Positions 1 to 64,000 of a stretch of DNA of 64,000 nucleotides are shown piece after piece; positions within the stretch are counted from its first letter, which is position 1; each line of letters starts with the position of its first letter. Origin of the DNA: Mucilaginibacter sp. (GTDB lineage Bacteria > Bacteroidota > Bacteroidia > Sphingobacteriales > Sphingobacteriaceae). The position numbers and the translations under genes were made by a program. Under the pieces are notes generated by a model that saw only the letters and a list, made by a program, of their open reading frames with translations, was not told the DNA's origin and searched no databases. The stretch lies in assembly GCF_028288185.1 (NCBI RefSeq), contig NZ_JAQBOF010000004.1, positions 62,001-126,000 of the forward strand. Reading direction: 5' to 3'.

Positions 1-414
1 CAAAACTTTATAATAACCCGGTTGGGCAATTTGATTTTTCCTATCGAAGTGCGAGCGGTAGCCACTGCCCGGTTTTTCCAATTCGCCCGGGTTAGTTTTT
101 AGCGGACCAGTTGCAGGCATAACGCTAACGCCTCCCACCTGCCATTCGTGAAAATGCACAAAACCTTCTATCGAGTTATGGCGGGTATCATAGCCTACCG
201 CTTCCCAACCACTGGGGTTGCCGTAGTGCCCATTGGTTGATGGTGCCAGTTTAGCCATGCCATAAGGTACTGCCGCAGGGGTATAAAAAAACCAGCGGCT
301 ATGTGCCGTGCCAATGTTTGGGTCTACATATTTGAGTAAGTCCTGCGCCATTGCATTGCCTGCTGACAATAAAAACATCGCGATAGCAAAACCTGATCTG
401 ATAATTGTTTTCAT
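1..414 (-). CDS. GH92 alpha-mannosidase, N-terminal part (cut by window edge)
   Basis: Reading leftward from the ATG at 414, an open frame runs off the left end. It begins with a signal peptide (MKTIIRSGFAIAMFLLSAGN, then AMAQ) followed by DLLKYVDPNIGTA, the usual opening of secreted GH92 exo-alpha-mannosidases. Further family landmarks are VPYGMAKLAP, NPSGWEAVGYD and IEGFVHFHEWQVGG. Only about 138 residues are inside the window, so catalytic residues cannot be checked. It starts 2 bp after the stop of the sugar porter gene and is almost certainly the third gene of the mannose-6-P isomerase/porter operon. That fits release of mannose outside the cytoplasm followed by uptake and isomerisation. 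Family membership is confident; linkage specificity is unknown. Confidence 0.85.
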   Translation of the reverse strand, partial: MKTIIRSGFAIAMFLLSAGNAMAQDLLKYVDPNIGTAHSRWFFYTPAAVPYGMAKLAPSTNGHYGNPSGWEAVGYDTRHNSIEGFVHFHEWQVGGVSVMPATGPLKTNPGELEKPGSGYRSHFDRKNQIAQPGYYKVL

Positions 415-416
415 AA

Positions 417-1826
417 TTAATTAGCGCCTTTATAATTTTCTTTCCAATACGTATCAATATTTTCTAATGATCTGCCTTTTGTTTCGGGGATCAGCTTCCA
501 GGTTAGCCATAAGGCCGGCGAGCAGCAAATTGCGAACAGCCAAAACGTTACCGATGAACCCAAACGCTCCAGCATTAGCGGAGTTAATTGTCCCACCAAA
601 AAGTTAGCTACCCATAATGATAAGGTGGCTAAGGCCATTGCTTTACCGCGTATGGCATTGGGGAAGATCTCGCCGATAACCACCCAACAAACCGGTCCGA
701 ATGAGAACGCGAAACAAGCAATGAACAATAAGATAAATATCAAGATCCACGGGCCTGAAGTAATGCCTAAAGCAAACAACAAACCGATGGTTAGCAAGGC
801 GATAACAGCACCGCCGATACCCACAAACAGCAACGGCCTGCGTCCCCATTTATCAACCGTAAAAATGGCTACAAATGTAAATACCACGTTTACTAAACCG
901 ATGGTAACTTGTCCGCCTAACGCGTTATTTAGTGTAAAACCAGCTTGCTCTAATATTCTTGGGCCATAATAAATAACCGCGTTTATGCCGCAAACCTGCG
1001 ATAGGAAAGGCAGTAACAAACCTATCCATAAAGCCTTGCGATAAACCGGTTTAAACAACTCTTTCAAGTTACCATCGCTATCATTATCGCTAGTCGATTT
1101 AAAAGCGGCTATTTCTTTATTGGCGGCATCTACACCGTCAATCTTTATTAAGATCTCTTTTGCTTTTGCTTCCTGTCCTTTTAACAATAACCAGCGTGGA
1201 GACTCGGGTACGAAAAACAACGACAGCAAAAATATACCCGCGGGGATAGTACCCAAGCCTAGCATGGCCCGCCATACCTCGGTCGAAAATATTTTATGCA
1301 TCGTATCACTGCTAAACGTATCGCCGGTATGGTTGGCTAAATAAGCGTTAGAGAAATAGGAGATAACGATACCGATGGTTAACGCTAGTTGATATAATGA
1401 TACCATCATACCACGATAGCGTGACGGCGAAAACTCTGAAATATACAGCGGCGATACCATGGACGCCACGCCTATACCCAACCCACCAATTAAACGGAAC
1501 GCTATTAACTGGCTAAATGATGATGACACCATACAACCCGTTGCCGATGCCAAAAACAATACTGCCGACAAGATCAAAATGATCTTACGTCCATACTTAT
1601 CGCTTAGCTTGCCCGATATACTTACGCCGATGATACAGCCGAGCAACGCGCAGCTAACAAACCAGCCTTCGAGTGATACATCCAGGTTAAAGTCGTGCTT
1701 TACCAGGCCTACCGTGCCGGATATTACGGCGGTGTCAAACCCAAATAAAAACCCGCCCAGGGCGGCAACCAGGCATACCAGGTACAGGTAAGTGCCGCTT
1801 TGTTTTGTTGTGTTTTTTGTTGTCAT
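417..1826 (-). CDS. Sugar porter family MFS transporter
   Basis: This 469-residue protein has the architecture of the MFS sugar porter family (XylE/GLUT-like proton symporters), with about 12 membrane segments. Visible signatures are GGFLFGFDTAVISG in TM1, DKYGRK in the first loop, PESPRWLL before the central loop, DKWGRRPLL in the second half and PETKGRSLE at the end. It lies 4 bp downstream of the mannose-6-P isomerase gene and 2 bp upstream of a GH92 mannosidase, so mannose (or a manno-configured sugar) is the likely cargo. That is inference from context; sequence alone does not fix the substrate. A second sugar porter at 12614 serves the galactoside arm. Confidence 0.9.
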   Translation of the reverse strand: MTTKNTTKQSGTYLYLVCLVAALGGFLFGFDTAVISGTVGLVKHDFNLDVSLEGWFVSCALLGCIIGVSISGKLSDKYGRKIILILSAVLFLASATGCMVSSSFSQLIAFRLIGGLGIGVASMVSPLYISEFSPSRYRGMMVSLYQLALTIGIVISYFSNAYLANHTGDTFSSDTMHKIFSTEVWRAMLGLGTIPAGIFLLSLFFVPESPRWLLLKGQEAKAKEILIKIDGVDAANKEIAAFKSTSDNDSDGNLKELFKPVYRKALWIGLLLPFLSQVCGINAVIYYGPRILEQAGFTLNNALGGQVTIGLVNVVFTFVAIFTVDKWGRRPLLFVGIGGAVIALLTIGLLFALGITSGPWILIFILLFIACFAFSFGPVCWVVIGEIFPNAIRGKAMALATLSLWVANFLVGQLTPLMLERLGSSVTFWLFAICCSPALWLTWKLIPETKGRSLENIDTYWKENYKGAN

Positions 1827-1830
1827 TTAT

Positions 1831-3639
1831 TTAACTTTTTAAAAATGCTTTAATAACCCTTGCTGTGCTTTGGCCCAGGTTGGATAGTGTATATGATCTC
1901 GCCGCTGCCGGCACTACAAATGTTTCTGCATAGGCAAATATCTGGCTGGTGCCGTTGGCGGTTTCTAATAAAACAGACTCGCCCTCTACCAGCATCATAA
2001 CGTGGCAGTTGTCGTTGGTATCTATGGCTACTTTGCCCTCGAAGTCTATTCGGTGTACATCGTAAAAATGTTCGGCATGGGTTGGTAGGTGTATTAGTTT
2101 CCAGTCGTTGCCTTGGTCAATAACCTTTGGTTTTGATATTAATTCGTTCTGCACTTTTTCGCCTTTACGATCAAACACCAAATTCTTAAAGGCGTGATCT
2201 ATGTTGATAGGGCGTGGTTTGCCATCAAGGTCAAGCCGTAACCAATCGTACATTTTAAAGGTGAAGATATAGGGTGTCGCGCTTATCTCCAATACCAAAT
2301 TATCAGCCCCGGCGCTATGGATAGTCCCGTTAGGGATTAAAAACAGATCATGTTTTTTAGCGGTATGCGATTGTACATAATCTGTAATATTCAGTGCCTT
2401 GTTTTCCTGCTGACTGCTTACTAACGCGGTCTTAAATTCATCAGGGTTGATACTCTCCTGGAAACCCAAATACACCTGTGCATCGGGTTTGCAATCCAGT
2501 ATGTAATAGGTTTCGTCCTGGGTTATGGTTTCGCCAAAATTATCTTGTATATATTTTAAATGCGGATGGCATTGTATGGATAAATTGCCACCATCAAAAG
2601 TGTCCAAAAAGTCAAACCGGATAGGGAACTCATCGCCAAAAACAGAAGCGTGTTTACCCAAAACCTGTTGGCTATTATTGAACATTAAAAAGTCGAAAGA
2701 CACCTCCAACAGATTATCATCGCTTTTAAAAACCAACCCGTTTTCGGGCACGATCAACTCAAACGACCATGCATAATTCACTGCGTCTTTATTCAGGCCG
2801 GGGATGCGCTCTTTTATCCATTGCCCGCCCCAGGCACCCGGCTCAAACCATGGGCGTACACGGATAACCGACTCGCTGACCTGGTTTAGCCCGGCAATTA
2901 GATCTTTACCCAACATCCAGTTAATATCAGTCGCCCATTGGCCATCGGCTATTACTTCAATTTTATGTAGGATGGCTTTTTTATGTGCATTGCATAAAAC
3001 CCAATCCACAAAATAAAACCGCTTATACATTTGGGCGGGCTCAATATGTTTGTCAGTTCCCAAATTGGAAACAACACCGGCCCGCATCCTGAATTGGATC
3101 TCGTTTTTGGGGACATCGATATAAACTATCGGCGCATCCCAGTTAGCCAAAGCGCCGCCGGTGCCTATTAAAATATTTATATCAAAGTTTTTATCGGGCG
3201 ATGGAGCTTTATCCAATTCAAACAGATCCTTCAGCTCCAGCGTACATTTAGTACCCCAAACAGATGTTGACGTGCCTAAAAATGGTTGCACCAATTTTTC
3301 AATTTCATCAGTAGGTTTTAAATAGCTAGCCGTTTCTACAAAGTTTACTTTTAATCCTGCGTTTTCAATCTCTGTCTGCAATGCATTCTTAGTAATAGCC
3401 CATAAAACACCGCCGAAACCATCAATAGCTACTGTTTTTTGATCGATTATCCATTGGGCTAATGACGCGTAACCATTAAATATTTTACCGCCGGCTAGTT
3501 TGGTAGCAGGGTATATATTATAAACTTCGCCATCGGTAACATCATTAAATTTAACGGGCATTAGGTATTGCGTGGTTTTACGCAGTTCGGTATTTATAAG
3601 GGTAGCATTATACTGGTCTGCGGTAGAAGAAAAACTCAT
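1831..3639 (-). CDS. Class I mannose-6-phosphate isomerase with N-terminal kinase-like domain
   Basis: The C-terminal part (residues about 255 to 602) is a class I cupin phosphomannose isomerase. Zinc-site residues are recognisable in QCHPH (Q356, H358), DETYY (E376) and IPNGTIHS (H441). It would interconvert mannose-6-P and fructose-6-P in the cytoplasm. The first 230 or so residues are extra. They resemble a nucleoside/uridine-kinase-like fold (VAIDGFGG at 70, ILIGTGGALANWDAP at 156, VYIDVPKNEIQFRMRAG) but lack a GxxGxGK[ST] P-loop lysine, so they are probably non-catalytic. Family members of about 590 to 600 residues occur in Bacteroidota. First gene of a tight operon with a sugar porter and GH92; a palindromic operator lies 15 to 27 bp upstream of the ATG. 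Confidence 0.85.
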   Translation of the reverse strand: MSFSSTADQYNATLINTELRKTTQYLMPVKFNDVTDGEVYNIYPATKLAGGKIFNGYASLAQWIIDQKTVAIDGFGGVLWAITKNALQTEIENAGLKVNFVETASYLKPTDEIEKLVQPFLGTSTSVWGTKCTLELKDLFELDKAPSPDKNFDINILIGTGGALANWDAPIVYIDVPKNEIQFRMRAGVVSNLGTDKHIEPAQMYKRFYFVDWVLCNAHKKAILHKIEVIADGQWATDINWMLGKDLIAGLNQVSESVIRVRPWFEPGAWGGQWIKERIPGLNKDAVNYAWSFELIVPENGLVFKSDDNLLEVSFDFLMFNNSQQVLGKHASVFGDEFPIRFDFLDTFDGGNLSIQCHPHLKYIQDNFGETITQDETYYILDCKPDAQVYLGFQESINPDEFKTALVSSQQENKALNITDYVQSHTAKKHDLFLIPNGTIHSAGADNLVLEISATPYIFTFKMYDWLRLDLDGKPRPINIDHAFKNLVFDRKGEKVQNELISKPKVIDQGNDWKLIHLPTHAEHFYDVHRIDFEGKVAIDTNDNCHVMMLVEGESVLLETANGTSQIFAYAETFVVPAAARSYTLSNLGQSTARVIKAFLKS

Positions 3640-3653
3640 TTTTAAATGTTGTA

Positions 3654-3666
3654 ATGTATGTACATA
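3654..3666. promoter_or_regulatory. Candidate GntR operator before the mannose operon
   Basis: The 13-mer ATGTATGTACATA contains the perfect palindrome TATGTACATA (3657 to 3666) just before the isomerase start. The same 13 bases recur at 40992 to 41004 upstream of the GntR/UTRA gene ending at 40952. That supports one regulator controlling itself and this operon. Prediction only. Confidence 0.45.
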
Positions 3667-3747
3667 TTAAATGGGAAATATAATAGCAATCAGGCTGTTT
3701 ATTATATTGGAAATTTAATAGTTTGTTGGTTTATATATTAAGATATA

Positions 3748-3777
3748 CAAACATATAAATAAATTTAGGATATCAAA
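3748..3777 (-). promoter_or_regulatory. Bacteroidota-type promoter for the mannose operon
   Basis: On the minus strand TATGTTTG (3755 to 3748) matches the TAnnTTTG -7 consensus exactly, with TTTG (3777 to 3774) 18 bp upstream as the -33 element. It lies about 110 bp before the isomerase ATG and overlaps the edge of the hairpin that ends the upstream GH36 gene. Confidence 0.45.
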
Positions 3778-3809
3778 TAGCCCCCTCTCTGTAAGGAGAG
3801 GGGGCTATT
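3776..3809 (-). terminator. Strong stem-loop after the GH36 gene
   Basis: A perfect 14-bp stem (AATAGCCCCCTCTC against GAGAGGGGGCTATT) closes a 6-base loop TGTAAG, 15 bp after the GH36 stop. Only a weak T stretch follows on the minus strand. It probably separates GH95-GH36 transcription from the isomerase operon, fully or partly. Confidence 0.6.
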
Positions 3810-3823
3810 GAATGAGGCTTTTA

Positions 3824-6010
3824 CTATTGCGCGTCTATCTGCAAAATAACACTGGTTCGTCCGGAGGATACTTTGGGATTGATACCCACTTTCATCAGGA
3901 AATCGCCGGTATAGCTTTTACTTTCATTAATGCCCGATTTTGTGCCGGGATACAAGTTGATCTCTTTAACCTTATATTGCTTGCCGGCATCCAGGCCTTT
4001 TAATTTAATTTGCATGGAACTGCCCTCGCCATAACGATAATTAACCAGGTAGTTAAACATTATCCCGGTTGTTTTTGCCTCATTAACATAGGCTATTGAT
4101 GCTACGCTGTTTTCGCGGGGATTTAACAAACGGTATTGATCGCCTTGCCAAACAACAGCTTTAATATCGTTAAAGGTTTTAACTGCGCCTTGTACAAACT
4201 GCATATCGCTTTCGCCTAGTTTGCTTATTACGATATCAAAGCCCAGTTTACCCATCATGGCTACGTCTGTGCGGAATTTTATAGGTAGTTTACTCCAGTC
4301 GGTAACGTGGTTCGAGCTGCTTAATGCAGGATAGAAATAAGAGTATTCCCACTGTATAAATATGCGCTCTAATGGATCGGTATTATCACTCGGCCAAAAC
4401 TCTGTAAAATATTGTAGTGCCGCGTAATCAACCCGGCCACCGCCACCCGAGCAGAGCATCATTGGCACTTTAGGATATTTGGTGCGAATACGCTCTAATA
4501 CTTTATATAATCCCCTTACATAATCAACATAAAACTGCGATTGGTTTTTTAGATGTGCCGAATACGCATTGTAAATAACAGCATTGCAATCCCATTTAAT
4601 ATAAGCCAATGCAGGGTTTTTGGTAAATAGATTATCAACTATACCATAAACAAAATCCTGTACTGCCGGGTTGCTTAGATCAAGCACCAATTGATTGCGA
4701 TAGTAATACTCATCGCGTTTAGGTTGTTTAATAACCCAATCCGGGTGTTTCTCGTAAAGCTCGCTTTTTGGGCTTACCATTTCAGGTTCAATCCAGATAC
4801 CAAATTTAACGCCATTATCCTGCGCACCTTTAACTAACGATGCAATGCCATTTGGTAGTTTGGTTTTAGTTTCCTCCCAGTCGCCAAGTGCGGTATGGTC
4901 GCCGTTGCGGGGATATTTGTTGCCAAACCAACCATCATCTAATAAAAACAAGTCAACACCCAGTTTTTTAGTGTCTTTTAACAAAGCAGCCAATTTGGTT
5001 TCATCAAAATCAAAATAGGTGCTTTCCCAGTTGTTCAGCAATGTTAGGCGACTGCCTTTGCCATCCAGTAATTTATAATTACGTGCCCAGTGTTGCACAT
5101 TGCGGCTGGCTTCGCCTTTGCCGTTTCTTGATAGGGTGTACCAAAAAGCCGGGGTAACGAAATCCTCGTTAGGTTTTAACTGGTATGGCGATGCATAATT
5201 ATTAATCCCCGATATGATACGTAAATTATTCTCGGGGTCAAGCTCCAGATCCGTACGGAAATTACCGCTCCACTCCAGGCCGCCATACATTACAGTACCG
5301 TCATCTTCGGTCGCAGGTTTATCTAACGATACCATAAAAACAGATGGCTGGAACAGGTTGGCACGTGTACCTAACTTGGTATCTAATGTTTTAATGCCGT
5401 GTGTAATCTGCGTTTCTTCGGGACGCATTTCTTTGGCCCAGTCGCCGTGATATTGGGTTAACCAAAAAGAAGGGGCTTTCAGGTATAAATTAGCCGATGC
5501 GAATTTTTGTAACGTTACATTCCCTTTTTCGCTATGGCGGATGTTGCTCCATTGTTCAATCACATCGTCTTTAAAGTATGCTTTATAAAATAAAGTAACC
5601 TCAAAATTATATGCCGGGTCTTTTAGTAAAATGCTGGTTAAAGTTATGTCATCACTTATATGCTCCACCTTATTACTTACATATTGCAGATCAAGCGAGT
5701 AATTGCCATCAGCATGAATAACCTGTATGGCCGGTTCCAATAAATTACGTGAACCTGCAGGAGTATATGCCGATGCCATTTGGCCGCTATAGTCCTTGTC
5801 TTTGCCATATACAGCATCAATATTAGCATACTCTTTACTATCAGCCAGTTTAGGGCCAAAGTATACAGTGTTTAGATCATGCTTTTTATCAGCCAGCAAA
5901 ACCAACGCATTTTTATTGGTTTCTATAGAAATAGTTTGGGCAAGCGCGATATTTTTACTTAAAGCGCCTAACGCTAACGGAAGAATAAAATAGGATGCTT
6001 TTATTTTCAT
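3824..6010 (-). CDS. GH36 alpha-galactosidase
   Basis: A 728-residue secreted or periplasmic GH36 alpha-galactosidase (signal peptide ending near LAQ at 25) that removes terminal alpha-galactose. The beta-sandwich N-terminal domain is followed by the TIM barrel with NNWESTYFDFDE, FLLDDGWFG and GIWIEPEMVSP. The nucleophile is D474 in YIKWDCN and the acid/base is D542 in SDNTDP. The loop LCSGGGGRVD (519 to 528) is also typical. Length matches the bacterial tetrameric type. It follows the GH95 gene by 62 bp in the same direction and is followed by a hairpin. A GH97 that also looks galactosidase-like and a galactose mutarotase lie in the opposite arm. Confidence 0.92.
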   Translation of the reverse strand: MKIKASYFILPLALGALSKNIALAQTISIETNKNALVLLADKKHDLNTVYFGPKLADSKEYANIDAVYGKDKDYSGQMASAYTPAGSRNLLEPAIQVIHADGNYSLDLQYVSNKVEHISDDITLTSILLKDPAYNFEVTLFYKAYFKDDVIEQWSNIRHSEKGNVTLQKFASANLYLKAPSFWLTQYHGDWAKEMRPEETQITHGIKTLDTKLGTRANLFQPSVFMVSLDKPATEDDGTVMYGGLEWSGNFRTDLELDPENNLRIISGINNYASPYQLKPNEDFVTPAFWYTLSRNGKGEASRNVQHWARNYKLLDGKGSRLTLLNNWESTYFDFDETKLAALLKDTKKLGVDLFLLDDGWFGNKYPRNGDHTALGDWEETKTKLPNGIASLVKGAQDNGVKFGIWIEPEMVSPKSELYEKHPDWVIKQPKRDEYYYRNQLVLDLSNPAVQDFVYGIVDNLFTKNPALAYIKWDCNAVIYNAYSAHLKNQSQFYVDYVRGLYKVLERIRTKYPKVPMMLCSGGGGRVDYAALQYFTEFWPSDNTDPLERIFIQWEYSYFYPALSSSNHVTDWSKLPIKFRTDVAMMGKLGFDIVISKLGESDMQFVQGAVKTFNDIKAVVWQGDQYRLLNPRENSVASIAYVNEAKTTGIMFNYLVNYRYGEGSSMQIKLKGLDAGKQYKVKEINLYPGTKSGINESKSYTGDFLMKVGINPKVSSGRTSVILQIDAQ

Positions 6011-6072
6011 TGATTTAAAATTTATAAAATTGATTGGTGCCAGGTTTCAGCCTGCATAATTAAACAATTGGT

Positions 6073-8418
6073 TTAAATTAAAATTAAACTTTTACCGCTA
6101 TTGATTAATTTAATTTTGCCGTTTATTTTCACTTTTACTTTTTGGGCTTGCGGCGATGTTATTTTGTACGCGGTTACTTTACCATCTTTCCATTGCATAT
6201 CAACCGTAAAATTACCACGCGCCTTTAGCCCATTAACACTACCCTGGGCTTTCCAGCTATCAGGTATGGCAGGCAATAAATTAATATAACCCTCGTGGCT
6301 TTGTATCAGCATTTCGGCAATGCCGGCTTCTGCACCAAAGTTGCCATCTATCTGGAACGGCGGCCCGGCAGATAATAAGTTTGGATAAATACCACCGCCT
6401 GCAGTGTAGTTTATACCTGTACCTGTAACGGGTTTCATCAACTCATGAAATAACTTAAAAGCCCGGTTGCCGTCATGCAATCTCGCCCAAAACAATAACT
6501 TGTAGGCTATAGACCAACTTGGCCCATCATCGCCCCTAACATTAAGCGTTTTCTTTGCTGCTTCGGCCAGTTCGGGTGTGCCATCGGCAGTAATTTCTGA
6601 TGCAGGGTAAATGCCATACAAGTGTGAAACATGCCGGTGCGTTGGCTCGGTTTCTTTATAATCTTCCAGCCACTCTTGTATACGGCCATCTTTACTGATA
6701 ATCCCTGCGGGCGGGATCTCGTTTAATCTTTTCTTTAATTGATTGCGAAAATCAGCATCTAACCCCAATGTTTCTGACGCGGTAATTACGTTGGCAAATA
6801 GTTCGCGCATTATTTGGTTATCAATAGTAGCTCCTATGCAAATACTGGCATGGCGGCCACTGCCATCGGGCATCACAAAACTATTCTCGGGCGATGATGA
6901 CGGCACCGTAACCATGTAACCGCTTTTAGGGTCTTTGGTAAGGATACTATTATAAAACTGCGCCGATCCTTTAAGTATAGGATAGATATTTTTCAAATAA
7001 ACTCTGTCATTGGTAAAAGCGTAATGGTCCCATAAATTACTGCATAACCAACCCGAGCCGGCTTTGGTTACTCCCCATGAGGCACTTTCGCCCGGCTCTG
7101 TCCACCCCCAAACATTGGTTATTACGTGCGCGACCCAGCCATCAGCATTATAATAGGCTTTAGCGGTGCGCTCGCCATTTTTAACCATACCGCGTACCAG
7201 CTCAACTAAGGGCAGGTTTAACTCGGATAGATTTGAAACCTCCACCGGGAAATGGTTCATCTGTACGTTAACGTCCAGGTGATAATCGCCGTTCCATGGC
7301 GTATGTATTTGGTTGGCCCAAAGCCCTTGCAGGTTTGGTGGTAATAAACCTACGCGGGTACTGCATATATTTAAATACCGGCCATATTGATAAAATAATA
7401 CCGGCAGCAGCTTGTCCTTATCGGGGTTATTATGAAAGCTGATGAGGCGCTGATCCGTCGTTTCATTATCATTGCTTTTGCCTAAGTTGATGCTAACGCG
7501 ATCAAATAGCTTTTTAAATTTGGTGGTATGCTCTTGCTTTAGCAACGCATATGGCTTTTTCATCGCGGTAGCTAAGTTTTGCTCCATTTTGACTTTGAAA
7601 CCAACACCTTTAAAATCGGTAGTTGCCGATAGGTAAATGATAACCTCGGTAGCATTTTTTATAACCAATGTATTATCAGCAGTTGTTAAAGTACCACCGG
7701 TTAGTTTGGTTTTAACATTGGCTATGTACTGCATGCCGTTGCCATCGGTACCGTTATCTAACCGGCCTTCCATTTGCAAAATATTACCTTTAACCGTTGT
7801 GATTGATCTTTCCTTCCGGGTTAAATTAATGCTGAAATTTAATTTGCCGGGTTTATCAGATGTTAGCTTAATCACATCCACATCATCACTAAAACTGGTA
7901 AAATATTCGCGTTTGTAAGTAACGCCATCTAATTGAAAGCTGCTTTTAGCTACCGCGTTATCTAACGATAGCTCTCTTTGGTAGTTAGTGAATTTTTGGG
8001 CATCAGCATTACCATAGTCAAACTGCAGGTTAAGGTCGCCCAGGGTTTGGAAACAGCCCCATTGCTTACCGCCCGAGCCGGGGCCTTTGCAAACAAAGTC
8101 TTTATCAATTAAATTTTGTGCTTCTACGTTTTTACCCGCTAATAGTAGTTCGCGTATCTCGGGGAGTTTTTTGTAAGCATCGTAATTATTAGCATCCTGC
8201 GGTGAGCCCGACCAAAGAGTGATATCATTCAATACGATTTTTTCACTGACAATGCCACTATTAGGCATCATGCCCAGGCGGCCATTGCCCAAAGGCAGGG
8301 TTTGTTCCCAATTGGCGGCGGGTTTATCATAATGCAACCTTAACGGCTGTTTTTGCCCGATGGCGACAACGGATGAACACAACAGAATTGCGACAGATAC
8401 TAAAAATTTAAACTTCAT
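6073..8418 (-). CDS. GH95 alpha-L-fucosidase / alpha-L-galactosidase
   Basis: This 781-residue protein has a signal peptide (cleavage about residue 21, IGQ) and GH95 landmarks from end to end: PLGNGRLGMMPNSG near 42, NDITLWSGSP at 64, TRVGLLPPNLQGLWANQ at 354, DVNVQMNHFPVE at 382, IQEWLEDY with EPTHRHVSHLYGIYP, and FQIDGNFGAEAGIAEML near the end. The family hydrolyses alpha-1,2-L-fucosides or alpha-L-galactosides by inversion. In characterised fucosidases the QMN loop carries an NxN pair; here the first position appears to be Asp, so substrate should not be assumed. First gene of the leftward arm, preceded by predicted AraC-regulator sites at 8483 to 8511. Confidence 0.9.
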   Translation of the reverse strand: MKFKFLVSVAILLCSSVVAIGQKQPLRLHYDKPAANWEQTLPLGNGRLGMMPNSGIVSEKIVLNDITLWSGSPQDANNYDAYKKLPEIRELLLAGKNVEAQNLIDKDFVCKGPGSGGKQWGCFQTLGDLNLQFDYGNADAQKFTNYQRELSLDNAVAKSSFQLDGVTYKREYFTSFSDDVDVIKLTSDKPGKLNFSINLTRKERSITTVKGNILQMEGRLDNGTDGNGMQYIANVKTKLTGGTLTTADNTLVIKNATEVIIYLSATTDFKGVGFKVKMEQNLATAMKKPYALLKQEHTTKFKKLFDRVSINLGKSNDNETTDQRLISFHNNPDKDKLLPVLFYQYGRYLNICSTRVGLLPPNLQGLWANQIHTPWNGDYHLDVNVQMNHFPVEVSNLSELNLPLVELVRGMVKNGERTAKAYYNADGWVAHVITNVWGWTEPGESASWGVTKAGSGWLCSNLWDHYAFTNDRVYLKNIYPILKGSAQFYNSILTKDPKSGYMVTVPSSSPENSFVMPDGSGRHASICIGATIDNQIMRELFANVITASETLGLDADFRNQLKKRLNEIPPAGIISKDGRIQEWLEDYKETEPTHRHVSHLYGIYPASEITADGTPELAEAAKKTLNVRGDDGPSWSIAYKLLFWARLHDGNRAFKLFHELMKPVTGTGINYTAGGGIYPNLLSAGPPFQIDGNFGAEAGIAEMLIQSHEGYINLLPAIPDSWKAQGSVNGLKARGNFTVDMQWKDGKVTAYKITSPQAQKVKVKINGKIKLINSGKSLILI

Positions 8419-8482
8419 TAAGCGAGAGCTAAAGATGGTTATATAACGGCTACAATTGTATTGTTAAATATAGTTTCTAAAA

Positions 8483-8511
8483 ATAGACAAAAAGGTTTTA
8501 AAGATGGACAA
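8483..8511 (-). promoter_or_regulatory. Paired AraC-type operator before GH95
   Basis: On the minus strand TTGTCCAT (8511 to 8504) and TTGTCTAT (8490 to 8483) are direct repeats exactly 21 bp apart, two helical turns, as expected for the two subsites of an AraC-family activator. The same pair with the same spacing occurs at 9530 to 9560 before the mutarotase. The neighbouring AraC gene (8532 to 9428) is the obvious candidate. Confidence 0.55.
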
Positions 8512-8531
8512 TTATACTTTTTGTCGTTTTG

Positions 8532-9428
8532 TTATTTTTTATGTGTTTTACGATACTTTAACGGCGATATACCTATTAGTTTGCTAAATAAGCGCGAAAA
8601 ATAATATTGATCGTCAAAACCCAGCGCGGCGGCTATTTCTTTAATACTGCGATCTGTAAAATACAAATGCTGGCATGATGCATGGATTTTAAGCAGGTTA
8701 AAATAATTAATGGGCGATGAGCCGGTTTTTTGATGAAACAAACGCGAGTAATGCGATACCGATATACCTTGCCGGCCCGCCAGATCCTCTATCAATAATT
8801 TTTGCTGAATATTATTTTTCATGTAAGCTATGGATAGGCTAACCGAATCGGTATCATATGTTACGGGGTTTAGCTCTTTATAATATATAAGCGAGGTTAT
8901 AAAATGTTGCAGGTACAGGTTGGTTAACTCCATTTCTTTTTCATGAAAGCTATGCTCTAAAATAGCATATACCTGCTCAAATAGCTTTATCCGGCTTGTA
9001 TCATAAGGTATAGCGTGTACATGCAGCATGCCCTGTACTAATGATCGTTGGTAAAGCGCATCGGCGGTTAAACCACTAAAATGGACCCAATAAATACTCC
9101 AGGGATTAGTGTTCGAGCTTTTATACCGGTGCCCTACATTTTTAGGGATAATAATATAAGTATTGGGTTTAAGCGGATAAACCTGGTCGTTGATATAGAT
9201 ATAGCCTTCGCCATCTACACAGTATAATAATATATATTGGTTGCTGCCGGTTTTGCGTTCGCGGTCATGATAAATTGCTTTGGGATAATAACCAATAGCG
9301 GTTAAGTAAAGGTTTTTTATCAGCGGGTTGTTAATTATAGATTTTTTAATATTTGGTGGCAAAACAATCATTCGCTGTCCAACAAACCCTTCTTTTATTT
9401 TCTTTTTGATTTCAGTAATATTGTTCAT
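8532..9428 (-). CDS. AraC family transcriptional regulator
   Basis: A 298-residue AraC/XylS-type activator. The N-terminal half is a cupin-like sugar-sensing domain (QYILLYCVDGEGYIYIN, then PNTYIIIPKNVGHRYKSS near 95 to 115). The C-terminal 100 residues carry the two helix-turn-helix motifs (IEDLAGRQGISVSHYSRLFH and IKEIAAALGFDDQYYFSRLF followed by the usual GISPLKYRK end). It sits between the leftward GH95/GH36 arm and the rightward mutarotase/GH97/porter arm, with direct-repeat sites before each. It most likely senses a sugar released from the glycan and activates both arms; ligand unknown. Confidence 0.92.
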   Translation of the reverse strand: MNNITEIKKKIKEGFVGQRMIVLPPNIKKSIINNPLIKNLYLTAIGYYPKAIYHDRERKTGSNQYILLYCVDGEGYIYINDQVYPLKPNTYIIIPKNVGHRYKSSNTNPWSIYWVHFSGLTADALYQRSLVQGMLHVHAIPYDTSRIKLFEQVYAILEHSFHEKEMELTNLYLQHFITSLIYYKELNPVTYDTDSVSLSIAYMKNNIQQKLLIEDLAGRQGISVSHYSRLFHQKTGSSPINYFNLLKIHASCQHLYFTDRSIKEIAAALGFDDQYYFSRLFSKLIGISPLKYRKTHKK

Positions 9429-9463
9429 TATCAGTGGGTCTATTATGGAGCGAATGCTTTGTC

Positions 9464-9475
9464 AAATGTACATTT
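9464..9475. promoter_or_regulatory. 12-bp palindrome upstream of the AraC gene
   Basis: AAATGTACATTT is a perfect palindrome 36 bp upstream of the AraC start. It shares the 8-base core ATGTACAT with the candidate GntR operators at 3654 and 40992, so the AraC gene may be a further target. The core also turns up inside coding sequence at 12989, so chance is possible. Confidence 0.25.
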
Positions 9476-9529
9476 TCAATCATTAAGTTAAAAAATAGCA
9501 ACAAATACTTTTTTAAAGCGATGGTAATA

Positions 9530-9560
9530 TTGTCCATTTAATAATAAAGTTTGTCCATTT
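9530..9560 (+). promoter_or_regulatory. Paired AraC-type operator before the mutarotase operon
   Basis: TTGTCCATTT occurs at 9530 to 9539 and again, identical over all ten bases, at 9551 to 9560, a 21-bp period. It mirrors the pair before GH95 on the other strand. Its position argues that translation of the mutarotase starts at 9624 rather than at the ATG at 9561. Confidence 0.6.
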
Positions 9561-9623
9561 TTGAAATGCCGCACCGCGCCTACTTTTATTGCACCAATTA
9601 AAACTACCGTCCGAATAAAAACT

Positions 9624-10643
9624 ATGAGTACCACAATTACCCGCAAAGCATGGGGAACAGCACATGGCGAAGATATTTACCTGTTCAGGCTGCAAAACAG
9701 CGCCGGTGCTTTTGTAGAGATAACCAATTACGGCGCCACGCTGGTGAGTATTAATGTGCCGGATAAGAGCTCAAAATTGGGCAATGTCATCATAGGTTTC
9801 CCAACACTTGAAGGGTATTTAAATGATACCTGTTATATAGGTTCAACTATTGGCCGTTATGCCAATCGCATCAGTAATGCCCGGTTAAAATTAGATGGCG
9901 CTACTTACCAATTAGATGCAAATGACGGCATAAATTCAAATCATAGCGGTGCCGGCGGTTTTAATAGTAAGGTGTTTGGTTTTGAAATTAACGGCGATGA
10001 GTTGGTAATGGTGCTGCACAGTAATGACGGCGATGGCGGTTTCCCAGGCAATTTAAATTTGCGGGTTACTTATCAATGGGGTGATGATAATGTGCTTAAT
10101 ATTCACTACAAAGCAGTAAGCGATAAAAACACTTTTGCCAATTTTACCAATCACGCTTATTTTAATTTATCAAATGGCGATCTGACTATGCTCGATCATC
10201 AACTTAATATCAGTGCCAAACAAATTGTGGCTACAGGCGAAAATTATATCCCAACAGGTGAAATTGTACCGGCTGCTGATATAGCCTTTCAGGGTGAATC
10301 AATCGGAGAAAAATTGACGACTGAGAGCGGAGAGATCAAGGGCATTAACTCCTACTATATTTTAAATAACGACAGACAATTTGCCGCTAAACTAACCGAT
10401 GAATCATCGGGCAGAACGTTAACCGTTAATACCTCTTACCCCGGTATGTTTTTCTATACGGGCGATTACCTGGCTAGCAAATACCCAAATGATAACAACC
10501 GCACTTGCCAGCCTTTTGAGGGTTTGTGCCTGGAATGTCAGCATTATCCGGATAGCATGAATAGACCTGAGTTTCCATCGGCAATGTTGCCAAAGCATCA
10601 GGTTTATGATGAGTATATCAATTTTAAATTCGGACTGATATGA
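9624..10643 (+). CDS. Aldose 1-epimerase (galactose mutarotase)
   Basis: A 339-residue aldose 1-epimerase of the GalM family, interconverting alpha and beta anomers of galactose and similar sugars. Family motifs are EITNYGATLVSINVPD, GSTIGRYANRIS (the NR pair), GGFNSKVFG, NFTNHAYFNLS (catalytic His) and CQPFEGLCLECQHYPDS with the catalytic Glu. An in-frame ATG at 9561 would add 21 residues but overlaps the predicted activator site, so 9624 is preferred. No signal peptide is obvious, suggesting a cytoplasmic enzyme. It overlaps the GH97 gene by 4 bp (ATGA), so the two are translationally coupled. Confidence 0.93.
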   Translation: MSTTITRKAWGTAHGEDIYLFRLQNSAGAFVEITNYGATLVSINVPDKSSKLGNVIIGFPTLEGYLNDTCYIGSTIGRYANRISNARLKLDGATYQLDANDGINSNHSGAGGFNSKVFGFEINGDELVMVLHSNDGDGGFPGNLNLRVTYQWGDDNVLNIHYKAVSDKNTFANFTNHAYFNLSNGDLTMLDHQLNISAKQIVATGENYIPTGEIVPAADIAFQGESIGEKLTTESGEIKGINSYYILNNDRQFAAKLTDESSGRTLTVNTSYPGMFFYTGDYLASKYPNDNNRTCQPFEGLCLECQHYPDSMNRPEFPSAMLPKHQVYDEYINFKFGLI

Positions 10644-12598
10644 AGAAATTAAGTGTTTTATTATTGATGATGATTACTTGCGGTGAATTGTTCGCGCAGT
10701 CTTACCATTTAACCTCGCCCGATAAAAATACTAAGGTTGATATTAGTACTACGGATAGTATAACCTATAGCGTTACCTATAAAAACACGGTGGTAATGCT
10801 GCCATCTGCCATATCGCTTAATTTGGATAAAGGCATTTTGGGTAAATTGGCAAAAGTAAATAACGTTGCAAAAAACACGGTAAATAACACTTTGCATCCA
10901 CTATATGGTAAAGCTGCTACTTTGCAGGATAATTACAATCAGATAGTCATTAACTTCAATAATAATTTTTCAGTAATATTCAGGGCGTATAACGAAGGCA
11001 TGGCCTATAGGTTTATAACTGGTATTAAAGATTCTGTTAAAGTATTAAGCGAACAAGCCAGTTTTAACTTGCCAGGCACACCGTCTGCCACCTGGGCGGA
11101 GACTACCAACTACACCGCCTGGGAACTGCCTTATATAGAACATTCCACCATTGAAAGTATAAAGAATAACACACGGGCTTTAACTCCGGCATTATTTGCC
11201 TATCAGCCATCAAACATAAAAGTTGTTGTTGCCGAGGCCGACTTGTTTGATTATCCCGGTATGTATATCCAAAAGCAAGGCGCAGGTTTTAAAGGCAACT
11301 GGGCGCAGTATCCTGCAAAAACAGTGATGGGCAGCTGGGGTAATTTTGTGTCGGTGGTGAAGCAGCGCGAGGATTATATTGCCAATACTAAAGGTACCCG
11401 TTCTTATCCATGGCGGGTAGTTATGGTAACCGATGATGATAAGACATTGCTAAATAATCAACTGATATACAAATTGGCCACGCCATCGGTATTAAAAAAC
11501 ACAGCATGGATAAAGCCCGGAAAAGCAACCTGGGAATGGTGGCATGATGCCATGTTGCCCGGCGCGGATATTCCATCGGGTATGCCTAATCGTAATACTG
11601 TGTTGTATAAATATTATGTAGACTTTGCCGCTAAAAACAAGCTGGAATATTTAATGGTTGACGCGGGCTGGTCAAACAATTACGATGTAAAGAAAGTACT
11701 GCCCAGGGTTGATATTAAAGAGGTTATCAGCTACGCTAAAAGTAAAAACGTGGGAGTGTTTTTATGGGCCGTTGCGGTGCCATTGTTAAATGATCTGGAT
11801 AAGAATCTCGACTTCATCAAATCTTTAGGCGCAGCAGGTATCAAAGTTGATTTTTTTGATCGCGATGACCAGCAGGTTGCCGGTTGGATGGAGAAAATTG
11901 CCAAAGCCGCCACCAAGCGGGAGTTAATGATCGATTTTCACGGTTGCGGAAAACCTACCGGGATGCAAAGAACCTATCCCAATATAGTTAACTATGAAGC
12001 CGTGCGCGGCGAAGAATGTTCTAAATGGGATTATACCGCTAATCCGCAGCATCATTTAACTTTTTCGTTTATAAGGATGTTGGGCGGCCCGCTTGATTAT
12101 ACGCCCGGCTCTATGCGCAATGCCACTATGGAAACCTTTAAGCCTGTCGATCCCGGCTTGCCTTCATCATTGGGCACCCGCTGCCATGAACTGGCTATGT
12201 ATGTGGTTTTCGACCAGCCCTTCGCCATGCTGTCCGATTCGCCTACCGAGTACGAAAAGTACCCGGATATTATGAAATACCTATCGGCAGTACCAACTGT
12301 TTTTGATGAAACCAAAGTGCTGGACGGTAAGGTTGGACAATATGCAGTAATCGCCAAAAAGAAAGACAAAAACTGGTTTGTTGGCGCCATGACCAATTGG
12401 GATGAACGGAAGGTTAACATTGATCTTTCTTTTTTAACTCCCGGTAAAACTTTCCAGGCAGATGTTTACGCCGATGACGCAGATGCTAACAAAACAGCCA
12501 CGAGTTATACCTGCAAAACTATTACCGTAACCAATAAAACAAAAATGGACCTAAACTTAGCCAAAGGTGGCGGTGCAGCTATTTATATACATTTATAA
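10640..12598 (+). CDS. GH97 glycosidase, retaining (alpha-galactosidase-like) type
   Basis: A 652-residue GH97 enzyme with a signal peptide (cleavage about residue 20, LFAQ). Order of parts: N-terminal beta-sandwich (to about 285), TIM barrel opening with WEWWHDAM, MVDAGWSNNYDV, then IKVDFFDRDDQ (400 to 411) and NYEAVRGEE (451 to 459), and a C-terminal beta domain. GH97 splits into inverting alpha-glucosidases (SusB type) and retaining alpha-galactosidases. The retaining type has an Asp nucleophile in the KVDF strand, which D404 fits, with E453 as candidate acid/base. Together with mutarotase and GH36 this favours galactoside hydrolysis. The acid/base assignment is by recall, not alignment. 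Confidence 0.88.
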   Translation: MKKLSVLLLMMITCGELFAQSYHLTSPDKNTKVDISTTDSITYSVTYKNTVVMLPSAISLNLDKGILGKLAKVNNVAKNTVNNTLHPLYGKAATLQDNYNQIVINFNNNFSVIFRAYNEGMAYRFITGIKDSVKVLSEQASFNLPGTPSATWAETTNYTAWELPYIEHSTIESIKNNTRALTPALFAYQPSNIKVVVAEADLFDYPGMYIQKQGAGFKGNWAQYPAKTVMGSWGNFVSVVKQREDYIANTKGTRSYPWRVVMVTDDDKTLLNNQLIYKLATPSVLKNTAWIKPGKATWEWWHDAMLPGADIPSGMPNRNTVLYKYYVDFAAKNKLEYLMVDAGWSNNYDVKKVLPRVDIKEVISYAKSKNVGVFLWAVAVPLLNDLDKNLDFIKSLGAAGIKVDFFDRDDQQVAGWMEKIAKAATKRELMIDFHGCGKPTGMQRTYPNIVNYEAVRGEECSKWDYTANPQHHLTFSFIRMLGGPLDYTPGSMRNATMETFKPVDPGLPSSLGTRCHELAMYVVFDQPFAMLSDSPTEYEKYPDIMKYLSAVPTVFDETKVLDGKVGQYAVIAKKKDKNWFVGAMTNWDERKVNIDLSFLTPGKTFQADVYADDADANKTATSYTCKTITVTNKTKMDLNLAKGGGAAIYIHL

Positions 12599-12613
12599 AC
12601 CAAACTTTATAAA

Positions 12614-13960
12614 ATGATGAACCAATCAAAACCGTTTAATAATGTTTACATCATCGGTATTTCTTTCATATCAGCACTGGGCGGTTATCTGTTCGGGTTT
12701 GATTTCGCGGTGATATCGGGCGCGTTGCCATTTCTGCGCAAAGAGTTTGCGCTTGATCCTTTATGGGAAGGCTTTTTAACCGGATCACTGGCGTTGGGCT
12801 GTATTGCCGGCTGTCTGATAGCAGGGAACATCGCCGAAAAATATGGCCGCAGACCAGGCCTAATGGTGGCCGCTTTTATTTTCGCGATCTCATCATTAGG
12901 TATAGCTTTATCTAAAGGATTGGTATTTTTTGTTGTGATGAGGTTTGCCGCGGGTATTGGCGTGGGTATGGCTTCCATGCTTTGCCCAATGTACATTGCC
13001 GAGATCTCGCCTGCGGCAGTAAGGGGCAGAAACGTAGCTATTAATCAGCTTACTGTTGTATTGGGTATATTGATAACCAACCTTTGCAATTACTTTTTGG
13101 CCGATACCGGAGTAGATGCCTGGCGATGGATGTTTGGTTTGGGGGTGATACCGTCTGCTATATTTTTAATAGGTGTGATATGGTTGCCCGAAAGCCCGCG
13201 TTGGTTAATGAAAGCCGGTAAGCCCGAAAAGGCAAAACAGGTATTAAGCCGAATAGGGGCCGCCGCGTTTGTTGATACTACGCTAAAGGCTATAGAAAAA
13301 TCATTAACCGGGGCCACTAAGCAAAGCTACAAAGCGGTGTTTGCAAAGGCCGTGCGCCCGGCTGTCTTGGTTGGCATAACATTGGCGGTATTTCAACAAT
13401 TTTGTGGTATTAATGTGGTGTTTAATTATACCTCAACCATATTTGCCTCGGTAGGGTCAAGCTTGAACCAGCAACTTTTTGAAACTGTTTCCATCGGTAT
13501 TGTAAACCTGATATTTACGTTATTAGCTATGTGGCAGGTTGATAAACTGGGGCGCAGGCCATTAATGCTGATAGGTTCGTTAGGCTTATCTGTGCTTTAT
13601 ATCGCGCTAGCATTTTCATTACAGAGTCATGTAGCGGCAGGCATAATATCCATATTGGTGTTGCTGGCCATTAGCGTGTACGCCACCTCTATCGCCCCAA
13701 TTACCTGGGTGTTGATCTCAGAGATATTCCCCAACAAAATACGCAGCGAAGCATCAACCGTGGCGGTAGTATCATTGTGGGGCGCATATTTTATTTTGGT
13801 GTTCACCTTCCCTATACTGGCTAAAGTGTTGGGCACTTACGGACCGTTTTACCTGTACGCTGTTATTTGTTTTTGCGGATTTTTATTCATAAAAACAAAA
13901 GTTAAAGAAACCAAGGGCCAGACTTTAGAAGAGCTGGAAGACAATTTAGTAAGACATTAA
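12614..13960 (+). CDS. Sugar porter family MFS transporter
   Basis: A 448-residue MFS sugar porter with GGYLFGFDFAVISGA in TM1, EKYGRRPG in the first loop, PESPRWLMKAGKPEKA at the end of the first half, DKLGRRPLM in the second half and VKETKGQTLEELE at the C-terminus. It is 15 bp after GH97 and 18 bp before the DUF5107-TPR gene in one rightward operon, so galactose is a reasonable cargo by context. It resembles the porter at 417 to 1826 in layout but is clearly a separate paralogue. Confidence 0.9.
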   Translation: MMNQSKPFNNVYIIGISFISALGGYLFGFDFAVISGALPFLRKEFALDPLWEGFLTGSLALGCIAGCLIAGNIAEKYGRRPGLMVAAFIFAISSLGIALSKGLVFFVVMRFAAGIGVGMASMLCPMYIAEISPAAVRGRNVAINQLTVVLGILITNLCNYFLADTGVDAWRWMFGLGVIPSAIFLIGVIWLPESPRWLMKAGKPEKAKQVLSRIGAAAFVDTTLKAIEKSLTGATKQSYKAVFAKAVRPAVLVGITLAVFQQFCGINVVFNYTSTIFASVGSSLNQQLFETVSIGIVNLIFTLLAMWQVDKLGRRPLMLIGSLGLSVLYIALAFSLQSHVAAGIISILVLLAISVYATSIAPITWVLISEIFPNKIRSEASTVAVVSLWGAYFILVFTFPILAKVLGTYGPFYLYAVICFCGFLFIKTKVKETKGQTLEELEDNLVRH

Positions 13961-13978
13961 TACGAATACGCATTTACC

Positions 13979-16900
13979 ATGAACGATCTATATGTAAATA
14001 TCTGGGAAGAAAAAGTAACCATCCCTACCTACGGCATTGGCAAGCCGGATAAAAACCCTATGTTTTTCGAGAAGCGGATATACCAGGGCAGCAGCGGTAA
14101 GGTATACCCAAACCCCATTGTTGAAAAGATATACGATGAGAAAGAAGACAAAGAATATATAGGCTTGTTTTTAGAGAATAAGTACATCAAAATAATGATC
14201 CTGCCCGAGTTGGGTGGCCGCATCCAAATGGCTTATGATAAAATAAGGGAAAGGCATTTTATTTACTATAACCAGGTTATTAAACCGGCATTGGTTGGTT
14301 TAACTGGTCCGTGGATCTCGGGCGGTATCGAGTTTAACTGGCCGCAGCATCATAGGCCAAGCACATTTGAGCCGGTAGATTATAAGATCGAAGAGAACAG
14401 CAACGGCAGTAAAACCATTTGGATAAATGAGGTTGAACGCATGTTCCACACCAAAGGCATGGCAGGTTTTACTTTATATCCTGATAAGGCTTATATAGAA
14501 ATTAAGGCTAAACTGTATAACCGATCAACCTTGCCGCAAACTTTTTTATGGTGGGCAAACCCGGCGGTTAAAGTTAATGACGATTACCAATCTGTTTTCC
14601 CGCCGGATGTTAACGCAGTTTTCGATCATGGTAAGCGCGATGTATCTACGTTTCCTATAGCTACAGGTACTTATTATAAAGTGGATTACTCGCCCGGTAC
14701 AGATATTTCGCGGTATAAGAATATCCCGGTACCAACATCATACATGGCTATTAACTCTGCATACGATTTTGTAGGCGGATATGAGCACGATACCCAGGCC
14801 GGGTTACTGCATGTGGCTAATCATCATGTATCGCCCGGCAAAAAACAATGGACCTGGGGCCATAGCGATTTTGGACAAGCCTGGGATAGAAACTTAACCG
14901 ATGAGGACGGCCCATATATTGAGTTAATGACCGGGATGTTTACGGATAATCAGCCCGATTTTAGCTGGTTGATGCCTAACGAAGAAAAACACTTTACCCA
15001 ATACTTTTTACCCTATCGTGAATTGGGTGTTGTAAAAAATGCCAGCAAGGATATTTTACTGGCGCTTGATTATGAGGATGGTATTATCAACCTAAAGATT
15101 TACGTTACTGGCGAGCAAAAAAGCCTGAAAATTAAACTGAGCTATGAGGGTAAAACTTTGCTTGAAGAAGTGACCGATATAGTTCCCGAACAGGTTTATA
15201 CTAAAAATATCAAGGCCGCAAATATCCATGAAAACCGTTTGCTGCTTACTATAACATCCCCGCAAGGGAAACAACTGATCAAATACGACCCGGCAAGTAC
15301 TCAACTAAACAATACGCCCGAGGCGGCAAAGCCGGCACTCCTTCCGCACGAAGTTGAAAACACCGAACAATTGTTTTTAACCGGGCAGCACCTGGAGCAA
15401 TACCGCCATGCGACCTATAGCCCGGTACCGTATTATGAGGAAGCGTTACGCAGGGATGCCAAAGATATTCGTAACAACAACGCCTTGGGTACCTGGTATC
15501 TGCGGCGCGGGCAATTTGCTAAAAGCGAACCTTATTTCCGCAAAGCGATAGAGACAAGTATTCAAAGAAACCCTAACCCCTACGATAGCGAGTGCTATTA
15601 TAATTTAGGGCTGGCATTGAAGTACCAGGGTAACCATACCGGGGCGTACGATGCATTTTACAAAGCCACGTGGAGCAATGCGTGGAAAGATAGCGGCTAC
15701 TTTATGGTAGCGCAGTTGGATATTATTAACCAGGATTATGAGTTGGCACTAGATCATATCCAATCAGCTATTGATCGTAATGCCAATAACAGCAAGGCTT
15801 ATGTTTTAAAATCAGCGGCTTATCGCAAAGTAAATAATCTTGCCGATGCTATCGCGACAGCTAAAGAAGCCTTAAAACGAGATCAGTTTAACCTGGGCGC
15901 TTTGTTTGAATTAAGCCTTGCAAACCAACAATCCGACGAAAGCCAACAAGCCAAAATTCATTTGGACGAGCTGCTTAAATTATCAAGGGGCTGGTATCAA
16001 AACTTTATTGAATATGCTTTAGATTATGCCAACACAGGGTTATATCCCGAGGCTTATGAGTTATTGCAACATGCTATAACAGGCGATGAAACCAACCCTA
16101 TGGTTTATTATTACCTGGGTTATTTTCAATATCAGTTAGGTAATAAAGCGTTAGCAATTGACTTGCTAAAAAAAGTGGCTGAGGCCGATCCATATCTTTG
16201 TTTCCCGGATAGATTGGAAGATATTGCGGTACTTAAATTGGCATCGCAATTAAATATTGCCGATGCTAAAGCGCCTTATTACTTAGGTAATTTATGGTAT
16301 GATAAAAGGCAGTATGATGATGCAATTGCCGCGTGGGAAACATCGGCAAACCTGGATGATACTTTCCCTACAGTATTAAGAAACCTGGCGATTGCTTATT
16401 TTAATAAACGCAATGAGCAGGATAAAGCGGTGGTTTACTTCGAGAAAGCGTTTGCACTGGATAAAACCGATGCCCGTATTTTAATGGAGCTGGATCAACT
16501 ATATAAACGTTTAAATAGAACCCCGGCAGATCGCCTTAAATTATTAGAAGATAATATAACCACAACAATCGAACGTGATGATATTTATTTAGAACGCGCG
16601 GCTATCTATAATTTTTTAGGCGATCATGAAAAAGCATTAAAGCTAATCAGCGACAGGCAGTTTCACCCCTGGGAAGGCGGTGAAGGAAAAGCATCCGGCC
16701 AATATGTTTACAGCTTGGTTGAGATCGCTCGGGAAAAACGTAACAACAAAGAATTTGAAGCCGCGATAACGCTACTACAAAAAGCGCAAGTCTACCCACA
16801 TAACTTAGGCGAAGGCAAACTTTTTGGCGCGGCCGAAAATGATATATTTTATTGGATAGGATGTGCTTATGAAGGCTTAAACCAGCCGGAACAAGCAAAA

Positions 16901-17308
16901 AGATATTTCACAAAGGCTATTGAAGGTTTAGATGAGCCATCGGCAGCTATCTTTTATAACGACCAGCAGCCCGACAAAATATTTTACCAGGGATTAGCCT
17001 GGAAAAAACTGGGCAATGCCGATAAAGCAAAGCAAATATTTAACAAGCTGGTTGCGTTTGGTATAAAGCACTTAAATGACAAAGTTAAAATTGATTACTT
17101 CGCTGTGTCATTACCCAACCTGCTGATTTTTGATGATGATTTGGATATCCGCAACAAAGCACATTGCCTGTACATACAAGGTTTAGGGTTTTTAGGGCTT
17201 GAGCAATTTGATGAAGCAAGCAATGCATTTACAGAAGTATTAAAACTGGATGCCGAACATTTTGGGGCCGGCCTGCATTTAAAGATGGTTGCACTAAGAT
17301 CTGTATGA
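13979..17308 (+). CDS. DUF5107 domain protein with C-terminal TPR repeats
   Basis: An 1109-residue protein without a signal peptide. Residues 1 to about 350 form a DUF5107 domain (a galactose-mutarotase-like beta-sandwich, with LPELGGRIQMAYDKIRER, SGGIEFNWPQHHRPST and WTWGHSDFGQAWDRNLTDE). From about 440 onward there are many tetratricopeptide repeats, visible as recurring A-x3-Y/F-A and LG-x-A patterns such as YYNLGLALKYQGNHTGAYDAF and YYLGYFQYQLGNKALAIDLL. The biochemical role of DUF5107-TPR proteins is not known to me. They recur in Bacteroidota glycan operons, and the fold suggests sugar binding or epimerisation on a protein-interaction scaffold. Last gene of the AraC-controlled rightward operon. 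Confidence 0.82.
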   Translation: MNDLYVNIWEEKVTIPTYGIGKPDKNPMFFEKRIYQGSSGKVYPNPIVEKIYDEKEDKEYIGLFLENKYIKIMILPELGGRIQMAYDKIRERHFIYYNQVIKPALVGLTGPWISGGIEFNWPQHHRPSTFEPVDYKIEENSNGSKTIWINEVERMFHTKGMAGFTLYPDKAYIEIKAKLYNRSTLPQTFLWWANPAVKVNDDYQSVFPPDVNAVFDHGKRDVSTFPIATGTYYKVDYSPGTDISRYKNIPVPTSYMAINSAYDFVGGYEHDTQAGLLHVANHHVSPGKKQWTWGHSDFGQAWDRNLTDEDGPYIELMTGMFTDNQPDFSWLMPNEEKHFTQYFLPYRELGVVKNASKDILLALDYEDGIINLKIYVTGEQKSLKIKLSYEGKTLLEEVTDIVPEQVYTKNIKAANIHENRLLLTITSPQGKQLIKYDPASTQLNNTPEAAKPALLPHEVENTEQLFLTGQHLEQYRHATYSPVPYYEEALRRDAKDIRNNNALGTWYLRRGQFAKSEPYFRKAIETSIQRNPNPYDSECYYNLGLALKYQGNHTGAYDAFYKATWSNAWKDSGYFMVAQLDIINQDYELALDHIQSAIDRNANNSKAYVLKSAAYRKVNNLADAIATAKEALKRDQFNLGALFELSLANQQSDESQQAKIHLDELLKLSRGWYQNFIEYALDYANTGLYPEAYELLQHAITGDETNPMVYYYLGYFQYQLGNKALAIDLLKKVAEADPYLCFPDRLEDIAVLKLASQLNIADAKAPYYLGNLWYDKRQYDDAIAAWETSANLDDTFPTVLRNLAIAYFNKRNEQDKAVVYFEKAFALDKTDARILMELDQLYKRLNRTPADRLKLLEDNITTTIERDDIYLERAAIYNFLGDHEKALKLISDRQFHPWEGGEGKASGQYVYSLVEIAREKRNNKEFEAAITLLQKAQVYPHNLGEGKLFGAAENDIFYWIGCAYEGLNQPEQAKRYFTKAIEGLDEPSAAIFYNDQQPDKIFYQGLAWKKLGNADKAKQIFNKLVAFGIKHLNDKVKIDYFAVSLPNLLIFDDDLDIRNKAHCLYIQGLGFLGLEQFDEASNAFTEVLKLDAEHFGAGLHLKMVALRSV

Positions 17309-17329
17309 TTTATGCTAAACCTGTAAGTA

Positions 17330-17454
17330 TGCTGTTTCCTTACACAGGGCAGACACATTAAAATACTTTGACGGTTTTTACCCTCTCTTTGCTGCGCATA
17401 AAGAGGGCGGAGAAGGGTTTTATATTTTTAATGCAATTGCGCTGTTTCCTTACA
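17330..17454. repeat. 96-bp hairpin-bearing segment flanked by 14-bp direct repeats
   Basis: GCTGTTTCCTTACA occurs at 17331 to 17344 and again, identical, at 17441 to 17454. The segment between contains an imperfect hairpin (CCCTCTCTTT ... AAAGAGGG with GGAGAAGGG after it) that may terminate the preceding operon. Identical flanks could be an insertion duplication or a chance of short-range duplication. No coding capacity. Confidence 0.4.
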
Positions 17455-17499
17455 GCCTGCTTACAAAACCCTGCTCCAATTTTTATATTTTAGCGGCCT

Positions 17500-18117
17500 A
17501 TGGAAGCAGCTACCCTATCTAAATACAGGAAACTATTAAAACGAAGCACGGGTCACTATAAAGCATTTCTTTACGATTGCGATGGGACGTTGGCCGATAA
17601 TATGCAGGCGCATGCCGACACTTATGTACAGGTAGCGGCAGATAAAGGTGTAACCATTACGGGCGAGATCATTGATGAGTTTGCCGGATTGCCAATAACT
17701 GCCGTGGTATTAGAGATCAATAAGCGATACAACACCAATTTTGATCCTGACGAGTTTAACGCGTTAAAAAACAAATTATACCATGATGAGTACATCAGCC
17801 GGATATTACCGGTTGAGCATGTGGTTGAACATTTAAAAGCTCACGCGGGTAAAGTACGCATCGCTGTTGTTTCGGGCGGATCGCGCGAGGCGATAGAAAA
17901 AACGTTGAATGTATTGGGCATTGCTCACCTGGTTGAAACGCTGGTTTGCGCGGGCGAAACACCTCATGGTAAACCATACCCCGATCCGTTTTTAGCCGCC
18001 GCCGAAAAATTGGGTGTTGAGCCTAAAGACTGCCTGGTATTTGAAGATGGTAACCCGGGCGTACAATCGGCTATTGCGGCTGGTATGGATTGGGTACGTA
18101 TAGATATGCTGGATTAA
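17500..18117 (+). CDS. HAD family hydrolase (beta-phosphoglucomutase-like)
   Basis: A 205-residue haloacid dehalogenase superfamily phosphatase or mutase of the beta-phosphoglucomutase/GS1-like subgroup. Motif I is FLYDCDGTLADN with D26 as nucleophile and D28 as acid/base. The helical cap carries a sugar-phosphate-type pattern (AGLPITAVVLEINKRYNTNF). Motif II is VVSGGSREAI, motif III K155-like in GKPYPDPFLAA, and motif IV VFEDGNPGVQSAIAAGM. It probably removes phosphate from a small sugar phosphate in the cytoplasm. It lies 190 bp after the galactoside operon, so it may be transcribed separately, and its 3' end overlaps the convergent GntR gene by 4 bp. Confidence 0.88.
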   Translation: MEAATLSKYRKLLKRSTGHYKAFLYDCDGTLADNMQAHADTYVQVAADKGVTITGEIIDEFAGLPITAVVLEINKRYNTNFDPDEFNALKNKLYHDEYISRILPVEHVVEHLKAHAGKVRIAVVSGGSREAIEKTLNVLGIAHLVETLVCAGETPHGKPYPDPFLAAAEKLGVEPKDCLVFEDGNPGVQSAIAAGMDWVRIDMLD

Positions 18118-18830
18118 AAACTATCCTGTAAAAAATGGTCCTCGGTATTGCAATATAAAGACGAGTAAATATTAAGGCCCTTAACGTTGGTTTGCAAGCA
18201 GCGTTTCATGTGTACTACCGGGTGCGTTGTTTTTATATTAAGAAGGCTGCTAATGGTTTTATCAGCAAGTATGGCCCATATTTTTTGCTCGCCCTCTTTT
18301 ACTTCGATGTTATAATGCTCTTTTAATACTTTAAACAACGATCGATTCTCTAAACTCCGTGACGAAAAACGGGGCAGATCAATATTAGTTATGTGAGTTT
18401 CCTCATATAAAACCGGAATGTTATTAATATATCTTAAACGCGAAAAGAAGATACAGCCGGCTTTAATTGCATTTTCATCCAAATGATAAAAAAAGTTTGA
18501 AGGCCAGTCTTTTTTAATAGGCTTATCTAATATAGTAGTAATTAATTTTTGACCACCAATTCCGGCCGTTACACCACTTACAGATAATATTCCTAAACCT
18601 GTTTTAGGTTCAGAAACTATGCTGCCTTTGCCATGCCTGCGGGTAATATAGCCCATATTGGCCAATGACGAAAGCGCTTGCCGTATAGTTACGCGGGTGG
18701 TATCGTATGATTTACAAAGATCGTTTTCTGAGGGGAGCAGGTCGCCTTTTTTATAATCACCTTTTTCAATCGAAAACTTAAGATCTTCGATTACTTTTTT
18801 ATATAAATGGATTATTTCTTTCTTGCTCAT
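18114..18830 (-). CDS. GntR family regulator with UTRA domain
   Basis: A 238-residue HutC-subfamily GntR regulator. Residues 1 to about 75 are the winged helix (KGDLLPSENDLCKSYDTTRV, then TIRQALSSLANMGYITRRHG). Residues 90 to 235 form the UTRA effector domain (AGCIFFSRLRYINNIPVLYEETHI). It diverges from the GH92-aldolase-kinase operon. The intergenic region holds a perfect palindrome CTTGTATATACAAG of the HutC-type form GTxTAxAC overlapping the -33 of the operon promoter, so it is most likely the local repressor, released by a phosphorylated sugar intermediate. Effector is not known. Confidence 0.92.
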   Translation of the reverse strand: MSKKEIIHLYKKVIEDLKFSIEKGDYKKGDLLPSENDLCKSYDTTRVTIRQALSSLANMGYITRRHGKGSIVSEPKTGLGILSVSGVTAGIGGQKLITTILDKPIKKDWPSNFFYHLDENAIKAGCIFFSRLRYINNIPVLYEETHITNIDLPRFSSRSLENRSLFKVLKEHYNIEVKEGEQKIWAILADKTISSLLNIKTTHPVVHMKRCLQTNVKGLNIYSSLYCNTEDHFLQDSF

Positions 18831-18890
18831 TAATTTTTTTGATAGGCTGTTAACAAATGTAATAAATGTTCATTTAAAACACACTAAGGC

Positions 18891-18906
18891 AAAGTTTTAA
18901 AACTTT
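18891..18906. repeat. 16-bp perfect palindrome in the divergent promoter region
   Basis: AAAGTTTTAAAACTTT reads the same on both strands and sits between the GntR gene and the GH92 operon, 9 bp before the GntR-type operator. It could be a second regulatory site; AT-rich palindromes also arise by chance. Confidence 0.35.
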
Positions 18907-18914
18907 AAACATTA

Positions 18915-18946
18915 CTTGTATATACAAGATAACTTTTTTATGTTTG
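18915..18946 (+). promoter_or_regulatory. Promoter of the GH92-aldolase operon with overlapping GntR operator
   Basis: TATGTTTG (18939 to 18946) matches the TAnnTTTG -7 element. The -33 region (TTG at 18916) lies inside the perfect 14-bp palindrome CTTGTATATACAAG (18915 to 18928), which contains GTATATAC, the HutC-type GntR half-site arrangement. A repressor bound here would block the promoter 56 bp before the GH92 start. Confidence 0.6.
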
Positions 18947-19001
18947 ATTTTTATAAACCCCTAGGCGATCTTAACGCTTAACCAAATTAAAATATAATCT
19001 G

Positions 19002-21257
19002 ATGCCGATCAACAAGCAAAAAAAAATTATTACCATCATATTTTGTTTGGTTGTTAGCAACCTGTTTGCCCAGGAGAAAAGCTTGCTAAAATACGTTGAT
19101 CCTTATGTCGGCACTGCACCAAGTACCACTATATCTGCGGGAAAACATGGCGCCGGTACGGAGCAACGTGCCAATACCATACCTGCGGTAGGTGTGCCGT
19201 TTGGTATGACCCAATGGGTAGCGCAAACCCAGCGTTTAGAAACAAAATGTGTGCCGCCATACATTTACCAAGATAAAACCATCAGCGGATTTAGAGGCAC
19301 CCATTGGTTAAGTGGTTCTTGCGTGCCCGATTATGGCAGCTTTACCATTATGCCGCTTATAGGCAAACTAAAAACAGCCAATACAGAAGTCGTAGCTCAC
19401 TTTGAGCATGCTGATGAAATAAGCCGGCCCGATTATTATAAAGTAGAATTTTCAAACAATCAACTGGTTACAGAGATCGCGGCAACTTCACGGTGTTCCA
19501 TTATGCAATTTACAGCCGCCGCTGCTGATAGCCTTTACTTATTGGTTACGCCCAATAGCGATAAGGCTAAAGCGCATGTTTTTGTTAATAAGGCTGCTAA
19601 TGAAATTTCGGGTTATAACCCTTCCTATCGTATTTACGTGGGCTCGGGCAAGCCTGCCGGCTTTAGCGGGTATTTTGTAATAAAAGTTGAAAGAAAATCG
19701 AATACCGGCGGCGTTTATAGCGGCGCTAATCTGTTTGCTTTAGATAGCATTGCCGATAAAAAAGATATAGGCGCTTACTTAGGGTTTAAAGTTGCCCAAG
19801 GCGAGGTTTTACGTGTAAAAATAGGCACATCATTTACCAGCATTGCCGAAGCGCGCAAAAACCTGGAAGCCGAAATACCCAATTGGGATTTTAACGGTGT
19901 AAGAACTAAAGCAACTGCCGCTTGGGAGAAAGCGTTAAACAAGATCCAGGTTACAGATACCAGCGAGATAAGCAAACATATTTTTTATACGGCCCTGTAC
20001 CATAGCCAGTTGATGCCACGGTTATATAATGATGTTGACGGTACCTATCCCCAGTTTGCTCACCAGTATAAAACCGCCAAATTATCCCCCGGAAAAAATT
20101 ATTATGATGATATGTCCATGTGGGATATATACCGTGCAGAGCTGCCTTTGTTGGAGATCATCCAGCCGAAACTGGTAAGTAATATTGTTCATTCGTTAAT
20201 ATTAAAAGGGCAGCAAGGTGGGTGGATCCCTATATTCCCAATTTGGAACAGCTACACCAGCGCCATGATCGGCGATCATACAGGTCCGTTTATATCATCG
20301 GCTTATTTAAAAGGCATTGCCAATTATGATGTGAAGGAAGCTTATTGCTTACTACGCCAAAATGCTTTTGAAACGCCGCCCAAAGCAGATTATGAGGAAG
20401 GAAAAGGCAGGCGCGCGCTTGATTCATATCTAAAATACGGTTACATCCCGTTAGAAGATCCGGTAAATAATGCGCCGCATAGTAAAGAGCAGGTATCACG
20501 TACATTGGAGTATGCTTATGACGATTACGCGCTGGCTATGCTGGCTAAATCATTAGGCCATACCGCAGATTATAAACAACTGCTTGCAAGATCTAAAAAC
20601 TATAAAAACGTGATAGATCCCGTTACCGGTCTGGCTCGTGCCAAACATGCTGATGGCAGTTGGATCACCCCGTTCTATCCGGACAAAAAAGTTCCCTACA
20701 TAACTGAAGGAACCCCACGGCAATATACTTTCTACGTCCCGCAGGATGTTGCAGGGCTTACCCAAATACTAGGCGGAAAAGATAAACTGGAAAGCGCCCT
20801 GGATAGCATCTTTATAAAAGACGAATACTGGCACGGTAACGAGCCTGGGCACCAAACCCCGTACATGTACAATTTCACCAATGCGCCATGGAAAACCCAG
20901 CAGATAGTGGCCAAAGTGCGTAGCGAGGAATATACAGACGGTCCCGGTGGTTTAAGTGGCAATGATGATTCGGGGCAGATGAGCGCCTGGTACGTATTTG
21001 CAGCATTGGGCTTTTACCCGGTCGATCCGGTGTCTGATAATTACCAGCTGGGTACACCGCTTTTTAAACAGGCGGTAATCAATATGGAGAATGGTAAAAA
21101 ATTTGTTATCAACACAACAAAAAGCACATCATCAGCTTTATATATCAAATCCATTGCATTAAATGGTGTAAAGTATAAGTTAAACACTATATCTTACAGG
21201 GCTATTGCAAGCGGTGGCCGTATGGATATTTTTTTATCAGACAAACACGCTAAATAA
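19002..21257 (+). CDS. GH92 alpha-mannosidase
   Basis: A 751-residue secreted GH92 enzyme (signal peptide to about residue 24, LFAQ), calcium-dependent exo-acting alpha-mannosidase family. Landmarks are LLKYVDPYVGTAP, VGVPFGMTQW, GFRGTHWLSGSCVPDYG, YDDMSMWDIYRAELPLLEI, GNEPGHQTPYMYNF and GNDDSGQMSAWYVF, the last carrying the conserved acidic pair. It is distinct from the GH92 at the left edge: its operon encodes sugar-phosphate metabolism rather than uptake. The released sugar is presumably mannose or a close relative, which suits the D-lyxose/mannose isomerase-like protein three genes downstream. Confidence 0.92.
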   Translation: MPINKQKKIITIIFCLVVSNLFAQEKSLLKYVDPYVGTAPSTTISAGKHGAGTEQRANTIPAVGVPFGMTQWVAQTQRLETKCVPPYIYQDKTISGFRGTHWLSGSCVPDYGSFTIMPLIGKLKTANTEVVAHFEHADEISRPDYYKVEFSNNQLVTEIAATSRCSIMQFTAAAADSLYLLVTPNSDKAKAHVFVNKAANEISGYNPSYRIYVGSGKPAGFSGYFVIKVERKSNTGGVYSGANLFALDSIADKKDIGAYLGFKVAQGEVLRVKIGTSFTSIAEARKNLEAEIPNWDFNGVRTKATAAWEKALNKIQVTDTSEISKHIFYTALYHSQLMPRLYNDVDGTYPQFAHQYKTAKLSPGKNYYDDMSMWDIYRAELPLLEIIQPKLVSNIVHSLILKGQQGGWIPIFPIWNSYTSAMIGDHTGPFISSAYLKGIANYDVKEAYCLLRQNAFETPPKADYEEGKGRRALDSYLKYGYIPLEDPVNNAPHSKEQVSRTLEYAYDDYALAMLAKSLGHTADYKQLLARSKNYKNVIDPVTGLARAKHADGSWITPFYPDKKVPYITEGTPRQYTFYVPQDVAGLTQILGGKDKLESALDSIFIKDEYWHGNEPGHQTPYMYNFTNAPWKTQQIVAKVRSEEYTDGPGGLSGNDDSGQMSAWYVFAALGFYPVDPVSDNYQLGTPLFKQAVINMENGKKFVINTTKSTSSALYIKSIALNGVKYKLNTISYRAIASGGRMDIFLSDKHAK

Positions 21258-21311
21258 CCTAAAAACAACATTCAATTAGTACATAACGTTACAAATACAC
21301 TTTTTATAAAA

Positions 21312-22145
21312 ATGAAGTCATATAGATTAAATAGATTATTTAATGGCAAATCAGGCAATTGCTTTGATGTAGCCATTGACCACGGATTCTTTAATGAATA
21401 CCCGTTTCTAAACGGAATAGAAAATATCCAGAAAGCGGTTGACGTATTGGTAAATGCCGCGCCCGATGCTATACAGTTAACTATCGGCCAGGCGCAATAT
21501 TTACAGTCTATCCCGGGCCGCCATAAACCATCATTGGTTTTGCGTACCGATGTTGCCAACGTTTACGGTAAAGACCTGCCCCGCGCTTTGTTTAGCCGGA
21601 TGATAGAGAACCCGGTAGAGCAAGCCTTGCGCTTAGATGCCACCTGTGTAGTGGTAAACTTATTCAGCATCCCCGGCGAGCCTGAGGTTGCCGATCAATG
21701 CATCCAAAATATCCTTAAAATAAAACCGGTGTGCGAGCGATATGCTATGCCGTTAATGATAGAGCCATTGGTGTTTCGCCCAAATACAGAAGCGGGGGGC
21801 TATATGGTAAATGGCGATCCTGAAAAGATAATCCCGTTGGTAAGACAAGGCGTTGAGTTAGGTGCAGACATTATAAAGGCCGACCCGACTGATGATGTTA
21901 CCCAATATCACCGCATTGTGGAGATAGCCGGAAATATCCCTGTATTGGTGCGTGGGGGCGGTAAAGCCAGCGACCAAGAAATTATGGAACGCACCTATGG
22001 CCTGATGCAGCAAGGCGTTAAAGGCATTGTGTACGGCCGCAACGTTATACAGCACGCTAACCCGGCCGGTATGACTAAGGCGCTTATGGCATTGGTACAC
22101 GAAGGCGCACGCCCTGCCGATGTAATGCATTTATTGAATAGTTAA
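21312..22145 (+). CDS. Class I aldolase, DhnA/FbaB/LsrF-like
   Basis: A 277-residue TIM-barrel aldolase of the DhnA-type class I fructose-bisphosphate aldolase/LsrF superfamily. Recognisable parts are FDVAIDHGFF (D23-H24), the Schiff-base lysine K189 in ADIIKADPTDD, and the phosphate-binding loop VLVRGGGKAS (211 to 220) followed by GIVYGRNV. By context it should cleave a ketose 1-phosphate or bisphosphate made by the PfkB kinase in this operon into two three-carbon (or similar) fragments. Members also include thiolase-like LsrF, so the exact reaction is inference. Second gene of the operon, 54 bp after GH92. Confidence 0.85.
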   Translation: MKSYRLNRLFNGKSGNCFDVAIDHGFFNEYPFLNGIENIQKAVDVLVNAAPDAIQLTIGQAQYLQSIPGRHKPSLVLRTDVANVYGKDLPRALFSRMIENPVEQALRLDATCVVVNLFSIPGEPEVADQCIQNILKIKPVCERYAMPLMIEPLVFRPNTEAGGYMVNGDPEKIIPLVRQGVELGADIIKADPTDDVTQYHRIVEIAGNIPVLVRGGGKASDQEIMERTYGLMQQGVKGIVYGRNVIQHANPAGMTKALMALVHEGARPADVMHLLNS

Positions 22146-22163
22146 GGCAATTATAAATAACAA

Positions 22164-23312
22164 ATGAAGACAATTAACATAGGAATTATCGGCGGTGGCC
22201 TGATGGGCAAAGAAGCGGCAAGCGCTTTTGGCCGCTGGTTCGCGTTGAATGATTTCCCGGCGAAGGTTGAGTTGAAAGCGGTTTGCGATTTGAATGAGCA
22301 AGTATTAGCCTGGTACAAAAATATCCCTACTGTTGATCTGCTGACCACCAATTATAAAGAACTGCTGGAGCGCGCGGATATTGACATTGTATACGTAGCA
22401 TTGCCACATAATTTGCATAAAGATTTTTATATCGAAGTGTTAGAAGCAGGTAAAGATCTGCTTGCCGAGAAACCTTTCGGCATAGATCTGGAAGCTGCAT
22501 TGGCTATTAGAGATAAAGCAGAACAGTTGGGCCGCTTTGTAAGGTGCAGCTCTGAAATGCCTTTTTTGCCTGGTCCACAACGTGTGATACAGGAGGTGAA
22601 GTCTGGCAGGATAGGAGAGATCATAGATATCAAAGCAGGCTTTTTACACTCGAGCGATTTGGATTTTAACAAACCTATCAATTGGAAAAGACAAGTTAAA
22701 TTTTGCGGTGAGATAGGCGTAATGGGCGATCTGGGTATGCACGTATTACACGTTCCTTTACGTTTAGGCTGGAAACCCGAAACCGTTTATGCAAACCTGC
22801 AGAAAATAGTTACCCAACGCCCAGATGGTAAAGGCGGCATGGCCGTTTGCGATACCTGGAATAATGCAACGTTAAATACACAGGTTACTATAGATGGTAA
22901 CCTGGTGCCGATGCTTTTAGAAATGAAACGCATTGCACCGGGCGAAACCAATACCTGGTATATAGAGATCTTCGGTACCAAAGGTGGCGTAAAATATAGC
23001 ACCAAGGATACCAAAGCTCTTTGGACATTTGCCATTGGCGAAGAGCAATATTGGCAGCGTACGGACCTTGGTTTTAAAGGCGTGCCGTTCCCGACTATTA
23101 CGGGCGGCATTTTTGAGCCGGGCTTTGCAGATTGCTTTATGCAGATGCTGGCCGGTTATGTAGCCGAGCGCGAAGGGTTTTTAAATGATCGCTTTGGTTG
23201 CGTAACGCCTGATGAGGCCGTTAACAGCCATTATGTATTCGAGGCGGCGCTAAAATCATTTGCTAATAGTTCGGTAGAAAAAGTGAATTATCACCAGGAA
23301 GAACCGGTATGA
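22164..23312 (+). CDS. Gfo/Idh/MocA family oxidoreductase
   Basis: A 382-residue NAD(P)-dependent oxidoreductase. The Rossmann domain opens with NIGIIGGGLMGKEAASAFG (residues 4 to 22), followed by VYVALPHNLHKDFYIE and the conserved LAEKPFGIDLEAA motif with the catalytic-region Lys-Pro. The C-terminal alpha/beta domain has GVMGDLGMHVLHVPLRL, where the D-x-x-x-H pair (GDLGMH) is typical. It probably oxidises or reduces a sugar, inositol-like compound or keto-sugar intermediate in the cytoplasm. It overlaps the isomerase gene by 4 bp (ATGA), so coupling to the pathway is strong even though the substrate is unknown. Confidence 0.88.
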   Translation: MKTINIGIIGGGLMGKEAASAFGRWFALNDFPAKVELKAVCDLNEQVLAWYKNIPTVDLLTTNYKELLERADIDIVYVALPHNLHKDFYIEVLEAGKDLLAEKPFGIDLEAALAIRDKAEQLGRFVRCSSEMPFLPGPQRVIQEVKSGRIGEIIDIKAGFLHSSDLDFNKPINWKRQVKFCGEIGVMGDLGMHVLHVPLRLGWKPETVYANLQKIVTQRPDGKGGMAVCDTWNNATLNTQVTIDGNLVPMLLEMKRIAPGETNTWYIEIFGTKGGVKYSTKDTKALWTFAIGEEQYWQRTDLGFKGVPFPTITGGIFEPGFADCFMQMLAGYVAEREGFLNDRFGCVTPDEAVNSHYVFEAALKSFANSSVEKVNYHQEEPV

Positions 23313-23881
23313 AAAGATCAGAAATAAACCATGCAATAGTTGCCTCAGGAGTCTTTTTTAGACAAAATAAATGGGCGCTGCCTCCACAACCAAAATGGGA
23401 TGTGACCGATTTTGGCCTGGGCAATTTTAAAAAATACGGACTGATACTAATCAACCTGGCCGAAGAAGCCGAGTATTGCGAAAAGCTAATGTATGCGGCA
23501 AAAGGGCAAACTACCCCAGCGCACACGCATAAAAAAAAGAAAGAAGATATTATTTGCCGTACCGGCGAGCTGGTTATTCATTTATGGAAACAAAATCCTG
23601 CTGATATAGAATCAAACGGAACTTTCGAAATGAAAGTTAATGGCGAATATCAAACCATAAAATCGGGCGCTGTACTTCACCTTCAAGCCGGCGAACGGAT
23701 AACCATCGAACCCGGTATCTGGCATGAATTTTACCCGGCTACAGACGAATGTATAATCGGCGAGGTATCAACCGCTAATGATGACCTGAATGACAATTTT
23801 TTCTCGAACCCCGATATTGGCCGCTACGCCGAAATTGAGGAGGATGAAGCACCCATAGTAAAGTTACTAAGCGATAAATAG
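23309..23881 (+). CDS. D-lyxose ketol-isomerase family protein (cupin)
   Basis: A 190-residue cupin of the D-lyxose isomerase family, which converts D-lyxose to D-xylulose and D-mannose to D-fructose. The metal-binding set is visible: H72 and H74 in AHTHKKKKED, E79, and H139 in PGIWHEFYP. The spacing (0, 2, 7, 67) agrees closely with that recalled for the characterised E. coli enzyme. With a mannosidase at the start of the operon, mannose to fructose is the simplest reading, but related aldoses are equally possible. Translationally coupled to the Gfo/Idh gene and 3 bp before the kinase gene. Confidence 0.87.
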   Translation: MKRSEINHAIVASGVFFRQNKWALPPQPKWDVTDFGLGNFKKYGLILINLAEEAEYCEKLMYAAKGQTTPAHTHKKKKEDIICRTGELVIHLWKQNPADIESNGTFEMKVNGEYQTIKSGAVLHLQAGERITIEPGIWHEFYPATDECIIGEVSTANDDLNDNFFSNPDIGRYAEIEEDEAPIVKLLSDK

Positions 23882-23884
23882 GCG

Positions 23885-24904
23885 ATGAGGAACGGCATTT
23901 TAGTTGGCGGCAACTGGATAGTTGACCAGGTAAAAGTGATAGACGTTTTCCCGGAAGAAGAGAAACTGGTAAACATTTTATCAGAGAGTAGCTGTAACGG
24001 CGGCTCGGCTTATAATGTAATTATGGGGCTCTCAAAACTTCAAGCCGGTTTCCCGTTAAGCGGGGTAGGCTTGGTTGGCGAAGATGATAGGGGTAATCAC
24101 ATTATACGCCATTGCCAAAGCATAGGTATAAACACTATGCAGTTGCGTAAAACCAATAAAGCCTATACATCATACACCGATGTAATGAGCGTTAAAGGTA
24201 CCGGTAAACGCACTTTCTTTCATCAGCGTGGAGCAAACGCTTTACTGGATATTGCTGATTTTGATTTTACTGCTTCGCAGGATAAAATATTTCATTTGGG
24301 GTATTTGCTGTTGCTTGACCAACTGGATATTATAGAGGCAGATGGCACTACCCGCGCATCAAAAGTGTTAAAAAACGCTAAGCAGCAAGGCTTGATCACT
24401 TCGGTAGATATTGTAAGCGAACGCTCTGACCGTTTTAAAGCTATTATCCCATCATCATTGCCTTATATCGATTATTTGTTTGTTAACGAGTATGAGGCCG
24501 GAATGATAACCGGGATAAAAACCATATCCGCCGATGGCGGAATAATTTTAAAAAGCTGTTATGATGCCGCTTTAAAAATTATAGACATGGGCGTAAACAA
24601 ATGGGTGATCCTGCATTTCCCACAGGGAGTTATCGCTATTGGCAGCGATGGCGAGTCGCATTACCAGCCAAGTCTGCAGATTCCGGCAGATCAGATCAAA
24701 GGTGCATCAGGTGCCGGTGATGCGTTTGCGGCAGGCGTATTAATTGGCGTGCATAATAACTGGGACATGGAAAAATGCCTGGAACTGGGCGTTTGCTCGG
24801 CAGCATCCAGTTTATTTGAATCAACTTCGTCTGACGGCATACTTCCATTAAACGAATGCCTTAAATTAGCAGACGCTTTTGGTTATAAAGAAAAAGCTAA
24901 CTAA
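23885..24904 (+). CDS. PfkB family carbohydrate kinase
   Basis: A 339-residue ribokinase/PfkB-fold sugar kinase. The N-terminal glycine pair region reads SSCNGGSAYNVIMGLSKL and the ATP/anion-hole signature is KGASGAGDAFAAGV with catalytic base D279. It should phosphorylate the ketose produced by the upstream isomerase, giving the substrate of the class I aldolase. Which hydroxyl is phosphorylated (1 or 6) cannot be read from sequence. It lies between the isomerase (3-bp gap) and the FAD/FeS dehydrogenase (15-bp gap) in the GntR-controlled operon. Confidence 0.9.
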   Translation: MRNGILVGGNWIVDQVKVIDVFPEEEKLVNILSESSCNGGSAYNVIMGLSKLQAGFPLSGVGLVGEDDRGNHIIRHCQSIGINTMQLRKTNKAYTSYTDVMSVKGTGKRTFFHQRGANALLDIADFDFTASQDKIFHLGYLLLLDQLDIIEADGTTRASKVLKNAKQQGLITSVDIVSERSDRFKAIIPSSLPYIDYLFVNEYEAGMITGIKTISADGGIILKSCYDAALKIIDMGVNKWVILHFPQGVIAIGSDGESHYQPSLQIPADQIKGASGAGDAFAAGVLIGVHNNWDMEKCLELGVCSAASSLFESTSSDGILPLNECLKLADAFGYKEKAN

Positions 24905-24919
24905 AATCCATCTTTAAAA

Positions 24920-27766
24920 GTGGCGCATTCAAACATTGGCAAATTACTGGAAGCGATATTACCCGCTGATAGGATAAAGACAAATCTTATTGATCTGGTT
25001 GCGTCTGCCTCTGATGCCGGATTTTATTATTTGCGCCCGCAGGCCGTGGTGCTTCCTGTATCAGAGGATGAGGTTATTAAATTATTCGCGTTTTCTAAAC
25101 AACATAAAATTCCGTTGGTTTTCCGTACCGCCGGTACTAGTCTATCCGGGCAATCAATTACGGATGGTATATTGGTTGATCTGAGCCAGCATTGGAATAA
25201 GATTACTATCGAAAACGATGGCCAGTCCGTAAGGGTAAGGCCGGGCGCTATTGGGGCCAATGTAAATACTTATCTTAAAAAATATCAGCGTAAAATAGGC
25301 CCTGACCCGGCAAGCATTAATGCCGCTATGATGGGTGGTATTATCTCAAACAATGCCAGCGGCATGTGCTGCGGGGTTAGTAAAAACTCATACCATACTA
25401 CCAAATACCTGCGCTTTATATTGCCTAACGGCAAAACGTTTAGTACCGAGTCGCCCATAGATTACGAACGGTTTCAAACAGAATGCGCGGATCTGTACGA
25501 TCATCTTAAACTCCTTCGCCTGCAAATATTAAACAACCCCGAAGTTTACGATAAGATCCGAAAGAAATATCAAACTAAAAACACGGTCGGCTACTCAGTA
25601 AACGCTTTTATTGATTACGAGGAGCCAATGGATATCCTGGCCCACTTGCTAATTGGTGCCGAGGGTACATTAGGTTTTATAGCAGAGGCGGTATTAGAAA
25701 CGGTAAACGACTATCCCGAGAAATTAACAGCGATGCTGTATTTCACGGATATCTATTCGGCTTGTAAAGCCATTACGCCGCTAACCACATCAGGCGCGGC
25801 AGCGGTCGAGTTGATGGATAGGGCATCATTGCAGTCCATCGAAAATATAGAGGGCATGCCTGCCATTATAAAAACCCTGCCTGAAAATGCTGCCGCGTTA
25901 TTGGTAGAATACCAAGGCAATACGCAGGACGAATTGAAAGAGCAAATGGCAGATTTCCTCACTATAGCTGACGATCTTTCTCTATTGCAAAAAGCCGAAT
26001 TTACAGCGGGGCCTTATGAACAAGCCTTGTTTTGGAAAGTACGTAAAGGCATGTTCCCGGCGGTTGGCGCGGTTAGGGCCAGCGGCACATCGGTGATTTT
26101 GGAAGATATAGCTTTCCCTGTTGATAGCCTGGGCGATGCTATATCTGATCTGCAACTACTGTTTAAAAAACACGGCTATACACGCGCCATTATTTTTGGC
26201 CATGCTAAAGATGGCAATATCCACTTTGTAGTAACCCAGGCATTTGATACATCTGCCGAAGTGGAACGTTATCGCGTTTTCCTGCAAGATGTTGTTGACT
26301 TGGTGGTCAAAAAATATAACGGCGCTTTAAAAGCCGAACACGGTACGGGCCGCAATATGGCGCCCTTTGTTGAAACAGAATGGGGCGGCGAAATCTACCG
26401 GGTGATGAAAACCGTAAAGGAAATTATCGACCCTGAAAACCTGCTTAACCCCGGGGTAATCATAAATGCCGATAAAAACGCCCACATAAAAAACCTGAAA
26501 GAACTGCCGCAGGTTGAAGAGGAAGTTGACCGTTGTATTGAATGTGGTTTTTGCGAACATAAATGCCCTAGCCGCGATATTACGCTTACTCCACGCAAAC
26601 GCATTGTTGTGCGCCGCGAGTTGCTTAACTTGAAAAACAAAGGTAACAAGGCACAGCACGATGAATTGCTGCATCAATATCAATACCAAGGCTTGGATAC
26701 CTGCGCGGTTGATGGCCTATGCGCTACCGCCTGCCCGGTTGACATTAATACCGGCGACCTGGTAAAACGGTTGCGGCGGGAAAACCATTCATCAACGGAA
26801 AATAAATTGGCGCTGTTTACGGCTAAGAATTTTAAAAGCGTTTACAAAACAGTAAGGTTCGCGCTGGCATCGGGTATTTTAATAAACAAGGTGTTTGGTC
26901 CGAAGGCTATGTTCAAGCTGACTAAAACTTTGCGCAAAGTTATGCCATCGTTTCCGCTATGGTCAAACCAGTTGGCGTTGGCAAAAGCGGTACCGCGGAG
27001 TGCTGTTAACGAGAATAATACGCAATCGGTAGTATATTTCCCCGCCTGTATATCACGCGCAATGGGCGAGTGCGAATCGGGGCAAAAAGGCGTAATGCAA
27101 ACGTTTATGGATGTATCTGCCAAAGCCGGCATCAATGTAATTATCCCAACCAATATCGAAAAAAACTGTTGCGGACAGATCTATTCATCCAAAGGATTTA
27201 AGGATGCTTATACCTATACTGTTAACGCAACGGTAGATAAACTATGGTTTGATACCAGTAACGGCAAGTTCCCGGTAGTGTTGGATATCAGCTCATGCAC
27301 ACAAACCTTAACCCATTGCCGCCCTGCTTTATCTGAAGAAAATAAAATCAAGTTTGATCAATTACAGATCATCGACAGCATTACCTATATCCATGATTAT
27401 GTAATGCCTAATATATCGGTAACTCAAAAGAAAACCCGCATTACCCTGCACCCGGTATGCTCGCTGCAAAAAATGCCGGGACTGGAAAGCAAGTTCTCCA
27501 AAATCGCCGCCACTTTTGCCACTAACATTAACCAGCCTGTTTTTGCCGGATGCTGCGGTATGGCCGGCGACAGAGGCTTTCTTCATCCCGAACTAACCCA
27601 CTCGGCGACCTTGCCCGAAGCAAATGAAGTAAAAGCCAATACTTACGATGGCTATTATTCGTCATCAAAAACCTGCGAGATAGCCTTATCAGAAGCAGTT
27701 GGCAAGAACTATCATTCTATATTAATGTTAGTTGATGAGTGTACGGGCATAATCAATTTGTCGTAA
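24920..27766 (+). CDS. FAD-linked oxidase fused to FeS/CCG domains (D-lactate dehydrogenase-like)
   Basis: A 948-residue single-chain dehydrogenase with a GTG start. Residues about 35 to 210 form the FAD-binding PCMH domain (VFRTAGTSLSGQSITDGILV, then NNASGMCCGV). About 210 to 535 is the FAD-oxidase C-terminal domain ending with AEHGTGRNMAPFVE. Two 4Fe-4S motifs follow (CIECGFCEHKCPS and CAVDGLCATACPV), then two CCG domains (KNCCGQIYSSKG and GCCGMAGDRG). This is the glycolate oxidase/GlpC-type fusion seen in Dld-like and YdiJ-like proteins. It probably oxidises a 2-hydroxyacid such as D-lactate or D-glycerate derived from the aldolase product and passes electrons to quinone. Last gene of the operon. 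Confidence 0.88.
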   Translation: MAHSNIGKLLEAILPADRIKTNLIDLVASASDAGFYYLRPQAVVLPVSEDEVIKLFAFSKQHKIPLVFRTAGTSLSGQSITDGILVDLSQHWNKITIENDGQSVRVRPGAIGANVNTYLKKYQRKIGPDPASINAAMMGGIISNNASGMCCGVSKNSYHTTKYLRFILPNGKTFSTESPIDYERFQTECADLYDHLKLLRLQILNNPEVYDKIRKKYQTKNTVGYSVNAFIDYEEPMDILAHLLIGAEGTLGFIAEAVLETVNDYPEKLTAMLYFTDIYSACKAITPLTTSGAAAVELMDRASLQSIENIEGMPAIIKTLPENAAALLVEYQGNTQDELKEQMADFLTIADDLSLLQKAEFTAGPYEQALFWKVRKGMFPAVGAVRASGTSVILEDIAFPVDSLGDAISDLQLLFKKHGYTRAIIFGHAKDGNIHFVVTQAFDTSAEVERYRVFLQDVVDLVVKKYNGALKAEHGTGRNMAPFVETEWGGEIYRVMKTVKEIIDPENLLNPGVIINADKNAHIKNLKELPQVEEEVDRCIECGFCEHKCPSRDITLTPRKRIVVRRELLNLKNKGNKAQHDELLHQYQYQGLDTCAVDGLCATACPVDINTGDLVKRLRRENHSSTENKLALFTAKNFKSVYKTVRFALASGILINKVFGPKAMFKLTKTLRKVMPSFPLWSNQLALAKAVPRSAVNENNTQSVVYFPACISRAMGECESGQKGVMQTFMDVSAKAGINVIIPTNIEKNCCGQIYSSKGFKDAYTYTVNATVDKLWFDTSNGKFPVVLDISSCTQTLTHCRPALSEENKIKFDQLQIIDSITYIHDYVMPNISVTQKKTRITLHPVCSLQKMPGLESKFSKIAATFATNINQPVFAGCCGMAGDRGFLHPELTHSATLPEANEVKANTYDGYYSSSKTCEIALSEAVGKNYHSILMLVDECTGIINLS

Positions 27767-27818
27767 ATGCCCCTTTAAATTGTCCCGACTCGTGTCCTGT
27801 TTATTCTGCGGGATATTG

Positions 27819-27826
27819 TAGGTTTG
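27819..27826 (+). promoter_or_regulatory. Possible -7 element for the DUF1569 gene
   Basis: TAGGTTTG fits TAnnTTTG 20 bp before the ATG at 27847. No clean -33 TTTG was found at the usual distance, so this is weak. Confidence 0.3.
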
Positions 27827-27846
27827 TTTGCTAACGATCAACAAAC

Positions 27847-28293
27847 ATGAAAACTATTCTTGACAAGGCCACCCGCGATGAGCTAATAACCCGTGCGACA
27901 ACACTTACAAAAAACAGCACAGCCCAATGGGGTAAAATGAGCATAGACCAAATGCTTAAACACGCCATCCTGGCTGATGAAATGTATTTGGGCGAGAAGG
28001 TATACAAACGCCGGTTTTTAGGCTACTTGTTAGGTCAACCTATATTAAAAGCGATACTAAAGGATGAAGAGCCAATGAGACGAAACGCTCGGACAAGCCC
28101 CGATTTTATCGTTACCGAAACGGGCGGCGATGTTGAGGCTGAAAAGAAAAAATGGATAAATGTGCTTGAGCGATATGCCAACTATGATAAGCCCCAATTT
28201 ACGCATTGGTTCTTCGGCAAAATGACTAAGGAACAAGTTGGGCAGCTTGCCTATAAACATGCCGATCATCATTTAAGACAATTTAATAGTTAG
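27847..28293 (+). CDS. DUF1569 (DinB-like four-helix) protein
   Basis: A 148-residue cytoplasmic protein that looks like the DUF1569 branch of the DinB/YfiT four-helix bundle superfamily. The sequence has the typical opening with AQWGKMSIDQMLKHA (a putative metal His) and ends with HADHHLRQFN, where further His ligands would lie. Members of the superfamily include bacillithiol or mycothiol transferases, but function of DUF1569 is unknown. It stands alone between the dehydrogenase operon and the two-component system; its own promoter is likely. Confidence 0.75.
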   Translation: MKTILDKATRDELITRATTLTKNSTAQWGKMSIDQMLKHAILADEMYLGEKVYKRRFLGYLLGQPILKAILKDEEPMRRNARTSPDFIVTETGGDVEAEKKKWINVLERYANYDKPQFTHWFFGKMTKEQVGQLAYKHADHHLRQFNS

Positions 28294-28311
28294 CCGGTTG
28301 TTAATGCCATA

Positions 28312-28332
28312 ACTGTTATATTTGCTAACAGT
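28312..28332. promoter_or_regulatory. Inverted repeat overlapping the response regulator start region
   Basis: ACTGTTA (28312 to 28318) and TAACAGT (28326 to 28332) are perfect inverted arms with a 7-base spacer, ending 2 bp before the regulator ATG. TATATTTG inside it (28317 to 28324) fits a -7 element, which would leave almost no leader. It may be an autoregulatory site or an mRNA hairpin. Confidence 0.35.
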
Positions 28333-28334
28333 AT

Positions 28335-29015
28335 ATGGCACAGATCTTTTTAGTTGAAGATGAAGAACGGGTAGCTTCTTTTGTAAAAAAGGCGCTCGAA
28401 GAAAACAATCACACGGTAGATATAATTACCGATGGGGCAAGTGCCGTAAAAAAATTCGCCGGCATCCCTTATGACCTGGCTATACTGGATATAATGTTGC
28501 CTTATTTATCGGGTATAGAAGTTTGCCGTCACATCCGTCAAAAAAATAAAAACATCCCCATACTAATGCTTACCGCTTTGGATAGTGTGGATGATAAAGT
28601 AAAAGGGCTAAACATGGGTGCCGATGATTACCTGGTAAAACCGTTCCATTTAAAAGAGCTGCAAGCCAGGGTGGAGGCCTTGTTAAGGCGTAACGCGTCA
28701 GATGTGATACCTATAATTACCTTAGGTAGTATTACCCTTAATACCGCTAACAACATGGTGGAGCGCGAGGGCCGTAAAATATCCCTTACCACAAAAGAGT
28801 GTGCCTTGCTGGAACTGCTTATGCGTAATAACGACAAAATGCTATCGCGCCAAACCATTGCAGAAAAAGTATGGGGAATTGATTTTGACACCGGCACCAA
28901 CGTGGTTGATGTATATGTTAATTACCTGCGTAATAAAATAGAAAAAGGCTTTACCGATAAATATATCCATACCGTAATAGGCAAGGGCTATATTTTTAAA
29001 ACAGAACAGAACTAG
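28335..29015 (+). CDS. OmpR/PhoB family response regulator
   Basis: A 226-residue two-component response regulator. The receiver domain (1 to about 120) has the acidic pair VEDEER, phospho-acceptor D52 in AILDIMLPY, the switch T in LMLTALD and the conserved Lys in YLVKPFH. The C-terminal winged helix (about 128 to 223) ends with YIHTVIGKGYIF. It is immediately followed by a histidine kinase gene and then a CzcCBA-type efflux operon, so it most likely senses metal stress (CusR/CzcR type). Direct repeats with 11-bp period before the efflux genes fit its DNA-binding class. Confidence 0.94.
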   Translation: MAQIFLVEDEERVASFVKKALEENNHTVDIITDGASAVKKFAGIPYDLAILDIMLPYLSGIEVCRHIRQKNKNIPILMLTALDSVDDKVKGLNMGADDYLVKPFHLKELQARVEALLRRNASDVIPIITLGSITLNTANNMVEREGRKISLTTKECALLELLMRNNDKMLSRQTIAEKVWGIDFDTGTNVVDVYVNYLRNKIEKGFTDKYIHTVIGKGYIFKTEQN

Positions 29016-30380
29016 GTGAAAATAAAGGACAGGCTTTCGCTTTACTTTACTTTAATAGGCTCGGGCATATTGCTGGTGGTTATGGTATCGCTTTACATTT
29101 CTGTGTATACCATTGTACATAACGACTTTTACACGCATTTAAACGATAGAGCAAATATTGTGGCCCAGCTTTATCTGAAAGCTGATGAGATCTCTCCCGA
29201 CTCACTAAACAAGGTCCGAAACCGCTTTTTTAAAAGCCTGCATAGCGAAGTAACCCGGATATATGATGACCGTAACAGTGCCGCGTTTATAAAGGACAAT
29301 GAGCAATATTGGGATAGTAAAACCATTGAAGCGGTTAGAAAACGCAACTATTTAGCCTATAGCAACAAAGACAACCAGGTAGTAGGTATTTATTATAAAG
29401 ACAACCAGGGTAATTTTGTTATCCTGGTTTCGGCGATAGACCAGACGGGTAAGCGGCAGCTCGACTCGATACGCGAAGCCATGATTATTGTGTTTTTAAT
29501 AGTAACTGCAACTTTGTTTTTAGTGAGCCGATGGCTGGCGCAGAATACACTTTCGCCTATAAAAAATGTGGTAAAGCAAATGCAGCTCATTAAATCAACC
29601 AATCTGCATTTGCGTGTAAATGAGGGTAAGGGTAAGGACGAGATAAGCGAGCTGGCCAATAACTTTAACCGCTTGTTGGAACATCTGGAAAACGCTTTCG
29701 AACTGCAAAGAACCTACGTTGCCAATGCTTCGCATGAGTTACGTACACCCGTAACCAGTATTATTGGCGAAGTAGAATTGGCACTTAATAAAGAGCAAGA
29801 CCCCCAGGAAACTAAAAAAACCCTGCAACTGGTACTGGAAGAGTCTGTAAGGCTGCGCGATACCATATCGGGCTTAATGGAATTGGCCCAGGTGGATATG
29901 GACTATACCATTGCTGAACAGAGCCAGGTAAGGATGGATGAGTTGCTATGGGCCGTGAAGGATTACTGGGTACATAAACCCGGCGCAGGCGTGTTAAAAA
30001 TTAATATTGAACACATGCCCCAAGATGAGTCTATGCTAACAATCCGAGCCAATTACCAGTTACTTTATATCGCTTTAAATAATTTAATTGGCAATGCCTT
30101 TAAATTTTCCAATCAGCAGCCGGTTACGTGTAATTTTTACGCGGATGAATCGCTGATATGGATACAAATTGTAGACTCCGGTATTGGCATACCCGCCGGG
30201 GACCTGGAGATGATTTTCAAATCATTTTACCGCGGTAACAACTCGCATAATTTTGCCGGTAGTGGCATCGGCTTATACGTTACTCAAAAAATTATTCAAC
30301 TATTTAACGGCACACTCCACGCCGAATCTGCCGAGGGCAAGGGCACAAGTATTACTGTAAAATTTACACAAAAAAAGTAA
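29016..30380 (+). CDS. Sensor histidine kinase with HAMP domain
   Basis: A 454-residue inner-membrane sensor kinase starting with GTG directly after the response regulator stop. Layout: TM1 (about 10 to 32), a periplasmic sensor region (about 33 to 153), TM2 (154 to 172), HAMP (to about 225), the dimerisation H-box NASHELRTPVTSI with phospho-acceptor H240, N-box NNLIGNAFKFSN, G1 VDSGIGIPAGD and a GSGIGLYVTQKII lid region. It should phosphorylate the regulator encoded just upstream in response to a periplasmic signal, probably divalent metal ions given the downstream efflux genes. Confidence 0.93.
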   Translation: MKIKDRLSLYFTLIGSGILLVVMVSLYISVYTIVHNDFYTHLNDRANIVAQLYLKADEISPDSLNKVRNRFFKSLHSEVTRIYDDRNSAAFIKDNEQYWDSKTIEAVRKRNYLAYSNKDNQVVGIYYKDNQGNFVILVSAIDQTGKRQLDSIREAMIIVFLIVTATLFLVSRWLAQNTLSPIKNVVKQMQLIKSTNLHLRVNEGKGKDEISELANNFNRLLEHLENAFELQRTYVANASHELRTPVTSIIGEVELALNKEQDPQETKKTLQLVLEESVRLRDTISGLMELAQVDMDYTIAEQSQVRMDELLWAVKDYWVHKPGAGVLKINIEHMPQDESMLTIRANYQLLYIALNNLIGNAFKFSNQQPVTCNFYADESLIWIQIVDSGIGIPAGDLEMIFKSFYRGNNSHNFAGSGIGLYVTQKIIQLFNGTLHAESAEGKGTSITVKFTQKK

Positions 30381-30399
30381 ATTCTAATACCATTCTAAT
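30381..30399 (+). promoter_or_regulatory. Response-regulator box before the efflux operon
   Basis: ATTCTAAT occurs at 30381 to 30388 and 30392 to 30399, an 11-bp period typical of OmpR/PhoB-family tandem binding, located just upstream of the -7 element of the efflux promoter. Likely bound by the response regulator encoded at 28335. Confidence 0.5.
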
Positions 30400-30428
30400 T
30401 TTAGCCGCTCAGGCATAGTTTAATTTTG
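30398..30428 (+). promoter_or_regulatory. Promoter of the metal efflux operon
   Basis: TAATTTTG (30421 to 30428) matches the TAnnTTTG -7 element. The -33 position falls on TTTTAG at the edge of the response-regulator repeats, so activation by a regulator that replaces a poor -33 is plausible. The ATG follows 17 bp later. Confidence 0.5.
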
Positions 30429-30445
30429 GCCCTTTAATATAAACT

Positions 30446-31723
30446 ATGTGTTCTAGGTTCGTTTTTTTAATACCCCTGTTAATTTTTATTGCGTCTACTA
30501 AAGCACAAGCGCAGACTGATACGCTTTCATTAAACTTCCAGGATGCCGAAAAACAATTTTTGGCTAACAACCTGGAGCTGCTTGCCCAGAAATATAATAT
30601 AGAAGCGTCAAAAGCCTTAATATCTCAGGCAAAATTGTGGGACAACCCCACTTTAAGCACCGACCAGAATATTTATGATGGTACCAGCAAAAAGTTTTTT
30701 TACCATAATCAGAATATGGCCTTAGGGCAGGTATTTATACAGCTTAGCCAGGTATTTACTACCGCCGGTAAACGCGGCAAGCAAGTACAGGTCGCTAAAG
30801 ACAATGCCCAGGTGCAGGAAGCCGCTTTTAATGATCTAATGCGTAACCTGCGTTATAACCTGCAGTTAGATTTTGGCCAGTTAGCAAACCTTATAAACCA
30901 GGGCAAGGTGTATGATATGGAGATTAACTCGGCAACCAACCTGGTTAGTGGTATTCAAAAATCGTACGATGCCGGTAATACTTCTATGAAGGATTTGATA
31001 AGGCTAAAAGCTTTATTATTCGGTCTTCAAAATGACAGGATAGAAAACAGCAAGCAGATAAACGATCTGCAAATCGAGCTAAAAACGCTGCTGGGCGCCA
31101 AAGAAACAACTTATGTTAACCCTATTATATCTGATCAGCAACAACGCCAATCGATCGGGCTGGATATTCCGGCCCTGATCGAGCAGGCTAAAGTTAATCG
31201 GGCTGATTATTTGGGTAATAAATACCAGCTTAACTCGGCCACACATGATCTGGCCTATCAAAAAGCACTGGCCACACCTGACATTACCGTTGGTGTAGCC
31301 TATGATAAAAACAGTACTTACGCGCCTAATTATTACGGCCTGCAAATAGGTTTACCATTGCCGTTTTTTAACCGTAATCAGGGTAATATCAAATCGGCCG
31401 AATTTACTTTAAAGAGCCAGGAAAACACCGTAAAAGAAAATGAGCTACGCCTTAAAAACGAGGTCGTATCGGCCGTTAGGCAATATCAGTTAACGCAGGA
31501 ATTGTTTTCGACTCAGCAAACCACCTTTAATGAGCAGTATGATAAACTGTTTGGCAATATGCTAAAAAGCTTTAAAGAAAGGCAGATAGGCTTAATAGAG
31601 TTTGTTGACTTTTTTGATACCTATAAAGATACCAAGCTTAAAATATTACAGCAGGGATACAACCTGCAAAAGGCAATTGCCGATTTAAATTTCGCTACCG
31701 GGACAACCATAATAAAGCCTTAA
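30446..31723 (+). CDS. TolC family outer-membrane efflux protein (CzcC-like)
   Basis: A 425-residue outer-membrane channel of the TolC/CzcC family with a signal peptide (cleavage about residue 23, AQAQ). The body is long amphipathic coiled-coil helices in two internal repeats, with LANNLELLAQKYNIEASKAL at 35 and GNKYQLNSATHDLAYQKALA at 257, and VGVAYDKNSTYAPNYYGLQI followed by GLPLPFFNRNQGN, the usual strand and turn of this family. It would form the exit duct for the RND pump encoded downstream. First gene of the CBA operon, 65 bp after the kinase gene. Confidence 0.92.
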   Translation: MCSRFVFLIPLLIFIASTKAQAQTDTLSLNFQDAEKQFLANNLELLAQKYNIEASKALISQAKLWDNPTLSTDQNIYDGTSKKFFYHNQNMALGQVFIQLSQVFTTAGKRGKQVQVAKDNAQVQEAAFNDLMRNLRYNLQLDFGQLANLINQGKVYDMEINSATNLVSGIQKSYDAGNTSMKDLIRLKALLFGLQNDRIENSKQINDLQIELKTLLGAKETTYVNPIISDQQQRQSIGLDIPALIEQAKVNRADYLGNKYQLNSATHDLAYQKALATPDITVGVAYDKNSTYAPNYYGLQIGLPLPFFNRNQGNIKSAEFTLKSQENTVKENELRLKNEVVSAVRQYQLTQELFSTQQTTFNEQYDKLFGNMLKSFKERQIGLIEFVDFFDTYKDTKLKILQQGYNLQKAIADLNFATGTTIIKP

Positions 31724-31750
31724 CACTAACTATTGATGATAGATATAATA

Positions 31751-32848
31751 ATGAAAAGAGAAACGTTTTTAATTGGTCTCTTCGGCGTGGTGCTTTTAGC
31801 TTCATGCACCCCAAAAAAGCCTGATGCGCCTGAGAGTAAGCAGGTATGTATAAGTGATTCATTACAAAAAATGGTCACTATTGATACCGCCAAAACCAGC
31901 ACCATGAAGGACGAGCTAACCCTATCCGGCGTGGTATCAAGCGATGACAATAACGTAGTTAAAGTGTTCCCTTTTTCGAGCGGGCAGGTTATAGAGGTTA
32001 AAGTGTCCCTGGGCGATAAAGTAACCAAGGGTCAAACGCTGGCCGTAATGCGCAGTGCTGATGTAGCCGGTAATTATACCGACTTATCATCGACACAATC
32101 AGATGTAGCAGTAGCTAAACGCCAACTAGATCAGGCCGAATCATTATACAAGAACGGCATATCGAGCGAACGCGATTATACCGAGGCTAAAGAAAATTAC
32201 AATAAGGCAGTTGCAGCCAATCGTAAAGTAAAACAACAGCTAAGCATAAACGGTGGCGGTAATACCAGCGAGAACGGCACCCTTGTTATTAAAGCGCCGC
32301 AAAGCGGATATGTAGTTGAGAAGAACATCACATCAGGCAGTTTTATCCGCCAGGATAATAGCGGCAGCATGTTCACCATATCAAACATGAAAGATGTTTG
32401 GATCTGGGCCAACGTTTTCGAGTCGGATATCAGTAAGGTTAAAACAGGTTATACCGCTAAAGTAACAACCCTTGCTTACCCCGGTAAAGTATTTACAGGT
32501 AAGGTTAACGAGATAAGCTCGGTATTGGACCCTGACAATAAGGTGATGAAAATAAAGATAGCCCTGCCTAATCCGGATATGTTGTTAAAACCCGAAATGT
32601 TTACCAACGTAGTTATCACCAATAACGAAAACAGGCAGGCGGTTTCGGTACCGGCCAAGGCTGTTATTTTTGATAGCAGTAAAAATTATGTAGTGGTTTA
32701 CAATAGCAAATGCAACTTAAAAGTGCGCGAAGTTAGTGTGATTAAAACGGTTGATGATATCTCCTACATATCATCGGGCTTAAATCCCGGCGACAGGGTT
32801 GTATCAAAAAACCAGTTGCTGTTATATGATTCACTAACCAGCGAATAG
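31751..32848 (+). CDS. RND efflux periplasmic adaptor lipoprotein (CzcB-like)
   Basis: A membrane fusion protein that links pump and outer-membrane channel. The start at 31751 gives a clean lipoprotein signal, MKRETFLIGLFGVVLLASC with the lipobox Cys at residue 19. ATGs at 31733 and 31736 are in frame but add a non-signal tail. Order: beta-barrel start, lipoyl half (VFPFSSGQVIEVKVSLGDKV), alpha-hairpin with ALYKNG-like repeats, second lipoyl half (VIKAPQSGYVVEKNITSGSF), beta-barrel and membrane-proximal domains. No His-rich metal-binding tail is seen. Sits between the TolC-like gene and the permease. Confidence 0.91.
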   Translation: MKRETFLIGLFGVVLLASCTPKKPDAPESKQVCISDSLQKMVTIDTAKTSTMKDELTLSGVVSSDDNNVVKVFPFSSGQVIEVKVSLGDKVTKGQTLAVMRSADVAGNYTDLSSTQSDVAVAKRQLDQAESLYKNGISSERDYTEAKENYNKAVAANRKVKQQLSINGGGNTSENGTLVIKAPQSGYVVEKNITSGSFIRQDNSGSMFTISNMKDVWIWANVFESDISKVKTGYTAKVTTLAYPGKVFTGKVNEISSVLDPDNKVMKIKIALPNPDMLLKPEMFTNVVITNNENRQAVSVPAKAVIFDSSKNYVVVYNSKCNLKVREVSVIKTVDDISYISSGLNPGDRVVSKNQLLLYDSLTSE

Positions 32849-32853
32849 TTGTG

Positions 32854-32930
32854 AGTTTTGAGTGATGAGTTAAACTTCATTGCTTATCACAAATAAAAAA
32901 CTCAAAACCTATAACTCATTACTCAAAACT
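32854..32930. repeat. Intergenic inverted repeat with 18-bp arms
   Basis: AGTTTTGAGTGATGAGTT (32854 to 32871) is matched by AACTCATTACTCAAAACT (32913 to 32930), inverted with one mismatch that remains a G-U pair in RNA. A further CTCAAAAC copy lies between. It sits in the efflux operon between adaptor and permease and could reduce read-through or be a small dispersed palindromic element. Confidence 0.5.
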
Positions 32931-32933
32931 AAA

Positions 32934-35900
32934 ATGAATAAATTCATTAAAAATATAATATACTTCTCACTAAAACACCGCTATTTTGTGTTTTTTATGA
33001 CGGCCATATTGGCTGGCATAGGTGTGTGGAGTTATAGCAATACCCCTATTGAAACTTTCCCAGATGTAACTAATACACAGATCATTATTATTGCGCAATG
33101 GCCGGGCCGTAGTGCCGAGGAAGTAGAAAAACTGATAACCATACCGATAGAAACGGTATTAAACTCGGTACAGAAAAAATCAAACCTGCGTACCACGTCA
33201 GCTTTTGGTTTATCATACACCCGTATTATTTTTGATGATGATGTGGACGATGCGTTTGCGCGCCAACAGGTATTGAGCCGTTTGGCTAATGCCGATCTGC
33301 CCGATGGCGTAAAGCCCGAAATTGAACCGCCTTACGGCCCAACCGGAGAGATCTATCGTTATACGCTGAAAAGCAAAACCAAATCCCTGCATGAGCTTAC
33401 CGCTATACAGGATTGGGTGTTGGATCGCCAGTTTAAATCTGTACCCGGCGTAGCCGATGTTAACAGTTTTGGCGGCGAGGAGAAGGCTTATGAGGTAAGT
33501 GTTAACCCGGCGCTGCTGCAAAAATATGGGTTGACATCGTTAGATGTTTTTACCGCTATTAATCGCAGTAACATTAACGTAGGCGGCGATGTAATTGAGA
33601 AAAACGACCAGGCTTATGTAGTGCGTGGTATTGGTTTGATCAACAACATTGATGATATGAAAAGTATCATCATAAAAAACGTAAATAACGTACCCATACT
33701 TACCAAAGATGTTGCCGAAATAAGAGAAGCTGGCCTGCCGCGGTTGGGCCAGGTTAGCCGCGATAAACAAAAAGATGTTATTGAAGGCATTATTGTAATG
33801 CGCAAAGGCGAAAACCCGGCTGAGGTATTGGACCGTGTACGCGCCAAAGTGAAGGATTTGAACGAAAATATTTTACCAAAGGATGTAAAGATCGATACCT
33901 TTTATGACCGTACCAACCTGATGGATTTTTGTACCGAAACGGTAATACATAATCTATTGGAAGGTATAGTGCTGGTAACGGTAATTGTATTCTTGTTCAT
34001 GGCTGATTGGCGCACAACATTGATCGTAGCTATCATTATACCATTATCCTTATTATTTGCCTTTATATGTATGCGAATTAAGGGCATGAGCGCCAATTTA
34101 CTATCGATGGGGGCGGTTGACTTTGGTATCATCATAGATGGGGCCGTGGTGATGGTAGAGGGCATTTTTGTGGCGCTTGACCATAGAGCGAAAGAAGTGG
34201 GGATGGAGAAATTTAACAAACTGGCTAAACTGGGGTTGTTTAAAAATGTAGGTGCAGAGATGGGTAAAGCTATCTTCTTCTCCAAGCTGATCATCATCAC
34301 TTGTTTGATCCCCATCTTCGCATTCCAGAAGGTAGAGGGTAAAATGTTTTCGCCATTGGCGTATACATTGGGCTTTGCTTTATTAGGCGCGTTAATATTT
34401 ACGCTGACATTGGTGCCTGCTTTATCAAGCATCCTGCTCAATAAAAATGTACGCGAGAAACATAATGTAGTAGTATTGTTTTTTGAGAACGGCATACGCC
34501 GCCTGTTTGGTTATACGTATAAACATCCCAGGAAAAGCATTTTTGTCGCGGTTGCTTTTATGGCGATAACCTTCTTTTCGGCCAGGTTTTTAGGGACAGA
34601 GTTTTTACCCGACCTAAACGAGGGTGCGCTATGGGTGGAAGCCGAGCTGCCGATGAGTGTATCATTACCCGAAGCCGAGAGCATTAACCAAAAAATGATG
34701 CAGATACTAGCTAAGTTCCCCGAGGTTAAGCAAACCTTGGCACAGGTTGGCCGTACCAACGACGGTACCGACCCGAAAGGCTTTTTTGATGTACAGATCC
34801 AGGTCGACTTAAAAAATAAAAAAGAATGGCCCAAAGGCGTATCGTCTGATGACCTGATAGACCAGATGAATGCGCAGCTTACCAAAATACCGGGTACCGT
34901 ATTTAACTATTCGCAGCCGATACGTGACAATGTGGAAGAAGCTGTAGCCGGTGTTAACGCCGCGCTTGCGGTAAATATATTTGGACCAGATTTTAAGGTG
35001 TTGGATGGAAAGGCTAACGAGGTACTAAAAGTTTTAAAAACCGTAAAAGGTATAGACGATCTGGGTGTACTGCGCAACCTGGGCCAACCTGAGTTTAGGA
35101 TAGAACTGGATCAGCGAAAAATGGCGCTTTATGGCGTTGCTACTGCCGATGCTAACTCGGTAATTGAAATGGCAATTGGCGGTAAAGCCGCTACCGAACT
35201 TTACGAAGGCGAGCGCCGGTTTGATATCCGCGTGCGTTACCAGAAACAGTTTAGAGATACGCAGGATAAGATCGAAAACCTGATGGTACCAACCCTTAAC
35301 GGCTCCAAGATCGCTATAAAAGAAATTGCTACTATTAAAATATTAACCGGCCCTGCATTTATCTATCGGGACAATAACATGCGGCACATTGCGGTAAAAT
35401 TCTCCAACCGTGGCCGCGATTTGGGTAGTACTATTGCCGAAGCACAGCAAAAAGTAAATCGCCTGGTAAAGCTTGACCAGGGATATTCGGCACAATGGGT
35501 GGGCGAGTTTGAGAACCAAACCCGTGCATCAAAAACATTAGCGCATGTGGTGCCTATATGTTTGCTGGTTATCTTTTTGATCCTGTTTATCACCTTCGGT
35601 AACGTTAAGGATGCATCATTAGTTATTATGAATGTACCGTTCGCGTTAATTGGCGGTATACTGGCGTTGCAGATTACGGGTATTAATTTTAGTATATCAG
35701 CTGGTATAGGTTTTATTGCATTGTTTGGGGTTTGTATCCAGAATGGGGTGATCCTGATATCGGTATTCCGCAAGAACCTGGACGAGCACATGCCTTTGGA
35801 TACCGCGATACTGGAGGGTGTAATATCCCGCGTACGCCCGGTAGTGATGACAGCATTAATGGCGGCCATTGGTTTAATGCCGGCGGCTATATCAACCGGT

Positions 35901-36071
35901 ATAGGCAGCGAAACACAAAAACCCCTGGCGGTAGTAGTAATTGGCGGATTAATAACATCAACTATACTTACACTATTAATATTGCCGGTTATTTACGCAT
36001 TGGTACATAAATTAATACATAAGCGCGAAAACAGGAAACTGTTGAAAAAAATAGGCGCTGTAAAGGGTTAA
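32934..36071 (+). CDS. Heavy-metal RND efflux permease (CzcA family)
   Basis: An RND pump of the HME (heavy metal efflux) family, about 1045 residues when started at the ATG at 32934; the upstream TTG at 32880 lies in the inverted repeat and is unlikely. Visible signatures are the N-terminal SLKHRYFVFFMTAILAGIGV, the TM4 motif AVDFGIIIDGAVVMVEG of CzcA-like divalent-cation pumps, and the duplicated 12-TM layout with two large periplasmic loops. The DFG..DGA form favours Zn/Co/Cd-type substrates over the CusA (Cu/Ag) type, though specificity is inferred. Last gene of the CBA operon, with a stem-loop terminator after it. Confidence 0.92.
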   Translation: MNKFIKNIIYFSLKHRYFVFFMTAILAGIGVWSYSNTPIETFPDVTNTQIIIIAQWPGRSAEEVEKLITIPIETVLNSVQKKSNLRTTSAFGLSYTRIIFDDDVDDAFARQQVLSRLANADLPDGVKPEIEPPYGPTGEIYRYTLKSKTKSLHELTAIQDWVLDRQFKSVPGVADVNSFGGEEKAYEVSVNPALLQKYGLTSLDVFTAINRSNINVGGDVIEKNDQAYVVRGIGLINNIDDMKSIIIKNVNNVPILTKDVAEIREAGLPRLGQVSRDKQKDVIEGIIVMRKGENPAEVLDRVRAKVKDLNENILPKDVKIDTFYDRTNLMDFCTETVIHNLLEGIVLVTVIVFLFMADWRTTLIVAIIIPLSLLFAFICMRIKGMSANLLSMGAVDFGIIIDGAVVMVEGIFVALDHRAKEVGMEKFNKLAKLGLFKNVGAEMGKAIFFSKLIIITCLIPIFAFQKVEGKMFSPLAYTLGFALLGALIFTLTLVPALSSILLNKNVREKHNVVVLFFENGIRRLFGYTYKHPRKSIFVAVAFMAITFFSARFLGTEFLPDLNEGALWVEAELPMSVSLPEAESINQKMMQILAKFPEVKQTLAQVGRTNDGTDPKGFFDVQIQVDLKNKKEWPKGVSSDDLIDQMNAQLTKIPGTVFNYSQPIRDNVEEAVAGVNAALAVNIFGPDFKVLDGKANEVLKVLKTVKGIDDLGVLRNLGQPEFRIELDQRKMALYGVATADANSVIEMAIGGKAATELYEGERRFDIRVRYQKQFRDTQDKIENLMVPTLNGSKIAIKEIATIKILTGPAFIYRDNNMRHIAVKFSNRGRDLGSTIAEAQQKVNRLVKLDQGYSAQWVGEFENQTRASKTLAHVVPICLLVIFLILFITFGNVKDASLVIMNVPFALIGGILALQITGINFSISAGIGFIALFGVCIQNGVILISVFRKNLDEHMPLDTAILEGVISRVRPVVMTALMAAIGLMPAAISTGIGSETQKPLAVVVIGGLITSTILTLLILPVIYALVHKLIHKRENRKLLKKIGAVKG

Positions 36072-36097
36072 CTACTTTTTAGGTTTGTTTTGTACAG

Positions 36098-36127
36098 AAG
36101 GCTTCAGATCGAAAGATCTGGGGCCTT
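36098..36127 (+). terminator. Stem-loop terminator after the RND operon
   Basis: AAGGCTTCAGATC and GATCTGGGGCCTT pair over 13 positions (two G-U) around a GAAA tetraloop, 27 bp after the permease stop, followed by TCT. The GNRA-type loop and strong stem support termination. Confidence 0.65.
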
Positions 36128-36288
36128 TCTGGCTTATAGGCATCCCTGATTTGTAACTGCTTTGATATAAATATTATACCGTTTTTGTATCGGCATTTAT
36201 TTATCATTGTATCAAGCCAATCATTAACACAACCCATCATAAAAAAATTAGTATGCAGTTTAGCAGCATTTTAAAAATATCAAGTAAA

Positions 36289-37902
36289 ATGAGAAGCAGA
36301 AAGATCAACTATAGCCTTTTATTAATCGCCTTCGTTTTTTCGGCCTTTGTCGCCAACGCGTCTGATATAAAAATTAAGATCACCAAAGCCTATTTAAATA
36401 TCCCGGTAGGGAAACAGGCCCGGATGAAGTTGATAAAAATATATTCGGGCAATAAAGAGTTGCGCGAATTTCCTGTTCAACTGGCAGAGCAAAAGGTTGA
36501 TTACTGGATATTTATTGATGTTAGCGAGTTTAAAGGCAAAACCATAACCCTCACCAGCTATGCCAGTACCGTAGCTTTGAAAAGAATTTACCAGGCCGAT
36601 AAAATTGCCGGGGCAGATAGCTTGTATAAAGAAAGTAATCGTCCGCAATTCCATTTTACAGTAAAGCGGGGTTGGAGTAATGATATTAATGGCCCTATTT
36701 ATTATAAGGGCACCTACCACTTATTTTGGCAGGCATTTCCATTTGGCAACTCGTGGTATACCGCATACATGTATTGGGGCCATGCCACCAGCAAGGATAT
36801 GTTGCATTGGACAGAAACGTCTCCGGCTTTAATGCTGGATAGTTTGGGCTCGCCATGGTCGGGCACCGCGGTAATTGATAAGAACAATGACGGTGGCTGG
36901 GGTAAAGATGCAATGGTTTTATATTATACGGCATTTGATGTTGTATCGGGCGGTAAACAGGTGCAATGTATTGCCTACAGTACCGATGGCGGTAAAACCT
37001 TTAAACGCTACAAGGGCAACCCGGTTATTGACAGCAATGACGAAATGCACAGCAACGATACCCGCGACCCCAAGGTGTTTTACTACGAGCCAACAAAAAC
37101 CTGGATAATGGTTCTTTTTGAGCGCGATGGATTATCCTTCTACAATTCGAAGGATATGAAGACATGGAGCAAACAAAGCCATTTTAAGGGCCTGCATGAA
37201 TGCCCTGATTTTTTTGAAATGGCTATTGATGGAAACGCCGCTAACAAAAAATGGGTGCTGCATGGGGGTAGTTCAGATTATTATATAGGGACGTTTGACG
37301 GTAAAGAATTTCATGCCGAAAGCCCGCGGTTAAGTTATGCGAAAGGCGACTTATATGCCGCCGAATCATTTACCAATATGCCGGGCGACAGGCATGTACA
37401 AATGGCCTGGGGACGTATTGAGCATCCGGGTATGCCCTTCAACCAGATGATGCTGTTCCCGACAGAGTTTACTTTAAATACCACAAAAGATGGATTAAGG
37501 CTTTATGCCAGCCCGATAAAGGAGATAGAGACCCTGCATACATTGATCCATAACTGGGAAAACATAGCATTTAACGAGGCTAATGTTATATTGAAAAACG
37601 TAAAGCCAGGGCCCTTGCATATAAAAATGTCGTTAGCGGTAAAAAGCGGCGAAAACCTTCAATTATTTTACCAGGGCAATGAGCTGGCTAATTTCTCGGC
37701 GCAGGACTTCCCCAAAGAAATTAATAAGCTTGAAATATTATTAGACAAAACCGTTGTTGAAATATTTATAAACAACGGCGAACAATATATTATTAAAAAA
37801 ATAGACACCCCGTTAAATAACCAGGGGCTATCTTTTCAGCAGGATAAAACAGGACCGTTTATAAAGACATTAAGCGCCTACCAAATGCAGTCGGTTTGGT
37901 AG
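36289..37902 (+). CDS. GH32 beta-fructosidase-like glycosidase
   Basis: A GH32 five-blade propeller enzyme of 537 residues from the ATG at 36289, which gives a good signal peptide (MRSRKINYSLLLIAFVFSAF); an in-frame ATG at 36253 would add 12 residues. A DUF4980-like beta domain (about 26 to 115) precedes the catalytic propeller. Numbered from 36253, the three acidic residues are D144 in WSNDINGP, D272 in TRDPK and E316 in HECPD. The usual NDPNG is changed to NDING, so the substrate pocket near the nucleophile is unusual. Family members cleave fructans or sucrose. The neighbouring sulfatase is 44 bp downstream. Probably secreted exo-fructosidase; specificity open. Confidence 0.88.
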   Translation: MRSRKINYSLLLIAFVFSAFVANASDIKIKITKAYLNIPVGKQARMKLIKIYSGNKELREFPVQLAEQKVDYWIFIDVSEFKGKTITLTSYASTVALKRIYQADKIAGADSLYKESNRPQFHFTVKRGWSNDINGPIYYKGTYHLFWQAFPFGNSWYTAYMYWGHATSKDMLHWTETSPALMLDSLGSPWSGTAVIDKNNDGGWGKDAMVLYYTAFDVVSGGKQVQCIAYSTDGGKTFKRYKGNPVIDSNDEMHSNDTRDPKVFYYEPTKTWIMVLFERDGLSFYNSKDMKTWSKQSHFKGLHECPDFFEMAIDGNAANKKWVLHGGSSDYYIGTFDGKEFHAESPRLSYAKGDLYAAESFTNMPGDRHVQMAWGRIEHPGMPFNQMMLFPTEFTLNTTKDGLRLYASPIKEIETLHTLIHNWENIAFNEANVILKNVKPGPLHIKMSLAVKSGENLQLFYQGNELANFSAQDFPKEINKLEILLDKTVVEIFINNGEQYIIKKIDTPLNNQGLSFQQDKTGPFIKTLSAYQMQSVW

Positions 37903-37946
37903 GTATGAATTAACAAAAATTGTACCTTTAAGCATATAATACCGCT

Positions 37947-39686
37947 ATGAGAAAATTAAAATTTGGTTTAGTGGCCGTTTTGGCCGTTGCCGGTTCTATT
38001 GTTATTGTTTCCTGGCGGGGCAGTGCGCCTAAGCCGGTTCATAAACAACAGGACAAGAAGCGCCCTAATATCATTGTGATCTTGTCAGACGATATGGGTT
38101 TCTCAGACCTTGGCTGCTATGGCGGCGAAGCCGAAACGCCCAACTTAAATATGCTGGCTAAAGAAGGACTGCGCTATACCCAATTTTATAATACCGCCCG
38201 CTGCTGCCCATCGCGCGCGTCATTACTGACCGGGTTGGACCCGCACCAGGCCGGTATGGGCTGGATGACCTCCAATGATTTTAAATTACCCGGCTACCGC
38301 GGCGATTTGAGCCATAATGCCGTTACTATTGCCGAAGTTTTAAAGTCGGCAGGTTATGAAACCGCGATGACCGGCAAGTGGCATTTAAACTTTGACCCCA
38401 ATCCCAACACTAATAAACAGAACTGGCCGCTGCAACGCGGGTTCGACCATTATTACGGTATCATCTTGGGTGCTGCCAATTATTTTGATCCGGGATATTT
38501 AACCCGTGGCAATACTTTGGTAAATACCACTAACGACCCCGAATATCACCCCGAACATTATTATTTTACCGATGCGATATCAGACAACTCGGTTAAATTT
38601 ATCAAGGAGCGTGATAAAAGCAAACCGCTGTTTATGTACGTGGCCTACACCGCCGCGCACTGGCCAATGCAAGCCCCGGAAGCAGCCATTGCCAAATACA
38701 AGGGACGTTTTGACAAAGGTTGGGAAGAGTTGCGCCATGAGCGTTTAGAACGCATGAAAAAGCTGGGGGTAATAAAGCAGGACGAAGAACTATCGCCATT
38801 TGATGGCAAGCCATGGGCCACGGAGCCTGATAAACCAGCTATGTTGCGCCGGATGGAAACTTACGCCGCCATGATAGATGTTATGGATCAGGGTATCGGT
38901 CGCATTATTAAACAATTGAAAGCCGATGGCATGTATGATAATACGCTGATCTTCTTTTTACAGGATAACGGTGCCTGTGCCGAGATAGTAGGCAATGGCG
39001 AAGTAAGGCCGGTAGCGCCAAACCCTAACCGGGTGCGTAAATTGGGGCCGGATTCGCTGATCTATTCTATCAAACCCGTAACCACCCGCGAGGGCAAACT
39101 GGTAATGGAGGGTAAAAAAGTAATGGCCGGCCCCGCGGATACTTATGTATCTTATATGCAGGAGTGGGCAAATGTATCAACCACGCCATTGCGTAAGTTT
39201 AAACATTATGTGCATGAGGGCGGTATCTCTACTCCGCTGATTGTACACTGGCCGGATGGTTTAAAAGCCAAAGGTGAGCTGCGCGGGCAAGCCGGGCACG
39301 AAATGGATATTATGCCAACCATACTTGATATTACTAAAACCCCATACCCTAAAACCTATAACGGACATACCATTACCCCGGTTGAGGGCATAAGCCTGGC
39401 ACCCAGCTTTGAAAACAAACCATTAACCCGCGAGGCCATATACTGGGACCATGAAATGAACAAAGCGATCCGCATGGGTAACTGGAAACTGGTAAGCGAG
39501 GCAGACCTGAAAGGCATGACCTATACATCGGCACCGTGGGAACTATACGACATTAGCACCGACCGCAGTGAGCTAAACAACGTAGCCGCCAAACACCCCG
39601 ACCTGGTTAAAAAAATGAATGATATGTGGGAAGCCTATGCCAAGCGTTGCAATGTATTACCATCGCCGTGGAAGAAGGTGGAGTAG
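37947..39686 (+). CDS. Type I sulfatase (arylsulfatase-like, S1 family)
   Basis: A 579-residue secreted sulfatase with a hydrophobic N-terminal signal segment (LKFGLVAVLAVAGSIVIVSW). The metal-site aspartates are D48 and D49 in VILSDDMG. The formylglycine motif is TARCCPSRASLLTG with C86 as the residue to be oxidised (CxPSR). Further active-site parts are GKWHLNFD and FLQDNGACAE. The form NTARCCPSRASLLTG resembles the S1_4 arylsulfatase subfamily. It removes sulfate esters from a glycan or small molecule. No anaerobic maturase is encoded in the window, so maturation must come from elsewhere. Follows GH32 in the same direction. Confidence 0.92.
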   Translation: MRKLKFGLVAVLAVAGSIVIVSWRGSAPKPVHKQQDKKRPNIIVILSDDMGFSDLGCYGGEAETPNLNMLAKEGLRYTQFYNTARCCPSRASLLTGLDPHQAGMGWMTSNDFKLPGYRGDLSHNAVTIAEVLKSAGYETAMTGKWHLNFDPNPNTNKQNWPLQRGFDHYYGIILGAANYFDPGYLTRGNTLVNTTNDPEYHPEHYYFTDAISDNSVKFIKERDKSKPLFMYVAYTAAHWPMQAPEAAIAKYKGRFDKGWEELRHERLERMKKLGVIKQDEELSPFDGKPWATEPDKPAMLRRMETYAAMIDVMDQGIGRIIKQLKADGMYDNTLIFFLQDNGACAEIVGNGEVRPVAPNPNRVRKLGPDSLIYSIKPVTTREGKLVMEGKKVMAGPADTYVSYMQEWANVSTTPLRKFKHYVHEGGISTPLIVHWPDGLKAKGELRGQAGHEMDIMPTILDITKTPYPKTYNGHTITPVEGISLAPSFENKPLTREAIYWDHEMNKAIRMGNWKLVSEADLKGMTYTSAPWELYDISTDRSELNNVAAKHPDLVKKMNDMWEAYAKRCNVLPSPWKKVE

Positions 39687-39703
39687 TACCTTTTTAAACG
39701 CAT

Positions 39704-39827
39704 TGTCATTTCGAAACGAGGAACGAGTGAGAAATCTTATACATTATACCGGTGAAATATACAGGGTATATAAGATTTCTCGTCGCTCCTTTCGCGCATT
39801 GCCCAATCAGGCTCGCTCGAAATGACA
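39704..39827. repeat. Imperfect inverted-repeat element (MITE-like), possible terminator
   Basis: Outer arms TGTCATTTCGA (39704) and TCGAAATGACA (ending 39827) and inner arms GAGAAATCTTATA and TATAAGATTTCTC form a long imperfect hairpin 18 bp after the sulfatase stop, followed by a T-rich run. Elements with these same arms are, from memory, common between genes in Sphingobacteriaceae genomes. No ORF. Confidence 0.6.
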
Positions 39828-40061
39828 GTTCTTTTTTTACAACCCTTCCCAAGCTGGCGCAAGTATGTCGGGCCGGGCTAGAGGATAAAAGCTACTTGTG
39901 CCTTATTAGACAAAAATACGGCCAATTTTTCGTATCTTTATGGAGATAGTAAGGCATCTTTAAAAAGGCAAAAAGAACCAAATTGTAAATAACGATTTAT
40001 ATGCTTTTTAAACAGATGTAAGTATTAATCAGCTGTAATTCAGTATATTAGTTAAAAAAAC
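39828..40061. other. Gene-free stretch, nothing recognised
   Basis: Between the inverted-repeat element and the 42-bp tandem repeats I see no plausible coding frame, RNA gene or clear promoter on either strand. Confidence 0.5.
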
Positions 40062-40196
40062 ACTACCGGCATAACCCCTGATACCCGAAAAACAGTAATT
40101 TTTACTACCGGCATTACCGCCAATGCCCGAAAAACACCCCAAATTACTACCGGCAAAACATATCATACCCGAAAAATGGTAATTTTTACTACCGGC
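40062..40196. repeat. 42-bp tandem repeat, 3.2 copies
   Basis: Units begin at exactly 40062, 40104, 40146 and (partial) 40188. Each has ACTACCGGC, 13 variable bases, CCCGAAAAA and 11 bases; two copies end in TAATTTTT that joins the next ACTACC as a small hairpin. Located just downstream of the GntR gene at 40224. The alternation of conserved and variable blocks at fixed spacing suggests selection or recent duplication. Confidence 0.7.
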
Positions 40197-40223
40197 TAAA
40201 GTGGGCACACTGGTGTGAACAGC

Positions 40224-40952
40224 CTACCTCGAACTCTCTACCGTATACACAAAGCTGTTGGCTTTGTAATAGCCCAGGTTATATTCAATGGGGCGTTCGC
40301 CGTGGTCAAAAACAAAACGTTTGCGGTAAAGTACAGGGCTGCCAACCGGGATCTTTAGTTTGCCGGCAATAAACTCATCGGCGGCGGTGGCGCTTATTTC
40401 TTCTTTGGATAGCGTGGCAAAAACCGAGTGCTGGGTTTCCAGCATTTCGTAAAGGGGCATCTTAAAATCTTCTTCGCCGGTTAGGCCAACGCGTGGGTGG
40501 AAGTAAGATACAAAGTATACAAAAGGCTCATCGGTATTACCCCTAACCTTTTCCATCTTTAACACTTTACGGTCGGGTTTTATCTCGAAGAAATCAACCA
40601 GCGCTTCATCGGGCAATACCCATGAAATATTGAGTTCGAAGTTTTTAACGGTAATGCCCCGCAGCTTCATTTCCTGCGAAAAGCTTAGCCAGTTGTTTGA
40701 TTTGGAGCTTACAATGGTTTTGGCAACTTTGGTCCCGGTGCGTTTTTTACGTACCAGTAACCCCTCAAAAACCAGCTTGTTTATAGCCTGGCGCAAGGTG
40801 GAGCGCGATATGGCCAGGATCTTAGCCAGATCAACCTCGTTAGGGAAGACCTTGCCGTTTTGATATTCTTCTTCAGCTATCATTTTGCGCAAAAGCATTT
40901 CGGCCTGAGCATGCAGGGGGACGGGGCTTTTATGATCGATGGAATACCTCAT
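40224..40952 (-). CDS. GntR family regulator with UTRA domain
   Basis: A 242-residue HutC-subfamily GntR regulator. The winged helix occupies residues 8 to 75 (KVFPNEVDLAKILAISRSTL, then RQAINKLVFEGLLVRKKRTG). The UTRA ligand domain follows (VLKMEKVRGNTDEPFVYFVSYFHPRVG, then GSPVLYRKRFVFDHGERPIEY). A 13-base site ATGTATGTACATA lies 40 to 52 bp before its start and is repeated exactly before the mannose-6-P isomerase operon at the other end of the window. I therefore predict autoregulation plus control of that operon, although they are 37 kb apart. Neighbouring GH32/sulfatase genes are separated by repeats. Confidence 0.92.
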   Translation of the reverse strand: MRYSIDHKSPVPLHAQAEMLLRKMIAEEEYQNGKVFPNEVDLAKILAISRSTLRQAINKLVFEGLLVRKKRTGTKVAKTIVSSKSNNWLSFSQEMKLRGITVKNFELNISWVLPDEALVDFFEIKPDRKVLKMEKVRGNTDEPFVYFVSYFHPRVGLTGEEDFKMPLYEMLETQHSVFATLSKEEISATAADEFIAGKLKIPVGSPVLYRKRFVFDHGERPIEYNLGYYKANSFVYTVESSR

Positions 40953-40991
40953 GTTATTTAATAATTTACAATTATAAGGGTTTTAACCTAT

Positions 40992-41004
40992 ATGTATGTA
41001 CATA
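40992..41004. promoter_or_regulatory. Candidate autoregulatory GntR operator
   Basis: ATGTATGTACATA, containing the perfect palindrome TATGTACATA (40995 to 41004), lies upstream of the GntR gene in the divergent region with the GT-C/TPR gene. Identical 13 bases occur at 3654 to 3666. Confidence 0.45.
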
Positions 41005-41157
41005 AAAAAGAAGTGCCTGGTTCTATAATTATTATCAGCTATACTGTACCAGGAACACATGAATACACTTTTCTGATAACGCCCAATAAAAATTGGGCGT
41101 TCACAAATCGGCAAATGTTTAATAACTTAACCGTTTGTAATATTTATTGATATCTAC

Positions 41158-43206
41158 GTGGAAAAAAGGTCGTTTTGGTTTGGTATATTGTTGATGATGG
41201 TATTATGCGCTATCACCTACGCCAACCATTTTAACAACGAATTTCATTTTGACGATTCGCACACTATCCAAAACAATGCATACATCCGCGACATTAAAAA
41301 CCTGCCCTTGTTTTTTACGGATGGCAGCACCAGCAGTACATTACCGCAAAACCAATCCTATCGCCCAATAGTAACCACCTCTTTGGCGTTTGATTATTGG
41401 TTGGGTGGCGGATACTATTTGTTTTTCTTCCACTTGTCTACTTTTATCCTGTTTTTATTACAAGGGCTGTTGATGGTCTATTTTTTTACCAGACTGTTTA
41501 ATATTTCTTTGCCTAATGATAAGCGGAATACCAGCGTAGCGCTTATTGCCACAACCTTATATCTTTTACATCCGGCCATAGCCGAAACCGTCAACTACGT
41601 TATAGCCCGTGCCGATCTGCAATCAACCTTGGGAGTAATATTGGCTTTTGTGCTGTATCAGTATTCAGCACGGTGCCGCACGTTCTATTTATATTTAGTG
41701 CCAATAGTTATTGGCTCGCTGGCCAAGCCGCCAACTATAATGTTTGCGCCGATATTTTTTATCTACCTACTGTTTTTCGAGGAGCAATTAAGCCTTGCAG
41801 ATCTATTTAAACCAAGCCGATTTAAACAAGTATTCGCCGTAGTTAAAAAATCGGCTCCCGCTTTTATTTGTTGTGCCTTTATGTATTGGTTCCTGGGTAA
41901 AATGACACCCAAAACCTGGGAACCCGGCGGTACCGCGCCATTGCAATATTTAATTACCCAGCCTTATGTTATCGCGCATTACTTCCAAATGTTTTTTGTG
42001 CCGAACGCTTTAAGTGCCGATTCTGACTGGCAGTTATTACCCAACATGTCCGACTGGCGTTTTACCGCCGGTTCGCTTTTTATTTTGGCGATGATAGTTA
42101 TAGCGTTTATAACCTCAGTAAAAAAACAACTACGCCCCATAAGTTTTGGCTTAATTTGGTTCTTTTTGGCGCTGCTGCCAACATCAAGCATTATCCCCCT
42201 GGCCGAAGTTTTGAATGATCACCGTATGTTCTTCCCGTTTGTTGGGCTGCTCATCAGTGTTAGTTGGACAGTTGCTTTGCTGGCAAAAAAACTCGCGCCG
42301 CTAATTTCAAAATATATACCGGCTTATAAAATTGTGTTTTCGTTTATACTGTGTCTTATCCTTTCAACCTATGCCTACGCAACCTGGCAACGCAACCGGG
42401 TTTGGCATACTGAAGAAACCTTATGGCATGATGTTACCATAAAAAGCCCTAACAATGGCCGTGGCTTAATGAATTACGGCCTCAGCAAAATGGATGTCGG
42501 CGACTATGTTACCGCGGATATTTATTTTAACAGAGCATTAAAAATACTACCTAATTACTTTAGCTTGTATGTTAATCTCGCTATTTTAAAAGCCGCTACC
42601 GGGTATGACGATACTGCCGAAATGTATTTTAAAAGGGCCCAATGGTATGGCGGCAATTACCCCGATGCTTATATTTATTATGCGCGGTTTTTAAGTGCCC
42701 ACGGCCGCAACCCCGAAGCGATAACAAACCTGCAACAAGCCATGCGCCTGTCATCGGCAAACATATATACACGCACATTGCTGATGAACGCTTATGAAAA
42801 CACCGAAAATTGGGCAGCCCTAAAACAACTGGCGTTAACCACGCTGCAATTGGCGCCAGACAATGCAGACGCAAAAAGCTACTTGATCGCTGCCGACACA
42901 AAAAAAGGTAAAATTGATACAGAAGCAGAAAAGATAAAGCGCTCGCCAACAGCTGATAAATATTTGGCGCTAAGTTTACGCTATTATAACGCGGGCAGGT
43001 TTGAGCAATGTATTGACGCTTGTAATGAGGCCATTAAGTTAAAATCCAACTTCCCCGAGGCTTATAATAATATTTGCGCCGCCTATAATAAAATGCAACA
43101 ATGGAATAAGGCTATTATTGCCGCTAAACAGGGATTAGCACTCACCCCCAATAACCAATTACTAAAAAATAACTTGCAGGAAGCGTATAGTCATTTATCA
43201 CACTAA
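41158..43206 (+). CDS. TMTC/PMT-like GT-C membrane protein with TPR domain
   Basis: A 682-residue protein with a GTG start. Residues 1 to about 410 are polytopic membrane segments with the luminal acidic loop EFHFDDSHTIQNNAYIRDIK and the loop SYRPIVTTSLAFDYWLGG, the pattern of GT-C O-mannosyltransferase-like (TMTC/PMT) proteins. Residues about 440 to 680 are tetratricopeptide repeats (GLMNYGLSKMDVGDYVTADI, FPEAYNNICAAYNKMQQWNK). The architecture suggests polyprenyl-sugar-dependent glycosylation of exported proteins, but no substrate can be named and many bacterial members are uncharacterised. It diverges from the GntR gene, with 205 bp between. Confidence 0.8.
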   Translation: MEKRSFWFGILLMMVLCAITYANHFNNEFHFDDSHTIQNNAYIRDIKNLPLFFTDGSTSSTLPQNQSYRPIVTTSLAFDYWLGGGYYLFFFHLSTFILFLLQGLLMVYFFTRLFNISLPNDKRNTSVALIATTLYLLHPAIAETVNYVIARADLQSTLGVILAFVLYQYSARCRTFYLYLVPIVIGSLAKPPTIMFAPIFFIYLLFFEEQLSLADLFKPSRFKQVFAVVKKSAPAFICCAFMYWFLGKMTPKTWEPGGTAPLQYLITQPYVIAHYFQMFFVPNALSADSDWQLLPNMSDWRFTAGSLFILAMIVIAFITSVKKQLRPISFGLIWFFLALLPTSSIIPLAEVLNDHRMFFPFVGLLISVSWTVALLAKKLAPLISKYIPAYKIVFSFILCLILSTYAYATWQRNRVWHTEETLWHDVTIKSPNNGRGLMNYGLSKMDVGDYVTADIYFNRALKILPNYFSLYVNLAILKAATGYDDTAEMYFKRAQWYGGNYPDAYIYYARFLSAHGRNPEAITNLQQAMRLSSANIYTRTLLMNAYENTENWAALKQLALTTLQLAPDNADAKSYLIAADTKKGKIDTEAEKIKRSPTADKYLALSLRYYNAGRFEQCIDACNEAIKLKSNFPEAYNNICAAYNKMQQWNKAIIAAKQGLALTPNNQLLKNNLQEAYSHLSH

Positions 43207-43241
43207 ACGGCGCCTGAAAAACAAAACTCGAACTCTTTTAT

Positions 43242-43263
43242 GGCTGATTTGCACAGCCTTTTT
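43242..43263 (+). terminator. Rho-independent-type terminator
   Basis: GGCTG, a 7-base loop, CAGCC and then TTTTT lie 36 bp after the TPR protein stop, between convergent genes. Short but GC-rich stem with a clear T-run. Confidence 0.6.
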
Positions 43264-43467
43264 ATAAGCAAGCGCAATTGCAAACCATTAGGCGCGTTGT
43301 TTACAAACTTACGGCACTTAAATTGATTGAACACGTTGGAATGGGCAAAATTGCCAGAGCGAAGGTATATATGATATCTCCGTTAGGCACCGAATAGATG
43401 TTAAAAGATACATAGGACGAACTTTACACTAAACTGCGTTACTTTATCCAAGGTTTATCTTTAAACG

Positions 43468-44337
43468 TCATATGTTCAAAAACTCCTTCTTATAATCCGA
43501 AGGCTTCTTCTTCATCTCGTCCTTAAACTGCTTGTTGAAGTTTGACAGTGTTTTAAATCCTGATCGTTCTGAAATTGCTGAGATAGTTAAGTCGGTCTCC
43601 GTAAGTAACTTACAGGCGTGCTTAACCCTAAGTTCGCTTATAAACTTAGCGAAACCCTTGTTGTTGGCAGTAGTAAAATAACGACTAAACGAGGACGGTG
43701 TCATATATAGCATATCTGCTAATTCGTTAAGATGTATCTTTTTTCGATAGTTCTTTAAGATATATTCATAAACACTGCTCATCCTGTCGGTTTCATTCTC
43801 CTTAACCGGATCATAATATTCATTATGGGATATATAATGATACTCTTTTGTAGACGACAACAGGTTTAAAATTCTAAGCAGGTGAATAAATGCATCCAAC
43901 CCCGATAGCTCCACCAGCTCCTTCATAAGTGTAATAACTTTTTGCTTTACATCGCCATAAAACTCCAACCCCCGCGATGACCTTTTAAAAAGCTTCTTTA
44001 ACTGCACCATCTCCTCCTTTCCCATCAAGTGCTCGCCAAGCAAACTCTCCTGTAGATAAATCACAATGCCCCGAATCTTTAACAAACTGTTCTTTTCAAA
44101 ATAAGCCTCGTCACTACGCCATAAATGCGGCAGGTTTGAACCGGTTAATACCAGTTCGTTTGTCCGAAAAGATTTTATACTGTCGCCAATAAAACGGGTT
44201 CCAGTACCCTCTAACGGAACAAATAACTGATATTCTGAGTGCGAGTGCCATACCGGATCAAAGTACTGATCCTCCAGGTACTTGATCATAAAGATCTGCG
44301 ATGCGGGTATTGCCGATTTGTGTATGGCTGGTTTCAT
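43468..44337 (-). CDS. AraC family transcriptional regulator
   Basis: A 289-residue AraC-type regulator. The N-terminal cupin begins with DPVWHSHSEYQLFVPLEGTG, the His-containing sugar-sensing strand. The C-terminal domain has LNELADMLYMTPSSFSRYFT and ISAISERSGFKTLSNFNKQF with the typical KKPSDYKKEFL end. It diverges (145 bp) from the ThuA/propeller/cupredoxin gene and its followers, which are the likely targets. No obvious copy of the 21-bp paired site seen near the other AraC gene was found; a lone TTGTCC lies in this intergenic region. Confidence 0.92.
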   Translation of the reverse strand: MKPAIHKSAIPASQIFMIKYLEDQYFDPVWHSHSEYQLFVPLEGTGTRFIGDSIKSFRTNELVLTGSNLPHLWRSDEAYFEKNSLLKIRGIVIYLQESLLGEHLMGKEEMVQLKKLFKRSSRGLEFYGDVKQKVITLMKELVELSGLDAFIHLLRILNLLSSTKEYHYISHNEYYDPVKENETDRMSSVYEYILKNYRKKIHLNELADMLYMTPSSFSRYFTTANNKGFAKFISELRVKHACKLLTETDLTISAISERSGFKTLSNFNKQFKDEMKKKPSDYKKEFLNI

Positions 44338-44482
44338 AATTGATTATTTGCATCAAAAAATACAAAACTAAATAATTAATGATAAAATACAGTCGGAATT
44401 GGACAAAAAAGAAAAGGATTTGATCGCCATATTTGTTTATACCTAATCTACGGTTACGTATAAACCTATTTAAATTGTTTTC

Positions 44483-47422
44483 ATGAAAAAATATATAACG
44501 CTGGCGACTCTATGTCTGGTGGCTATTGTAAGTATTAAAGGCACATTTATTAAAAACGATCCGCCGCGCAGGTTGGAGATATTGTTCCTGGGCCATACCG
44601 CCACCCACCACCAGTCGGACAAGCTGGCCGAGATTGTGCAGCAGTCTTTTTTTAAGGATGGTATCAACATTACCTACACCACAAACCCAGACGATCTGAA
44701 CGAAATCACCTTGTCAAAATATGATGGGTTGATGTTGTATGCCAATTATGATACTATTTCACAACCCCAGGCTAAAGCTTTACTACAATACGTAAATAGC
44801 GGCAAAGGGTTTATCCCGGTACATTGCGCGTCATTCTGTTTCCGCAATTCGGACGAGGTTGTTAAAATGATTGGCGGCCAGTTTAGCACCCATAAAACCG
44901 ACACCTTTAAAATGGTTATCGTCGACAAAAAGCATCCCGTTATGAAGGATGTAAACGCATTTACTACCTGGGATGAAACCTACGTGCATACAAAGATTAA
45001 TAAAAATATACATGTGATAACTGAACGTGTAGAAGGCGATCACCACGAACCTTATACCTGGACAAATAGTTACGGCAAGGGTCGCGTTTTTTATACCGCT
45101 TACGGCCACGATGAGCGTACCTGGAAGCAGCCGGATTTTTTAAAGCTGTTAGAGAACGGCGTAATATGGGCCGTTGGCAAAAAGGCGGAAAAAGACCTGG
45201 CTAAACTACCCAAGCCAAACCCGGCCTATAGCGTTGCGGAAATCCCAAATTATGAAAACCGCAATCCGGCACCAAAGCTACAGGAACCGCTATCCCCTGC
45301 CGAGTCACAGTTATTGACGCAGATACCCGTTGGTTTCAAAATGGAATTGTTCGCTGCCGAGCCAGACATCGAAAAACCTATTGCAATGGCGTGGGACGAA
45401 CGCGGCAGGCTTTGGGTGCTGGAAACGATTGATTACCCCAATACGGTAAGAGATAATAAAGGCGAAGGGCTTGACCGCATCAAGATCTGCGAAGATACGA
45501 ATGGAGATGGCAAGGCAGATAAGTTCACCATTTTTGCTGATCACTTAAACATCCCTACCAGCATAGTTTTTGCACGTGGCGGTGTGATAATTTCGCAAGC
45601 GCCCGATTTTTTATTTCTGAAAGATACTAACGGGGACGATAAGGCCGACATAATAGAAAAACTGATTACCGGCTGGGGCACCTTCGATACCCATGCAGGG
45701 CCATCGAACCTGAAATACGGACTGGACAATAAGATTTGGGGAACCGTAGGTTATTCGGGCTTTACCGGCACCGTAGGCGGGCAGAAATTCAATTTTAACC
45801 AGGCGGTTTACCGCTTTACCAGTGATGGTAAAAACCTGGAACATTTAGGCTCAACCAGCAACAACACCTGGGGATTGGGTTTCTCTGAGAATTTTGATGT
45901 TTTTATATCTACCGCTAACAACTCGCACAGCGACTATTTGGGCATACCGCTACCCTACCTGCAACGACTGGCCATGCCGGGCATGGTCTCTGTCAAAAAA
46001 ATTGAGGGCCATTACGGCATGCATGTGGTAACCAAAAACCTGCGCCAGGTTGATGTGTTTAATGGTTTTACCGCTGCCGCGGGACATAATTTATATACGG
46101 CCAGAAATTTCCCAGAAGAGTATTGGAATAAAATTGGTTTTGTAAACGAGCCTACAGGCCGGGTTATCCATCGCGCTGTTTTAGAGCCCGATGGCTCCGG
46201 ATTTAAAGAAAAAGATGGTTGGAATTTTTTAGCCAGCGCCGATGAATGGCTAGCACCGGTACAATCAGAAGTTGGGCCGGATGGCGCGCTTTGGGTAAGC
46301 GATTGGTATAACTTCATTATTCAGCACAACCCTACACCAAAAGGTTTTCAAAACGGCAAGGGCAATGCCTATATCAACCCACTGCGTGATCGTACGCATG
46401 GCCGTATCTATCGTATAGTTTGGGATGGTGCCAAGCCATCGCCCATAAAAAAATTAGATAAAAACAATCCTGAACAACTATTAGCCGGTTTACAAAGCGA
46501 CAATATGTTTTGGCGCATAACCGCGCAACGCCTGATAGTAGACGGTGATTATAAACAACTTGCACCGCAGCTATTTGATCTGATCCGTAACAAGTCTATT
46601 GATGCCATTGGTGTTAACGCGCCGGCTATACACGCTTTATGGACTTTAAATGGCTTAGGCTTATTAAACGGATCAAACGCAGAAGCATTAACCGTTGCCG
46701 AAGATGCACTAACTCACCCATCAGCCGGGGTGCGTAAAGCAGCATTACAGGTTTTACCGTTAACAGCTAGATCAATGGCGGCAATTCAAAAAGCGGGGTT
46801 GCTGAATGATATCAATTTAAATATCCGCCTGGCTGCATTTTTAAAAATTGCTGATATGCCAGCATCTGACGATATGGGTAACGTTTTATTAGCCGCCCAA
46901 AAAGTCCCGCAAAATGCTAATGATTACTGGATAAGCCAGGCCATACCAATTGCCATGGCTACACATGTAAAAGGCTTTGGCGAAGAAACTAAAGCCGCAA
47001 ATTTGGCCGCTATTGAAAAGGCCAATACATCAAGAGCAAGGGTTGACCAAACAGTTAAAATAGCTGTAGTACAAAATGCCATGAAGTATGATACAAAAAC
47101 CTTTACCGTAAAAGCGGGCAGCATGGTCGAGGTTGATTTTTACAACCCTGATTTTATGCAGCATAACTTCCTTATACTACAAAAAGGCAGTTTAGAAAAA
47201 GTAGGCGCGGCGGCTGATAAACTGGCACAAGATCCAAAAGGTATAGAACAAAACTATGTTCCCAAAATACCCGAGGTATTATTCTCTACCAAACTCATCA
47301 ATCCGCAGGAAACATTTAAGTTAAAATTCAGAGTACCTGCTGATGCCGGCGATTATCCGTTTATCTGTTCATTCCCCGGCCATTGGCGTATCATGAATGG
47401 CATTATGAAAGTTGTTAAATAA
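44483..47422 (+). CDS. ThuA domain - beta-propeller dehydrogenase - azurin-like cupredoxin fusion
   Basis: A 979-residue secreted fusion (N-terminal hydrophobic signal). Residues 31 to 233 are a ThuA-like glutamine-amidotransferase-fold domain (RLEILFLGHTATHHQSD, FIPVHCASFCFRN). Residues about 270 to 680 resemble the beta-propeller of PVC-type membrane-bound sugar dehydrogenases (AAEPDIEKPIAMAWDERGRL, EDTNGDGKADKF). Helical HEAT-like repeats follow (about 700 to 820). The last 115 residues are a type I copper domain with ligands H894 (MQHNF), C962, H967 and M971; the C-x4-H-x3-M spacing equals azurin. No CxxCH heme site is present, unlike many relatives. Probably oxidises a sugar or sugar derivative in the periplasm and passes electrons through copper. 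Confidence 0.85.
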   Translation: MKKYITLATLCLVAIVSIKGTFIKNDPPRRLEILFLGHTATHHQSDKLAEIVQQSFFKDGINITYTTNPDDLNEITLSKYDGLMLYANYDTISQPQAKALLQYVNSGKGFIPVHCASFCFRNSDEVVKMIGGQFSTHKTDTFKMVIVDKKHPVMKDVNAFTTWDETYVHTKINKNIHVITERVEGDHHEPYTWTNSYGKGRVFYTAYGHDERTWKQPDFLKLLENGVIWAVGKKAEKDLAKLPKPNPAYSVAEIPNYENRNPAPKLQEPLSPAESQLLTQIPVGFKMELFAAEPDIEKPIAMAWDERGRLWVLETIDYPNTVRDNKGEGLDRIKICEDTNGDGKADKFTIFADHLNIPTSIVFARGGVIISQAPDFLFLKDTNGDDKADIIEKLITGWGTFDTHAGPSNLKYGLDNKIWGTVGYSGFTGTVGGQKFNFNQAVYRFTSDGKNLEHLGSTSNNTWGLGFSENFDVFISTANNSHSDYLGIPLPYLQRLAMPGMVSVKKIEGHYGMHVVTKNLRQVDVFNGFTAAAGHNLYTARNFPEEYWNKIGFVNEPTGRVIHRAVLEPDGSGFKEKDGWNFLASADEWLAPVQSEVGPDGALWVSDWYNFIIQHNPTPKGFQNGKGNAYINPLRDRTHGRIYRIVWDGAKPSPIKKLDKNNPEQLLAGLQSDNMFWRITAQRLIVDGDYKQLAPQLFDLIRNKSIDAIGVNAPAIHALWTLNGLGLLNGSNAEALTVAEDALTHPSAGVRKAALQVLPLTARSMAAIQKAGLLNDINLNIRLAAFLKIADMPASDDMGNVLLAAQKVPQNANDYWISQAIPIAMATHVKGFGEETKAANLAAIEKANTSRARVDQTVKIAVVQNAMKYDTKTFTVKAGSMVEVDFYNPDFMQHNFLILQKGSLEKVGAAADKLAQDPKGIEQNYVPKIPEVLFSTKLINPQETFKLKFRVPADAGDYPFICSFPGHWRIMNGIMKVVK

Positions 47423-47445
47423 GCCTTAAACCAAAGACCAAAGCT

Positions 47446-49002
47446 ATGGCCGCACAACCAAAAAACATCTCTGCTGGTACGACATCGGTACCCGACATGA
47501 AGTTATTTTATGCTTGTTTTATAGCATTAGTTACCACCGCGTTCGGGTTTATTTTGCGCGCATTAATATTGCCGCAATGGGGCCACGACTTTAACCTTAC
47601 TCAAACTCAACTGGGCGAAATTGCAGGGGTAGGCTTATGGCCCTTTGCCATAAGCATTGTGCTTTTTAGTTTGGTGATTGATAAAATAGGCTATAAAACT
47701 GCCATGATCTTCGCGGTGATCTGCCATATAGCATCAGCTATACTCACCATCTTTGCCGGTGGTTATTGGATGCTGTACATAGGTTCTTTTATCTGCGCAA
47801 TTGGCAACGGGACAGTTGAGGCTGTTGCAAACCCGGTTGTTGCCACCATGTTCCCTAAACAAAAAATAAAATGGTTAAGCATGCTGCATGCAGGCTGGGC
47901 AGGCGGTTTAGTATTGGGTGGTGTTATGGCGTTGTTGTTGGGCGTTACTACCCGCTGGGAATATAAGATTGCGTTAATACTGATTCCGACCTTGGCTTAC
48001 GCATTCATGATGATCTCGCGGAAGTTCCCGTTAAATGAACGTGTGCAGGCCGGTGTGTCGTACAAAGAAATGTTGCAGGAAGTTGGCGCTGGCGGGGCAT
48101 TAATTATTGTTGCATTAATTATATTTCAATTAGGTGCAGTTTTTGGCTGGACAACCACTACCAATGTAATCATCACCTTATTAATAACCGCAGGGTTTGG
48201 ATATTATACCCGCAGTTTCGGGCAGCCTTTGTTTATTGTTTTATTGTTGATCATGATCCCGCTGGCGACTACCGAATTAGGCACCGACAGTTGGATAACC
48301 GACCTAATGACACCCGAAATGAACAAGATAGGTTTCCAGGCCGGGTGGGTATTGGTTTATACATCGGCCATCATGTTTGTGCTGCGCTTTTTTGCCGGCC
48401 CCATTTCGCATAAATTTTCATCGCCGGGTTTGCTCGCTATCTGCTCGGGCATTGCGGCTATTGGTTTGTACATGATGTCTTTTTCTGCCGGATCGATGAT
48501 CTTGCTGGCAGCTACTATTTACGGATTAGGCAAATCTTTCTTTTGGCCGGCTATGTTGGGTATGGTATCAGAGCGCTTTCCAAAAGGCGGGGCATTAACT
48601 TTAAACATTACCGGCGGTTTAGGAATGATAGCTGCCGGTGTTATAGGCGCGGGTATATTGGGCTTTATCCAGGATAAGTCTGTAGACCAAAAAATTACTG
48701 GTTATGATAGTAAAAACAATACCGCTATCCATAGTACCTATGTTACCGAACAGAAAACCAGTCTTTTTGGTGACTATAAAGCGCTCGATCAAACCAAACT
48801 GGCTACGGCAAATGCTAACGAGCAACTAACCGTTACCACCATCCGCGATGCGGCAAAAAAAGAAGCATTGCGGTACATCGTTGTCTTCCCGCTAATAATG
48901 TTGGCGAGCTTTATTCTGCTCATCCTCTATTTCAGATCAAAGGGAGGGTACAAAGCTGTTTTATTAAGTAAAGCCGAAGAGCCGGAATCCACACCCTACT
49001 AA
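47446..49002 (+). CDS. MFS transporter
   Basis: A 518-residue major facilitator transporter with about 12 membrane segments (starting FYACFIALVTTAFGFILRAL), the loop motif LVIDKIGYKTAMI between TM2 and TM3, and a large hydrophilic insert near residues 410 to 460 before the last helices. It belongs to none of the sugar-porter or polyol-permease families seen elsewhere in the window. Placed 23 bp after the ThuA fusion and 9 bp before the epimerase, it probably imports the product of the periplasmic dehydrogenase or the released sugar. Substrate unknown. Confidence 0.85.
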   Translation: MAAQPKNISAGTTSVPDMKLFYACFIALVTTAFGFILRALILPQWGHDFNLTQTQLGEIAGVGLWPFAISIVLFSLVIDKIGYKTAMIFAVICHIASAILTIFAGGYWMLYIGSFICAIGNGTVEAVANPVVATMFPKQKIKWLSMLHAGWAGGLVLGGVMALLLGVTTRWEYKIALILIPTLAYAFMMISRKFPLNERVQAGVSYKEMLQEVGAGGALIIVALIIFQLGAVFGWTTTTNVIITLLITAGFGYYTRSFGQPLFIVLLLIMIPLATTELGTDSWITDLMTPEMNKIGFQAGWVLVYTSAIMFVLRFFAGPISHKFSSPGLLAICSGIAAIGLYMMSFSAGSMILLAATIYGLGKSFFWPAMLGMVSERFPKGGALTLNITGGLGMIAAGVIGAGILGFIQDKSVDQKITGYDSKNNTAIHSTYVTEQKTSLFGDYKALDQTKLATANANEQLTVTTIRDAAKKEALRYIVVFPLIMLASFILLILYFRSKGGYKAVLLSKAEEPESTPY

Positions 49003-49011
49003 GCAGAAAAC

Positions 49012-49872
49012 ATGTCATTACAAATAAAATTCGGCGTTAGTACCTGGTTGTTTACCTCGCCATTTCAAACATCGTCAATAGATGAGTTATTCCCAAAAAT
49101 CGCGGCCATGGGTTTTGACGCGGTTGAAATTGCCATAGAAGATCCGGGATTGATAGATGGTAACATGGTAAAAAAAGCATTAGAAAAATACAACTTAAAG
49201 GCCATTGTCTGCGGCGCGTTTGGCCCTACCCGCGATCTGACAAATGAAGACCCCGCCATACACGAAATCTGCTTTAAATACATAGCCGATTGTCTTGATC
49301 TGTGCGCGTTATGGGATACCAAATTCTTTGCCGGCCCAATGTATTCGGCAGTGGGTAAGGCGCGTATGGTACCACCAGAGCAACGCAAAGCCGAATGGCA
49401 GCTTGCCGTTAAAAACCTGCGCAAGGTGTGCGATATGGCAGCAGAGCTGGGTTTGGAAATAGCATTGGAACCGTTAAACCGCTTTGAATCAGACCTGGTA
49501 AATACAGCCCGGGATGTGGTGCGATTGGTGGATGAAATTGATCATCCGGCAGCAAAAGTGATACTGGATGGCTTCCACATGAACATTGAAGAACCCAATA
49601 TTGAAGAAGCCATAAAATTGGTTGGTGATAAACTGATCCACGTACAAGTGGCTGAAAATTATAGAGGAACACCGGGCACGGGCCAAACCAATTGGGCCGC
49701 TTATCGCCGCGGATTGGAGGCCATCAACTATAAGGGTACAGTATCAATAGAAAGCTTTACGCCCGATAACAAGGAGTTGGCGCAAGCAGTTTGCATCTGG
49801 CATCCGCTGGCCCAAAGCCAGGATAAATTTGCATCAGAAGGATTAGCATTTTTAAAACAATGGGCAAAGTAG
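49012..49872 (+). CDS. Sugar isomerase/epimerase of the D-tagatose 3-epimerase fold
   Basis: A 286-residue TIM barrel of the xylose-isomerase-like/D-tagatose 3-epimerase family. Catalytic and metal residues visible are E153 (ALEPLNRFE), D186 and H189 (ILDGFHMNIEE), R218 in ENYRGTPGTG and E247 (SIESF). The residue at the third metal-ligand position, His in characterised epimerases, is Gln212 here (HVQVAEN). The protein may still bind metal but its activity could differ. In this operon with a ThuA/dehydrogenase fusion and Gfo/Idh protein, work on a 3-keto sugar or ketose is likely. Ends 33 bp before the Gfo/Idh ATG. Confidence 0.86.
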   Translation: MSLQIKFGVSTWLFTSPFQTSSIDELFPKIAAMGFDAVEIAIEDPGLIDGNMVKKALEKYNLKAIVCGAFGPTRDLTNEDPAIHEICFKYIADCLDLCALWDTKFFAGPMYSAVGKARMVPPEQRKAEWQLAVKNLRKVCDMAAELGLEIALEPLNRFESDLVNTARDVVRLVDEIDHPAAKVILDGFHMNIEEPNIEEAIKLVGDKLIHVQVAENYRGTPGTGQTNWAAYRRGLEAINYKGTVSIESFTPDNKELAQAVCIWHPLAQSQDKFASEGLAFLKQWAK

Positions 49873-49904
49873 CCCCTCAAAAATTGAACAGAAGTTTAAA
49901 TAAT

Positions 49905-51020
49905 ATGGAAAATAAAAAAATTAACGTAGCTATAGTTGGCTTAGGTTTCGGGGCAGAGTTTATCCCTATTTATCAGCATCATCCAAATGCAAATATGTAT
50001 GCTATTTGCCAGCGAGATCATACCAAGCTACACCAGGTAGGCGATGCCTTCGGGATAGAAAAACGCTATACCGATTATGATGAGCTATTACTTGACCCGG
50101 AAGTTGACGCTGTGCATATCAACACACCCATACAAAGTCATGCCGAGCAATCTATAAAAGCATTACGCGCCGGCAAACATGTAGCTTGTACCGTGCCCAT
50201 GGCAACAACTGTTGAAGAGTGCCGACTGATTGTAGAAGCCGTCAAAGAAACCGGCCTAACTTATATGATGATGGAAACCGTGATCTATAGCCGCGAGTTT
50301 TTGTTTGTGAAAGAGCTATATGAAAATGGAGAATTGGGCAAACTGCAATTTTTACGTGCATCGCACCAACAGGAAATGGCTGGCTGGCCGGGCTATTGGG
50401 AAGGGTTGCCGCCGATGCATTATGCCACCCATTGCGTAGGCCCGGTTTTGGCTTTAGCTAAAGCGGATGCCGAATATGTATCATGCTTTGGTTCGGGTCG
50501 TATTGATGAAGATCTGATCAGCAAATATGGTTCGCCATTCGCTATTGAAAGTTGTCATATTAAATTTAAAGATTCTGATTTAGCTGCTGAAGTTACCCGA
50601 TCACTATTCAACACCGCGCGCCAATATCGCGAAAGCTTTGATGTTTATGGATCCAAAAAAACATTTGAATGGACCTTAGTAGAACATGAACAATCAGTTA
50701 TCCACACCGGCGAAACCCCGGAGAAAGTTACGATACCAGATTACGCGCATCTATTACCTAAAGAAATACAAGCCTTTACCACAGGCGGCGTTTATGACGC
50801 CAACAGTAACCAGCATCTTTCCTTTATACAAGGTTCGGGCCACGGTGGTTCGCACCCGCATTTGGTTAACGAATTTGTATCAGCATTGGTCAATAACCGT
50901 CAGCCTTTCCCTAATGCAAGGCAATCGGCCAATATTACCTGCGTGGGTATTTTGGCGCATGAGTCGGCAATGGATGGGGGTAAAAAAATAAACCTCCCTG
51001 ATTTTACTCTGGTTGATTAG
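49905..51020 (+). CDS. Gfo/Idh/MocA family oxidoreductase
   Basis: A 371-residue NAD(P)-dependent oxidoreductase from the ATG at 49905 (MENKKINVAIVGLGFGAEFI); an in-frame ATG at 49860 inside the epimerase gene would add 15 residues and is less likely. Rossmann motif GLGFGAE, then VHINTPIQSHAEQSIKALRA and HVACTVPMATTVEECR, in which the usual EKP is replaced by TVP, a change also seen in some family branches. YATHCVGPVLALA provides the conserved His. Probably handles a keto-sugar or glycoside with the neighbouring epimerase; reaction direction unknown. Confidence 0.87.
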   Translation: MENKKINVAIVGLGFGAEFIPIYQHHPNANMYAICQRDHTKLHQVGDAFGIEKRYTDYDELLLDPEVDAVHINTPIQSHAEQSIKALRAGKHVACTVPMATTVEECRLIVEAVKETGLTYMMMETVIYSREFLFVKELYENGELGKLQFLRASHQQEMAGWPGYWEGLPPMHYATHCVGPVLALAKADAEYVSCFGSGRIDEDLISKYGSPFAIESCHIKFKDSDLAAEVTRSLFNTARQYRESFDVYGSKKTFEWTLVEHEQSVIHTGETPEKVTIPDYAHLLPKEIQAFTTGGVYDANSNQHLSFIQGSGHGGSHPHLVNEFVSALVNNRQPFPNARQSANITCVGILAHESAMDGGKKINLPDFTLVD

Positions 51021-51071
51021 CACTTGGAAAAACAAACCGGCTAAGCTATAATTTTTCGACCTGAAAGGTAA

Positions 51072-52244
51072 ATGCGAAATCAAAAGAAAAAGTTATTTGT
51101 CAGTCTACTGTTGTATGAGAAAACTAATTATAATCTGCTCCTTTATTTTTTGTTACCTGTAATTATGGCAACAGGAGTACAGGCACAAAGATTTGTACAT
51201 CCAGGTGTTTTACACACAGAAAAGGACTTTGATTTTCTGTACAAAGTTGTCCAAAAGAAAATAGAACCGGCATACAGCAGTTACTTGTTATTAAAAGATA
51301 ACCCCTGTGCATCTGCGGATTATAAAATGAATGGCCCTTACAAAACCATTTCTCGCGATGGCGAATTTCGATGGACCAAAACTAAAATGGAAACCGATTT
51401 TAGCGCCGCTTATCTCAATGCCATTATGTGGATGGTGACCAAAGAACCGGCCCATGCAAGGCGGTCGGCTGAGATACTGCTGGCTTATGCCGATACTTTA
51501 ACCACAATCCCCGCAACTAATGATGCTCCATTGCTTGCTGGTTTGGAGGGTTTAAAAATAGTTTATGGTGCCGAGGTGCTGAAATACACCTACACCGGAA
51601 TTACTGCACAACAAGTGGCAAAAATTACAAAAATGATCACCGGAGTGTTTCTGCCGGTGATGGAAACTTTCTATGCAGCTAAGCCCTACACCAACGGTAA
51701 CTGGGGCGGGATTGTTACTAAAACCTATATGGCCGCTGCAATCTATTTGGACAACAGGGGGATGTATAAAAAGGCTATCGACTTTTATTATAACGCTCAC
51801 GACAATGGTAATATTAAAAATTATATCAGTGGAGAAACAGGACAAATTCAAGAAAGCGGACGCGATCAGGGACACAGTCAATTGGGAATTGGCGCATTAG
51901 CCACTATCTGTGAGGAAGCCTGGAAACAAGGAGACGATTTGTATAGCGCTTTGGATAACCGGCTGATGAAAGGTGTCGAATACGTTGCCCGATATAATCT
52001 GGGCGACGATCATGTGCCATTCGCAACATGGAAAGACATTACCGGAAAGTATAACGAATGGGGGGTGATATCTACTCAGGGTCGTGGCAAATTTATCCCG
52101 ATATACGTGATGGTTTACCATCATTACGTACAACGAAAAGGCCTACGGATGCCATATACCAAGCAAATAATTGACAAGGTGGGACCGGAAGGTTTTGACC
52201 GGGACCAACCCGCCTTCGGGACGTTTTTATTTGCCGGGAGGTAG
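51072..52244 (+). CDS. Alginate-lyase-fold polysaccharide lyase (PL38/PL5-like)
   Basis: A 390-residue secreted protein with an (alpha/alpha) toroid sequence of the alginate_lyase superfamily. Typical parts are AAYLNAIMWMVTKEPAHARR, TNGNWGGIVTKTYMAAAIYL (Asn/Trp active-site loop) and QIQESGRDQGHSQLGIGALA (Arg/His/Tyr-type catalytic region). It resembles PL38, which acts on glucuronan or alginate. The predicted N-terminus is odd: a second frame starting at ATG 51115 encodes a better signal start (MRKLIIICSFIF) that would join this frame if the 6-T run at 51146 had one more T. A gene start error or indel is possible. Next to GH10. Confidence 0.78.
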   Translation: MRNQKKKLFVSLLLYEKTNYNLLLYFLLPVIMATGVQAQRFVHPGVLHTEKDFDFLYKVVQKKIEPAYSSYLLLKDNPCASADYKMNGPYKTISRDGEFRWTKTKMETDFSAAYLNAIMWMVTKEPAHARRSAEILLAYADTLTTIPATNDAPLLAGLEGLKIVYGAEVLKYTYTGITAQQVAKITKMITGVFLPVMETFYAAKPYTNGNWGGIVTKTYMAAAIYLDNRGMYKKAIDFYYNAHDNGNIKNYISGETGQIQESGRDQGHSQLGIGALATICEEAWKQGDDLYSALDNRLMKGVEYVARYNLGDDHVPFATWKDITGKYNEWGVISTQGRGKFIPIYVMVYHHYVQRKGLRMPYTKQIIDKVGPEGFDRDQPAFGTFLFAGR

Positions 52245-52314
52245 AGGCTAATAAATGAGAAAAGCATTTTACTTTAGCCGATTAGCATTATGGAAAGAAG
52301 AATTGATAAACGTG

Positions 52315-53394
52315 ATGCAAAGTTACACCAGTATTAAGATGATATTAACGGGCACAATGATGCTCATTTTTATCTTAAAAGCAACTGCACAACAAACCGG
52401 TGCATCAAGGGGGCTTAAAGACTATTACCGGGACTACTTCCCCATTGGCGTAGCTGTTTCGCCGAGAAGCTTGAGCGATTCGGCAGAACGTCAATTGATC
52501 ATTAATCAGTTCAACAGTCTCACTCCTGAAAACGCGATGAAGATGGGCCCTATTCATCCCCAGGAAAATATTTACAATTGGAAGGCTGCCGATGACATTG
52601 TTAACTTTGCCCAGGCGCATAATATGCGTGTACGCGGACATAATCTATGTTGGCATACTCAAGCTCCAGACTGGATTTTTCATGACAAGGGGGGTAATTT
52701 AGTTAACAAGGAAGTTTTATTAACTCGGCTAAAAGATCATATCTATTCGGTAGTTGGAAGATATAAAGGAAAAATTTATGCCTGGGACGTGGTAAATGAA
52801 GCGGTTTCGGATAACAACGATCAATTGCTGCGCAATTCACTATGGTACCAGATATGCGGTGAAGACTATATCTTTAAAGCATTTCAGTTCGCGCACGAAG
52901 CCGACCCTAATGCTTTATTATTTTACAATGATTACGGAACCGAAAGCTCCGGCAAACGTGAACGTATATATGAACTTTTAAAAAAAATGCTGGATGCAGG
53001 TGTGCCGGTTCAGGCGGTTGGCTTACAAGCACACTGGTCAATAAACGATCCGTCGGAAGAAGCATTAATAACCAGCATCAAGAAATTTAGCTCATTGGGC
53101 CTGAAAGTTCAAATTACAGAATTAGATATATCTGTTTACAGTAACAAGGACAAGAATCTTAATGACGCCGATTTCACGCCTGAGCGCAAACAAAAACAAA
53201 TGGAGCAGTACGCTAAAGTTTTTAAAATATTCCGCGACTATAAACAATACCTGACAGGAGTTACCTTTTGGAATGTATCTGACCGCTATTCATGGCTTGA
53301 TAATTTTCCTGTGCGTGGGAGAAAAAATTATCCACTACTATTTGATCGCGACTTAAAGCCAAAAGACGCCTATTGGAATGTAGTGAGATTTTGA
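52315..53394 (+). CDS. GH10 endo-1,4-beta-xylanase
   Basis: A GH10 endoxylanase of 359 residues from the ATG at 52315, which gives a signal peptide (MILTGTMMLIFILKATAQQ in its core); an in-frame ATG at 52255 would add 20 residues. Family motifs are FNSLTPENAMKMGPI, RVRGHNLCWHTQAPDWI, the acid/base E182 in YAWDVVNEA and nucleophile E289 in VQITELDISVY (numbered from 52255), plus VGLQAHWSI and GVTFWNVSDRYSWLD. No carbohydrate-binding module is attached. It cleaves xylan or glucuronoxylan backbones outside the cytoplasm, and with the adjacent uronate-type lyase points to plant cell-wall polymers. Confidence 0.93.
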   Translation: MQSYTSIKMILTGTMMLIFILKATAQQTGASRGLKDYYRDYFPIGVAVSPRSLSDSAERQLIINQFNSLTPENAMKMGPIHPQENIYNWKAADDIVNFAQAHNMRVRGHNLCWHTQAPDWIFHDKGGNLVNKEVLLTRLKDHIYSVVGRYKGKIYAWDVVNEAVSDNNDQLLRNSLWYQICGEDYIFKAFQFAHEADPNALLFYNDYGTESSGKRERIYELLKKMLDAGVPVQAVGLQAHWSINDPSEEALITSIKKFSSLGLKVQITELDISVYSNKDKNLNDADFTPERKQKQMEQYAKVFKIFRDYKQYLTGVTFWNVSDRYSWLDNFPVRGRKNYPLLFDRDLKPKDAYWNVVRF

Positions 53395-53551
53395 TTAATT
53401 AAAAAGAGATCAAACCCCTCCCTCTCCGCAACGTCAAAATTTATTACCAGTAAAACCACTTAAAACTATAATTAAGAGGGTTTTTCATTTTTAAACAAGA
53501 ATTTACCAGTTGATAATTTATACTCTCGAATAAAAGACCGGGAAGCTTTGA

Positions 53552-54119
53552 CTAAGGCTGATCAATCTTATAGATAGTTTGATTCACATTAATCAATACA
53601 CCAATGCAAATTACTGTCCGATATTTGTCCGAAGCATAATAAAAAAATCCTGTAAGCCTCTCTTTAAAAAAATGAAACTGGATATGAATATTTCTGCGCC
53701 ACCCTTGCTGGGTATTGTAGGTATCACGCTTGATTAGGCCGTATGTATCCAACTCATCCAAATATCTTTTTATAGACCCTTCCATTACTCCCATCTTTTT
53801 TCCTAAGCAATTATTTGAGGCATAGCAATAGCCTTCATTGAATGAAAGTGAGCTGATGATCTGAAACAAAACTTTTAGCGTTCGATGATAGATTAACATC
53901 CTCTAAAACATCAAGTGAGCAAAGAAAAGACCTGATTCGTTTCATAGAAATTTCATGGGTTTTTCTGAATGTTTCTGCATCTAGGTACTCCATACCTTGG
54001 CGCTCTATTACCTTTTCTTTTACAAGTTCCTTCAGCTGAAGGTCTTGTTTTTCTATTTGATCTGAAGCGCGTTGTTTTCTTTGTACCTGGTTAATCGCTT
54101 GTTGGTTTTTTATATTCAT
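53552..54119 (-). pseudogene. Helix-turn-helix (HTH_36-like) protein gene split by a 1-base frameshift
   Basis: Two overlapping minus-strand frames join into one protein. The first (54119 leftward) ends ...VNLSSNAK; the second supplies VLFQIISSLSFNEGYCYASN followed by NCLGKKMGVMEGSIKRYLDELDTYGLIKRD, a winged-helix domain of the HTH_36 type seen in plasmid and phage regulators and replication proteins. The seam is a 4-A run (about 53873 to 53876): one A fewer gives NAK-VLFQ without a break. The N-terminal half is charged and helical. A +1 slip at this run is not a known programmed site, so an assembly indel or real inactivation is more likely. AT-rich surroundings suggest acquired DNA. Confidence 0.65.
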
Positions 54120-54976
54120 GTTATCTCGATTTCCTCTTAATAACGTTGATTCAATTAAACCCAGGTCTATTAATACTCCCAGCCCCAGGCTCTTATTAAA
54201 CCTTAATTATATACTAGTTAAAAATTAATTAAGAATATATACTTCTTTAAAGAAGCAACCTCTTAATAAAAGAGAAAAAATTGGATCAAATCAAAAAAGA
54301 GGCAAGCATCAAATAATTAAGGTCATTTCAGAAGTAATTTAAAATAGAGAATTATCTCAGGCGATGTGGGTATGCAAGGGATTTATGCGATATGGCATTG
54401 ATACTGATGAGGAGATAGCATCATCTATATAGTCCTTTTTACAAAACTATTGTAATTGCAGTTCAGCACCTACGATGAATTGTTTTTTAACAATTTTTAA
54501 TGCCTACGGTGAAGTTTTAAAACTAACTGACCCTTATATTGGCTTACGACATGAATGCTCACCCTAGGCAATTTAAATTGTCTAATCGACAAAATAAGAA
54601 TGCCTGTCTATATCCTCGGGTAATATACTAATTACTTATATCCTCAATCTTAGTACTCGCGCTGAACTGTTACATATATGTGCTTTATCAAATACTGATT
54701 TAACCGTTTTTTCTTTTAGAAATATTATCAATACTATGTAAAATCAAAAAAAGAATGAGTTCTATTCCGGTGCGGACTAATTAAAAACACATTTCTATTT
54801 GAAAAGAGACAAGGATTTGTCACCTGATTAGGTTAACGGGGGATTAAATAGGGGATATAACTTTCAGAAGCATGATATTAATTAATATCAACTTCAAGAT
54901 GAGAGTATAGTAAATTGAAGCGGTCGATTTCAGTCAATGTAACTCAAATAAATACCCCTATTTCACCCCCATCGCA
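54120..54976. other. AT-rich gene-free stretch with palindromes
   Basis: Over 850 bp with no believable coding frame. It contains the perfect palindromes CTTCTTTAAAGAAG (54242 to 54255) and TGATATTAATTAATATCA (54873 to 54890). Composition is more AT-rich than the flanking genes. It may be decayed mobile DNA linked to the broken HTH gene; no transposase, integrase or att-like pair was recognised. Confidence 0.5.
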
Positions 54977-54977
54977 C

Positions 54978-55009
54978 AAAAACGCCCTTTCCTGTAAGAA
55001 AAGAGCGTT
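54978..55009 (-). terminator. Terminator of the leftward kinase operon
   Basis: On the minus strand an imperfect stem (AACGCTCTTTTC pairing with the AACGCCCTTTC side, loop TTACAG) ends in GGGCG and runs into TTTTT, 28 bp after the histidine phosphatase stop. Good intrinsic terminator form. Confidence 0.65.
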
Positions 55010-55036
55010 GAGAGTATTCCTTAATTCTATAATGAT

Positions 55037-55627
55037 TTATGCGTTAAGTTTTTTCAATGTCAGTTCACCATTACCGTCCAATTGAATAAGTGTGATGGCT
55101 GAGTTTTCCTGAAAGATACGACGGTAGTTTTTTAAATGCATTCCTAATTTGTAAGCCATGTACAACCGATTAATGCCGTTATGGCCAACTACCACAATTG
55201 CTTGATCAGCGTGCTTTCGCAGCATATCCTGGTAAAAGGCATCTACACGTTTCACAATCTGATTGCCGGTTTCGCCTGTACGACCCGCGCGGTTCTCGCC
55301 CGGATCATTTGCCCAGGCTTCCCAACTTAATGGGTCATCGGCCGCAAACTCTAATTGTGTTTTACCTTCCCATTCACCAAAATCTATTTCAATAATGCGT
55401 TGGTCTGTCTCTACCTCGCGATCAGTTGCCAGTTCGGCAGTTACGCGTGCGCGTTGCAATGGCGATGAGTAAACAGCATCAATATGTAAACCGGCTAAAC
55501 GCTGATTTACCGCTTTAGCTTGTGCTACACCTATGTCTGTAAGCCCTATATCAGTGCGCCCGCAATAACGGTTACCCTCAGCATTGTATGGCGTTTCACC
55601 GTGGCGTAATAAATAAATGTTAAGCAT
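55037..55627 (-). CDS. Histidine phosphatase family protein
   Basis: A 196-residue phosphatase of the phosphoglycerate-mutase-like branch. The signature LRHGETPYN (R8, H9, G10, E11) holds the phospho-accepting H9; second-half residues are in EIDFGEWEGKTQLEFAADDP and the late His of VVVGHNGINRLYM. Such enzymes dephosphorylate sugar phosphates, alpha-ribazole phosphate or similar small molecules. As the last gene of the operon with two FGGY kinases (8-bp overlap with the kinase gene), it may relieve sugar-phosphate stress or produce a free end product. Confidence 0.9.
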   Translation of the reverse strand: MLNIYLLRHGETPYNAEGNRYCGRTDIGLTDIGVAQAKAVNQRLAGLHIDAVYSSPLQRARVTAELATDREVETDQRIIEIDFGEWEGKTQLEFAADDPLSWEAWANDPGENRAGRTGETGNQIVKRVDAFYQDMLRKHADQAIVVVGHNGINRLYMAYKLGMHLKNYRRIFQENSAITLIQLDGNGELTLKKLNA

Positions 55628-57071
55628 CGGCCTCTTCCTTTATGAATCCTTTAATACGCATCATCTCTAAAAATCGCTGGTAATTATTTTCGTAATTCTT
55701 GGTCAAACTATCGGTTGGGTGTACTTCTTTCTCAACCAAAACCATTTGCTTTACAGCCTGAACAATATCGCTAAAAAAGGTTTTTGAGGACGCCAATATC
55801 GCCGCCCCTACAGCTCCGGATACATCTTTCATTTTATAGATGGGTTTATTAAGTACATTGCTGCGTATAATAAGCCAAACATCACTATTACTTGCCCCGC
55901 CAGCGGTATACACCGCGGTTACCTGCTCGCCTGATAATTGTTCTATCAACTCATATGCATAACGTTCTAAGTATGCCACGCCTTCCATATTGGCAGTATA
56001 GCGTTCCGCTTCGGTTAATCCCTCTGGTTCAAAACCGCGTGCCTTCGCTGCTATAAACGGAAAACGCTCGCCTTCTTGTCTTAACGGATAGGATATATAA
56101 CCGGTTGGGATAAGATCTTTTGCTTCCTGATTAAGCTGTGTAAGTTTAGCTGCAAAATTGTTACTTACCCAGTCAGCTCCGGTATTGCTCGCGCCGCCGG
56201 GCATCCAATAACCTGCCGGATGACGATGACTATACAATCTGCCCAATGGGTCTGCGACCTCTTTTCTGGTGACTCCTTTAATAACCATAGTAGTGCCAAT
56301 GGTAGTATTCCATTGCCCGGGACTAATGGCACCTGATGCTATTTGCGACGCGCAGCCATCGGTAAGACCGACAGTTACTTTTACAGTTAATGGCAGGCCA
56401 AGTGCGCGAGCTGTTTTTTTTGAAACAGTTCCTATCACTGTGCCTGATGATACAACCTCAGGCAACCATTCTTTTTTTAGTGGAAGTTTGGTATATAGGT
56501 ATTCCGGCCAATAATATTCGCTTACATCATAGCCAGATTTAAAAGCGTTGGTATAATCTGTTACGCCCCAAACATCACTCAATAGCCCCGTAATATAATC
56601 AGCAGCATGTACCCATTTGGCTATGTTTTTGGCTTTATCAGGGTAAGTATCGCCAAACCACACCATTTTGGCTAACCCGCTGGATATGTTGAATGCCGTG
56701 TAACCCTGGTTATGATATTTTAGCGCGGTATTGGTACATAGCTTAGCTTGGGTAACCGAACGCTTATCACTGTACATGATTGCGTTATGAAGGGGTTTGT
56801 GATCAGCGTCCAGCGGGATTACCGTACCCGAAGTAGAGGTAACCGATAAAGCTACAATGTCATTTAACACCTGCTTGGCTCCGTCGCTACTAACCAAGCG
56901 TAGCAGGGAGTTATAACATGCCTCCCACCATTCAGCCGGCGATTGCTCCTCGCGTGATTCGTCGCTCAACGGAAAAATCTGCTCTTCCTGGCCAAGTATG
57001 GTGCCTTGTTTATTAACAAGTACAACGCGGGCGCCTTGTGTCCCTATATCAATTCCAATAAAACAGGCCAT
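55620..57071 (-). CDS. FGGY family carbohydrate kinase
   Basis: A 483-residue sugar/polyol kinase of the FGGY family from the ATG at 57071, whose bases overlap the preceding gene's stop as TAATG, so the two kinases are translationally coupled. Motifs are IGIDIGTQGARVVLVNKQG for phosphate 1, VTSTSGTVIPLD, GLTDGCASQIASGAISPG in the centre and YTAGGASNSDVWLIIRSNVL with SGAVGAAILAS near the end. FGGY kinases phosphorylate glycerol, xylulose, ribulose, tetroses, AI-2 and others. Having a second, different FGGY kinase directly upstream is unusual and suggests two phosphorylation steps or two substrates. Confidence 0.88.
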   Translation of the reverse strand: MACFIGIDIGTQGARVVLVNKQGTILGQEEQIFPLSDESREEQSPAEWWEACYNSLLRLVSSDGAKQVLNDIVALSVTSTSGTVIPLDADHKPLHNAIMYSDKRSVTQAKLCTNTALKYHNQGYTAFNISSGLAKMVWFGDTYPDKAKNIAKWVHAADYITGLLSDVWGVTDYTNAFKSGYDVSEYYWPEYLYTKLPLKKEWLPEVVSSGTVIGTVSKKTARALGLPLTVKVTVGLTDGCASQIASGAISPGQWNTTIGTTMVIKGVTRKEVADPLGRLYSHRHPAGYWMPGGASNTGADWVSNNFAAKLTQLNQEAKDLIPTGYISYPLRQEGERFPFIAAKARGFEPEGLTEAERYTANMEGVAYLERYAYELIEQLSGEQVTAVYTAGGASNSDVWLIIRSNVLNKPIYKMKDVSGAVGAAILASSKTFFSDIVQAVKQMVLVEKEVHPTDSLTKNYENNYQRFLEMMRIKGFIKEEADA

Positions 57072-58516
57072 TAGTTCAGTATTTTTTTGAAGTGCGAACG
57101 GGTGTTTTTCCAATCGGTGTACATAGCGTGGTATGCTGCATTTGCCACCGGTTCAACTATCTCCTGTGTTACGGCAGATGGCTGTACGATACCAAGTGAT
57201 TGGTTACATATCAACACGCCACCCATCACTGATGACTGCCGGTAGCTATCCCGCATCATTACTTTTTTATTGAGTAGTGCTGCTATAAGGCGCCGCAGGG
57301 TGTGGCTTTGCACACCACCGCCGCAAACCCAAACGTAGTTTTTATGATGCGGACTAACTGAGTTGAGTGTTTGGTAATTTTCTACAATACTGCAGGCCAT
57401 ATCCCAAAGTGTGGCCCATATAAAACTAGCTCTGCAAAGCTGATGTGATACAGGCGCCTCAAAAATAAAGCCACCCACCGTCAATGCCGATTTTTCTTCA
57501 GCTAGCATAGATCCTAAGGAAGCGACACATTTGTAATGCGTTAGTTCGGCTAGTTCCTTCTCAATCACGTCGTATCCTTCATTCGGATAAAACACTTCTT
57601 TCAATCTCTGATAGTTTAACCCGGTAACACCCGCATTAGCTTCAAACATAAAACTGTTTTGGTCTACATGCCGGCCGGTCCAGGTGCGCTCCAATGCGTC
57701 GGTCACATAACTTCCTGTAAGTTTAATTATCGGTGTCGTGGTCCCCGATACAATAACCACATCGTCAATCTCCGGTCGTGTGCTTAAAATCGCTAGTTGC
57801 GTGTCGCCGCCGCCAACAATAATTTTTGCATCAGCAGAAATATTCCAGCTTGCGGCAACCTCCGGTTTGATATTGCCAAGTACAGAGCCCGAGTCTGTTA
57901 GCTTTGGTAACAGTTCGGGATTTAGATCAAACACCGTGCACAAATCAGCTGACCAGGTTTTTCCTGACACGTCATACATCAGGGTTTCAGATGCCTGAGA
58001 ATGTTCGTAATGTGCCACGCCGCTTAGCATGTATTCTACCCAATCGCTGATGCTTAAAAAAGTGTGTAATTCGTCCCAAATATCCTTACGCTTTTCGCGG
58101 ATACCTACCAATTTCATAGCAGAGAATAAAGAGGTGGGGTAACGGCCCGTTAAATTGTATACGTAGCTTTTACTGGCTATGATATCTTCCCATTCGCGTC
58201 CGCGATGATCAATATTCGGCAAACCGATAAGTGATTTGCCTTGCTCATCCAACAGCACAATTCCTTCACGCTGGCTGGTTGAGGTTAAGCCTAAAATTTC
58301 CAGCTCACCGGCTTGTGTCAGAGCACTTTTTGTTAGCTCGCTTACCTGAATCCACAACTGCGCAGGGTCAAAAAAAAGTGCTTCAGGGTAATTAGTATCC
58401 TTATGATAAATGATATCGCACCGATCAATGCCTAAAATGTCGCCATTGGTAGTCGCTACCGCTACGCGTACATTTCCGGTACCTATATCAATAATTATGT
58501 ATGCTTTTTTTGCCAT
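57071..58516 (-). CDS. FGGY family carbohydrate kinase
   Basis: A 481-residue FGGY kinase, diverged from its downstream partner. N-terminal phosphate-1 motif IIDIGTGNVRVAVATTNGDI, then GLTSTSQREGIVLLDEQG (the substrate-contact segment), a central IVGGGDTQLAILSTRPE and the C-terminal WVCGGGVQSHTLRRLIAALL with SSVMGGVLI. The GTSTSQREG-like region is shared with AI-2 kinase/L-fuculokinase type members. Gene starts 4 bp after the D-2-hydroxyacid dehydrogenase stop and overlaps the next kinase start by 3 bases. Substrate unknown; a ketose or polyol-derived compound is likely from the permease upstream. Confidence 0.87.
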   Translation of the reverse strand: MAKKAYIIIDIGTGNVRVAVATTNGDILGIDRCDIIYHKDTNYPEALFFDPAQLWIQVSELTKSALTQAGELEILGLTSTSQREGIVLLDEQGKSLIGLPNIDHRGREWEDIIASKSYVYNLTGRYPTSLFSAMKLVGIREKRKDIWDELHTFLSISDWVEYMLSGVAHYEHSQASETLMYDVSGKTWSADLCTVFDLNPELLPKLTDSGSVLGNIKPEVAASWNISADAKIIVGGGDTQLAILSTRPEIDDVVIVSGTTTPIIKLTGSYVTDALERTWTGRHVDQNSFMFEANAGVTGLNYQRLKEVFYPNEGYDVIEKELAELTHYKCVASLGSMLAEEKSALTVGGFIFEAPVSHQLCRASFIWATLWDMACSIVENYQTLNSVSPHHKNYVWVCGGGVQSHTLRRLIAALLNKKVMMRDSYRQSSVMGGVLICNQSLGIVQPSAVTQEIVEPVANAAYHAMYTDWKNTRSHFKKILN

Positions 58517-58520
58517 TGGT

Positions 58521-59492
58521 TTAAGCTATGTTTTTTTGCGCTTCAAGTTCGGCTGCCCACTTAAAAATCCGGCTGTTTAAAATGTCCACGTGGTGATCTT
58601 CCACCTCGTGCGTCGCCCCCGCAGTATGCGGAGTAGCTAAAACATTCGGATGGTTAATGAAGCGATAATCTTTATCGTCTGGTGGTTCAAAATCAAATAC
58701 ATCAAGCACAGCGCCACGTATTTTGTTGTTTTCTATCGCGTAAAGCAAATCATCCCTTTTAACAACACTGGCGCGGGCAGTATTTACAAAAATGGCACTC
58801 GGTTTCATCTTACTGATTAAACTTTTATCAATCATCCCTATGGTCTGCTCGTTCACTGGCAGGTGAATGGATACTATATCGCTGCTTTCAAAAATACCTG
58901 CTAACGAGATTTTTTGGTAATCGTCCCAGCCTTTTTCTATGTATGGATCGTAAAACTGTATGTGACAAGGGAAACATGTAACTATTTTGGCTATACGCTG
59001 TCCCACAGCACCAAAACCTACCATACCAATAGTTTTACCGGCCAGTTCATTGCCCTTAAATTGCAGGTACGAAGTGTGCGTGCCCTCCCCCCAGTTTTTA
59101 CCGGTAAGCCATTGCCAGCTGGCAATAGTGTTTCGCATCAGATTGATCACATTGGCCACAAACATTTCTGCCACAGCCTGCGCGTTTCGGGCCGGAGTAT
59201 GAAAGACCGGTATCCCCAGTACTTTAGCGGCTTCCAGATCAACATTTGACGGTGTGCCCCGGCAAACACCAATAAACCGCAGGTGGGGATGTGCATTTAT
59301 CACTTCGGAAGTCACGTGGTCATGCTCGGTTATCAAGGCATCGGCCTGGGTTTCATCCAACAATTGATTCAGTTCTGCTTCATTGTAGGCACGGCCATGC
59401 TGTTTCCATTCCCGGTAAATTACTTCCCCGAATTTGTCGGAAAGTTGATTTTGCCCCTGCATATTGTATGGTGCCGTTATTAATATTTTCAT
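58521..59492 (-). CDS. D-isomer specific 2-hydroxyacid dehydrogenase
   Basis: A 323-residue NAD(P)-dependent dehydrogenase of the SerA/PdxB/GhrB family. The coenzyme motif is TIGMVGFGAVGQRIAKI (about 154 to 170). The catalytic triad is visible as R240 (FVNTARAS), E269 (DVFDFEPPD) and H289 (ATPHTAGATHE). It interconverts a 2-keto acid and D-2-hydroxy acid, or in this context possibly a keto group of a sugar derivative. In the operon it lies between the polyol-permease-family transporter (75-bp gap) and the first FGGY kinase (4-bp gap), so it should act on the imported compound or its product. Confidence 0.9.
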   Translation of the reverse strand: MKILITAPYNMQGQNQLSDKFGEVIYREWKQHGRAYNEAELNQLLDETQADALITEHDHVTSEVINAHPHLRFIGVCRGTPSNVDLEAAKVLGIPVFHTPARNAQAVAEMFVANVINLMRNTIASWQWLTGKNWGEGTHTSYLQFKGNELAGKTIGMVGFGAVGQRIAKIVTCFPCHIQFYDPYIEKGWDDYQKISLAGIFESSDIVSIHLPVNEQTIGMIDKSLISKMKPSAIFVNTARASVVKRDDLLYAIENNKIRGAVLDVFDFEPPDDKDYRFINHPNVLATPHTAGATHEVEDHHVDILNSRIFKWAAELEAQKNIA

Positions 59493-59567
59493 AGATATGT
59501 ATGATCAATAAAATCCCTGTAACGGGAGTTATGGAAAATTGAATATGTTTTGGTAAACGAACTGGCG

Positions 59568-60836
59568 TTAGCTTAACGCCAGTTCGTTTACCAAATGCGC
59601 GGTTTTAGCATTACCAGGCAATGAAACAAACAAGGTAAGTATTGCAGCCAGAACATAAAGGCCGGCCAGTATCCAGATAACGCCCACGCTACCTGTACTG
59701 CCAATAAACAAGCCTACAATAGCCGGGCCTACAAAAACGGCCAAGCCGGCACCCAGGTTAAGCACCGCCATGGCTGCTCCTTTATCTTTTTTCACCAGCG
59801 ATGGGGTTAACGCAGTTAGCGGCACAAAACCCGCCAGCAAACAACCCCAAACGCAACCGCACAGTAGCACTATCCAAAAGTTATTGCCAAATATCACCGG
59901 CGAATAATAAAACAATAGTGTGCTTAATGCGCAGCCTATGCAGCCAAACCAAAACACTGTGTTTTTCCAGCCAAAGGAATCGCCTATAAAACCAAATATC
60001 AGGTTAAATAAAATGTTGGACATAAAAATGGTGGCCCACATTTGCAGCCATTGTATGGTAGAAAAACCATGTTGTTCCATATAAGAAGGCATAAATACCA
60101 AGAAGGCGAATTGCGAGGTGGTATTTATAATGCGAATAAGGCCACAAAGTAAAACTTTTGGCTCTTCACGCATGATGGTAAAGCCTTTTATCAATTCGTC
60201 AAACTTGCTGGTCTTATTAATAACAGTATTGGTTTCAAACCTGTCGCGATTAACCGCCAGGGCAAAAAAAGCACCTAACGACACCCAGAAGATAGAACTC
60301 CACAATGTAGTAAGGTAACCAAAATGGACAATTGCCCAACTTGAGTAGTATGCACCGAACACATTCAGCCCGCCAGTAAATACAAACCAAAACCAACCTG
60401 CCGCAGTGCCTAATTTATTTTGCGGACTGCGATAACTTATCCATACCAAAAACGAATAAGCAAATAAAGGATAACCAAAGCCACGCAGCGCATATGTAAC
60501 GAGCATTATAGAGTAATGCATATCGGGTAAGCCCAATCCAACAAAACCTGCCGTACCTATAATATAGATTAAGATGCCAGCCAGCATTGTTTTACGTGGC
60601 CCGTAACTTTCAGTTAGCACGCCTGAAAACCAGGAAGAAATAGCTATCGTGATGCCGTAAACCGTAAACAATAAGGCAGACTCCTGGATATTTAAACCCC
60701 GGCTAATTACATAGGGACTTAACCAACCGCCCTCCAACCCATCACCCATCATAAATATCAGTATACCCAAGTAGCCCCAGGCTAGGTTTTTTGGCATACC
60801 TATTTTATCAAATAAGGAATTTTCTTTTTGCACCAT
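59568..60836 (-). CDS. MFS transporter, polyol permease family
   Basis: A 422-residue MFS protein that matches the polyol permease family of ribitol/D-arabinitol/tetritol carriers: GMPKNLAWGYLGILIFMMGD followed by GLEGGWLSPYV in TM1, SALLFTVYGITIAISSWFSG in TM2 and SYGPRKTMLAG in the first loop. About 12 membrane helices. It is the first gene of the leftward operon and diverges from a DeoR regulator (242 bp apart). A sugar alcohol or a related small sugar is the likely cargo; by itself this family name does not fix which. Confidence 0.85.
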   Translation of the reverse strand: MVQKENSLFDKIGMPKNLAWGYLGILIFMMGDGLEGGWLSPYVISRGLNIQESALLFTVYGITIAISSWFSGVLTESYGPRKTMLAGILIYIIGTAGFVGLGLPDMHYSIMLVTYALRGFGYPLFAYSFLVWISYRSPQNKLGTAAGWFWFVFTGGLNVFGAYYSSWAIVHFGYLTTLWSSIFWVSLGAFFALAVNRDRFETNTVINKTSKFDELIKGFTIMREEPKVLLCGLIRIINTTSQFAFLVFMPSYMEQHGFSTIQWLQMWATIFMSNILFNLIFGFIGDSFGWKNTVFWFGCIGCALSTLLFYYSPVIFGNNFWIVLLCGCVWGCLLAGFVPLTALTPSLVKKDKGAAMAVLNLGAGLAVFVGPAIVGLFIGSTGSVGVIWILAGLYVLAAILTLFVSLPGNAKTAHLVNELALS

Positions 60837-61078
60837 CCTTTTACGCTTTAAATTTTATAATTGGTTTAATACTTGGCAGTTGGCAACAGGCGTTGTTAAC
60901 CACCGTTTAATTAATTACAAATTGTTTCATTTAATTAAATAAACGTAAACAAATAAATGATTTAAAACAAAATAAAACAAAATTTAATTAAAATAAATCT
61001 TTTGAAATTAATTGCCCTTATTAACTTAAAGCTTGGTAAACAATAATTTTTTATTTTAGCAGTATATTTAGCAGCTAA
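60837..61078. promoter_or_regulatory. Divergent control region with repeated TTTAATTA boxes
   Basis: Very AT-rich region between the transporter and the DeoR gene. TTTAATTA occurs at 60907, 60931 and 60983, the middle one inside the perfect 12-bp palindrome ATTTAATTAAAT (60930 to 60941). DeoR regulators often bind such spaced repeats, so these are candidates. In such AT-rich DNA chance is a serious alternative. Confidence 0.35.
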
Positions 61079-61843
61079 ATGAAAAACATCACAGACAGGC
61101 ACCAATTCATTCTTGAAAAATTAAAGAAGGAAGGCAAGGTTAATATCATTGAGCTTGTAGAGGAAATGGCTGTTTCTGGCGTTACCATCCGGAAAGACTT
61201 GAAGCTCCTGGAGGATAAGAATCTCTTGTTCCGCACACGAGGCGGCGGATCTATCAATAATCCTTATGCTATAGACAGGCCTATCTATGAAAAAGAATTT
61301 ATCAATTCGGACGAAAAAAAGAAGATAGCACGCGCCGCTATTGAACTGATAGGCCAAACCGATTCTATAATGATAGGGTCCGGAACGACGGTTTTTGAAA
61401 TGGCTCGAACACTGCATCCCAATACCCATTTAACAGTAATTACCCCCGCCCTCAAAGTTGGGCTTGAGTTAAGCAACCGACCGAATGTTGAAGTATTGCA
61501 ATTAGGCGGATTAATAAGGTCAAACTCATCATCCGTTGCTGGAGGGCACGCAATTAGGGTATTGAGCGAAATATCGTGCAGCATCCTTTTTATTGGGGTT
61601 GATGGCATTGATGTTGATTTTGGTATCTCCATTTCTAACCTTTCTGAAGCATCGTTGAATCAGAAAATGATAGATACAGCACAAACTGTTGTCATACTTG
61701 CAGATAGCACGAAGTTTGGCCGCCGTGGCTTGGGCCGTATTTGCGGTTTTGAACAGGTGCAATATATTATTACTGATAGTAAGGTGTCTAAAAGCACTAT
61801 AAGAGCTATTGAAGAAAAGGGCATTAAAGTAATAATAGCCTGA
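61079..61843 (+). CDS. DeoR/GlpR family transcriptional regulator
   Basis: A 254-residue DeoR-type repressor. The N-terminal winged helix (1 to about 60) reads RHQFILEKLKKEGKVNIIEL, then MAVSGVTIRKDLKLLEDKNL and RTRGGG. The effector domain (75 to 235) has the sugar-phosphate-isomerase-like pattern SIMIGSGTTVFEMARTL, LGGLIRSNSSSVAG and ILADSTKFGRRGLGRIC. It diverges from the transporter/dehydrogenase/two-kinase operon and most likely represses it until a phosphorylated sugar, made by one of the kinases, binds. Its 3' end faces the GH106-like gene. Confidence 0.93.
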   Translation: MKNITDRHQFILEKLKKEGKVNIIELVEEMAVSGVTIRKDLKLLEDKNLLFRTRGGGSINNPYAIDRPIYEKEFINSDEKKKIARAAIELIGQTDSIMIGSGTTVFEMARTLHPNTHLTVITPALKVGLELSNRPNVEVLQLGGLIRSNSSSVAGGHAIRVLSEISCSILFIGVDGIDVDFGISISNLSEASLNQKMIDTAQTVVILADSTKFGRRGLGRICGFEQVQYIITDSKVSKSTIRAIEEKGIKVIIA

Positions 61844-61889
61844 TAAAAAGATATCAAAGAACTATGCCTTTGCTTATTATTTAGCGCAA

Positions 61890-64000
61890 TTAACCCAGTT
61901 CCACCGGCCCCATTACTCCCTGCGGGTACAACGGCTGTTTTTTATTGGTAAGCCACTTTACCGTATCTTTATTATCTTTCAAAGAGGTTTCCATCCAGTT
62001 TCCTAAAGTAGTGGTTAACTTTATACTTAATACGTTATTGCCTTGCTTGAGCACACCTTTTACAGGATAAATATGATCGCCATACCAGCGGTTACCCAGG
62101 TTTTTTCCATTCACTGTAACCTCACTTACGCCGGCCACCTTCCCCAAATTAAGAGTTTGTGCTTCGGTGGGGTTATTTATTGTAAAAGTATTTTCGTAGA
62201 CCGCGTTCCCGGCAAAACCTACCAACTTGCTGTCATCTTTGAAATCAACTAACCTTTCTAATTTTCGGGTTTTGCGGGTGCCGTCATAATGATTCAATAC
62301 AACATTCCAAGGGCTGTCAATAGTTTGTAATACCTTTGTACCCGGGCTAAGCTGTACAAATTTTTCGCCTTGGGTATTATTATCAAATACTATAAGTTGC
62401 GTATCGGCCGGGCCCAGCTTGATTTTTAATTTATTCTTTTTACCCTCAGTCGGGTAAATATACCTTTCGCCTGTTTCAGGGTTCCATAGCCAAGCTGTTT
62501 TATTAGGCGCCAAATCAAACTCAGCATTGAGTTCAAACCGGTCGGTATTGCTATAATTACTGAAAAAATAGGCATCGCTATCTGTGGTTTTGTAATGTAC
62601 CTGCGCTACCGTTATTTGTGGCTGATCAAGCGTTACAAAAGGTTTCAGAATATAATGTTTTTGCAAGCCCTGGTACCAATCAACAATCTTGATATCAGGC
62701 GTTGGTGCCGGGTAAACAGATACATTTTTGCTGTTGATACTATTCATTACAGCGGCTATCTGCCTATCAAGGTCGGCATAATTATAAAATCCCGGCGCCT
62801 TTGATGGCCTACGCGCTATAAAGATGATCTGGCCGCCTGCATCCGCATAGCGTTTAAACGCTTTTACGGTATCTAAATGTAGCGTATCTGCTTCTACAAC
62901 TATCAGTGTTTTATACTGCCTTGGTCCATAAGTTAGCTTACCGTTAGGGAACGTCGCCTTTTGCATAATGCTTTCGCTTATGTAATCGCAACCGCTACCA
63001 TTTTGGTGGATGGCTTCCCAAATATTGTGCATGTATTCTGGATAAGATTTTTCCGGAAACGGGTCCCATGGGGCGCTAAATTTGCTCCACAAATCAGGCA
63101 ACGGGTGCATTACTGCGATGTCTGACTGCATTTCCGCGTTTTGAAACAAACCTGATAATCGGCCTTTATAACTTACAAACTCTTTTAAATAAGGCCACCA
63201 GGGATTCCGTTCATTAAAAAACGTACCGTAGCGCACCCAGCCCGGGAAAGGCGCCTCTTGAGGACTGTAATTAAAACCGTGCAATATAGAGTGGCTAACC
63301 CCGGAGAGATTGCTTTGATCGCTGGTTTGTTTAATGCGTTCAAGCGTATCATTAAAAACCACCTCGGTGTTGGTGATCTCCTCGGCGCTCATTACCTTTT
63401 TACCGGTAAGCCGTACGGCCGACGAAACGAATTTGTTGACAGATGAATAAGCCCGGCCCTGTACGTAATTGAAATCCTTTAAATTCTGTCCTACATAGTT
63501 TCGCAGCCAGGTTTCGCCTTCAGGAATATCCAGTTGCATACTTGAATCGGAGGGATGAAACTCCCTGCCGTAAGCTTGCATTCGCGATTTAACACCATGT
63601 GTTTTACACCACACGACAAAAGTTTCCATAAAACGTTCCTGAAACAATTCGTGCTTGGTTATTTCAAAGTCATAGCGCACACGTTCTAAAACAGCGTTCA
63701 ATTCATCGCCCACAGTCGACCCATATTTCCCTTTTATAGGCCTACCTTGTGAGCCAATTTTAAACAGAATGAACGGAAAATAGGGCATTAAATCGTATTT
63801 GCGGCGTTGCTTAAACTGCTCGCGCATATCACTGCACCAGTTGGTGCCCTGCAACTCCATGCTGTCTGTAAAAACCGAACGGAACTTGTTGCCCAACAGT
63901 CCTATTTTAGGGGTTAAGGCATCCGACATTTTATCAAGATACTTTTGTACCGCTTCTTTATTGTAGTGGTTAAGTACCGGCCCTGATGCGCCGGGAGCCC
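61890..64000 (-). CDS. GH106-like glycosidase, C-terminal part (cut by window edge)
   Basis: The open frame continues leftward from the right edge without a start; the internal Met at 63929 is not the true start, since upstream codons read APGASGPVLNHYNKEAVQKY in frame. The visible 703 residues match the large Glyco_hydro_106 (alpha-L-rhamnosidase) type: VLNHYNKEAVQKYLD, HELFQERFMETFVVWCKTHG, the segment VVFNDTLERIKQTSDQSNLS, and a C-terminal GH2-like jelly roll (LGKVAGVSEVTVNGKNLGNR, then WYGDHIYPVKGVLKQG). Rhamnosidase or a related pectin/glycan activity is likely. Catalytic glutamates were not placed with confidence. Confidence 0.8.
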   Translation of the reverse strand, partial: APGASGPVLNHYNKEAVQKYLDKMSDALTPKIGLLGNKFRSVFTDSMELQGTNWCSDMREQFKQRRKYDLMPYFPFILFKIGSQGRPIKGKYGSTVGDELNAVLERVRYDFEITKHELFQERFMETFVVWCKTHGVKSRMQAYGREFHPSDSSMQLDIPEGETWLRNYVGQNLKDFNYVQGRAYSSVNKFVSSAVRLTGKKVMSAEEITNTEVVFNDTLERIKQTSDQSNLSGVSHSILHGFNYSPQEAPFPGWVRYGTFFNERNPWWPYLKEFVSYKGRLSGLFQNAEMQSDIAVMHPLPDLWSKFSAPWDPFPEKSYPEYMHNIWEAIHQNGSGCDYISESIMQKATFPNGKLTYGPRQYKTLIVVEADTLHLDTVKAFKRYADAGGQIIFIARRPSKAPGFYNYADLDRQIAAVMNSINSKNVSVYPAPTPDIKIVDWYQGLQKHYILKPFVTLDQPQITVAQVHYKTTDSDAYFFSNYSNTDRFELNAEFDLAPNKTAWLWNPETGERYIYPTEGKKNKLKIKLGPADTQLIVFDNNTQGEKFVQLSPGTKVLQTIDSPWNVVLNHYDGTRKTRKLERLVDFKDDSKLVGFAGNAVYENTFTINNPTEAQTLNLGKVAGVSEVTVNGKNLGNRWYGDHIYPVKGVLKQGNNVLSIKLTTTLGNWMETSLKDNKDTVKWLTNKKQPLYPQGVMGPVELG

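Follow-up and report, generated by a model that had tools for sequence, protein, structure and literature searches.

A GntR-associated operon of Mucilaginibacter sp. appears to encode a so far undescribed route of sugar breakdown

In myo-inositol catabolism (IolG-IolC-IolJ), a Gfo/Idh enzyme, a PfkB kinase and an aldolase together produce DHAP. In the sulfo-EMP pathway (YihS/YihV/YihT/YihU), an isomerase with the AGE fold, YihS, acts first and is followed by a PfkB kinase, a class I aldolase and an oxidoreductase. In the L-fucose and L-rhamnose routes, a 6-deoxyketose-1-phosphate is split into DHAP and a C3 fragment that ends as lactate. The NagA/NagB route uses a deacetylase and a deaminase-fold enzyme. 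In the degradation of autoinducer-2 (AI-2; LsrK-LsrG-LsrF), a kinase of the FGGY family, LsrK, is followed by an aldolase-fold Schiff-base enzyme. The latter, LsrF, produces DHAP and acetyl-CoA (PMC7828210).

A six-gene operon of Mucilaginibacter sp. resembles each of these systems in part and appears to encode a sugar-breakdown route that has so far not been described. It occupies positions 19002-27766 (+) of the window, as we call the whole 64,000-nucleotide stretch that was analysed, and its co-directional open reading frames are separated by successive gaps of 54, 18, -4, 3 and 15 bp (Table 1). The original prediction of six tightly spaced genes behind a GntR regulator agrees with the positions of the frames, the gaps and the divergent GntR gene, and the families it named are those recovered by Pfam.

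Table 1. Features of the operon and its upstream region, in window positions.
Feature	Position	Strand	Evidence
GntR/UTRA-type transcriptional regulator	18114..18830	-	Pfam GntR 60.8 bits, UTRA 62.2 bits; divergent from operon
Predicted operator CTTGTATATACAAG, perfect 14-bp palindrome	18915..18928	.	Exact match inside GntR/operon gap
GH92 glycoside hydrolase (alpha-mannosidase family), accessory	19002..21257	+	Pfam GH92 539 bits
ALD, DhnA/LsrF-like class I aldolase, core	21312..22145	+	Pfam DeoC/LacD aldolase 117 bits
GFO, Gfo/Idh/MocA-family dehydrogenase, core	22164..23312	+	Pfam GFO_IDH_MocA 59 bits
LYX, short D-lyxose/D-mannose isomerase-type cupin, entry enzyme	23309..23881	+	Pfam Lyx_isomer 177 bits
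PFKB, PfkB-family sugar kinase, core	23885..24904	+	Pfam PfkB 103 bits
DLD, fused FAD/4Fe-4S 2-hydroxyacid dehydrogenase type, accessory	24920..27766	+	FAD-oxidase_C 180, FAD_binding_4 115, Fer4_8 40 bits

As in AI-2 degradation, a kinase would be followed by an aldolase-fold Schiff-base enzyme releasing DHAP, but here the kinase is of the PfkB family, a Gfo/Idh protein takes the place of LsrG, and entry is through an isomerase or a deaminase. Both by profile and by structural model, ALD is closer to MJ0400 and LsrF, which are near-tied as the closest fold (Z 31.6 and 30.3), than to FBP aldolases. It stays below the NCBIfam equivalog cut-offs of PRK08227 (LsrF; 108.9 bits vs 297) and Fbpase1_Arch (88.8 bits vs 430). 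K189, named earlier as the Schiff-base residue, is invariant in 15 aligned aldolases and aligns with the LsrF lysine and with the Schiff-base lysine of MJ0400, Lys184 (PMC4162585). We found no ALD residue that discriminates retro-aldol from retro-Claisen cleavage.

The parallel with sulfo-EMP that had been drawn is a formal one: YihT belongs to the same superfamily, yet it reaches only Z 23.2 against the ALD model, compared with 30-32 for LsrF and MJ0400. The isomerase here is a PF07385 cupin and not an AGE-fold enzyme like YihS, and a NagB-like protein provides an alternative entry. A sulfoquinovose route is disfavoured, as an amino-sugar-type entry occurs with the same core, the isomerase is of another family and ALD is more distant from YihT than from LsrF and MJ0400. 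No GH31 gene was seen among the annotated neighbours. The parallel we favour is with L-fucose and L-rhamnose breakdown, in the fate of a 6-deoxyketose-1-phosphate, although the isomerase, kinase and aldolase families are unrelated, the Gfo/Idh enzyme is extra and the operon has no lactaldehyde dehydrogenase. With myo-inositol catabolism the operon shares a Gfo/Idh enzyme, a PfkB kinase and an aldolase expected to give DHAP, and PFKB matches IolC weakly (equivalog domain TIGR04382; 65.6 bits, below the cut-off of 300); however, IolD, IolE and IolB are missing from the operon, and the aldolase is of class I instead of class II. The NagA/NagB pair has its counterpart in the alternative entry, formed by a PIG-L deacetylase and the NagB-like protein, but the deacetylase is of a different family and the NagB-like protein has no equivalent of D141 and sits with GFO, PFKB and ALD.

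Conservation of the operon was followed through ALD relatives, of which 80 out of at least 526 confirmed ones were kept in the scan, and neighbouring genes were called by tblastn and a codon-position model. Locus counts refer to 86 unique loci, after removal of 11 duplicates and 3 paralogue loci and with the window itself excluded. GFO and PFKB lay near ALD in 42 of them; the other 44 were without GFO or PFKB nearby. Genome-wide counts for ALD and GFO, mostly with 13 first-look candidates scored per genome, placed ALD in 20 of 151 family genomes and GFO in 19 of those 20 and in none of the 131 others; G026 was the sole genome with ALD but without GFO. A second set of 23 genomes (four phyla, 20 Verrucomicrobia) was chosen for the presence of ALD, so that it tests partners and not prevalence. 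Here GFO was found in 23/23 and PFKB in 21/23; in 15 of the 21 genomes with both, the two genes are on separate contigs. Thus, GFO is the most constant partner of ALD, and the trio of GFO, PFKB and ALD is the core of the route. GFO stays beside ALD where the operon is reduced to four genes, and it occurs together with either entry module. The expected co-conservation of the metabolic genes, with and without GH92, was confirmed for this core by comparing the neighbourhoods of the loci. Conservation across genera and phyla, together with the exact palindrome in the gap between the GntR gene and the operon, places the gene block beyond chance. Because many Verrucomicrobia ALD loci have no GFO or PFKB nearby, ALD was also considered as a housekeeping FBP aldolase; this was rejected, since a class II FBA (PF01116) occurs in 21/23 genomes with ALD, all except G159 and G172, and GFO in all 23.

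Among the 42 loci with GFO and PFKB near ALD, 23 carry only LYX, 15 only a NagB-like protein, one both and three neither, the last three having at most 4.1 kb of sequence upstream of ALD. PIG-L accompanies the NagB-like protein in 14 of its 15 loci. LYX and the NagB-like protein are nearly exclusive alternative entry modules. The isomerase, predicted to be a pathway member, is indeed present in many loci, but it is optional and is replaced elsewhere by the NagB-like protein, usually with PIG-L. Judging from sequence, both modules should yield a ketose, and we regard GFO, PFKB and ALD as the invariant core because the alternative modules would supply the same kind of ketose.

LYX matches PF07385 (176.8 bits, cut-off 20.8) and stays below the cut-off of the NCBIfam equivalog LyManIsomGneg (132 bits vs 350), which points to a divergent, shorter subgroup of D-lyxose/D-mannose isomerases; its nearest solved structure is 3kmh (E=1.1e-34). 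The predicted cupin metal ligands H72, H74, E79 and H139 are invariant in 7 aligned sequences and align with 3kmh. The pattern of two His, Glu and His as ligands is taken from PMC8378251. Profile comparison (E=3e-6) and a Foldseek search with the predicted fold (E=2.9e-8; TM-scores reaching 0.78 relative to the target; pLDDT of the model 72.5) both link the NagB-like protein to GlcN6P deaminases, and the member scanned had no Pfam match. The catalytic residues of E. coli NagB are D72, D141, H143 and E148. D72 and H143 are invariant in the 7 aligned sequences and the E148 position holds E or D, but D141 is replaced by V/I in the 6 NagB-like ones, which leaves the E. coli set incomplete. The position of R172 is kept and a conserved arginine lies near K208, both phosphate-binding residues in E. 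coli NagB, so the substrate of this protein may or may not be phosphorylated.

A copy of the palindrome with no more than one mismatch lay in the 2.6 kb preceding ALD at 21/25 LYX loci, 0/15 NagB-like loci and 1/46 other loci, the single exception being L045, whose contig ends inside GFO. An earlier subset of 22 loci (21 LYX and L045) had the site throughout. It was missing from all four Verrucomicrobia LYX loci (L073, L081, L106 and L110). All 18 genomes searched contained sites (43 in total), and the reversed-pattern control gave 0 in every genome. Of the 24 LYX loci that also contain GFO and PFKB, 14 have a GntR relative (at least 55% identity) no more than 8 kb from ALD. The palindrome is a likely candidate for the operator bound by GntR, and its location beside the GntR gene is in line with the GntR control proposed originally. 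As a hallmark of the whole pathway it was ruled out by the NagB-like loci and the four Verrucomicrobia LYX loci.

A GH92 match was found within 12 kb in 8/24 LYX loci (with GFO and PFKB) and in 0/15 NagB-like loci; two of the eight are short (L048, at the locus edge, and L065, 123 aa), and L057, L060 and L062, also counted, come from closely related genomes. In L046 and L047 there was no GH92 match near the operon. The description of the operon as mannosidase-led is correct for the window, where GH92 is the first gene, but GH92 is variable among relatives. Of 25 palindrome sites away from ALD, 22 lie in the regions tallied (the remaining three are in L052 and L056), and a GH92 gene directly adjoins 7 of these 22, in 7/18 genomes; all 18 together hold 238 GH92 matches. 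The adjoining genes support a manno-configured source sugar. This link is limited to the Bacteroidota LYX branch, because the Verrucomicrobia LYX and NagB-like loci are without the palindrome. One locus has a GH20 and another a GH130, which would fit ordinary N-glycan sugars no less than a deoxy sugar. At the second palindrome site of the window's genome, a 667-aa gene without a Pfam match or a convincing PDB match (best E 0.74) looks by eye like GH99/GH71-type proteins.

From gene content, co-occurrence, the alternative entry modules, folds and the palindrome with the genes beside it, we tentatively infer that the operon, under GntR control, serves the breakdown of a manno-configured sugar, with GFO acting before cleavage and ALD yielding DHAP and a 2-hydroxyacid. 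GH92-type enzymes would release the sugar, LYX would convert the aldose into a ketose, GFO would oxidise this ketose and PFKB would phosphorylate it, probably at C1. ALD would then bind the ketose-1-phosphate as a Schiff base and give DHAP and a short fragment ending as a 2-hydroxyacid, which DLD would oxidise with transfer of the electrons to the quinone pool. In this reading GFO would attack the carbon two positions from the anomeric centre, C4 of a ketopyranose, and the resulting 2,4-diketone could be split by an LsrF-like ALD through retro-Claisen cleavage straight into an acid or CoA ester. An N-acetylhexosamine would be converted into the same kind of ketose by PIG-L and the NagB-like protein of relatives. 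The order of isomerisation, phosphorylation and cleavage is plausible. Phosphorylation at C1 is weakly based, because adenosine kinases and fructokinase outrank ketohexokinase among the solved relatives of PFKB (YdjH 3.3e-21, adenosine kinase 2e-15, fructokinase 3.4e-13, ketohexokinases from 2.7e-11). As substrate we favour a C6-blocked sugar, for example 6-deoxymannose (D-rhamnose), which would give D-lactate; this choice is unproven. In the openly licensed PMC literature without preprints, the matches listed included nothing relevant on D-rhamnose or quinovosamine catabolism; nothing joined lyxose isomerase or GH92 to D-rhamnose or lyxose to an aldolase and a kinase, and nothing relevant turned up on mannose, isomerase, aldolase and GntR in Pedobacter. 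This is weak evidence, as most subscription papers lie outside that literature.

The alternative that survives best, though we consider it somewhat unlikely, is a classical isomerase-kinase-aldolase route. A ketose-1-phosphate would undergo plain retro-aldol cleavage to DHAP and an aldehyde (mannose, D-rhamnose and lyxose giving D-glyceraldehyde, D-lactaldehyde and glycolaldehyde, respectively), oxidation would be left to housekeeping enzymes, and GFO would act elsewhere or on the aldehyde. This agrees with the original prediction and with the known logic of fucose and rhamnose breakdown. Ketohexokinases are found among the solved relatives of PFKB, and an ALD paralogue (51-53% identical) lies among an FGGY kinase, an Fe-ADH and an ALDH, which suits retro-aldol cleavage in this aldolase branch. 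However, the strict coupling of ALD and GFO and the near-lack of ALDH at ALD loci stay unexplained. An AldA-like protein adjoins the paralogue in 3/3 paralogue clusters and was seen in 1/97 ALD loci (L059, ~7 kb off), a count confined to the loci, 12 of which are shorter than 8 kb, and the genomes may carry an ALDH elsewhere. The constancy of GFO and the near-absence of ALDH speak more for an oxidation that precedes or accompanies cleavage than for the later oxidation of an aldehyde that had been suggested.

The PDB matches of DLD (LctD, glycolate oxidase, D-lactate dehydrogenase) uphold a 2-hydroxyacid dehydrogenase type, but lactate, as proposed earlier, is not singled out: the best NCBIfam model is D-2-hydroxyglutarate dehydrogenase YdiJ (211 vs cut-off 1350). 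DLD relatives lie near 7/24 LYX loci (at least 70% identity in 5, weaker in 2) and LutA near 4/15 NagB-like loci, which speaks for a hydroxyacid product, yet most loci have neither DLD nor LutABC. LutABC is specific for L-lactate, while the product proposed here is the D form.

The most far-reaching scheme, taken as a whole, strikes us as rather unlikely. In it, manno-type aldoses as well as N-acetylhexosamines would be turned into a common ketose, GFO would oxidise this at C4, and retro-Claisen cleavage of the 2,4-diketose-1-phosphate would lead directly to DHAP and a 2-hydroxyacid or its CoA ester, with no free aldehyde.

It is less probable still that GFO takes part in a glycoside 3-oxidation (levoglucosan/3-keto type) that precedes the ketose steps, sharing no more than its regulation with the kinase and aldolase. 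Among NCBIfam models, GFO scores best against levoglucosan dehydrogenase (104.7 bits vs a cut-off of 650), long-type Gfo/Idh genes occur at palindrome sites, and some clusters contain 3-keto-disaccharide hydrolases, a GMC oxidase and AP_endonuc_2. Twenty Verrucomicrobia regions, 10 around GFO and 10 around PFKB, gave no substrate clue; among the PFKB regions, four have a 3-keto-disaccharide-hydrolase-like gene and three a DUF7133-like gene, which lends this explanation some weight. Against it, GFO stays with ALD in the minimal operons and with either entry type, and Verrucomicrobia ALD loci without oxidation-gene matches are still in GFO-bearing genomes.

Oxidation of a 6-deoxyketose at C5 by GFO is very doubtful. 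It would account for GFO, D-lactate and the missing ALDH, and according to PMC4162585 archaeal MJ1585 forms DKFP out of methylglyoxal and a DHAP fragment, with MJ0400, the closest fold to ALD, as the proposed user of DKFP. Yet it demands a high flux through toxic methylglyoxal, and general annotation of the neighbours shows no glyoxalase. Ordinary mannose salvage, with LYX giving fructose, PFKB giving fructose-6-phosphate and the other genes incidental, can draw on the GH92 link, on D-lyxose isomerases accepting mannose and on a fructokinase among the solved relatives of PFKB, but is hardly credible, as it leaves ALD and GFO, the most conserved pair, without a purpose.

If the favoured route is correct, it would give a joint function to genes named only by superfamily in Bacteroidota and Verrucomicrobiota of soil and fresh water: a Gfo/Idh oxidoreductase, an 'aldolase', a PfkB kinase, a short lyxose isomerase and a NagB-like protein without a Pfam match. 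It would also define a regulon with its operator and tie the harvest of glycans by GH92 to an intracellular four-enzyme pathway. Should the reading with C4 oxidation and retro-Claisen cleavage hold, the route would be a sugar counterpart of AI-2 degradation, with a range that takes in Bacteroidota, Verrucomicrobiota, Balneolota, Gemmatimonadota and Abditibacteriota. The proposed route would provide a rationale for the recycling of unusual manno-sugars and amino sugars, perhaps including deoxysugars of bacterial surfaces.

The six-gene operon almost certainly encodes one co-functional module. It is a real, conserved catabolic module and apparently an undescribed one as far as the open-access literature goes, where our search found no account of it. 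In the source genome (4.25 Mb, 40 contigs) the genes run in one direction with intergenic gaps of 54, 18, -4, 3 and 15 bp. GH92 matched subfamily model TIGR01180, and none of the six reached an NCBIfam equivalog cut-off, so these libraries do not give the exact reactions.

Features of the operon, its surroundings and compared loci (window coordinates unless a locus, L-number, is given; G000, window's genome)
Feature	Position	Description	Basis
MFS transporter, DUF5107-TPR protein, HAD phosphatase	12614-18117	beside operon	
GntR/UTRA gene	18114-18830	divergent from operon	
Palindrome CTTGTATATACAAG	18915-18928		
Operon	19002-27766	GH92, ALD, GFO, LYX, PFKB, DLD, in this order	Pfam
ALD		DeoC/LacD-type aldolase	Pfam
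GFO		Gfo/Idh oxidoreductase	Pfam
LYX		short D-lyxose-isomerase-type cupin	Pfam
PFKB		PfkB kinase	Pfam
DLD		fused FAD/4Fe-4S 2-hydroxyacid dehydrogenase type	Pfam
Genes directly downstream	28335-36071	two-component system, then outer-membrane efflux protein, membrane-fusion protein, heavy-metal-type RND pump	by eye
Minus-strand cluster	55037-60836	two adjoining sugar-kinase-like genes, D-2-hydroxyacid-dehydrogenase-like, phosphatase-like, MFS transporter	by eye from translations
DeoR-like regulator	61079	with minus-strand cluster	by eye from translations
Short GH92 match, Mucilaginibacter sp. UR6-11	L065, ~9541	123 aa at 75% identity; GntR on one side, ALD on the other	
Second palindrome site of window's genome	L187:5958-8942 (G000:C30)	between end of myo-inositol oxygenase gene and gene of 667-aa protein	
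Abditibacterium locus	L105:7571-14688	GH38 alpha-mannosidase-type gene, ALD, DUF4432, GFO, sulfatase	
NagB-like member	L053:8234-9163	row of alignment A5	
NagB-like member	L081:7211-8143	row of A5, as are 7 more members	

The gene order upstream of the operon is kept in its closest relatives (L046, L047 and L065), and these genes may be part of its sugar island. The minus-strand cluster is possibly another sugar or polyol operon.

Among 151 genomes of the window's family, ALD occurs in 20 and GFO (E<=1e-100) in 19, the same set minus G026. Close LYX relatives were found in seven, every one adjoining ALD; G026 and G099 each carry a less closely related lyxose isomerase, located elsewhere. The closest named ALD relatives, among the matches listed, belong to Mucilaginibacter and Pedobacter. 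From at least 526 confirmed relatives in a scan of named genomes, 80 ALD loci (identity >=71%) were kept, with hosts in Sphingobacteriaceae, Verrucomicrobia, Fodinibius, Gemmatimonadetes, Abditibacterium and others. GFO and PFKB both lie within 8 kb of ALD in 42 of 86 unique loci (full-core loci); of the remaining 44, 32 lack both there and 12 hold GFO alone.

Of 23 scanned genomes picked as ALD holders (20 titled as Verrucomicrobia, plus those of L105, L117 and L094), all 23 hold GFO, 21 PFKB, 17 a NagB-like protein and 4 LYX. GFO and PFKB stand on separate contigs in 15 of the 21 that have both. Since the two are so regularly present, the pathway core is likely GFO-PFKB-ALD, even with genes scattered. 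A class II FBP aldolase was found in 21 of these 23 genomes, so ALD is not just the aldolase of glycolysis. At L105 a second mannosidase family (GH38) adjoins the core.

ALD K189 aligned with the Schiff-base lysines of MJ0400 and LsrF. The profile match covered almost the full length of both; with archaeal FBP aldolase it took in profile positions 129-270 only. The predicted ALD model (mean pLDDT 83.7) gave Z scores of 31.6 for MJ0400, 30.3 for LsrF and 27.8 for archaeal FBP aldolase; sulfohexulose-1-phosphate aldolase (23.8) and YihT (23.2) were more distant. DHAP is bound on Lys184 in the MJ0400 crystal, according to PMC4162585, so DHAP release would be expected of the ALD family, and we consider DHAP a quite probable cleavage product.

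An ALD paralogue (51-53% identity) occurs at three loci of genus g4 (L040, L041 and L042; ~9.6-10.5 kb). Its neighbours, Pfam-annotated at one of the three, are an FGGY kinase, Fe-ADH, ALDH, a Na+ symporter, a glycerol-phosphate-oxidase-like protein and a protein that weakly matches a GH141 domain. This looks like a fucose-like cassette with aldehyde dehydrogenase, a separate deoxysugar route using a class I aldolase. The Parapedobacter ALD loci (L052, L053 and L056) are the same as those of the g4 genomes. ALD loci themselves often hold GFO and almost never an AldA-like gene, which stands in 1 of 97; this count covers the loci (12 of them under 8 kb).

The original prediction was right in its gene identities and general idea. 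It took the isomerase as a fixed part, which does not hold: among full-core loci LYX stands alone in 23 and a NagB-like protein alone in 15, with both in L081 and neither in three, where at most 4.1 kb of sequence lies upstream of ALD. Within the family, all but two (G026 and G119) of the 20 genomes with ALD, hence 18, carry one of the two entry genes, and a NagB-like gene without ALD was seen once, in G129 (320 contigs, 92% complete).

A Pfam scan of one member of the NagB-like family (~310 aa) gave no match. A profile of nine members matched PDB glucosamine-6-phosphate deaminases (E=3e-6), as did an AlphaFold2 model (mean pLDDT 72.5; E=2.9e-8). Of the catalytic residues of E. coli NagB, D72 and H143 are kept but not D141; at the phosphate-binding positions the alignment is ambiguous. 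A PIG-L family deacetylase gene is nearby in 14 of 15 NagB-like loci. The family is probably an unrecognised one of amino-sugar deaminases/isomerases. Together, deacetylase and deaminase would convert an N-acetylhexosamine to a ketose, and LYX would do so with a manno-aldose; that the entry step makes a ketose seems to us a good assumption.

The palindrome (<=1 mismatch, <=2.6 kb upstream of ALD), a predicted operator, was present in 21 of 25 LYX loci, the four without it being the Verrucomicrobia ones, in 0 of 15 NagB-like loci and in 1 of 46 others (L045, whose sequence ends inside GFO). GntR matches accompany it in 16 of these 22 loci and are missing in 6. In L050 and L058 it lies one gene farther upstream. 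The pattern CTTGTRTAYACAAG occurred 1-5 times in each of 18 whole genomes, and its reversed control 0 times in the same genomes.

Two of 24 sites in the regions analysed are at ALD and 22 elsewhere. At seven of the latter, in seven genomes, the first gene on one side is GH92; four of these have a further GntR gene on the opposite side. A long-type Gfo/Idh gene stands at five, an MFS transporter at three and other genes at the rest; Pfam checks covered one Gfo/Idh, two MFS members and all seven GH92, which were confirmed. GH92 is common (238 matches across the 18 genomes), and 7 of 22 far exceeds random-gene expectation (4e-11 assuming independence, an assumption that fails). These flanking genes speak for a source sugar of manno configuration in the LYX branch. 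A GH92 match lies within 12 kb in 8 of 24 full-core LYX loci vs 0 of 15 NagB-like loci. The mannosidase, also predicted as fixed, is variable: L046 and L047 have no match near the operon, and the short one in L065 may be a degenerating copy of the gene in the window.

At L187 the myo-inositol oxygenase gene stands after a Na+ symporter, and a Pfam scan of the apparently secreted 667-aa protein gave no match. In seven loci (L052, L056, L193, L200, L201, L203 and L205) the palindrome is also upstream of PSCyt-type (DUF1549/DUF1553) and long-type Gfo/Idh (GFO_IDH_MocA_C2) genes, which suggests that the regulon takes in a sugar-oxidation system.

Because GFO accompanies ALD whichever entry module is present, it most likely acts after ketose formation; that it does so before cleavage we rate as an even chance. 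Its closest named relatives are levoglucosan- and scyllo-inositol-dehydrogenase-like (top PDB match 4gqa, without a specific name). A frequent target of Gfo/Idh enzymes is the carbon two positions from the anomeric centre, which on a ketopyranose would be C4. The resulting 4-keto-ketose-1-phosphate would be a 2,4-diketone, and LsrF cleaves substrates of this type. According to PMC7828210, LsrF yields DHAP and acetyl-CoA. Beside DHAP, ALD would then release an acid or CoA ester. Such a product would make an aldehyde dehydrogenase unneeded and agrees with the recurrence of 2-hydroxyacid dehydrogenases: 7 of 24 LYX loci have a DLD relative nearby (>=70% identity in five), and 4 of 15 NagB-like loci have LutA. 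The acid would be lactate from a 6-deoxy sugar, glycerate from mannose or glycolate from lyxose.

As ordinary mannose needs no such route, we favour, by inference, a C6-blocked sugar as the substrate; a 6-deoxy sugar in particular is a tentative choice. Beyond the original prediction, the module gains a predicted operator, a three-gene core and an alternative amino-sugar entry.
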